Shown here: positions 1-25,778 of the stretch, one piece after another | Layout of the letters: the number at the start of each line of letters is the position of its first letter | How positions within the stretch are numbered: the stretch's first letter is position 1 | IMG/VR virus record: IMGVR_UViG_3300050821_007648 | Coordinates: 1 to 25,778 of that record | Strand: one strand, 5' to 3' | Length of the DNA stretch: 25,778 nt | DNA from: a virus | Notes under the pieces: generated by a model | Seen by the model: only the letters and a program-made list of their open reading frames with translations | The model's database searches: none | What the model was told of the DNA's origin: nothing | Program-made: the position numbers and the translations under genes

Positions 1-17
1 AACATATTCAATGGCCA

Positions 18-48
18 AAAGAAAAGCGCTCCAAGAGCGCTTTTCTTT
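18..48 (-). terminator. Rho-independent terminator, end of the leftmost transcription unit
   Basis: Perfect 14-bp inverted repeat (arms 18-31 and 35-48) around a CAA loop, GC-rich next to the loop (GCGCTC). Read on the minus strand, the 3' arm runs into a T-rich tract. It lies 14 bases after the stop of the last minus-strand gene, so it closes the unit that starts at the promoter near 5859. The flanks are T-rich in both directions, so it could work bidirectionally. Confidence 0.9.
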
Positions 49-62
49 AATCTAATTTGGAT

Positions 63-467
63 TTAGCGGAGAGTGTTAAACTTACTCATGATCCAGCTAT
101 ATTCGCCCCACAAGAATGGGTGACGAGAAATTGCTTCTTCACCATCTGGGAACGGAGCCTTCAAGACATACAGAGCAAATAAGTATGCTGGATATGCAGA
201 CTTTGCAATCATATTGATTTGCTCTGTAGTAAAATCATATGCAGAGATATTCAATTTGGGATTGTCTTCGAGCTTCTTGTAAAATGATTCAATATTCGGT
301 TGCCCTTCTTCACCAACTGCGTCACGCAAAGCAGAAACAAGTTCCGCAGAAGTTTCATTAAAATCCCAGAAACGAATAATGTTTTGTTCGTTTGCGTGAT
401 CTTCATCATAAACGCGTGCGGCTTCGGTTGCTGCGTCATCAAGCCATGCTTTAAGTTCTGCTTGCAT
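63..467 (-). CDS. Hypothetical acidic protein, 134 aa
   Basis: I do not recognise this protein. The start at 467 is chosen because AAGGAG sits 7 bases upstream of the ATG; a longer frame reaching 545 has no such site and would run into the next gene. The protein is acidic in its first half (residues about 10-60), contains a conserved-looking aromatic stretch near residues 25-35 (IIRFWDF) and has a hydrophobic helix around residues 95-107 (AYPAYLFALYVL) that is too short and too broken to call membrane-spanning with confidence. It is the last gene before the terminator and is preceded by a 47-base gap without a clear promoter. Confidence 0.8.
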   Translation of the reverse strand: MQAELKAWLDDAATEAARVYDEDHANEQNIIRFWDFNETSAELVSALRDAVGEEGQPNIESFYKKLEDNPKLNISAYDFTTEQINMIAKSAYPAYLFALYVLKAPFPDGEEAISRHPFLWGEYSWIMSKFNTLR

Positions 468-514
468 CAAAATACTCCTTGAGATATATGTGTATTTAAT
501 TGAACTGCACTGAA

Positions 515-736
515 TTAGTTTAGTCCCTTTTTCGACTTTTGCCAACCAACAAAAAATAATAATTTACCAATACAAAGCTTTATGCCTACCTGCCTTTGTT
601 TCTTATAGACCAAATATCCCAAATCAAAGAAATGATATTGGCGCGATTCTTTTGATTTGGATTTTGAATACCAAAGCGTATCTGAATACTTTAAGGTAAT
701 CCAATATTTTCCAATGTCCCAACTTTTATCAAACAT
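515..736 (-). CDS. Hypothetical small basic protein, 73 aa
   Basis: Not recognised. ATG at 736 has a strong Shine-Dalgarno site (AAAGGAG, 6 bases spacing). The protein is rich in Lys, Tyr and Trp. The first 50 residues alternate polar and aromatic residues, suggesting beta strands (GKYWITLKYSDTLWY), and the C-terminus is basic. It follows the family A array by 11 bases but lacks the array's W-x-D-G core and its AWxLKH tail, so I do not count it as a member. Confidence 0.75.
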   Translation of the reverse strand: MFDKSWDIGKYWITLKYSDTLWYSKSKSKESRQYHFFDLGYLVYKKQRQVGIKLCIGKLLFFVGWQKSKKGLN

Positions 737-747
737 TTATAGCTCCT

Positions 748-1038
748 TTAATCTAAATCGCCCACATCTTTTGATAAGGCGCAATCAGGATTTTTAATCA
801 TCCATACAAGCAATTCGTTTTTTGTTAAGATTCCACATTCTAGCCAACAATGCCCTCTCACATCATCACCAAGAATTGTACTCCAATCAGATTCTAGAAA
901 TTTTCCCGAATCATAACCATCTGCCCATAGAACACGATAATACGGATTTCCGTTTAAATCAGTTTTGTCCATTTTAAATACAACACCCTCTTCATTGGGA
1001 TGCTGCCGAAGACAAACTTTCATATGTTCTATTGTCAT
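748..1038 (-). CDS. Family A small paralogue (SH3/KOW-like barrel suspected), 96 aa
   Basis: First of ten paralogues spread over 748-4298. It has the shared plan: a G-V-V strand (residues 17-20), a strand ending in W-x-D-G (YRVLWADG, 34-41), and a C-terminal helix with the family tail (LTKNELLVWMIKN, 71-83). This copy carries about 13 extra residues after the tail. The ATG at 1038 overlaps the upstream stop as ATGA, so translational coupling is likely; the local Shine-Dalgarno is weak. The order of short strands with a G-V...V-x-W-x-D-G signature suggests an SH3/KOW/Tudor-like barrel, but that is an inference. Function unknown. Confidence 0.8.
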   Translation of the reverse strand: MTIEHMKVCLRQHPNEEGVVFKMDKTDLNGNPYYRVLWADGYDSGKFLESDWSTILGDDVRGHCWLECGILTKNELLVWMIKNPDCALSKDVGDLD

Positions 1039-1316
1039 ATCTTTAGTTTCAATCCTAACATAGCTTTTTCGTCAATCTGACCATAATTTATCACTAATTC
1101 ATTCATGTTTGTATATTTGGAAATCTTTCCGTCTGTGGGGAATTCTGCGGATTTTTCGCCAGACTCCCATTCAATATAATAGTATTGAACTCCTGCCTCT
1201 GTTGATGCCAAATCACATGTCACTTTGCCAATTGGAGTTACCTCAGGGTGCTTATATTTTTCATTGTCTGTCAAAACAACAATATCCCCTTCCTCAAAAA
1301 AATTTTTAGTTTCCAT
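1035..1316 (-). CDS. Family A small paralogue, 93 aa
   Basis: Diverged family A member. Residues 29-33 (IGKVT) and 48-53 (IEWESG) match the family's two core strands, and the C-terminus (IDEKAMLGLKLKI) is a degenerate form of the L-T-x-x-E...W-K-L-K-Y tail in which the Trp is lost. The ATG at 1316 lies one base after the TAG of the upstream gene, without a clear Shine-Dalgarno site, so it probably depends on translation of its neighbour. Function unknown. Confidence 0.78.
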   Translation of the reverse strand: METKNFFEEGDIVVLTDNEKYKHPEVTPIGKVTCDLASTEAGVQYYYIEWESGEKSAEFPTDGKISKYTNMNELVINYGQIDEKAMLGLKLKI

Positions 1317-1317
1317 A

Positions 1318-1590
1318 CTATTTGTCAGAATATTTTAGTTTAGCAACAAATAATTCATGATCGGTCAAATATCTAACAAACTTAAATATTACCCATTCTT
1401 CGTTATTTGGTAGATTATTATATGTTTCACCATTCTCCCAAATAACTGTAGATATATTACCATCAGACAACACTATGCCCTCGCCATATGATTCTCGATG
1501 CCGCGAACTAGATTTAACAATGACCATACCGTCTTGAAGATTGATATATTTCAAACCAGATACCTCCGAAACTTTAGATTTAGATTCCAT
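1318..1590 (-). CDS. Family A small paralogue, 90 aa
   Basis: The start at 1590 is preferred over an in-frame ATG at 1635 because AGGA lies 6 bases before it and the same arrangement is seen at sister junctions. The ATG sits inside the last codons of the upstream gene (codons for Lys-His-Gly-Ile), giving an 11-base overlap. Family features: GEGIV (36-40), VIWENGE (49-55) and the tail LTDHELFVAKLKY (75-87). An N-terminal extension of about 35 residues carries a basic patch (SSSRHRES). Function unknown. Confidence 0.8.
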   Translation of the reverse strand: MESKSKVSEVSGLKYINLQDGMVIVKSSSRHRESYGEGIVLSDGNISTVIWENGETYNNLPNNEEWVIFKFVRYLTDHELFVAKLKYSDK

Positions 1591-1846
1591 GTTTGATCCT
1601 AAATGCGAGTTTTTCTTGTTCTGACACACTTCCATCTAATGCTATATCCCACCTAGTAGGGTATTTTGAATGGCCAGTGTCATAGAATTCCTGTTCCGTA
1701 AATGGCGCTGAATATGCGCTATGCGGCGAATTATACCATCTTACAGCATAATACTCATCGTCAGATTTTTCTACTATGCCTAGTATGGCACCACTTTTAT
1801 CAGTGGTATAATAAACATACGATCCTTCAAGTTTTCGTTGTAGCAT
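1580..1846 (-). CDS. Family A small paralogue, 88 aa
   Basis: Core strands ILGIVEKSDDEYYAVRWYNS (21-40) and tail VSEQEKLAFRIKHGI at the C-terminus. Here the D-G after the Trp is replaced by Y-N-S, and a longer insertion lies between core and tail. The ATG at 1846 sits within the Lys-Tyr-Ala codons of the upstream paralogue (20-base overlap), and the preceding Trp-Lys codons supply GGAAG as a Shine-Dalgarno-like sequence 7 bases away. Its own tail codons in turn contain the start of the next gene. Function unknown. Confidence 0.82.
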   Translation of the reverse strand: MLQRKLEGSYVYYTTDKSGAILGIVEKSDDEYYAVRWYNSPHSAYSAPFTEQEFYDTGHSKYPTRWDIALDGSVSEQEKLAFRIKHGI

Positions 1847-2075
1847 ACTTAAGCTTCCAAGCTAGTGCTTCATTTTCAGACAAATATTTTAAGAGTATCG
1901 CTTTATCTTCACCGATTGCACCAGAACCAATGTATGGTGCTGATACATATCCGTCAGACCAATACGATATACATTTATAAATATCGTCATTAAATGTAAC
2001 TAAGCAATCTAATTCAGTTTTAGCAACAGTATTTTCTTTATAACGAATCAATGTATTATGTTTAATCTTAATCAC
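1827..2075 (-). CDS. Family A small paralogue with GTG start, 82 aa
   Basis: The start is a GTG at 2075 that overlaps the upstream TGA (GTGTGA). GAGG, from the upstream tail codons for Leu-Arg, lies 5 bases before it. The ATG two codons upstream is out of frame and closes at once. The core is a variant (DCLVTFND, then YWSDG) and the tail is a textbook example: LSENEALAWKLKY, followed by a short ATTKT extension. Function unknown. Confidence 0.8.
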   Translation of the reverse strand: MIKIKHNTLIRYKENTVAKTELDCLVTFNDDIYKCISYWSDGYVSAPYIGSGAIGEDKAILLKYLSENEALAWKLKYATTKT

Positions 2076-2293
2076 ACATACCTCAACTGCCAGGCGAGAC
2101 TTTCCTTTTCTGTCAAGTATCGAAGAATCTTATTTCCTTCAAGATAATGTCGTTTTATAGCAGGATACGTGATACCATCTGACCACAACACATCAAATGA
2201 TCCTGGAGACGGTTCGGCGATTAATAATCCTTCAAGGGAAGTTCCTTTTGCAGATTCAATTAATGCGCCTACTCTGTAAATGCTATGTTCCAT
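2072..2293 (-). CDS. Family A small paralogue, 73 aa
   Basis: Compact member: GLLIAEPSPGSFDVLWSDGI carries both core strands and the W-x-D-G turn, and LTEKESLAWQLRYV is the tail. The ATG at 2293 has GGAG about 8 bases upstream and does not overlap the preceding gene (21-base gap), so this gene can start translation by itself. Its last codons provide the GAGG used by the next paralogue. Function unknown. Confidence 0.83.
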   Translation of the reverse strand: MEHSIYRVGALIESAKGTSLEGLLIAEPSPGSFDVLWSDGITYPAIKRHYLEGNKILRYLTEKESLAWQLRYV

Positions 2294-2314
2294 ATTTCAA
2301 TCTCCAGGAAGTTT

Positions 2315-2611
2315 TCACACACCCAATACTTTCCTTTCTTCTGGAGTGAGTTTTGCAAGTGCGCTATTCTTCAGCTTATGTTCTGCTGCCTTTCGTTCGC
2401 GTTCAGCTTTGGCAGCGTCATCAGCTTTTTGATGCTCGGACCACCATTGATCTGCCTCATCATTATCATCTAGAAATTTTGATGCGGCACGTGGATCGGC
2501 TTCGGTAAATGCAGCAAGTGCATTGCATGCAATACGTGCAAGCTTACTATTTTGTTCTCGGAGTTGAGGTTCAACCCAACGATTGTCATCTTCATAATCA
2601 CGACACGGCAT
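2315..2611 (-). CDS. Conserved phage hypothetical protein (MPCRDY type), 98 aa
   Basis: The N-terminus MPCRDYEDDNRW resembles small hypothetical proteins of many phages that begin MPCRD/MPCSD, carry a Cys-x-Asp head and an all-helical body. Strong Shine-Dalgarno (AAGGAG) before the ATG at 2611. Residues about 20-50 are helical (LARIACNALAAFTEAD) and residues 60-85 form an Ala/Lys/Glu-rich helix. It is unrelated to the family A genes on each side, so it interrupts the array. Function unknown. Confidence 0.8.
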   Translation of the reverse strand: MPCRDYEDDNRWVEPQLREQNSKLARIACNALAAFTEADPRAASKFLDDNDEADQWWSEHQKADDAAKAERERKAAEHKLKNSALAKLTPEERKVLGV

Positions 2612-2622
2612 TTTATTTCTCC

Positions 2623-2841
2623 TTAAGAGTGTTTAATTTTCCACGCAAATAAATATTGTTGCGCTTCTTCGTCAGACAATTCTTTAATTACTTCATATCG
2701 CTCATTAACATGTTCTCTTTTCCACCATGGATATGATATTGATCCCTTTTCCCACAATACTTTGATTTCATTTTCTACCTGAGTATTTGGTTGGGTAACT
2801 CCTAAATAATTTCCACCCCATTCTTTTACTAGGTATTCCAT
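2623..2841 (-). CDS. Family A small paralogue, 72 aa
   Basis: Core strands YLGVTQ and EIKVLWEKGSISY, with E-K-G in place of D-G, and the tail LSDEEAQQYLFAWKIKHS, which has a three-residue insertion before AWKIKH. The ATG at 2841 follows the upstream TGA after one base and lacks a good Shine-Dalgarno site, so coupling is likely. Here the tail codons do not contain the next start; the next gene has its own AAGGAG. Function unknown. Confidence 0.8.
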   Translation of the reverse strand: MEYLVKEWGGNYLGVTQPNTQVENEIKVLWEKGSISYPWWKREHVNERYEVIKELSDEEAQQYLFAWKIKHS

Positions 2842-2842
2842 T

Positions 2843-3250
2843 TCATTTCATACCATTTGCTTTCAACAATTTTGCAATTCGGCGGACATATCTTTGTCCC
2901 CAAGCATGAGTCCAATCCCGGCCATGTTTATCCTCTAACATTCTGCGCCAGGTCTGTCCAGTTGTCCTATTCAGTTCCCAACCAGTGCGCTGAGAAATAT
3001 AATCACTCGCAACTAATTCAGCACGTTGTTTGAATGTCCCCGAATGTTTAAATTCTTTATATGATCCAAATTGCACACCTGGATAGCTGTAGCAATTTCC
3101 ATTTTTGATCATCTTGTTTGCATTCGCTGGATTTTGATACCAGCGACCATAATAATCGTAATCAAGACGAATTGATTTTGTAATAGAACGACCACTTTTC
3201 AAGTTACCTGCTTGATCATATTGAAATTCGAATTCAGTTTGCTTACTCAT
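2843..3250 (-). CDS. Hypothetical protein, 135 aa
   Basis: Not recognised. ATG at 3250 has AAGGA 7-8 bases upstream. The protein is basic and rich in Tyr, Arg and Trp. Residues 27-60 contain several aromatic-glycine turns (YYGRWYQNP, YSYPGVQFGS). The C-terminal half is helical and strongly basic (WRRMLEDKHGRDW, then QRYVRRIAKLLKANG), as in nucleic-acid binding proteins; this is only a composition argument. It lacks the family A core and tail although it lies inside that array. Confidence 0.75.
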   Translation of the reverse strand: MSKQTEFEFQYDQAGNLKSGRSITKSIRLDYDYYGRWYQNPANANKMIKNGNCYSYPGVQFGSYKEFKHSGTFKQRAELVASDYISQRTGWELNRTTGQTWRRMLEDKHGRDWTHAWGQRYVRRIAKLLKANGMK

Positions 3251-3262
3251 TTCAATTATCCT

Positions 3263-3526
3263 TTAAGGTTCCATATATTTCAATCTAATGAACAATCGAA
3301 GTTGCTCAGTGTTCTTCCCTAGATTGACCCAATGATTTCCAGTTGCTGTAGTAGGCGGTAAAATTTGAGTATGCAGACCATCATCCCAAACAATTTTAAA
3401 CCATCCATGACCCTGAGGGGCTTTAACTACAACACCAAGATCATCAATCCGATCAGGGCGATCATCATCCACAAAACCAACCAAATCTCCAATTTGGAAA
3501 AATGGCCGCACACTTTTAACTGTCAT
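3263..3526 (-). CDS. Family A small paralogue, 87 aa
   Basis: The start at 3526 is chosen because GGAG lies 6 bases upstream; a longer frame to 3592 would need a TTG without a ribosome site and would overlap the upstream gene. Family features: DLGVVVKAPQGHGWFKIVWD with the following D-G, and the tail NTEQLRLFIRLKY near the C-terminus, where Phe replaces the Trp. An N-terminal extension (about residues 1-33) has one more likely strand pair (FQIGDLVGFVDDD), so this copy may hold a doubled or larger barrel. Function unknown. Confidence 0.78.
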   Translation of the reverse strand: MTVKSVRPFFQIGDLVGFVDDDRPDRIDDLGVVVKAPQGHGWFKIVWDDGLHTQILPPTTATGNHWVNLGKNTEQLRLFIRLKYMEP

Positions 3527-3558
3527 GTCAAACTCCGTAAATCGTCCAGGAAAAATTT

Positions 3559-3903
3559 TTATTCTAAATGTGTTTCCAGTCGTGATATCCAATTATTTCT
3601 GTATTTTAGTTTCAATTCAAAAATTGTGCAAAATACTACAGAATCTTCGTGAAATTCATATGACATTCTAATGTGAGAATTTGAATCATATAATTCAAAT
3701 TTATCGTCCTTAATAACTGCCACACTACGCTGCATAATATTAAAAATTTCTTCTGCTGATTTTGTATTAAATCGTTGGCGCCAACGCATCATAAAATGCG
3801 AACTCAAGATTGGTTTCGAGAATTCAAAATATTCTTGGAGCAAGCGTTCCAAGACAACTCTTTTCCTTTTTTCGTTCTCTTTATTTGTCAAGTTAAACTC
3901 CAT
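3559..3903 (-). CDS. Hypothetical protein, DUF4258/RelE-like features, 114 aa
   Basis: The start at 3903 lies inside the Lys-His-Gly-Val codons that end the upstream paralogue (11-base overlap); the frame upstream of it is the antisense-like continuation through that gene. Residues about 32-42 read LSSHFMMRWRQRF, a His-x3-Arg-x3-Arg type pattern at the head of a helix, followed by a helix (EEIFNIMQRSVAV) and three likely strands ending VVFCTIF. That layout is like DUF4258 and related RelE-superfamily proteins. The match is by pattern only and could be accidental. Not a family A member. Confidence 0.7.
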   Translation of the reverse strand: MEFNLTNKENEKRKRVVLERLLQEYFEFSKPILSSHFMMRWRQRFNTKSAEEIFNIMQRSVAVIKDDKFELYDSNSHIRMSYEFHEDSVVFCTIFELKLKYRNNWISRLETHLE

Positions 3904-4102
3904 GTTTAAGTCGCCAGGCACACACTTCTTGTTCGGTAAGATTTTCTTTAATTTTGGTAAAATCATTTAAATAGTTAAACGATACATTTTCCTGAGTTAC
4001 TCCATCAGTCCAAAAAATATCATAACTATCATTATCAGTAGGTAGAACCAATCCAATTATTGGTCCAAAGAATTTGATAATGAGCGGATTTTCAAACACC
4101 AT
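3893..4102 (-). CDS. Family A small paralogue, 69 aa
   Basis: Closest sister of the next upstream gene: IIGLVLPTDNDSYDIFWTDG is nearly the same as its IGLVLPIDNKYCDIYWDDS, and both end in AWRLKHGV. The ATG at 4102 lies inside the upstream gene's Lys-His-Gly-Val codons (11-base overlap). Its own Lys-His-Gly-Val codons contain the start of the gene at 3903. The pair looks like a recent tandem duplication. Function unknown. Confidence 0.85.
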   Translation of the reverse strand: MVFENPLIIKFFGPIIGLVLPTDNDSYDIFWTDGVTQENVSFNYLNDFTKIKENLTEQEVCAWRLKHGV

Positions 4103-4298
4103 GCTTTAGTCTCCAAGCGAAGACTTCATGTTCAGATAAATCAGACTTAAGTATTTTGAAGTTACTAAGCCAGTTGATCTGGTATTTTTCTTTAACTTCG
4201 CTATCATCCCAATAGATATCGCAATACTTATTATCGATGGGAAGCACAAGGCCTATATACCTGCTACTCCCCAACTCAATAATGAACGGTTTTTTCAT
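4092..4298 (-). CDS. Family A small paralogue, 68 aa
   Basis: First family A gene to be transcribed. The start at 4298 (MKKPFIIELG) is chosen by homology with the sister gene (MVFENPLIIKF); the longer frame to 4394 runs through the end of the HNH gene. It has core strands IGLVLPIDNKYCDIYWDD and tail LSEHEVFAWRLKHGV. The ATG follows the HNH stop after one base with no good Shine-Dalgarno. The tail codons (Trp-Arg) supply GGAGA about 8 bases before the next ATG. Function unknown. Confidence 0.83.
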   Translation of the reverse strand: MKKPFIIELGSSRYIGLVLPIDNKYCDIYWDDSEVKEKYQINWLSNFKILKSDLSEHEVFAWRLKHGV

Positions 4299-4299
4299 C

Positions 4300-4782
4300 T
4301 TATCGACTATAAAAATTAGTATGATACAGTTTTGCTGCATGCTCTCTTGCAATTTTAGCATCTGTAAGATTATCAAATCTACCGACATACACACTTATAT
4401 TGTTATATTGAATTCTTACTTCCCATTTTCCTGAATTGAAAGTCACACCTTTAACACCTGATGTATTATTGCTACCAACCAATCTATTCTGACTATTTTG
4501 AATTTTATTCGCTTGCCTCAGATTCGAGAATCTATTGTCTGATTTATTCAGATTTTGATGATCTATAAGTTTTACAGGAATCATGCCTGTCATATAAAAC
4601 CAAGCTAATCTATGGGCTTTATATTGCTTGCCATCAAGTCTGATTACTGTATAACCCTTACTGTCCTTTGTTCCTGCAATTTTACCAATTGTATTTCTAT
4701 GATGGTGTCTAATTTTCCATCTGAATAATCCAGACATTGGATCATAATCCAATGTCTGTTTAATTCTAAAATACGTTATCAT
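4300..4782 (-). CDS. HNH endonuclease with AP2 DNA-binding domain
   Basis: Probable free-standing homing endonuclease, 160 aa. HRLAWFYMTG (about 57-66) followed by IDHQNLNKSDNRFSNLR (about 73-89) is the HNH nuclease core of the phage HNH_3 type. The C-terminal half (about 108-150, GVKGV...WEVRI...YVGRFDNLTDAKIARE) is an AP2-type DNA-binding domain. The start at 4782 shares one base with the AAA+ gene's stop (TGATG); a longer TTG frame to 4818 would overlap that gene. These genes usually spread between phages as selfish elements, so its place between the ATPase and the family A array is probably an insertion. Confidence 0.88.
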   Translation of the reverse strand: MITYFRIKQTLDYDPMSGLFRWKIRHHHRNTIGKIAGTKDSKGYTVIRLDGKQYKAHRLAWFYMTGMIPVKLIDHQNLNKSDNRFSNLRQANKIQNSQNRLVGSNNTSGVKGVTFNSGKWEVRIQYNNISVYVGRFDNLTDAKIAREHAAKLYHTNFYSR

Positions 4783-5789
4783 CACCGAAGAATCGTCAAT
4801 TGTGCGACACGCTTCCAATTGTCAGAGACATTCCTCAACTCTGCACATTTAATTAGTGTTCTGATACTCAATTCACGCAAACGAGTTTGATTTTCCTCAA
4901 TGAACGAGATAACATCATTACCTTGATCTTGACTCAGGTCGTTATCTGCAAACAGATTCGAATCCATCGCAACTTGCTTGATGCGAAGAAGTTTTTCACG
5001 ATCATTATCCATCGTCAAATCAAGATAGTGGCAGCGAGAAAACAGCGCGGTAACGTGATCTTTGATCTTACCGCGAACAGTTTCCAACTTAATGTTAGTA
5101 ATAAAAATCACAGAACCTTGAAAATCGAATTTCGGCGGAATATCTTCATCGCGCAGCGTACGAGATTCTGCGAGCCAAGCGATAGTGCGACGCTTACCAG
5201 TATCAAGCGCTGCCTTAAGAATGTTCAGGGAATCGTCATCATAGAAAATCGAATCAGTGTCATCAAAAACAACGACATGCTTCGGATCTTTGTGTTCATA
5301 CAGCTTTTTGTAAAGAGAAATCGGAGTGCAAGCGCCAGAAATAAATTCACACTTGTCTTTTTCCGTACGACCAAGCTTTGCCATCAAATTGACGCGTGCG
5401 AGGCGTGCTTCTACGCCAAAGCTCTTACCGACTCCAGGGGGACCAGAAACGATCATCGCACGAACATCGCCGCGTGCGGCAGCGTCAGTCATATCGTCAA
5501 GAATTGAAAAACGCTCACGAATGCGAGCGATAATTTCGTCGTCAGTTTCGACAACGATCGGAGCAGCGGCAGGAGTATGTGACATTACATCACCGCCGAC
5601 GAATTCATAGTCGGTCATACGTTCGACTGAAACGCGGATGGTTTCAGGAAACCCCGGAAATGTGCCGCCATTCTTGACAGTCACAAAGCCGCTTTTCTTG
5701 CCTTGCTTAAATTGCTCAACAAGCTCAAAAGCTTGATTGACGATTGCTTGGTTGCGATACGTGCCTTGCTTAATCAGAATTGTGCTCAT
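4782..5789 (-). CDS. AAA+ ATPase, 335 aa
   Basis: Residues 116-123 are a Walker A motif (GPPGVGKS), 172-179 a Walker B (VVVFDDTD, with Asp rather than the usual Glu after the second Asp) and about 229-235 a sensor-1 strand (VIFITNI). A C-terminal helical lid follows. The first 90 residues are family-specific with no clear domain. Such stand-alone AAA+ proteins are found in many large phages; the remodelled substrate is not known. AAAAGGACG precedes the ATG at 5789. It is the first gene behind the strong promoter at 5831-5859, so it should be expressed early. The following HNH gene shares one base with it. Confidence 0.88.
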   Translation of the reverse strand: MSTILIKQGTYRNQAIVNQAFELVEQFKQGKKSGFVTVKNGGTFPGFPETIRVSVERMTDYEFVGGDVMSHTPAAAPIVVETDDEIIARIRERFSILDDMTDAAARGDVRAMIVSGPPGVGKSFGVEARLARVNLMAKLGRTEKDKCEFISGACTPISLYKKLYEHKDPKHVVVFDDTDSIFYDDDSLNILKAALDTGKRRTIAWLAESRTLRDEDIPPKFDFQGSVIFITNIKLETVRGKIKDHVTALFSRCHYLDLTMDNDREKLLRIKQVAMDSNLFADNDLSQDQGNDVISFIEENQTRLRELSIRTLIKCAELRNVSDNWKRVAQLTILR

Positions 5790-5830
5790 TTATCGTCCTT
5801 TTGGGGGTTGTTAATCACTCAACAGAATCT

Positions 5831-5859
5831 ATTATACTAAAAACCAACCAAACGGTCAA
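5831..5859 (-). promoter_or_regulatory. Strong sigma70-type promoter for the AAA+/family A unit
   Basis: On the minus strand, TTGACC (5854-5859) and TATAAT (5831-5836) are separated by exactly 17 bases, so 5 of 6 and 6 of 6 consensus positions match. It lies in a 142-base gene-free stretch 42 bases upstream of the AAA+ start. The same stretch holds a short hairpin (7-bp arms 5884-5890 and 5897-5903) without a T tract, so the upstream NAD unit may not terminate fully here. A host-type promoter suggests early transcription. Confidence 0.88.
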
Positions 5860-5931
5860 ATGGAATCCAACCAACACCAAGCAATGTTGTGGAAATACAA
5901 CATAAATTATACTTACAACGTGTAATAAATC

Positions 5932-6267
5932 TTACGTTTTACCTACAAACTTTAGTAAGTAATGTAATCTATCCTCTTCTTTAGCGAAATGAATTGTTTT
6001 TTCTGTAAGATTTTTAGCTCCTTTAAAAGCAATTAAACAAAAATCTTTATCTTTTAACCATTCAATTAATTCGCTGGAAAGTTGTTCTTTAACAAAACAT
6101 TCTCCCCATTTATTTTCTAATATTGTGCGGCCATTATCTGTGGTAAATGTTAATTTACCTTCAAAATCATAAAACATTTCTTTTGAAATAGTAATTCTAT
6201 CATCAAATCCACATTGCGCCCAATTGGGCTTCTTTAATACTAATTCAGCTTCATAATTATATTTCAT
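5932..6267 (-). CDS. Hypothetical protein at the end of the NAD module, 111 aa
   Basis: Not recognised. The ATG at 6267 overlaps the DUF3841 stop as ATGA, so it is coupled to that gene and belongs to the same transcript as NadV. The first half is likely beta-rich (YEAELVLKKPNW, then ITISKEMFYDFEGKLTFTT); the second half holds two likely helices (SSELIEWLKDKDF and KEEDRLHYLLKFV). A single Cys pair (residues 19 and 57) is too far apart to suggest a zinc site. Its place suggests a role tied to its neighbours, but nothing in the sequence proves this. Confidence 0.78.
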   Translation of the reverse strand: MKYNYEAELVLKKPNWAQCGFDDRITISKEMFYDFEGKLTFTTDNGRTILENKWGECFVKEQLSSELIEWLKDKDFCLIAFKGAKNLTEKTIHFAKEEDRLHYLLKFVGKT

Positions 6268-6899
6268 AATACTTTAGTTGTTTTACCTGTTTTATTAAAT
6301 TTAACTGCCTCTTTTAAATATCCAGGTTTAATTTCCCAAAATGTAGCTTGAATAATTTGTTGGTCTTCTTCGAATTCTAAATATTTTCTTGATAATTCCA
6401 TATCAAATACGTTATGCCAAGATTCTTCTAATTCATTTCTAAGCCATTCAGGATAATATTCGTAATTATAACAACCTTTTAAATCTCGTTTAATATCCCA
6501 TAATTCGTCAGCACGCTTTTCATCACCTAAATACCAAGAATTTAATACGAAATGCCAAGCATCATAATCAGAAAGTAATACCTGATTATCCGGAATTTCC
6601 AATGTCATTAATGCACAAGTGCGATTCTCTGCGAAACATCGGGTACCAGTATAACGAAGGTCAGGCTTCATTTTTTTAGGACCATACCACTGATAAAAAG
6701 CCCACGTAGGATATGTCTCTAACGTAGGCCTAATACCAATTTTCTTATCCATTTGATCTGATATCCAATGGTATGAATGAAGGAATCGCTCATCAACCAT
6801 ATCCATATCTTTGTCTGGATAGGGGCATTTTGCACGATACGTTTCACCCCGTTCCAGTAATTCGAATACACTATAATCTTGTGTTGAATAAAGAATCAT
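6264..6899 (-). CDS. DUF3841 family protein, 211 aa
   Basis: Matches the DUF3841 pattern: an N-terminal ILYSTQDYSVFELLERGETY, then FLHSYHWISDQMDKKIG, then YPTWAFYQWYG..KKPDLR-like segment (here KKMKPDLR), then LEIPDNQVLLSDYDAWHFVL. The full length fits the family. Function is not established. The opening strand, helix and conserved Tyr/Trp/Arg positions remind me of ADP-ribosyltransferase-like folds, but I cannot support that beyond resemblance. It overlaps NadV by ATGA and the following gene by ATGA, so it is expressed together with NAD synthesis, which makes an NAD-linked role worth testing. Confidence 0.85.
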   Translation of the reverse strand: MILYSTQDYSVFELLERGETYRAKCPYPDKDMDMVDERFLHSYHWISDQMDKKIGIRPTLETYPTWAFYQWYGPKKMKPDLRYTGTRCFAENRTCALMTLEIPDNQVLLSDYDAWHFVLNSWYLGDEKRADELWDIKRDLKGCYNYEYYPEWLRNELEESWHNVFDMELSRKYLEFEEDQQIIQATFWEIKPGYLKEAVKFNKTGKTTKVL

Positions 6900-8320
6900 T
6901 TAAAATCAGACAATGCTCTTTCAGTGAGTTGAGCCAACGTATCGTTAGCAAAAATATGACCATGATCGTAAATCGTAGTCATGACAGTTCCAGCATCAGC
7001 AGCAGGATCGATAATATTGACAGTCTTGAATTCGTCACCATCCTTCTTAAGAGTAATAATACCCTTCTTGCTTTGCTTTCCTGGATCAGTGACAGGATCC
7101 TTAAAGATTTCTCTCCAAGTAAATGTGCCGTCATCATTCTTAATCTTGATTGCACTTGCTTTTTGTGCAAACTTGAATGTATCACGATTCACTTTTTGAA
7201 GCAATGCTCCTCCGCTACCGAATACAACATTTTCGATGCTAAATCCATTCAACTTAACAGCATGAATGATAAGTTCCATCGTGCGATAATCAACGCCATC
7301 ACCTTGAATAACTGCAACATTATTGACTACTTTAAATCCCTTACTATTCACAGTGAAACCGAAATGTTCAGATTGTAGCGCAAGAATCTTAAGCACATTG
7401 ACAATTGGATCGCCACTGTCAGGACGGAAAACAACCTTTGCTCCGCTGTCGATGATTTTTTGACGGAATGTAGTGCAAAGTTGCGTTGCTTCACGCAGCA
7501 TGTCATAGCCGTCGATAACAATAGAAACAATTGCTCCTGGCTTTGCAAAAGTATCAAGCATCATTGCAAGATATTCTGTTTGATTTTCTTCTGTAGGACC
7601 ATAGCTTGTTTGCACACTATGCTCCGAAGCCACAACACTGTAAGCAGACATTGGTGTGTTGTAGTAAAAGTTTGCAGCACGAACTCCTTCAACAGTATCA
7701 CTACCTCTGAAATGAATCAAATGTGCAAAACCACCAACTTCAGCAGATTCGTGGGAAGATACCCCTCTTCCACCGAAATCATGATACATGAAATTGATTG
7801 CATCTGGATTGTCAGACGTTTCATCCAATGCATCTTTAAGCATTTTATAGACTTTGTGGTCATTAGATGCGATTGTCGTTGGATACCAAACAGCACGTTG
7901 CAACATCGTTTCAATGATAGAAACAATTGGCCACACACCTTCATCTTCAGAATGCACTGAAACGAGAATGTTTCCACTCTTGACTGGCGTGCCTTCAGGC
8001 ACTGCTTTGATAATGAGCGGCAAGAAACCATCATGCACAGTCACAACTTTTTCCCACATTGCACGATCAAATGGTTCTCCATGCCCTTGTGCGAATGCTT
8101 CAGCTTCATTGATATCTTCAAGAGTAACACGCATAGAAAGATATTTTTGAACAAACATTTGCATACCAGCAGGGATGATAACATCGCCTTTGCTGCGTGC
8201 TTCAATGTATCCAAACATTCCGCATGTTTGCTTCGGATACATTTGTCCATGCCCCAGCTTATAGCTATCGAGCATAAGAATTAGATTTGTTTCTAGTGAT
8301 TTGATTGTGTTAATAGACAT
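6896..8320 (-). CDS. nadV: Nicotinamide phosphoribosyltransferase (NadV/NAMPT)
   Basis: Makes nicotinamide mononucleotide from nicotinamide and PRPP. The 474-aa length fits the NAMPT family. The catalytic His is His234 (ASEHSVQTSYG) and the phosphate/ribose loop is Arg299-Pro-Asp301 (FRPDSGDP). HDFGGRGVSS (180-189) and FRGSD (204-208) match the nicotinamide- and substrate-binding segments of the family. AAAGGAG precedes the ATG at 8320 and lies in the loop of a small AT-rich hairpin. The next upstream gene encodes NMN adenylyltransferase, so the two complete a two-step nicotinamide-to-NAD+ route. Known phage examples (such as the KVP40-type nadV/natV pair) carry the same pairing. Confidence 0.97.
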   Translation of the reverse strand: MSINTIKSLETNLILMLDSYKLGHGQMYPKQTCGMFGYIEARSKGDVIIPAGMQMFVQKYLSMRVTLEDINEAEAFAQGHGEPFDRAMWEKVVTVHDGFLPLIIKAVPEGTPVKSGNILVSVHSEDEGVWPIVSIIETMLQRAVWYPTTIASNDHKVYKMLKDALDETSDNPDAINFMYHDFGGRGVSSHESAEVGGFAHLIHFRGSDTVEGVRAANFYYNTPMSAYSVVASEHSVQTSYGPTEENQTEYLAMMLDTFAKPGAIVSIVIDGYDMLREATQLCTTFRQKIIDSGAKVVFRPDSGDPIVNVLKILALQSEHFGFTVNSKGFKVVNNVAVIQGDGVDYRTMELIIHAVKLNGFSIENVVFGSGGALLQKVNRDTFKFAQKASAIKIKNDDGTFTWREIFKDPVTDPGKQSKKGIITLKKDGDEFKTVNIIDPAADAGTVMTTIYDHGHIFANDTLAQLTERALSDFK

Positions 8321-8340
8321 TTTAAAACTCCTTTAAAATA
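8318..8340 (-). promoter_or_regulatory. RBS hairpin over the nadV start
   Basis: In the minus-strand RNA, AUUUUAAA pairs with UUUAAAAU (8 A-U pairs, plus one possible U-G) around the loop GGAGU. The loop is the Shine-Dalgarno sequence of nadV, and the 3' arm ends in its AUG. The stem is weak because it is all A-U, but the layout matches the stronger hairpin at 9811-9835. Confidence 0.5.
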
Positions 8341-8364
8341 GTTTGTTTGCTAAGAATCTTTTTC

Positions 8365-9411
8365 TTAGACTTTATTTTTGAAGAACATAAATTGATCCCA
8401 ATGGTCTTCATACATGTTATCGCTCACCACTTCACTTAATGGCACCCACTTTGCAGCCATTGCATCATCTGCTGCTTTAACATGAGCAAGTTCTTTATCA
8501 TCTTTCAGCTTGATAAGATAACTATGAGTGATAGTTCTTCCACGCATGCTACGAGTTGGTGAATCGAATACGTGTGAATCAATAATACTACCTTCAAGCA
8601 CTGCTGCAGGAACTTTAATTTTCGTTTCTTCTTTCAATTCACGAAGCATTGATTCGATCAATGTATCTTTTAGACCTAAGAATCCACCTGCTGCTGCCCA
8701 AAGTCCATGACCAGGTTCTTTCTTTCGTTGAATCAAAAGAACATGACCACTTTGCACAACCCAAGCATCAGTTGTAACAAAGATCGGATCATACGGTGCT
8801 GCTGCCCAAGCTAGTTTATATTTTTGAATAAACTCATATTCTCGAACGAGTTGTTCAAAATTTGAATTATGCTTAAATTCTGTCAAGAATTTCAATGTTT
8901 GTTCTGGAACAGCGCCAGCAATATAGCTCAATGATTTACCTTCAAACAGCAATTGGCGAATTTGGGTTGAGTCAAGAGTATCGCCCAATGGCATACTTAT
9001 CAAATCCCATTGGGGAAACATTTTCAAATAATACGAAGATGAATCTTTATCGCATCCGACCAAACAAATTTCACCTTTCTTTGCTGGACGTGGATAAATG
9101 CGTTCAGAAAATGTATCATTCACAGTCTTTTGTACGTCAGCGACCCAAGCTGAATCACTATACATATAGTCATTGACTCCGCTTGACGAAACACGATGAC
9201 CAACTGCATTGTCCCAGGCCCATGATCCTAGAATACTTTGACGTTCTGAGACAGCGAGCGGATTCTTAATTGTGCGTGGACGATGATCTCCGCCAAATAA
9301 TACGACTACTTGGTCAGCAAGTTCAAGACCTTTTTTAATCAAATTGATATGTTGGTTGTGCATTGGTTCAAAACGACCAATAACAGCAGCTAATTTATAT
9401 TTCTTAGACAT
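8365..9411 (-). CDS. nadM: Bifunctional NMN adenylyltransferase / Nudix hydrolase
   Basis: The N-terminal domain (about 1-180) is a NadM-type nucleotidyltransferase: GRFEPMHNQH (12-21) is the HxxH-containing ATP loop and LDSTQIR (146-152) matches the ISSTxxR motif. The C-terminal domain (about 205-348) is a Nudix hydrolase, expected to act on ADP-ribose; its box at 243-265 keeps R-E-x-x-E-E but has Asp for the first Glu and Lys for the last Gly. The start at 9411 is chosen over ATG 9417 and longer frames because it aligns with the domain start. It overlaps the upstream gene by 8 bases. With NadV it rebuilds NAD+ from nicotinamide. Confidence 0.95.
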   Translation of the reverse strand: MSKKYKLAAVIGRFEPMHNQHINLIKKGLELADQVVVLFGGDHRPRTIKNPLAVSERQSILGSWAWDNAVGHRVSSSGVNDYMYSDSAWVADVQKTVNDTFSERIYPRPAKKGEICLVGCDKDSSSYYLKMFPQWDLISMPLGDTLDSTQIRQLLFEGKSLSYIAGAVPEQTLKFLTEFKHNSNFEQLVREYEFIQKYKLAWAAAPYDPIFVTTDAWVVQSGHVLLIQRKKEPGHGLWAAAGGFLGLKDTLIESMLRELKEETKIKVPAAVLEGSIIDSHVFDSPTRSMRGRTITHSYLIKLKDDKELAHVKAADDAMAAKWVPLSEVVSDNMYEDHWDQFMFFKNKV

Positions 9412-9814
9412 ATGCATCACCACCGAAATTGTTAAGTTCCACGTCAATAGCATCGAGTTGTTTTTGAAGTGCAAATTTTTGCACTTCAAGTTCTTTCCTG
9501 CGTCGCGCTGATTGACTATCTACTTTTTTGATATTATCAATCTTTTTGATATTTCCGCCCGAACCCCAAGTCCAAAAACCTTGAATGGTTACAGCATACT
9601 CGATTACATCGCTAAGCTTACCTTCGACAATTCCTAGATCAGGTTGGTGATGTGATCCACCCATATCACAGTTTGGGTCTTCACCCTTAATTTGCCAAAG
9701 CCCTTCTTCATCAAGAGAATATTTCTTGATTAGTTCCCTACCAGAATAAGTATTCAGGAAATTACTATATTGCAGTTCTGCTGCAGGCACACGTTTATTT
9801 GAATTTTGAGACAT
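9404..9814 (-). CDS. Conserved phage hypothetical protein ahead of nadM, 136 aa
   Basis: The central segment MGGSHHQPDLGIVEGKLSDV (about 51-70), followed by a GFWTWGSGG motif, resembles a small conserved protein family I associate with large myoviruses; its function is not known. The His pair and Asp could bind a metal, but nothing more shows this. The C-terminal 40 residues are a charged coiled-coil helix (SARRRKELEVQKFALQKQL). The ATG at 9814 has AAAGGAG 7 bases upstream, enclosed in a hairpin. Its last 8 bases contain the nadM start, so it leads the NAD module and its translation should control nadM. Confidence 0.85.
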   Translation of the reverse strand: MSQNSNKRVPAAELQYSNFLNTYSGRELIKKYSLDEEGLWQIKGEDPNCDMGGSHHQPDLGIVEGKLSDVIEYAVTIQGFWTWGSGGNIKKIDNIKKVDSQSARRRKELEVQKFALQKQLDAIDVELNNFGGDAYV

Positions 9815-9835
9815 AACAAAGCTCCTTTGTTATAT
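9811..9835 (-). promoter_or_regulatory. RBS-sequestering hairpin at the head of the NAD module
   Basis: In the minus-strand RNA, AUAUAACAAAG pairs with CUUUGUUAUGU (11 pairs, one U-G) around a three-base GAG loop. The loop and the end of the 5' arm form the Shine-Dalgarno sequence (AAAGGAG), and the AUG at 9814-9812 is fully inside the 3' arm. This is the layout of a translational on/off switch, like RNA phage operators and T4 leader hairpins. Confidence 0.75.
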
Positions 9836-9865
9836 TGGTTTGAGAACTTCTGTAGCTCTCTCATT

Positions 9866-9873
9866 TATTTATA
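9866..9873 (-). promoter_or_regulatory. Candidate T4-type late promoter (TATAAATA)
   Basis: Exact match to the T4 late consensus TATAAATA on the minus strand, in the 72-base gap upstream of the gene at 9814. It is the only exact minus-strand copy I found between genes in the window. No good sigma70 pair is visible in this gap. In an AT-rich genome an 8-base match can arise by chance. Confidence 0.45.
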
Positions 9874-9886
9874 TTTTAGTCCCTAC

Positions 9887-10165
9887 TTACTTCGAACGCA
9901 AGGCATTTATAACCATTTTACGTGCCTTTTTGTAACAATAGAGTCTTGATACTAAAAATATAATCGGAAATAAGATTGGAGTAGTTACCCAAAGTAATGT
10001 GAAACAAATTCCCATGAAAAATATACCGAATGCCATATATCCTGCACCGTAATCGTCCTCAAACAATGTTTTCCAAAAATATTTTGTAAATGGGGTCGCA
10101 AACCAAAGGTGAGCCATCTTTGAAAGATGTTGAAGCGTAGTTAGACCATACCAATTTGTTTTCAT
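9887..10165 (-). CDS. Small membrane protein, family C, 92 aa
   Basis: Two hydrophobic segments (about 43-59 and 62-76, including PILFPIIFLVSRLY) suggest a membrane hairpin, followed by a basic cytoplasmic-type tail (KKARKMVINALRSK). The two upstream genes share the F-P-(I/V/L) segment before the last membrane helix and the A-K...(I/V)I-x-A/T-L-R tail, so the three are paralogues that differ mainly at the N-terminus. The ATG at 10165 shares one base with the upstream stop (TAATG). GAGGG from the upstream Leu-Arg tail codons forms its Shine-Dalgarno site. Function unknown. Confidence 0.82.
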   Translation of the reverse strand: MKTNWYGLTTLQHLSKMAHLWFATPFTKYFWKTLFEDDYGAGYMAFGIFFMGICFTLLWVTTPILFPIIFLVSRLYCYKKARKMVINALRSK

Positions 10166-10605
10166 TATGCCCTCAATGCGCTGATAATTGCCTTCTTTGC
10201 GAAATATTTTTGAACTGAGATAAAAAATAGATAAATCACAGGAAACATAATAGGAGAGGTAATATACAATAGCCCTATTGTAATTACGTTTCTTACGCTA
10301 TCGTATTCGGGAATTTTATGCATGAACCATATCTTAGCTTGTTCTTTTAGAATTTCTTTTTTAATAAGACCATAAATATTCATTATTTTTTCGTCAATAA
10401 TATCTTGCACATTAAATGTGATAAAAATTATCGGCAATGAAATAGGGAAAAACGCAAGTGCTACTATCGCAAATAGAAACACAAAGATTCTTTCAGGAAT
10501 ATCATTTCTACTTCCGGGGGAGATTATAATTTCTTGCCAGAAGTCTAGATAGAAAAGCATGAATACCATTTCAAATGTGTATCCAGCATTAGTTTTTTCG
10601 ATCAT
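10165..10605 (-). CDS. Membrane protein, family C, 146 aa
   Basis: Three to four membrane segments: about 39-64 (a Phe/Ile-rich hairpin with FFPISLPIIF), about 105-132 (ITIGLLYITSPIMFPVIYLF), separated by a charged helical loop (about 70-95). The tail AKKAIISALRA matches the neighbours. The two FP-containing segments look like two copies of the unit that occurs once in the sister genes, so this protein may be an internal duplication. The ATG at 10605 overlaps the upstream stop as ATGA. Function unknown. Confidence 0.82.
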   Translation of the reverse strand: MIEKTNAGYTFEMVFMLFYLDFWQEIIISPGSRNDIPERIFVFLFAIVALAFFPISLPIIFITFNVQDIIDEKIMNIYGLIKKEILKEQAKIWFMHKIPEYDSVRNVITIGLLYITSPIMFPVIYLFFISVQKYFAKKAIISALRA

Positions 10606-10910
10606 TTTTCTCTCAATGTTTTAATAATTAAATTCTTTGCATCAGTAGTTTGTCTCCAATGCAAATACAAAATATATGTAGGAATGGTAATAGGGAAGAA
10701 GATAAGCATCGGAGCAAAAAATAGCAATGTTACTAAAATGAGTATCCAGAATCCTGACCAAAAACCCCAAGCAAATTCTGTAGCTATTTCCCGTCTATAT
10801 TCTTCAAACGCAAATCCGAGTGAGAATACTAAAAGAATAGTATAGACAATATCTTCTTGCCAAGTCCAGACTTCCCCTTTTTTATGTTGTTTCAAGACTC
10901 TAATACTCAT
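10602..10910 (-). CDS. Membrane protein, family C, 102 aa
   Basis: The start at 10910 has GGGGGA four bases upstream; a TTG four codons earlier is less likely. Membrane segments at about 21-35 and 48-82 (WGFWSGFWILILVTLLFF, then PITIPTYILYL). The tail (DAKNLIIKTLREK) is the family C tail. Its last codons (Leu-Arg-Glu-Lys) give GAGAGAAAA before the next ATG. It slightly overlaps the upstream Cys-rich gene at its start. Function unknown. Confidence 0.82.
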   Translation of the reverse strand: MSIRVLKQHKKGEVWTWQEDIVYTILLVFSLGFAFEEYRREIATEFAWGFWSGFWILILVTLLFFAPMLIFFPITIPTYILYLHWRQTTDAKNLIIKTLREK

Positions 10911-11329
10911 ACTTTCCCCCAATGCGTTAGACCTTTAAACTGATTCTTCAATTCACATTGCGTCGGTTGTTTGAACTTAATTGTAAAGTTTTTTCCGAAT
11001 TTTCTTTTCATTTTAAATGTGCGATTGCCACATTTGTTTTTACAGTTCGAACAACGAGTTTTCATGATGTATTGCCAAGTTGGTTCTTTATGCTCCTTAT
11101 CATAGTCATAAAAAATGACATAGCTTCCAACAGGGTGCTTAGCCAATTCATCTTCAGCATTGTCGATTGACATAAATTGTTTTACATTATCACCTTCTAA
11201 TGCATCCCACCAATGTATTTCAGTTGAATGAGTTGGAACGACTCTGTAAATTTTATCACTTTTATAATAAAACACCTTCTTCTTAGCAAGTTTCTTAATC
11301 TGCCTATTGTTCCTATTTTTTAGAGCCAT
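10907..11329 (-). CDS. Hypothetical basic protein with a Cys cluster, 140 aa
   Basis: Not recognised. Start at 11329 (ATG, GGTGA 6 bases upstream) is preferred over a TTG at 11335. The N-terminus is a very basic helix (KNRNNRQIKKLAKKK). A Cys cluster near residues 92-100 (RCSNCKNKCG), with one further Cys about 26 residues later (TQCELKNQ), could hold a zinc ion. The stretch between them is basic and beta-like. Nucleic-acid binding would fit this composition but is an inference. It ends family B and leads into the family C genes. Confidence 0.78.
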   Translation of the reverse strand: MALKNRNNRQIKKLAKKKVFYYKSDKIYRVVPTHSTEIHWWDALEGDNVKQFMSIDNAEDELAKHPVGSYVIFYDYDKEHKEPTWQYIMKTRCSNCKNKCGNRTFKMKRKFGKNFTIKFKQPTQCELKNQFKGLTHWGKV

Positions 11330-11558
11330 TTTCAATCACCCATTTATATAGTTTGTTAGCGACTTCATCTTTAGTGCGGCCCATTCGAACAACTTTCTTG
11401 CCGTCGTTATCTAATACAGTTATTCTATAACCATGACCATCCGAAGTGTCAGTATGAACAAGATATCCTAAATGCCTGGTAGCCGAATCATTCATTCCCA
11501 ACATAACTATGTCAAGCTCTTTAAGAATCAGCGCCAATTTTATTTTCTCGAATTCCAT
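11313..11558 (-). CDS. Family B small paralogue (type a), 81 aa
   Basis: Last of the tandem family B genes. N-terminal helix MEFEKIKLALILKELDI, strands GYLVHTD and YRITVLDN, then the signature G-x-T-x-x-E/A helix (MGRTKDEVANKLYKWVIEN). The predicted order is helix-strands-helix. ATG at 11558 lies inside the Gln-Trp-Asn codons of the upstream gene (19-base overlap), with AGGTG about 8 bases upstream. Possible folds are HicB-like or dsRBD-like; neither is shown. Function unknown. Confidence 0.83.
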   Translation of the reverse strand: MEFEKIKLALILKELDIVMLGMNDSATRHLGYLVHTDTSDGHGYRITVLDNDGKKVVRMGRTKDEVANKLYKWVIENGSKK

Positions 11559-11764
11559 TGCTCCATCACCTTGTTGGCTGCTTCTTCTAATGTGTCACCG
11601 TAAGAAAAATATCTGAATCGGGTACCATCAGTTAATTCAGCTGGGGTTCCGATTCCATGATCGTATCTAATTCTAGCACAAGGACCGTTATATGATACAA
11701 ACACGTCTAATTTATAATTAGGTTTAGTTAATGCTAAGATGAAGTTGAATTTCTCGATATCCAT
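11540..11764 (-). CDS. Family B small paralogue (type a), 74 aa
   Basis: N-terminal helix MDIEKFNFILALTK, strands CARIRYDHG and FRYFSYG, then GDTLEEAANKVMEQW. The G-D-T-x-E-E-A helix start is the element most like HicB antitoxins. ATG at 11764 lies inside the upstream Trp-Ile-Ser-Arg codons: the same bases read W-I-S-R-N in one gene and M-D-I-E-K-F in this one (31-base overlap). No good Shine-Dalgarno site is visible, so coupling is likely. Function unknown. Confidence 0.84.
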   Translation of the reverse strand: MDIEKFNFILALTKPNYKLDVFVSYNGPCARIRYDHGIGTPAELTDGTRFRYFSYGDTLEEAANKVMEQWNSRK

Positions 11765-11982
11765 TGTTGATATACCTTATATGATGCTTCTTCTTTAGTG
11801 TTACCATAATCAAAATACTTGTATCTAGATCCGTTGTCAGTCAATAAGAAATCTGGAATTTCCATCCCGATGTAATATCCGATTGGTTCGATTCTAGCAT
11901 AATAATCCTCAACTATAGATACATCAGAATGAATCTGAAGACCATGCAGGGATAATGCTAACTTAATTTTTAAGATATCCAT
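11734..11982 (-). CDS. Family B small paralogue (type a), 82 aa
   Basis: MDILKIKLALSLHGLQI helix, strands YYARIEPIGYY and YKYFDYG, then GNTKEEASYKVYQQWISRN. ATG at 11982 lies inside the upstream gene's Lys-Tyr-Gly-Tyr codons: TATGGATAT reads Y-G-Y in one frame and M-D-I in the other (20-base overlap). Its own Trp codon is the start of the next gene. Function unknown. Confidence 0.84.
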   Translation of the reverse strand: MDILKIKLALSLHGLQIHSDVSIVEDYYARIEPIGYYIGMEIPDFLLTDNGSRYKYFDYGNTKEEASYKVYQQWISRNSTSS

Positions 11983-12202
11983 ATTTTTTCATTGGTTTGT
12001 AAAACCTGAGGAAATTATCTACAGCATTTTTGATTGATTCTTCTTTTGATTGAAATGGAATCGCTCTAAATTCAGGATCCATATTCCATGTCTTATCCAT
12101 ATCTACCACCAATGAATAATAGTGTCCTGTAACACCAGCGCGGATAGTTTTAATTTCGAAACCCATCAAGTTAAGCTTTAAGATTTCTTTGTCGTAGTCC
12201 AT
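11963..12202 (-). CDS. Family B small paralogue (type b), 79 aa
   Basis: The start at 12202 (MDYDKEILKLN) is chosen by alignment with sisters; an ATG three codons upstream (12211) is possible. Type b genes share the M-D-x-x-K-E-(L/I) helix and a K-G-Y/M-G-F motif but end in a Lys/Tyr tail (MKKYGY) instead of the G-x-T-x-E-A...W helix. Strands HYYSLVVDMD follow the first helix. The start overlaps the upstream gene's Lys-Trp-Thr codons. Function unknown. Confidence 0.82.
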   Translation of the reverse strand: MDYDKEILKLNLMGFEIKTIRAGVTGHYYSLVVDMDKTWNMDPEFRAIPFQSKEESIKNAVDNFLRFYKPMKKYGYLKN

Positions 12203-12450
12203 TTTAACCATACATTATTAATTGCTTCTTGCTCAGTTCGTCCCCAGGAAAAATAACTCCAATACCCTTCTTCGTTTAGGATTCCCAGGCGTCTATCTCT
12301 ATTGAAATTTTTTTCATCACCGTAATTCTCGTGATCGGTTGATACAATTCGAGCATAATATTGTTTGTCAGTGATACTAAAATCATAAGCTTGATGATCC
12401 AATTTCAAACCTTTAAGGATCAATTCTAATTTAAATTTCTCAATATCCAT
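12178..12450 (-). CDS. Family B small paralogue (type a), 90 aa
   Basis: Longest array member. MDIEKFKLELILKGLKL helix, strands YYARIVSTD and GYWSYFSWG, with a charged insertion (about 43-56, acidic then Arg-rich), then GRTEQEAINNVWLKW. ATG at 12450 lies inside the upstream Lys-Tyr-Gly-Tyr codons (11-base overlap), where TATGGATATTGA serves as tail, stop and start. Function unknown. Confidence 0.84.
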   Translation of the reverse strand: MDIEKFKLELILKGLKLDHQAYDFSITDKQYYARIVSTDHENYGDEKNFNRDRRLGILNEEGYWSYFSWGRTEQEAINNVWLKWTTTKKS

Positions 12451-12667
12451 ATTTTTTCATTTTTCTGATAGAGGATTTTATGGAATCACTTTTATCTAAG
12501 CATTCTGAATATGTTTTATCAAACAATCCACCTTTAAGGTAATCTCCTGAATTTGGCGGCGTACTAGCAAACCAAGTAGTTGCGCCATCAACTCCACTAT
12601 ATGATTTGGTAGATTCTAATACATACCCTTTCAGTTTGTATCTAAGGAGTTCTTTTTCAATGTCCAT
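12440..12667 (-). CDS. Family B small paralogue (type b), 75 aa
   Basis: MDIEKELLRYKLKGYVL helix, strand ATTWFASTPP, then a helix ending in IRKMKKYGY. ATG at 12667 lies inside the upstream Lys-Trp-Thr codons (37-base overlap, the longest in the array). The shared ending KKYGY with the gene at 11963 is kept in sequence and in its role as the start site of the following gene. Function unknown. Confidence 0.83.
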   Translation of the reverse strand: MDIEKELLRYKLKGYVLESTKSYSGVDGATTWFASTPPNSGDYLKGGLFDKTYSECLDKSDSIKSSIRKMKKYGY

Positions 12668-12882
12668 TTTTTATATACTTCTTCAAATGCCAATTCTTTT
12701 GTAGGTGAAAAGCTATACAATTCTCCTACTACAGTTCTATTGTAGAATTCTGCGTTATCACTTTGATCGTAGGAATACATTATGCCGCAATATGCTTGTG
12801 TTTCATCAAGCGTACTTTGTTCTTCTATCAAAACATGTCCTGATAAAGCTAAAACTAACTTAAACTTTTCCTTATCAATCAT
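12631..12882 (-). CDS. Family B small paralogue (type a), 83 aa
   Basis: MIDKEKFKLVLALSGHVL helix, strands AYCGIMYSYD and GELYSFS, then PTKELAFEEVYKKWTLK. The G of the G-x-T element is replaced by S-P, so this copy is more diverged. ATG at 12882 has GAGG 6 bases upstream, in a 6-bp hairpin. It overlaps the unrelated upstream gene by 8 bases. The Lys-Trp-Thr codons are the next start. Function unknown. Confidence 0.82.
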   Translation of the reverse strand: MIDKEKFKLVLALSGHVLIEEQSTLDETQAYCGIMYSYDQSDNAEFYNRTVVGELYSFSPTKELAFEEVYKKWTLKKNSLDTN

Positions 12883-13180
12883 TGATTACCTCAATGAACC
12901 CTTGTGAAATTGCTTTATCAATTGCAATTTGACAATACGCATGCAAATACTTAGAATTTTTTGTGTCTTTTATAAAGCGATACACAGGCCAATCACCTAC
13001 ACCCTTTCCTACTGAAGTAATCACATAAATTCCTGCCTTAATCATGACAGTTTTGGAATCTGGTGCAGTCGTTTCGTCATTGAAAAGAAAACAAATCTTT
13101 TGTCCTTCTTTCAAAACGGGAACAGGGAATCGTTTTTGATCCCCCATTGCAGCATAAACTTCAGTACCGTTGAATTTCAA
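12875..13180 (-). CDS. Hypothetical protein with TTG start inside the family B array, 101 aa
   Basis: The TTG at 13180 is preferred over the ATG eleven codons later because GGAG lies 7 bases before it and no site precedes the ATG. It overlaps the upstream gene by 20 bases. Not a family B member: there is no M-D-x-E-K helix. The sequence is beta-rich (VPVLKEGQKICFLF, VMIKAGIYVITSVGKG, VYRFIKD) with a C-terminal helix (LHAYCQIAIDKAISQGFIEV), so a small barrel is likely. Function unknown. Confidence 0.75.
   Translation of the reverse strand: MKFNGTEVYAAMGDQKRFPVPVLKEGQKICFLFNDETTAPDSKTVMIKAGIYVITSVGKGVGDWPVYRFIKDTKNSKYLHAYCQIAIDKAISQGFIEVIND
12879..12897 (-). promoter_or_regulatory. Small RBS hairpin at the start of the gene ending at 12631
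   Basis: In the minus-strand RNA, UCAUUG pairs with CAAUGA (6 pairs) around the loop AGGUAAU. The loop holds most of the Shine-Dalgarno GAGG and the 3' arm holds the AUG. This is the weakest of the four hairpins of this kind in the window. Confidence 0.4.
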
Positions 13181-13385
13181 GATAATTCTCCAATTTTCTT
13201 ATTGATTCTTCAATATGTTCTGGATTGCCACCATTAACTACAGTTGCGTCCCATAATGCCCAATCATCATTAGAATTTGGCGAATATTTTTCACTCTCAA
13301 ACCATATAGCAATTCGTGATTTTCCTGCGCGGATCATTGAATAACCGCGCAATTCATACTCTATCAATTTCTTTTCAATGTCCAC
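13161..13385 (-). CDS. Family B small paralogue (type b) with GTG start, 74 aa
   Basis: The GTG at 13385 overlaps the last codons of the upstream gene (Arg-Gly-His) by 11 bases and gives the expected family start (MDIEKKLIEYELRGY). Strand SRIAIWFESEK follows, then an acidic loop with Trp (DDWALWDATV), then a helix ending NYLEIQRY, a diverged form of the KKYGY tail. Its codons supply GGAG for the TTG start of the next gene. Function unknown. Confidence 0.8.
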   Translation of the reverse strand: MDIEKKLIEYELRGYSMIRAGKSRIAIWFESEKYSPNSNDDWALWDATVVNGGNPEHIEESIRKLENYLEIQRY

Positions 13386-13599
13386 GATTTTTCCACAATG
13401 TGAATGATTCTTCGTAAGCTTTCATTAGATTCGTATTGATTGCATAGTATTTTGTATCACCTTCTCTTGAATCTATTGGAACGATAATTACACTATACGA
13501 ATCTGAATCGTAATCATCAAAAGCAAACTTCCAAGTTGTAAGCAAAAACTGCAACCCATGCAAAGCAAGCTCAACTTTCGCTTTTTCAAGATCAATCAT
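13375..13599 (-). CDS. Family B small paralogue (type a), 74 aa
   Basis: First family B gene to be transcribed. MIDLEKAKVELALHGLQFLL helix, strands SYSVIIVPID and KYYAIN, and a shortened last helix (AYEESFTLWKNRGH) without a clear G-x-T. ATG at 13599 overlaps the upstream stop as ATGA, with AAGG 6 bases upstream. Function unknown. Confidence 0.82.
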   Translation of the reverse strand: MIDLEKAKVELALHGLQFLLTTWKFAFDDYDSDSYSVIIVPIDSREGDTKYYAINTNLMKAYEESFTLWKNRGH

Positions 13600-14063
13600 G
13601 CATGGCCTTCAAGTTTGTTTTTACGAATGTGCTTCAGCCATTCTTCTTTTTGTGTTTGTAGGCGATCACCTTCTGCTTCCATACGATGCATTTCAATTTC
13701 ATCGGGGCACGTTTGAACTTCAGAAACAGGTTCGGCAGGCTTAGCTGCTTGTGTGGCTTTCTTTGCTTCAGCAGCTTCAGCAAGTTGGCGCCAATAAATA
13801 GCAAGACGCATATCGCCATTCTTGTCTTTTACACGCCAATATGCAATTTGCTTAGGAGAAAGGAAGCCCCTCTTTTGATAAAATTCTGCCATACTGCAAC
13901 CCATCCTCGAATGGCATGGACGAAAACCTTCGCCATTACGATTAATAGTTGTTTGTGACATTTGTTCAATTTTTGTCTGGTTATTGTAGAGAACAATTAA
14001 TGCCCTTGCTATTGCTTTGTCATTTGTTTCTAGAAGCTTCACAATTTCATTTTTTGTCAGCAT
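13596..14063 (-). CDS. Conserved phage hypothetical protein (RMGCSM...QIAYWR type), 155 aa
   Basis: Residues about 38-95 (NRNGEGFRPCHSRMG, then FYQKRGFLSPKQIAYWR, then GDMRLAIYWRQL) match a protein family common in many phages and prophages, of unknown function. The first 35 residues are helical (EIVKLLETNDKAIARAL). After residue 95 comes an Ala/Lys-rich linker and a charged helix (MEAEGDRLQTQKEEWLKHI). ATG at 14063 has GGAG about 6 bases upstream. It is the first gene behind the promoter at 14093-14120 and overlaps the first family B gene. Confidence 0.88.
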   Translation of the reverse strand: MLTKNEIVKLLETNDKAIARALIVLYNNQTKIEQMSQTTINRNGEGFRPCHSRMGCSMAEFYQKRGFLSPKQIAYWRVKDKNGDMRLAIYWRQLAEAAEAKKATQAAKPAEPVSEVQTCPDEIEMHRMEAEGDRLQTQKEEWLKHIRKNKLEGHA

Positions 14064-14092
14064 CTTTCTCTCCGAAATTTGACAGTAAAAAC

Positions 14093-14120
14093 ATTATATC
14101 ACATTCACCCAAAAATGCAA
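14093..14120 (-). promoter_or_regulatory. Sigma70-type promoter (extended -10) for the family B unit
   Basis: On the minus strand, TATAAT (14093-14098) is preceded by TG one base upstream, an extended -10 element. TTGCAT at 14115-14120 is a weak -35 with a 16-base spacer. It lies in an 83-base gap, 30 bases upstream of the ATG at 14063, and heads the family B and family C genes. Confidence 0.72.
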
Positions 14121-14122
14121 GT

Positions 14123-14146
14123 TAGTGTTGTATAATAGCAACACTA
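14123..14146 (-). other. Hairpin between the HNH stop and the family B promoter
   Basis: Eight-bp inverted repeat (14123-14130 with 14139-14146, TAGTGTTG/CAACACTA) around an 8-base loop, directly after the HNH stop codon. On the minus strand the T run comes only about seven bases after the stem, so it would be a weak terminator. It also borders the -35 element, so it could be an operator. Confidence 0.4.
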
Positions 14147-14953
14147 TTAAATTTGTTTCTTACAATTGATTAACAATTCTTCTAAAGTTACATCACTTCT
14201 GCAACCTTTACTAATATTTGATTTGCAATCAATTAATCTTAAATTAGTCCAATTTGCAATGATTTCAGGATTTATTTTATTTTTAAACCCATCATATGCT
14301 GAATAGATATGATCTAAATGAAATTCTTTGCTCCTTTTAATATTATTGGGATTAATTTCCCAATAATATTTTTCAAAGTTTTTATTTGTTAATTTATTAA
14401 CTATGTTTCTATAAACTTCCCAATCCGTTTTAAGATCATCAGGTATTAAAAGTCCCTTTTCTCGGCGTTTTAATATACCCCTTTCATAGCCTGACAATCC
14501 ATTTTCATCAAGTTTCAAATTGCTTGCTTTTGATTTTCTTCCTGAGATTAAATGACCACTTTTTCCTTTATTTCCGGCCATTTTTTCTGCCCTTCTTTGC
14601 AAACCATTTTTACCTAAATTATCAATATTATTTCGCATGGTTTGCATTGCTTTTTCAGCTTGCTTTTGTAGAGCATTTTTTCCGTCTTCAAAAATAATTT
14701 GTTTTTGTTCTTCAATATGCTTTAATTTATTGTCCCTAAACCAGTCCTTCCCTAGTGTTTCCGCAGATTTTTTGTTTGCGAGTTGATAGTTAGATTTTCC
14801 AGATTCTGGATCAATTGTATTTCTTGTCTTGGTCATGTTAGACGCAACTGCAGGGCACTGCATTGCATTTCTTTCAAAACAAACTGGTTGTTTTGATTTT
14901 TTAGTTAATCTTACGGCTATTTTCCCGCAGCCGTGAATACAGAATTCAGTCAT
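14147..14953 (-). CDS. Free-standing HNH endonuclease, 268 aa
   Basis: Probable homing endonuclease of the phage HNH type: FHLDHIYSAYDGFKNKI (about 211-227) and NLRLIDCKSNISKG form the HNH core, with Asp-His as catalytic pair and Asn later on. The N-terminus holds a Cys/His cluster (CIHGCG, then VCFERNAMQC) that may bind zinc. The middle (about 75-130) is a long charged helix rich in Lys/Gln/Asn. AAAGGAAT precedes the ATG at 14953. It stands alone between a terminator and a promoter, as expected for an inserted selfish gene. Confidence 0.88.
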   Translation of the reverse strand: MTEFCIHGCGKIAVRLTKKSKQPVCFERNAMQCPAVASNMTKTRNTIDPESGKSNYQLANKKSAETLGKDWFRDNKLKHIEEQKQIIFEDGKNALQKQAEKAMQTMRNNIDNLGKNGLQRRAEKMAGNKGKSGHLISGRKSKASNLKLDENGLSGYERGILKRREKGLLIPDDLKTDWEVYRNIVNKLTNKNFEKYYWEINPNNIKRSKEFHLDHIYSAYDGFKNKINPEIIANWTNLRLIDCKSNISKGCRSDVTLEELLINCKKQI

Positions 14954-14973
14954 ATTTTATTCCTTTATTTTAA

Positions 14974-14981
14974 TATTTATC
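14974..14981 (-). promoter_or_regulatory. Candidate late promoter variant (GATAAATA) before the HNH gene
   Basis: GATAAATA on the minus strand, one base off the T4 late consensus, 21 bases upstream of the HNH start. The leader would be short, as is usual for T4 late genes. A sigma70 reading (TTGTCA, 16 bases, TATTAA) overlaps it, so the class of promoter is open. Confidence 0.35.
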
Positions 14982-15002
14982 TATACGGGCATGACAAGGA
15001 TT

Positions 15003-15031
15003 AAAAAAAGACTGAAATACTATTCAGTCTT
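15003..15031 (-). terminator. Rho-independent terminator after the 405-aa gene
   Basis: Nine-bp stem (15008-15016 with 15023-15031, AAGACTGAA/TTCAGTCTT) and a 6-base loop, followed on the minus strand by a run of seven Ts. It lies 8 bases after the stop at 15039 and closes the unit that starts at the promoter 20490-20518. Confidence 0.9.
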
Positions 15032-15038
15032 ACAATCC

Positions 15039-16256
15039 TTACACAGATTCTTTCAATGTAATTTTTCCTAAATCAGTATTTGCTACAATCTTTAATCCAG
15101 TAACAAATGTGCATTTTTTAACTTCTAGCGGCTCTTTTCTAGAAAGATTACATTCAACTGTATTATATTGAGTTGGTGTAAATGGATTATAAACGATTTC
15201 AGTATATCCATCGTTAATTAAATCTTCATGAATTCTACTAATATAAGTTTCAACAATTTGCATTGTTTCATTATGAACAATATATTGAGTTGAATTTCTT
15301 GCATTACTATCATTTAAATCAAGTTGTTTTTCAGTTAAATCCATTACATATTGAAAATCTTGAATACTAATATTCGATTTAAAAATACCATGAACTGATT
15401 TCGAATAGTCATTTGACGGCATACGAATATAAATCGATTGACCATTCTTGTAATAATCTTCGATTTTTTCTTCTGTCTTTCCGATAATGACACATGGTTT
15501 TAGTTTTTTAGCGAGTTGAAAACTAGTACTTTTGCTAGATTTAAACGCGTGATATTTTTCAGTCTTACTCAATGCATGTTCATATTTGGTCGGATTACGT
15601 GTTCCACCGAAACCAGAATAAAAGGTATTACCTCGTGTAGGATTTAAATCTTTTCGTTGAGAAATGATTGCAACATATTCTCCAAGATAGATATCTTCTG
15701 ATCCATCTTTAAACTTAACGATATCGCCAACAGTCAAATCACTAAATTTTGAAGTATTCTTTTCTGCAAACTTAACAGATTTTGCATATGCTTCTGAAGA
15801 AACTGCCACCAATACGTTATTATTTCCTTGGCGACCCCAAACACATGGTTCAGCGATATAGCCACCTTTAAGGATATCACTCGTTTGTAGAATGACTTCA
15901 AGATTACCAGTTGAGATTTCGAGAACATAACCTCTAGGGTCAATCAATCTAAAGAATTTGTTGTCAGTGGAATAGCGACTCGTTGCATTCATGATTCGAA
16001 AACCAGTCGTAGGACTATTTTCTAGTTCATGCAAATTATTCGTATCCTGAGTGCTTTCTTCATATTGTTTAGTTGTATAATTGTATGTCCTACCGACATT
16101 ACACCAACTCTTTAAAGTTACCAGGCGTTTCTGATAAGCTGAATCACTTGTGTTTGGGGTCATGAAAGACAATTGAGGATCTTCGATGCTCAAATCTTTA
16201 TATCCTCTGACACCAACAGTAAGTGATTTTGCAAACGTAATAATTTTATCTGACAT
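15039..16256 (-). CDS. Large hypothetical phage protein, 405 aa
   Basis: Function unknown. Segments such as ITFAKSLTVGVRGYKDLS, SRYSTDNKFFRLIDPRGYVL and EPCVWGRQGN resemble a family of hypothetical proteins I associate with jumbo myoviruses. Around residues 172-192, SDLTVGDIVKFKDGSEDIYL looks like an SH3/KOW strand pair, similar in plan to the family A core. There are no membrane segments. GGAG lies 5 bases before the ATG at 16256, which shares one base with the upstream stop (TAATG). It is the last gene of its unit. Confidence 0.85.
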   Translation of the reverse strand: MSDKIITFAKSLTVGVRGYKDLSIEDPQLSFMTPNTSDSAYQKRLVTLKSWCNVGRTYNYTTKQYEESTQDTNNLHELENSPTTGFRIMNATSRYSTDNKFFRLIDPRGYVLEISTGNLEVILQTSDILKGGYIAEPCVWGRQGNNNVLVAVSSEAYAKSVKFAEKNTSKFSDLTVGDIVKFKDGSEDIYLGEYVAIISQRKDLNPTRGNTFYSGFGGTRNPTKYEHALSKTEKYHAFKSSKSTSFQLAKKLKPCVIIGKTEEKIEDYYKNGQSIYIRMPSNDYSKSVHGIFKSNISIQDFQYVMDLTEKQLDLNDSNARNSTQYIVHNETMQIVETYISRIHEDLINDGYTEIVYNPFTPTQYNTVECNLSRKEPLEVKKCTFVTGLKIVANTDLGKITLKESV

Positions 16257-16537
16257 TATTTCTCCAATGTGTGTTTATTAACTTCATACCAATAATCGAG
16301 TAGATTGTTTATTGCTTGTGTTCTAGTTTTTCCGAAGCAAAGTGGATACTGTTCTGAAAAATCGTAACTATGATAGTGTTTCCCTTCACTGTTTTCTAAC
16401 CAAGCGTATTGCACATCAATGAATGGCTCATTACCTATAGCCCCGTGTTGATATTCAGGATTAAGTTGATATGTTGCTCTACACCGAATTCTCCAACCAT
16501 GTAAAGCAACTAGCATTTTAATTTTCTTACGATCCAT
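16256..16537 (-). CDS. Family B outlier, 93 aa
   Basis: Shares the family B plan away from the array: MDRKKIKMLVALHGWRI helix, strands FIDVQYAWLEN and KHYHSYDF, then FGKTRTQAINNLLDYWYEV, matching the G-x-T-x-x-A...W helix of type a. It has a longer insertion between the strands. The ATG at 16537 follows the DadA stop directly. The tail codons Leu-Glu-Lys supply GGAG for the next gene. Function unknown. Confidence 0.82.
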   Translation of the reverse strand: MDRKKIKMLVALHGWRIRCRATYQLNPEYQHGAIGNEPFIDVQYAWLENSEGKHYHSYDFSEQYPLCFGKTRTQAINNLLDYWYEVNKHTLEK

Positions 16538-16538
16538 A

Positions 16539-17879
16539 TCAACCTTTATTGATCTTAGGAGAATATTCCTGAGGATTTAAGAATGGCGCTGCAATAGATT
16601 TAGATTCTTTACCAGTCATGATATTTGCAATCATTTGACCACTACCACAACTCATAGTCCAACCCAATGTCCCGTGACCTGTATTGACATACAGACCTCT
16701 AATATTTGTCTCTCCAACCAGAGGAATTCCGTTCGGAGTCATGGGACGCAAACCAGACCAAAATCCCTTATCTTTAAGTTCAAATAGTTTATTTGTTTCA
16801 GTATTAGTTGCACCAGGGAACAATTCTTCTACTAAATCTAGTAACTGAATCATCCTGACCCAACCATCATGTTGAGTTTTTGTTGTATATCCAGCAAGTT
16901 CTGCAAATCCACCTGCGCGAATGCGATTGTCGAATCTAGTAATAGCAACTTTATTTGTTTCATCTAACACCGTTGAAACTGGCGCTTCAGCAATATTTTT
17001 AATATCGAGCGTAAGAGAATGACCACGAACAGGATATACTGGAATATTGATATTAAAATCTTTTAGCAATTCTTTACTATAAACACCTGATGCGACAATA
17101 ACATGATCTGCTTCTACATAATGTGAAGCATAACCATCATTATAATCAACATCTACTCCTTGCAATACCTGCACTGTTCCTAATCGTTTAATCCATGGCT
17201 TAGCTTTTCTGTTATAGTGAAACTGCACTCCATTTTCTTTGCAGATTGCTTCTAGATTCTTACAAAACAAATTGCAATCTCCTGTTTCATCACCAGGAAT
17301 CCATAAACCACCGATTAAATCCGCATTTGATCCTTTGAGTCCTGGCTCAAGCCTAATCAATGCATCACGATCATTGACAAGCATGTAATTGATATTATTA
17401 CGGTCTAGAACAGAAATATCTTTGGTTGCATTCTGCATTTGCTCTTTATTTCTAAACAATTGCAAAGTCCCATGCTTACGTCCTTCATACTGAATATTCG
17501 TATCGTATCGCAATTGATTCAAGCATTCTTGACTATACAGTGACATTTGAATCATTGAATACTTATTCCAATCATATGAATTAGATGTGCAATTGGATAG
17601 AAATTTTGCCATCCAAGTAATTTGTTCCATTGACCAATCAACCTTAAATTTGAATGGCGCTTTAGCATCAAACATCCACTTAAGTGCTTTCATTGGAATA
17701 CCTGATCCAGCCCATGGAGCCGAATAACCAACAGAAATTTGTCCTGCGTTTGCAAAACTTGTGCCTTGAGCTGGACCACAGTGATCATCATAAACTTCTA
17801 CATCATATCCAGCTCTGTTTAGATAATATGCGGTCGTAATTCCGATAACTCCCGCACCAAGAACAATAACTTTAGACAT
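16539..17879 (-). CDS. dadA: D-amino acid dehydrogenase, small subunit type (DadA)
   Basis: FAD-dependent oxidase-fold enzyme that deaminates D-amino acids (classically D-Ala) to keto acids and passes electrons to the respiratory chain at the inner membrane. 446 aa, close to the bacterial length (about 430). G8-x-G10-x-x-G13 is the FAD loop; NAGQIS (44-49), IKWMF-like ALKWMF (65-70), NIQYEGR, TRFDNRIR, GLRPMTPNGIP and NTGHGTLGWTMSCGSG match E. coli DadA closely. The start at 17879 gives the normal N-terminus; it overlaps the upstream gene by 8 bases. No truncation or frameshift. Base use is AT-rich like its neighbours, so any transfer from a host is not recent. Confidence 0.96.
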   Translation of the reverse strand: MSKVIVLGAGVIGITTAYYLNRAGYDVEVYDDHCGPAQGTSFANAGQISVGYSAPWAGSGIPMKALKWMFDAKAPFKFKVDWSMEQITWMAKFLSNCTSNSYDWNKYSMIQMSLYSQECLNQLRYDTNIQYEGRKHGTLQLFRNKEQMQNATKDISVLDRNNINYMLVNDRDALIRLEPGLKGSNADLIGGLWIPGDETGDCNLFCKNLEAICKENGVQFHYNRKAKPWIKRLGTVQVLQGVDVDYNDGYASHYVEADHVIVASGVYSKELLKDFNINIPVYPVRGHSLTLDIKNIAEAPVSTVLDETNKVAITRFDNRIRAGGFAELAGYTTKTQHDGWVRMIQLLDLVEELFPGATNTETNKLFELKDKGFWSGLRPMTPNGIPLVGETNIRGLYVNTGHGTLGWTMSCGSGQMIANIMTGKESKSIAAPFLNPQEYSPKINKG

Positions 17880-18210
17880 TTGATTTCCCATATTTCCTAT
17901 AATATTTTTCAATTACGTTATATTTTGCTGCTAGTTTTGTTTTTCCTAGACCATAACTCGTCACCATATGTCCTGCACCATTTTCTACGTATGCGATCCA
18001 ATTCGATTTTTTATGCTTCATATAATCTGGATCATGAGTAAATGTGATTACTGTCATACCTTTAAATGTCAAAAACAATTCATGCTTTCTAACATATTCA
18101 TCAAGTATTGCTAATTCAGCTTGTCGTAATTCTTCACGTTGTCTCATTTCTTTACAAATAAAAAGTGGCATATACTTCAGCCACTTTTCCTTAAGCCAAT
18201 CAGTCAGCAT
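17872..18210 (-). CDS. Hypothetical protein with family B-like C-terminus, 112 aa
   Basis: The start is uncertain: ATG at 18213 or 18210 overlaps the RNA ligase stop; a TTG at 18243 is less likely. The first 40 residues are a charged helix (CKEMRQREELRQAELAIL). From residue 40 on it resembles family B type a: a helix (AILDEYVRKHELFL), strands MTVITFTHD and NWIAYVENG, then LGKTKLAAKYNVIEKYYRK, matching the G-x-T-x-x-A helix. The Trp near the end is replaced by Tyr-Tyr. The last 8 bases contain the DadA start. Function unknown. Confidence 0.75.
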   Translation of the reverse strand: MLTDWLKEKWLKYMPLFICKEMRQREELRQAELAILDEYVRKHELFLTFKGMTVITFTHDPDYMKHKKSNWIAYVENGAGHMVTSYGLGKTKLAAKYNVIEKYYRKYGKSNV

Positions 18211-19402
18211 CATTTGGAATTTCCCACAATTTCTGAGTTCCAATGATGTGACGGATTGATTCTACTGTTGCTTGAGTTCCGCATTTTGATACTATGAATT
18301 CTGGAACATCTACTTCCTTTCCATCTAACATATTGAAAAGAAATTTAGAATCACGTTTATAGCGTTCATTTGCTAATACCGCTTTCGCAAATTCACGACG
18401 AAAATCGTGTGAATATTCAGAGGCAACTTTTACAACCTCACCATAAATATTAGCATACTTTTCTTGCAATCTCACTTCGAATTCATTCGCTTTAGTCACA
18501 ACGTTATTACGATAAGATTCAACTTGCTTACGCACATCTTCATTCAAGATTGGCAATACATCATCCAATGCATTAGTGAAAATTAGTTTCAACACATCCT
18601 TTTCAAGTTTCAATTGCGAAACAGCACGATGCTTATCAACGTAATCATCAGCCTTACACTTAACTTGTAGTCCATTTTCGAAGCGAACAACTGCCCCTTC
18701 AAGACCTTGAAGTTTAGCAATGCGATCAGTCAAGTTTTCTGACGAATCGAAAAGTGGTTCTACACAAGGAATCATCCACTTTTCGTCATATGCAAATCCT
18801 TCCATTGACCAATAAGGAACGTATTCACCAGACTCTTTGTTTCGCATTGCGGTCAAGATTAAATCTTCTTTTTCGTAATACAAAACAATACGATTGCTTG
18901 GTCCGATATATTCAAAAATTGGCGTTTGGTTGATTTCTTCACAAGCCTTAAAGAAATTCAAATATCGTTCGTAATTTTCTGGCCGAACCCAAAACTTTTC
19001 TGCTTGCATAGAAACAGAAGTCAATCCAGCACGCGTTCCCAATCGAAACGACTTTCCATCATAAACAGGAATCGTGCGAATCATTGATCCATCAAGCTTA
19101 TTCAAAACAACATGAGGTTGCGTAAAGTCAAGATTCGAAATGAGAGTTTCTTCTTTTTCTCCGATATTGAAAAACTTATCATATGGCCGAGAAATAACAT
19201 GCGATCCATCAGCAGAAAATGCAATTCCCCGCAATTCACGCAAAACTTTTTGAAGTTCTGGATCTTCATGCATAAACGTATCAGCCTTCGTAATCATATA
19301 ATCGACCACGACAAAGCCATCCCGTTCAAAGATACGAAATTCATCTTTTCCTTGAATAGCTTTCTTAACTATATCAAGAGTAATATTGCGAGCGAAAGAC
19401 AT
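18200..19402 (-). CDS. rnlA: RNA ligase 1 (T4 Rnl1 type)
   Basis: ATP-dependent RNA ligase that seals 3'-OH/5'-phosphate breaks, in T4 used to repair tRNA cut by the host anticodon nuclease. 400 aa, near the T4 Rnl1 length of 374. K102 in KLDGSM (102-107) is the nucleotidyl lysine. RELRGIAF (56-63) and SRPYDKFFNIGE (71-82) precede it as in T4. FEYIGPSNRIVLYY, EGAVVRF and LQVKCKADDY are the later nucleotidyltransferase motifs. GAGG lies 7 bases before the ATG at 19402. No polynucleotide kinase/phosphatase partner is seen in the window. Confidence 0.95.
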   Translation of the reverse strand: MSFARNITLDIVKKAIQGKDEFRIFERDGFVVVDYMITKADTFMHEDPELQKVLRELRGIAFSADGSHVISRPYDKFFNIGEKEETLISNLDFTQPHVVLNKLDGSMIRTIPVYDGKSFRLGTRAGLTSVSMQAEKFWVRPENYERYLNFFKACEEINQTPIFEYIGPSNRIVLYYEKEDLILTAMRNKESGEYVPYWSMEGFAYDEKWMIPCVEPLFDSSENLTDRIAKLQGLEGAVVRFENGLQVKCKADDYVDKHRAVSQLKLEKDVLKLIFTNALDDVLPILNEDVRKQVESYRNNVVTKANEFEVRLQEKYANIYGEVVKVASEYSHDFRREFAKAVLANERYKRDSKFLFNMLDGKEVDVPEFIVSKCGTQATVESIRHIIGTQKLWEIPNDAD

Positions 19403-19425
19403 ATTAAACCTCTAAAAATAAAACA

Positions 19426-19677
19426 TTATTGATTTTCTAAATTGCGTTGTTCGTTAATTTCAATTTCTCGACCTAAAGCACATAGATAAAAAATGGGTTG
19501 CAAAACCGCAGTAAGAAAAAATCCGACTATACATAAAAATAGAATCGCAATGTTGAAGCCAGAAAATGCGACAATAGTTTTTACAAAAAAGACAAAGCCG
19601 ATGATGGTGATTATCCATTGGGATAATCCACCAACTAAAAATGATGCAAGCTTAAATCCATTAAAATTTTTAAACAT
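19426..19677 (-). CDS. Small membrane protein, 83 aa
   Basis: The start at 19677 is chosen because the upstream bases code the 58-aa gene in another frame; a TTG at 19761 would overlap it fully. Two membrane segments (about 12-34, FLVGGLSQWIITIIGFVFF, and about 43-68, IAILFLCIVGFFLTAVLQPI). The C-terminus is charged (REIEINEQRN). No good Shine-Dalgarno site, so coupling with the upstream gene is likely. Function unknown. Confidence 0.75.
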   Translation of the reverse strand: MFKNFNGFKLASFLVGGLSQWIITIIGFVFFVKTIVAFSGFNIAILFLCIVGFFLTAVLQPIFYLCALGREIEINEQRNLENQ

Positions 19678-19846
19678 GATCTTTTGCCCACAACTTATTG
19701 CGCCAATCATTTCCAACCAAAATAAGCATAAGGCCCACAAAAGAAAGACCCCATTGAACAAAGAAATTGCTATCTAACGAGTGTTGAATAATACAAACTC
19801 CAATAGCAACAACAAATAATGCTCCAATATAATGTAATGTGTTCAT
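19670..19846 (-). CDS. Very small membrane protein, 58 aa
   Basis: ATG at 19846 with AAGGA 6 bases upstream, open to TAA at 19670-19672. The product has two hydrophobic helices (residues about 5-20, HYIGALFVVAIGVCII, and about 31-45, VQWGLSFVGLMLILVG) and a basic end (NDWRNKLWAKDHV). It fills a gap otherwise left empty, and its last 8 bases contain the next start. Function unknown; holin-like size and topology are possible but there is no positive evidence for that. Confidence 0.75.
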   Translation of the reverse strand: MNTLHYIGALFVVAIGVCIIQHSLDSNFFVQWGLSFVGLMLILVGNDWRNKLWAKDHV

Positions 19847-19855
19847 GATATTTCC

Positions 19856-20077
19856 TTATTTTTTGAGTGCGTTAATAACAGTAGCTCGCCTAAAGCCGAA
19901 TTGAAACCAAGTTTCAGCAATTACTAGTGCTCCAGCAACTACGAAAATGAATCTGAGGCCAGTGCTTGGACTACCAATTGATAGACCTAAGAACATACAT
20001 CCGATTGCATTCATATAGATACGAGACACAAAGCCGACTCTCAGTATATTGAAAGTTTTTTTAAGAAAAGAAAACAT
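19856..20077 (-). CDS. Small membrane protein with family C-like tail, 73 aa
   Basis: A basic amphipathic N-terminus (FSFLKKTFNILRVGFVSRI) is followed by one or two hydrophobic segments (about 22-35 and 41-55, GLRFIFVVAGALVIAE). The tail FGFRRATVINALKK resembles the family C ending (ARKMVINALRSK). AAGGA lies 6 bases before the ATG at 20077. Function unknown. Confidence 0.8.
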   Translation of the reverse strand: MFSFLKKTFNILRVGFVSRIYMNAIGCMFLGLSIGSPSTGLRFIFVVAGALVIAETWFQFGFRRATVINALKK

Positions 20078-20079
20078 GT

Positions 20080-20304
20080 TCAGTCCTTCTTGAATAACTC
20101 GTTTGCTAAAACGATAAAATAAATTCCTAGCATGTTGAGAACAGTGGAGATAATAATTGCGCCGTCTCCACTAACTTGAAGTTTAAGTGCCCATAACCCT
20201 GCGACGCCAACAATGGTAGGCAATACCCAATAACGTGCAAACTTCGTGAGTTTGGTTCCGATTGACGTATTTTCTTTGATTTCTGGTGTAACAATGCGAT
20301 CCAT
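20080..20304 (-). CDS. Small membrane protein, 74 aa
   Basis: Not recognised. Two membrane segments (about 26-43, YWVLPTIVGVAGLWALKL, and about 49-68, IIISTVLNMLGIYFIVLA) with a short polar N-terminus and a Lys-Lys-Asp end. GAGG lies 6 bases before the ATG at 20304. Two bases separate it from the next gene. Confidence 0.8.
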   Translation of the reverse strand: MDRIVTPEIKENTSIGTKLTKFARYWVLPTIVGVAGLWALKLQVSGDGAIIISTVLNMLGIYFIVLANELFKKD

Positions 20305-20305
20305 G

Positions 20306-20461
20306 TTATTCCTCAGTAGTAATTTTGAATTGGGTTTTAAGAAATTTCATTACTTGATTTGAATTTGAGAACACAAATTCACTAAAATCGCCAGTATCTG
20401 ATTCGATCACCGACACAACAAATCCATTCTTGACACGCTTAATGTCGATTGACTCGAACAT
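20306..20461 (-). CDS. Small hypothetical protein behind a strong promoter, 51 aa
   Basis: The start at 20461 is chosen because GAGGAG lies 5 bases upstream. The product begins MFESIDIKRVKNGFVVSVIE, a likely beta hairpin, followed by FSEFVFSNSNQVMKFLKTQF, a strand and helix. It is the first gene after the near-consensus promoter at 20490-20518, so it should be highly and early expressed. Not recognised. Confidence 0.8.
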   Translation of the reverse strand: MFESIDIKRVKNGFVVSVIESDTGDFSEFVFSNSNQVMKFLKTQFKITTEE

Positions 20462-20489
20462 AAAAACTCCTCTGGTTAATGTAACATAC

Positions 20490-20518
20490 ATTCTACATTA
20501 TCTGGAGGAATTTGTCAA
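20490..20518 (-). promoter_or_regulatory. Near-consensus sigma70 promoter
   Basis: On the minus strand, TTGACA (20513-20518, perfect) and TAGAAT (20490-20495, 5 of 6) are separated by 17 bases. The start codon at 20461 follows 28 bases later. It heads the unit with membrane proteins, RNA ligase, DadA and the 405-aa gene, which ends at the terminator 15003-15031. Confidence 0.9.
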
Positions 20519-20540
20519 TAGCCGTTGTTTTCTTACAACA

Positions 20541-20735
20541 TTACTGATTTTGGGCCCAACAAACATAGACTTGTGCGGGCGTTGTTTGGATGTTATTTAC
20601 AATGCTAGAATCGCTTACAGCCGTCAAGCAATTTGCAATTCGTTCATATTGCATTTCACGGTGTTTCACATGAATTAGCATAGCTGAAGTCACTATTAGC
20701 ATTGTAGCTAAACACAATTGATATCCTTGTCGCAT
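20541..20735 (-). CDS. Small membrane-anchored or exported protein, 64 aa
   Basis: The start at 20735 is chosen for GGAG 7 bases upstream. A short basic head (MRQGYQ) is followed by one hydrophobic segment (about 7-22, LCLATMLIVTSAMLIH), then a polar domain with two Cys (CLTAVSDSS, VYVCWAQNQ at the end) that could form a disulfide outside the cytoplasm. A signal anchor is the best reading. Function unknown; a spanin- or superinfection-type role would fit the topology but is not shown. Confidence 0.75.
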   Translation of the reverse strand: MRQGYQLCLATMLIVTSAMLIHVKHREMQYERIANCLTAVSDSSIVNNIQTTPAQVYVCWAQNQ

Positions 20736-20780
20736 AGTAAATCTCCATAATATACTGCATTGTAACATATTTTACCCAAA

Positions 20781-20818
20781 GAAAAAGCCTCGGTTGCAAA
20801 AATACAACGGAGGCTTTT
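20781..20818 (-). terminator. Rho-independent terminator after the 335-aa gene
   Basis: Fourteen-bp stem with one mismatch (20783-20796 with 20805-20818, AAAAGCCTC.../...GAGGCTTTT) around an 8-base loop. On the minus strand it ends in TTTTTCTTT. It lies 18 bases after the stop at 20837. Confidence 0.9.
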
Positions 20819-20836
20819 GTGAGATTAATATTACAT

Positions 20837-21844
20837 TTAGCTTTCACTTTGGCTGCGCATGTCATCAGCAATACGCTTTGCTTCAGTTTCATCTATTTTC
20901 AAAGTTCCAATTATCGTTTGCACCAATGGATCTGGATTGATTATTTCGTTTAAGTCGCCGACATACTTAGTTGCTGCAAAATCTTGTGTTGGTTTGATAT
21001 TTACGAGTCTTATCATTTGATCCAATTCGCGCTGCGCATTCAATTCAGCAATGATAGGTGCATGTTGATCACGAATTGCTTTCTCAATGTCCCAGCGTGG
21101 TTTGTTTTTGACAATCCAATCTAGATATTGTCGAGCATATTTAGAATTAAGAATTTTCATTTCTAATTCTGGCTCATCTTCATACCTGGAGTCTAAGAAT
21201 TCTATAGCATACTTAACTGCATATTCAACATCTTTTCGAATAACTTTTTCTGCTTGCTCAAATCGTCCCTCAGTATATACAGCAAACTCATATGCATACT
21301 TTGGGTGATTGGCGATATCAGCAATCATATCTCGTAAAAGTATTTCACCTAGAGGCGTATCTACTTTTGCAAAATACGTTTCTTTTTTGTAGTCATGGCT
21401 CGGTCCATACTTGCTACAATAAGTTTCAAACATAATCTCTGCTGTAGAAACCGCAGGTTTATAAGTTGTATATTGTGACAATGGCGCGCCTGCAAGTTGT
21501 TTTAATTCGTCAAGGGCCTTTTTGGAAGTCTTTGCTTTTTGAATTACTGCTTGTTGAAATGACTGACCATTGAGAATGTTCGCTTGTGTTTCAATTGCAT
21601 CAATCTTAGGGCATGGAACACCGTTGAATGTAGTTGTTTCTTCAATTGGTGCAACAAAAATTTCTCTAATTTCGAAATGATCACCGCAGTTGAATACTTC
21701 TGAATTTATTCCGCCCCAAACAACTTTGGCGGATGTTTCTACTTGGACGCCATCGATTGTAAAATCTTTGACATAGAACGTGCGAGTGCCGTCCTCATTG
21801 ATTACTACTTTATCTGCCTTTCGGGCATTGAATGTTTTTGACAT
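20837..21844 (-). CDS. Hypothetical protein with helical repeats, two candidate starts, 335 aa
   Basis: N-terminal 80 residues are beta-rich. The middle (about 165-265) has repeat-like helical units with A-x-x-Y-A and R-x-x-x-A/P-E patterns (PKYAYEFAVYTEGRFEQAE, then VKYAIEFLDSRYEDEPELE, then ARQYLDWIVKNKPRWDIE), reminiscent of the R-W-P-E-A-E-type repeats found in other phage proteins. I know no function for them. ATG at 21844 has AGGAG 6 bases upstream, while an in-frame GTG at 21868 (8 codons earlier) has its own AGGAG 7 bases upstream inside a hairpin loop. The C-terminus is acidic-polar. It ends at a strong terminator. Confidence 0.85.
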   Translation of the reverse strand: MSKTFNARKADKVVINEDGTRTFYVKDFTIDGVQVETSAKVVWGGINSEVFNCGDHFEIREIFVAPIEETTTFNGVPCPKIDAIETQANILNGQSFQQAVIQKAKTSKKALDELKQLAGAPLSQYTTYKPAVSTAEIMFETYCSKYGPSHDYKKETYFAKVDTPLGEILLRDMIADIANHPKYAYEFAVYTEGRFEQAEKVIRKDVEYAVKYAIEFLDSRYEDEPELEMKILNSKYARQYLDWIVKNKPRWDIEKAIRDQHAPIIAELNAQRELDQMIRLVNIKPTQDFAATKYVGDLNEIINPDPLVQTIIGTLKIDETEAKRIADDMRSQSES

Positions 21845-21857
21845 ATAACTCTCCTGT

Positions 21858-21897
21858 AATAATGTCACGCTATATCTCCTTACAGCGCAACATTATT
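21858..21897 (-). promoter_or_regulatory. 17-bp leader hairpin with SD in the loop and GTG start in the stem
   Basis: In the minus-strand RNA, AAUAAUGUUGCGCUGUA pairs along all 17 positions with UAUAGCGUGACAUUAUU, using three G-U pairs; on the opposite strand these are mismatches. The loop is AGGAGA. The GUG at 21868-21866, an alternative start of the downstream gene, lies in the 3' arm with the loop as its Shine-Dalgarno site. The second start (ATG 21844) has a separate site just after the stem. No T run follows, so it is not a terminator. Confidence 0.8.
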
Positions 21898-21906
21898 TAC
21901 TTGTAG

Positions 21907-23271
21907 TTACTTGCTCTTGTGGATTTTAAATGTCAATTTGCCTTTGCAACCTGAACTGTAGTATGTCTTTTGTGCAGATAATTCAACTCCTGTAGCGAGT
22001 TCTGCTGGGAAAACAGTTTTAAAATTAGTAATTTCAATATTATCACCAGATTGCTTTGCTTCTGTATAAACTTGAACCAATGCATCATTATTCAATACAA
22101 AAGAAACCGCAGAACCAAAATTAGTATTTTTATTAACATAACCAGACACTAAGAATGCAACAGTAGCTAACATCTTATAGAAAGGGACTGTTTTTTCAGT
22201 CTCAGGAGTTGCATTATACATCGCCTTCATACGACCAGTTAGCGTAGTCGGGTCTTGCGTCTTAGCAAGCATTCTACATTGATCTGTTTCTTTCTCGTTT
22301 AATAATCCATAATACTCAGCAAGTTTCAATGGGCCATCAACTTGACCATTCTCTGCAATGATACGAATAACTTCTAAGTCTTGACGATACTTCTCAAATG
22401 GTTTCTTGCCGATAAGACTCACTAGATCAATAATCGAATTATAGATATTAGTCACAGATGCTGTTGCACCCATACCACCCTTAGAACTTACTTTAATTTT
22501 TTTTCCATCTGGGGCAATTAATAAACTATCAAACAAGCCCTCATTTTTTCCTGATGAAAAAGAAATATTACATGATTCAAATCCATCTGCACCTAAATAT
22601 TTTCTTGCAGCATCACCAGCATTACCTGTATATACTCCCTTAATCAATGCTATAGGATGAATCATTTCGCAGAAATAATCACGAACAGCAGTTACTTCTA
22701 ATGATTTATCTGGATTAGGAATAACAATGGGGAAACCAATTCCATTCATTACATGATGTGCAGCTTCAGCCAATCCACTATCAGCACCAAACTTATTTTC
22801 AATATCAGTTACGATGTTTTCTGGTAGCAAATCTTCCATACCAGTCAATACATCTTGTGGCATCAATCCGCTACGAGATTTTGATGATGCTGCACTTGCA
22901 AATTTAAATCCATCTGGTAACGTATTGTTTGGCCAATTATTCTGTGTGCGGATCTTTGAAATCTTATTAAAGTAACGACCAAAGACTCGTGTCTTGCCAT
23001 CGTCATCAGAAAATTTACACAGACCAAATGCTAGAAATCGTCCTGACGGTTCGTTTGTCCATTCGATTTCTTCTACACCATCCTCGTCTTGTAATGATGC
23101 ACGCTGTTCTTCAATTGCATTATCTCTTTCGTCAGGGCTGTCAAATTGTCCTTCAACAGGGAAAAATGTTAATGTTTTGAATGTTAATGTTTCACCAGCT
23201 TCATTAGTGAATTGCTGTCCTTCTTTTCTGTTGGCTAGACCCACAGACTCAGTTAGTTCAATTGCTCTCAT
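21907..23271 (-). CDS. Hypothetical protein with possible PD-(D/E)xK-like core, 454 aa
   Basis: Not firmly recognised. Around residues 240-280, GLFDSLLIAPDGKKIKVSSK, followed by GGMGATASVTNI, has the spacing of a restriction-nuclease-like core (Asp on one strand, S-x-K on the next), with the S-S-K in place of E-x-K. The first 130 residues are acidic and beta-rich (WTNEPSGRFLAFGLCKF); the last 200 are mostly helical and end in a beta-rich basic tail (YYSSGCKGKLTFKIHKSK). The ATG at 23271 has no good Shine-Dalgarno site and lies right behind a terminator-like hairpin. It sits between the recombination genes and the helical-repeat protein, so a DNA-processing role is plausible. Confidence 0.82.
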   Translation of the reverse strand: MRAIELTESVGLANRKEGQQFTNEAGETLTFKTLTFFPVEGQFDSPDERDNAIEEQRASLQDEDGVEEIEWTNEPSGRFLAFGLCKFSDDDGKTRVFGRYFNKISKIRTQNNWPNNTLPDGFKFASAASSKSRSGLMPQDVLTGMEDLLPENIVTDIENKFGADSGLAEAAHHVMNGIGFPIVIPNPDKSLEVTAVRDYFCEMIHPIALIKGVYTGNAGDAARKYLGADGFESCNISFSSGKNEGLFDSLLIAPDGKKIKVSSKGGMGATASVTNIYNSIIDLVSLIGKKPFEKYRQDLEVIRIIAENGQVDGPLKLAEYYGLLNEKETDQCRMLAKTQDPTTLTGRMKAMYNATPETEKTVPFYKMLATVAFLVSGYVNKNTNFGSAVSFVLNNDALVQVYTEAKQSGDNIEITNFKTVFPAELATGVELSAQKTYYSSGCKGKLTFKIHKSK

Positions 23272-23275
23272 ATAA

Positions 23276-23309
23276 TAAAAAATCCCGATAGTATTATTTA
23301 TCGGGATTT
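23276..23309 (-). terminator. Rho-independent terminator after uvsY, flush against the next start
   Basis: Perfect 11-bp stem (23280-23290 with 23299-23309, AAATCCCGATA/TATCGGGATTT) and an 8-base loop. On the minus strand it is followed by TTTTTTATTAT and then directly by the ATG at 23271. The loop side holds GATAAATA, one base off the T4 late consensus, so the next gene may start transcription inside the terminator. Confidence 0.85.
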
Positions 23310-23328
23310 AATTTTAAAAAGTTAGTTA

Positions 23329-23781
23329 TTATATTGATGCGTCATCCAATCCAGCAACTTTGAGCCTCGTAATATGCCCTAGAGTCCAGTTCTTTGTTTC
23401 AATACCTTTAAGGACACCTAGATACTTATTTCTCAATAATGCAACCTCGTTTATCAAAACTTGTATATCTATAACTTCATCCTCTGAATCCGCATATTTC
23501 TCAGCATCTCTGCTAGTCAATGCACGTGGATAATTTTCCAGATAAGTTTTGAAGTGCTTCTTATGCACTTTGCGTAATTGAATATTCAGATATTCTAACA
23601 CAGCTTCTATCTCCTGAAGCTGATTGAATCTGTGTTCTGTGATGCCAGGCAATTGACTCAAGCTTTTTTCTAAGCTACCTTTGATGCCGCATTCTTTCTT
23701 TGCTTCATCTAGTTCTTTTTCGTAGTAGTCAATAAAGTCTGGCAATGCAGACAAATCACGCACAATTTTATTGTAAAACAT
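23329..23781 (-). CDS. uvsY: Probable UvsY-like recombination mediator, 150 aa
   Basis: UvsY loads UvsX recombinase on single-stranded DNA coated with gp32. This 150-aa, charged, all-helical protein has the right size (T4 UvsY is 137 aa). The later part, with SRDAEKYADSEDEVIDI followed by a helix and ETKNWTLGHITRLKVAGL, resembles the C-terminal half of UvsY, where a helix leads into a short K-x-x-x-I-x-x-(L/M) end. It lies one small gene after uvsX, with the gp32-like gene before that. Residues 46-80 form a coiled-coil-like helix. The match is by context and pattern, so it could be another mediator. Confidence 0.65.
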   Translation of the reverse strand: MFYNKIVRDLSALPDFIDYYEKELDEAKKECGIKGSLEKSLSQLPGITEHRFNQLQEIEAVLEYLNIQLRKVHKKHFKTYLENYPRALTSRDAEKYADSEDEVIDIQVLINEVALLRNKYLGVLKGIETKNWTLGHITRLKVAGLDDASI

Positions 23782-23783
23782 TT

Positions 23784-24014
23784 TTAATAGTCTTCGCTAT
23801 CTTCTTCATCAGCATCCACTTCTTCACCGATATATTCTTCGATTGCTCGTTTCATATATGAATCCACTCCTGCCAATGCTTTAATATCGTGATCCGTAAC
23901 ATCAAAATCACAGACCACTCCGATCAAGTGATCCACGGCTGCTTGTCTATCCTTCGCAGGAATATACTCTTTAACCGTCTGATAAACTTCAATAATAACA
24001 TCAATATCAATCAT
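23784..24014 (-). CDS. Conserved small acidic protein next to uvsX, 76 aa
   Basis: MIDIDVIIEVYQTVKEYIPA, then KDRQAAVDHLIGVV and a C-terminal run of Asp/Glu (EEVDADEEDSEDY) are typical of a small protein often found beside uvsX in T4-like phages; its function is not known. GGGGA precedes the ATG at 24014. Two bases separate it from uvsY. The acidic tail could mimic DNA or bind an SSB-interacting partner, but that is a guess. Confidence 0.85.
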   Translation of the reverse strand: MIDIDVIIEVYQTVKEYIPAKDRQAAVDHLIGVVCDFDVTDHDIKALAGVDSYMKRAIEEYIGEEVDADEEDSEDY

Positions 24015-24037
24015 TTATATCCCCGAGATTTTTCAAC

Positions 24038-25120
24038 TTATTCGTTGTTAGTAGATTGTATCACATTAGATTCAATTTGTAAATCATCCTCATCATCTGT
24101 CGGAAGTTGAGTCCATTCTTTCATAACCAAATCAAGAATTCCAGCTTCATTTCTTTCGTATTCTTTCTTGAAATACTTATGAATTTCACCGTTGTGATCC
24201 ACATACAAATACCGATTTCCTTCTTTCTTGAACACCCCACTTTGTTCGCACATGTCAAATAAACCAGAATACGGAGACATACCTGTTGTATATGGAATCT
24301 TGACTTGCACAGATTCGAATGGTTTTGCATATCGTGTTTTCATAATCTTGCATGCTGCACGAATACCATTCACATCAGATGTTTTGTTGCCATCTTCATC
24401 TTCTTTGAGTTTTAATTTCTTCATTGCAACTACAATAGAACTTGCATAGATGAATCCTTGACCGCCAGAAATCTTATCATCTGGGTCAAACATGTCTTGA
24501 CTGGCATAGGTATGGTTGGTTGCAACAAGCCCAATATTCAAACTACCAAACATATTAACAGTATTACGAACCAACGAAGTTAGAGCCTTAGGCTTACGAC
24601 CCATATCACCCTTCATTTCACCTGCTTCAAATTGATTCACATCAGTTGGAGTAAGCAACATACCTAGTGAATCAACTACAAATAAAACCTTAGGACGTTC
24701 ATCTTCTGGCAGTTCTTTGTAATCCTTAACAAAATCACTGAGAGTCTTTGCAACGTCATCAATCATCGCCATATTAAGCTTTAGCATCTTAGATTCGTCT
24801 GTATCGACGCCTAGTGCTTGCAACCATGCTTCATCTAGTGCATTTTCACTGTCAATCAAGACAACAAAAATTCCTTGCTGTTGAGCATGTCTAATCAAAT
24901 TGCCAGAACAGATGTAACTCTTACCTGCTCCAGAATCTCCTGCGAATACTGTAACTTTTCCTAGCGGGATTCCCTTAAAGAAATCGCCAGAAATCAAATA
25001 ATTTAATGCATAATTACCAGTGCTAATCCAATCCTTAGGATCATTATATCCTGCACTGATACCTGGAATACTTTTTGTAATGCTTTTGCGGAACTTACTT
25101 ATATCGAAAGGCTTAGCCAT
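24038..25120 (-). CDS. uvsX: UvsX recombinase (RecA family)
   Basis: Strand-exchange ATPase for recombination-dependent replication and repair. 360 aa (T4 UvsX 391). Walker A GDSGAGKS (61-68), Walker B VLFVVD (145-150), catalytic Glu in LIDSEN (88-93). NHTYASQDMFDPDDKISGG (about 202-220) covers the DNA-binding loop region. The N-terminus (DWISTGNYALNYLISGDFF) is typical of the phage branch. AGGAT precedes the ATG at 25120. A terminator lies between it and the SSB gene, so it may rely on readthrough or a promoter overlapping that terminator. Confidence 0.96.
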   Translation of the reverse strand: MAKPFDISKFRKSITKSIPGISAGYNDPKDWISTGNYALNYLISGDFFKGIPLGKVTVFAGDSGAGKSYICSGNLIRHAQQQGIFVVLIDSENALDEAWLQALGVDTDESKMLKLNMAMIDDVAKTLSDFVKDYKELPEDERPKVLFVVDSLGMLLTPTDVNQFEAGEMKGDMGRKPKALTSLVRNTVNMFGSLNIGLVATNHTYASQDMFDPDDKISGGQGFIYASSIVVAMKKLKLKEDEDGNKTSDVNGIRAACKIMKTRYAKPFESVQVKIPYTTGMSPYSGLFDMCEQSGVFKKEGNRYLYVDHNGEIHKYFKKEYERNEAGILDLVMKEWTQLPTDDEDDLQIESNVIQSTNNE

Positions 25121-25135
25121 ATTATTTTATCCTAT

Positions 25136-25173
25136 AAAAAAGAGTGACAACCTCTATTGATAGTCGTCACTCT
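25136..25173 (-). terminator. Rho-independent terminator between SSB and uvsX
   Basis: Eleven-bp stem with one G-U (25141-25151 with 25163-25173, AGAGTGAC.../...GTCACTCT), 11-base loop, followed on the minus strand by six Ts. It lies 20 bases after the SSB stop and would raise SSB mRNA relative to uvsX. Confidence 0.9.
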
Positions 25174-25193
25174 GTGATGCACACAATTACTGA

Positions 25194-25778
25194 TTAGTCC
25201 TTCTTACGATTACGAATCATAGCCAAAATGTCTTGCGCTTTTTGGTTATTTCCAGATGCTGCATCTGGTGCCTTAACATCTTCGTCATCATGACTTTCAA
25301 TAACTTTACGTGCTGGGATTGTAGTCACAGAAACGTCTGATTTTGGTGCATGGTATTCTTTTTCAACTTGATTATGAGTTGCATAAGCTTCTGCACCTGC
25401 TGTATCTGAATCATCCTTCATACCAAATGGCTTGAAGTATTGACCCCAGCGTTCTAAATCATATGGTTCGCCATTGACGCTTGCTTCGAACATTTCTTTC
25501 ATTACCTGCAACTCTACTTCATTTGGCTTCTTTGGCAAGAATGTTTTCAAGTCAAATAGACCATGCTTTTCGATTGCCTCATGTTCTTCACTAGTCAATG
25601 CACTTTCACGACGAGCCCAATTACTTGTGCTGTAGTCTGCATAACCACCCTTAGATCCCTTCTTAATTCTAAAATCAAGACCTTGCTCAAAGTGAGTTGG
25701 GATTTCTTCAATTTCAGGATTCATGATGCCTTCACGGACAAGCTTGAATAGCTCAGGTGTTAGCAACAATTTACGAAT
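25194..25778 (-). CDS. 32: Single-stranded DNA-binding protein, gp32-like (partial, N-terminus outside window)
   Basis: The frame is open to the window edge (Ile-Arg-Lys-Leu precede the first possible TTG start), so the N-terminal part with the zinc-binding and part of the OB core is missing. The visible part matches the end of the gp32 core: KLLLTPELFKLVREG, GLDFRIKKGSKGGYADYSTS and EKHGLFDLKTFLPK line up with the T4 strand K-V-K-Q-V-S-G-F and the N-Q-S-x-I-P region. The tail (about 120-190) is acidic and low-complexity but ends in a basic helix (QDILAMIRNRKKD), unlike the acidic T4 end. A terminator follows, then uvsX. Confidence 0.85.
   Translation of the reverse strand: MRKLLLTPELFKLVREGIMNPEIEEIPTHFEQGLDFRIKKGSKGGYADYSTSNWARRESALTSEEHEAIEKHGLFDLKTFLPKKPNEVELQVMKEMFEASVNGEPYDLERWGQYFKPFGMKDDSDTAGAEAYATHNQVEKEYHAPKSDVSVTTIPARKVIESHDDEDVKAPDAASGNNQKAQDILAMIRNRKKD

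Follow-up and report, generated by a model that had tools for sequence, protein, structure and literature searches.

Nine small paralogous genes of a jumbo tailed phage lie in tandem within the window (the whole stretch of 25,778 nucleotides analysed here), and at most of their joins the start codon of one gene sits within the last codons of the preceding gene. In the reading we favour, which we hold with middling confidence, the array encodes small accessory proteins of two clades (a and b) that are translationally coupled and probably interact with the host, and it grows and exchanges genes at these start-in-stop joins. The array would have grown by duplication of units, as the paralogy suggests. 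Whole genes would be gained, lost or inserted at the shared joins, as is seen between the window and L004, a 30-kb IMG/VR contig from a second phage and the only relative found, and the tail of the upstream gene would change along with its new neighbour.

The nine homologous open reading frames (74–90 aa) occupy positions 11313-13599, all on the minus strand, where the preliminary description had located them. The gene order given there (a, b, unrelated, a, b, a, b, a, a, a) is also borne out. The array begins with g1a (type a, 74 aa, 13375..13599), which starts with MIDLEK behind the Shine–Dalgarno (SD) sequence AAGG and shares an ATGA overlap with the preceding gene. It is followed by g2b (type b, 74 aa, 13161..13385), whose GTG start is nested in the end of g1a, and by g3x (101 aa, 12875..13180), a gene unrelated to the family for which a TTG start was assumed. 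The other type-a genes are g4a (83 aa, 12631..12882), g6a (90 aa, 12178..12450), g8a (82 aa, 11734..11982), g9a (74 aa, 11540..11764) and g10a (81 aa, 11313..11558); the end of the last overlaps an unrelated 140-aa gene (10907-11329) by 17 nt. Type b further comprises g5b (75 aa, 12440..12667) and g7b (79 aa, 11963..12202), the start of which was refined and is probably 12202 (MDYDKE), not 12211. Additional to the nine genes reported earlier are two more family members on the same strand: a dispersed tenth type-a copy, g11a (93 aa, 16256..16537), and the more distant g12 (112 aa, 17872..18210), whose C-terminal half is type-a-like (GKTKLAAKYNVIEKYY) and whose end forms a type-b-like join. A minus-strand gene for an FAD-dependent oxidoreductase (DAO, 16539..17891) separates g12 from g11a.

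Neighbouring array genes overlap, mostly by 11–37 nt. This overlap, the main feature of the locus, had been missed in the preliminary description. Overlaps of at least 11 nt were found at 9/11 junctions, compared with about 16/134 co-directional neighbours in the annotated stretches of two related jumbo phages. The block ATGGAYATYGARAAR encodes two things in different frames: a gene start (Met-Asp-Ile-Glu-Lys) and the end of the preceding gene, which reads Trp-x-Ser/Leu-Lys/Arg in type a and Lys-Tyr-Gly-Tyr-stop in type b. In type a, the A before the conserved Trp codon TGG creates the ATG of the next gene. In type b, the ATG spans the Tyr-Gly codons (TAT GGA), and the same block is able to supply the stop (ATGGAYATTGA). 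All joins are on the minus strand. That of g4a and g5b (12651..12668) carries aATGGACATTGAAAAAGA, read as W-T-L-K-K in g4a and M-D-I-E-K in g5b, and the g4a tail WTLKKNSLDTN is encoded by the g5b start. At g5b/g6a (12440..12450), the KKYGY end of g5b lies within the g6a start, in an 11-nt start-and-stop block (ATGGATATTGA; Y-G-Y-stop and M-D-I-E). The g6a/g7b join (12178..12203) contains ATGGACTACGACAAA (W-T-T-T-K-K-S and M-D-Y-D-K), and the g7b/g8a join (11963..11983) contains tATGGATATCTTAAAAATTAA (Y-G-Y-L-K-N-stop and M-D-I-L-K). A 31-nt overlap joins g8a and g9a (11734..11765; W-I-S-R-N-S-T-S-S and M-D-I-E-K-F-N-F-I-L) and is identical in sequence in L004; g9a and g10a meet at 11540..11559 (W-N-S-R-K-stop and M-E-F-E-K-I). 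The KKYGY ends reported earlier and the W-x-S-R ends look conserved largely because the start codons of the next genes are read there in another frame; a following gene can thus give rise to seemingly 'conserved' protein termini.

The mean anti-SD pairing energy was -2.1 kcal/mol at nested starts versus -5.3 kcal/mol at other genes (p 0.001), and -2.2 versus -6.2 kcal/mol in L004 (p 0.006). Long overlaps together with weak SD sites suggest that the gene products would be made from one mRNA by termination–reinitiation, in which a terminating ribosome restarts at the nearby start of a co-directional overlapping gene (PMC6728339, PMC10666635). The role of the SD site varies among such cases, and known coupled overlaps are mostly 1, 4 or 8 nt long (PMC6728339, PMC10666635). 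Like known coupled genes, those of the array are co-directional, with stop and start overlapping on the same strand, although coupling is here deduced from sequence. They differ in the length of their overlaps and in the repetition of one dual-coding block along a series of paralogues.

Counterparts of all a genes, including g11a (L004:4060-4341), and of 2/3 b genes were found in L004, and in both phages the junctions between family members are dual-coding. Purifying selection acts on g7b and the type-a genes (dN/dS 0.08–0.18; 0.10 for g1a, orthologue L004:6911-7135). Constraint is weaker at the type-b position at which g2b and g5b were compared with the L004 counterpart (dN/dS 0.40–0.58) and in g12 (0.41); the orthologue of g2b (L004:7125-7325) has a tree support of 97/95. 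Both g5b and g3x are absent from L004, a difference that falls at joins, and insertion of the oxidoreductase gene at the g12/g11a join further distinguishes the window from L004. The g4a tail is re-encoded by its new neighbour in L004, where it reads WTLRNSN from the g6a start. Identity shifts lie near starts in 5/10 cases (g1a, 0 to 14 nt; g2b, 21 nt; g7b, 12 nt; g10a, 23 nt; downstream gene, 4 nt), and their mean distance to starts was not significant, with 1430/20000 random placements as close. The proposal that identity breakpoints fall at joins only was tested and found partial support. Change at joins is read from a single comparison because only one relative was found. Tailed phages have mosaic boundaries, with exchange at gene borders; here, the border is itself a coding block common to paralogues, and it re-encodes the upstream tail.

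The overlaps could have arisen neutrally through tandem duplication and serve neither expression nor exchange, a possibility to which we give an appreciable but minor weight. It agrees with the outcome of the breakpoint-distance test and with the frequency of long overlaps in related phages, where they affect about 12% of gene pairs. However, the weaker SD sites of nested starts in both phages argue against it, as do the similar joins used by unrelated genes: the 140-aa gene, several family-A genes and the oxidoreductase, which has an in-frame ATGGG lying within the g12 Tyr-Gly codons. Comparably tentative is a further reading, in which the start-in-stop block may be an evolved docking joint where any gene starting with ATGG could be inserted, duplicated or exchanged without breaking its neighbours, because a start, a stop and a tail that is tolerated are all written in the frames of the block. 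If so, the phage would keep a growing, recombinable host-takeover set under one translation initiation, and the joins of the oxidoreductase and family A would reflect a general rule of this phage group.

All-against-all BLASTP with shuffle Z-scores revealed links within type a (Z up to 11.4) and within type b (g2b-g5b, Z 10.6; g5b-g7b, Z 6.4). The profile link between a and b was limited to the N-terminal 21 residues (hhalign probability 75%). The division into two types, proposed earlier, is upheld by the tree, in which the b genes group in a single clade that excludes the a genes (95/95; recovered in 92% of bootstrap trees). The a-b pair duplication that was also proposed finds no support: the a genes form a star without resolved branching, the closest pairs among them (g8a-g9a and g6a-g8a) have no mirror in the b tree, and gene order differs in L004. 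Nor does the alternation of a and b exceed chance. With three b among nine genes, 42% of orders keep all b genes apart and 24% place every b straight after an a, and alternation is not kept in L004, the sole relative found (a b a a b a a a).

These results bear on the idea, which we regard as unlikely, that a and b proteins occur as obligate heteromers with a stoichiometry fixed by overlapping gene pairs. The window contains three a-b neighbours, and subunits of heteromeric complexes are enriched among overlapping gene pairs, but that enrichment concerns short distances of -8 to +10 nt (PMC10666635). Moreover, alternation is not significant, the a and b trees are not mirrored, and L004 has two b genes and more a genes, with g4a lacking a following b there.

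The preliminary description had also likened the family to double-stranded RNA-binding domains (dsRBDs) and HicB antitoxins. The g6a model shows a helix-strand-strand-strand-helix order (pLDDT 78, pTM 0.68), the AF2 model of g5b being weak (pLDDT 63); both types are modelled with an alpha-beta-beta-beta-alpha or similar core, and one fold is common to their best matches. For both models, dsRBDs predominated among the top VIA-align matches (Z about 5–6.3, rmsd 2.1–3, 56–68 residues), although a Z below 8 may mean a common arrangement only. True dsRBDs that coat phage RNA duplexes and hide them from host RNase III or RNA-sensing defence are nevertheless quite improbable. The predicted order and packing resemble those of the dsRBD fold (PF00035; RNase III, TRBP, Loquacious), yet PF00035 matched nothing in the window or L004 at E up to 10, with positive controls, and hhalign of the family against six dsRBDs scored like shuffled profiles. 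In the alignment, the Lys-Lys-x-Ala-Lys element at the start of helix 2 is replaced by residues that are mostly acidic or neutral, mostly in the form T-x-E/Q/D-E-A, and the GPxH loop of dsRBDs is absent. Four members (g1a, g2b, g4a and g8a) are acidic (pI 4.7–5.2). The dsRBD lead thus holds at most for predicted fold and fails for sequence kinship and dsRNA-contact residues. A toxin-antitoxin or HicAB-like reservoir is hardly credible: small neighbours of two types are present and the HicA toxin is reportedly dsRBD-like, but the HicB (PF15919) and HicA (PF07927) profiles, which found their targets in control genomes, had no match up to E 10 in the window or L004, and no two-gene unit is kept between the window and L004.

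In HMMER scans, no credible match to the family emerged from Pfam, PHROGs or PADLOC; weak matches to Lar, TRAPP and REase_II (E 0.01–0.2) were discarded. No match was found in a PDB sequence search, and tblastn searches of 50,697 phages with single members returned chance matches or none. The alignment of all seven a genes was too variable for scanning. One relative only was retrieved when viral contigs were scanned with the family, when the adjacent 405-aa protein served as query and when 84,980 species genomes of bacteria and archaea were scanned. Seven jumbo phages and another 14 IMG/VR contigs, searched with a profile, yielded none except a CBB match (E 0.08). We found no description of such arrays in the open-access literature. 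Small genes of unknown role abound in phage genomes, and little is understood of the way in which such sets expand. In this array the growth point is readable in the DNA, one short block serving as start, stop or tail and as the site of gain, loss or insertion, and the array gives a testable rule for accessory phage gene arrays.

The array genes are conserved, and their products are probably accessory proteins acting on the host. Most likely, these small alpha/beta proteins would bind proteins of the host or of defence systems during takeover, and every member would have a target of its own. This role is proposed from size, context and analogy because no homologue of known function was found. 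The first PDB match of type a in Foldseek was T7 Gp1.2 (E 0.085, not significant), which the type-b model also matched (Z 5.2); the match is weak (TM-score 0.43–0.45). Gp1.2 is a phage inhibitor of the Escherichia coli dGTPase and, like the array products, a small phage protein, but it is not known to occur as a tandem family. Host-takeover modules such as that of Bacillus phage SPO1 consist of densely packed small early genes on one strand that are mostly unrelated to one another. The array is likewise dense, with small genes on one strand, but its genes belong to one family of two clades and their starts are nested.

The window is a 25,778-base fragment of its virus record. It encodes a RecA-like protein that shares 69-71% identity with the counterparts in Sinorhizobium phage Phosso, Xanthomonas phage XbC2, Pectobacterium phage CBB and Cronobacter phage GAP32, which places it in a jumbo tailed phage of this broad group. 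No match at the DNA level was found in the phage collection. IMG/VR yielded one close relative, the 30,240-base contig L004 (IMGVR_UViG_3300050821_005939), which carries a version of the array.

All nine family-B paralogues and the unrelated gene (g3x) of the preliminary description are present on the minus strand at 11313-13599, in the order claimed. The type-a genes are linked to one another, and the type-b genes likewise (shuffle Z-scores, BLASTP), while profile comparison limits a-b kinship to the N-terminal 21 residues. Further members are a tenth type-a copy (g11a, 16256-16537), a more distant one with a C-terminal motif like that of type a (g12, 17872-18210) and an additional remote copy in the relative (L004:5978-6223). 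The array genes look real: in the comparison of window and L004, g7b and the orthologous a genes have dN/dS values of 0.08-0.18. Constraint is lower on g12 (0.41) and on the type-b gene at the g2b/g5b position (0.40-0.58).

The new point is that these genes are connected by dual-coding joins, in which a start is nested in the end of the gene before, as read by printing both frames at each junction. At g4a/g5b, g6a/g7b, g8a/g9a and g9a/g10a, and at the g4a/g6a join of L004, the next ATG overlaps a conserved Trp codon. The upstream frame, xxA TGG AYA TYG ARA AAn, encodes Trp, two variable residues and a basic residue, and the downstream frame reads ATG GAY ATY GAR AAR (M-D-I-E-K) or a near variant. 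Where a b gene precedes another member, the next ATG lies in the other register over AAA TAT GGA TAT TGA (K-Y-G-Y-stop); thus, the KKYGY end of type b is the start of the next gene. The g1a/g2b join uses this second register with a GTG start and R-G-H-stop. Since the Trp and the D-x-E-K start are also present without coinciding in g1a, g10a and g11a, both seem to be features of the proteins themselves, with shared DNA at the other joins. Counted from the gene that precedes the array to the one that follows it, the overlaps are 4, 11, 20, 8, 37, 11, 25, 20, 31, 19 and 17 nt, at least 11 nt at 9 of the 11 junctions, compared with about 16 of 134 for the annotated parts of CBB and Phosso. In prokaryotes, gene distances beyond the range -8 to +6 nt are rarer than the 4-nt overlap by a factor of at least 10 (PMC10666635). 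An unrelated second array of small minus-strand paralogues (family A, 748-4394) is marked by a W-x-DG core and an ...A-W-K-L-K-H/Y end, and the member tested did not match Pfam. It has similar joins, three with K-H-G-[VI]-stop over ATGG and one with W-I-S-R over TTGGATATC.

Predicted anti-Shine-Dalgarno pairing is weak at nested starts, averaging -2.1 kcal/mol over 7 genes, and stronger elsewhere in the window (-5.3, 27 genes; p 0.001); in L004, the values are -2.2 versus -6.2 (p 0.006). Starts outside the array were picked from listed ORFs, a few of them possibly wrongly. The difference is consistent with translational coupling but is no proof of it.

Three genes that distinguish window and L004 are each located at a join: g5b (between g4a and g6a), g3x (between g2b and g4a) and a FAD-dependent oxidoreductase (between g12 and g11a). 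The g4a tail reads WTLKKNSLDTN upstream of g5b and WTLRNSN upstream of g6a. The oxidoreductase (16539-17891, minus strand; DAO family, E 2e-66), an unusual phage cargo missing at this place in L004, carries an in-frame ATGGG within the Tyr-Gly codons that end g12, the start site of g11a in L004, and TATGG is found at both edges of the insert. In a two-state segmentation, identity shifts fell on or close to the starts of g1a (0 to 14 nt), g2b (21), g7b (12), g10a (23) and the gene that comes next (4), and also inside g8a and both flanking genes; overall, their mean distance to starts was not significant, 7% of random placements being as close. The gene before the array is mosaic (13596-14063 versus L004:6456-6914), with a 93% identical middle between 68% and 58% segments.

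AlphaFold2 predicted helix-strand-strand-strand-helix for type a (g6a, 14 sequences; pLDDT 78, pTM 0.68) and a similar, weaker model without a resolved third strand for type b (g5b, five sequences; pLDDT 63). The double-stranded-RNA-binding domain (dsRBD) proposed earlier survives only as a predicted fold, the best VIA-align matches of both models being mostly dsRBDs (Z about 5-6.3), and has no backing in sequence: the family sequences did not match PF00035, hhalign scores against dsRBDs were at shuffle level and neither KKxAK nor GPxH was found. Several members are acidic. The first PDB match for type a was T7 Gp1.2 (Foldseek, E 0.085); viral structural matches (among them RNase III, other dsRNA-binding proteins and small phage proteins) were not significant. 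The modelled fold is at best dsRBD-like, and dsRNA binding is unlikely. The type-a alignment profile weakly matched CBB (W03, KU574722.1) at 85194-85352 (E 0.08); separately, the structural matches include the CBB protein A0A1L2CV97.

The two types themselves are borne out by the maximum-likelihood tree, in which a branch with 95/95 support separates the five b sequences from the rest. Among the a genes the tree is an unresolved star, where every window copy groups with its own L004 orthologue; g2b partners its type-b counterpart in L004, g5b being extra. A duplicated a-b pair is not supported, since alternation arises by chance in 42% and 24% of cases (two measures) and L004 has the order a b a a b a a a. 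The HicB idea was rejected.

We infer that the array encodes putative small accessory proteins directed at host or defence targets, because they are small and densely ordered on one strand, the paralogues are diversified yet most orthologues constrained, the family is missing from the other jumbo phages that were searched, and neighbouring genes could restore NAD. These neighbours, a nicotinamide phosphoribosyltransferase (6896-8320) and beside it a nucleotidyltransferase-Nudix protein (8365-9405), both minus strand in the region 6896-9489, are likely a NAD salvage pair, possibly a counter-defence against NAD-depleting systems. On the other side of the array, a minus-strand 405-aa protein (15039-16256) without a Pfam family is 97% identical in L004 and weakly matches proteins of Pseudomonas, Vibrio and other phages at 27-35% identity. 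A 268-aa gene (14147-14953, minus strand), not seen at the matching position in L004, where other small genes lie, had no Pfam match and by eye looks like an HNH-type endonuclease.
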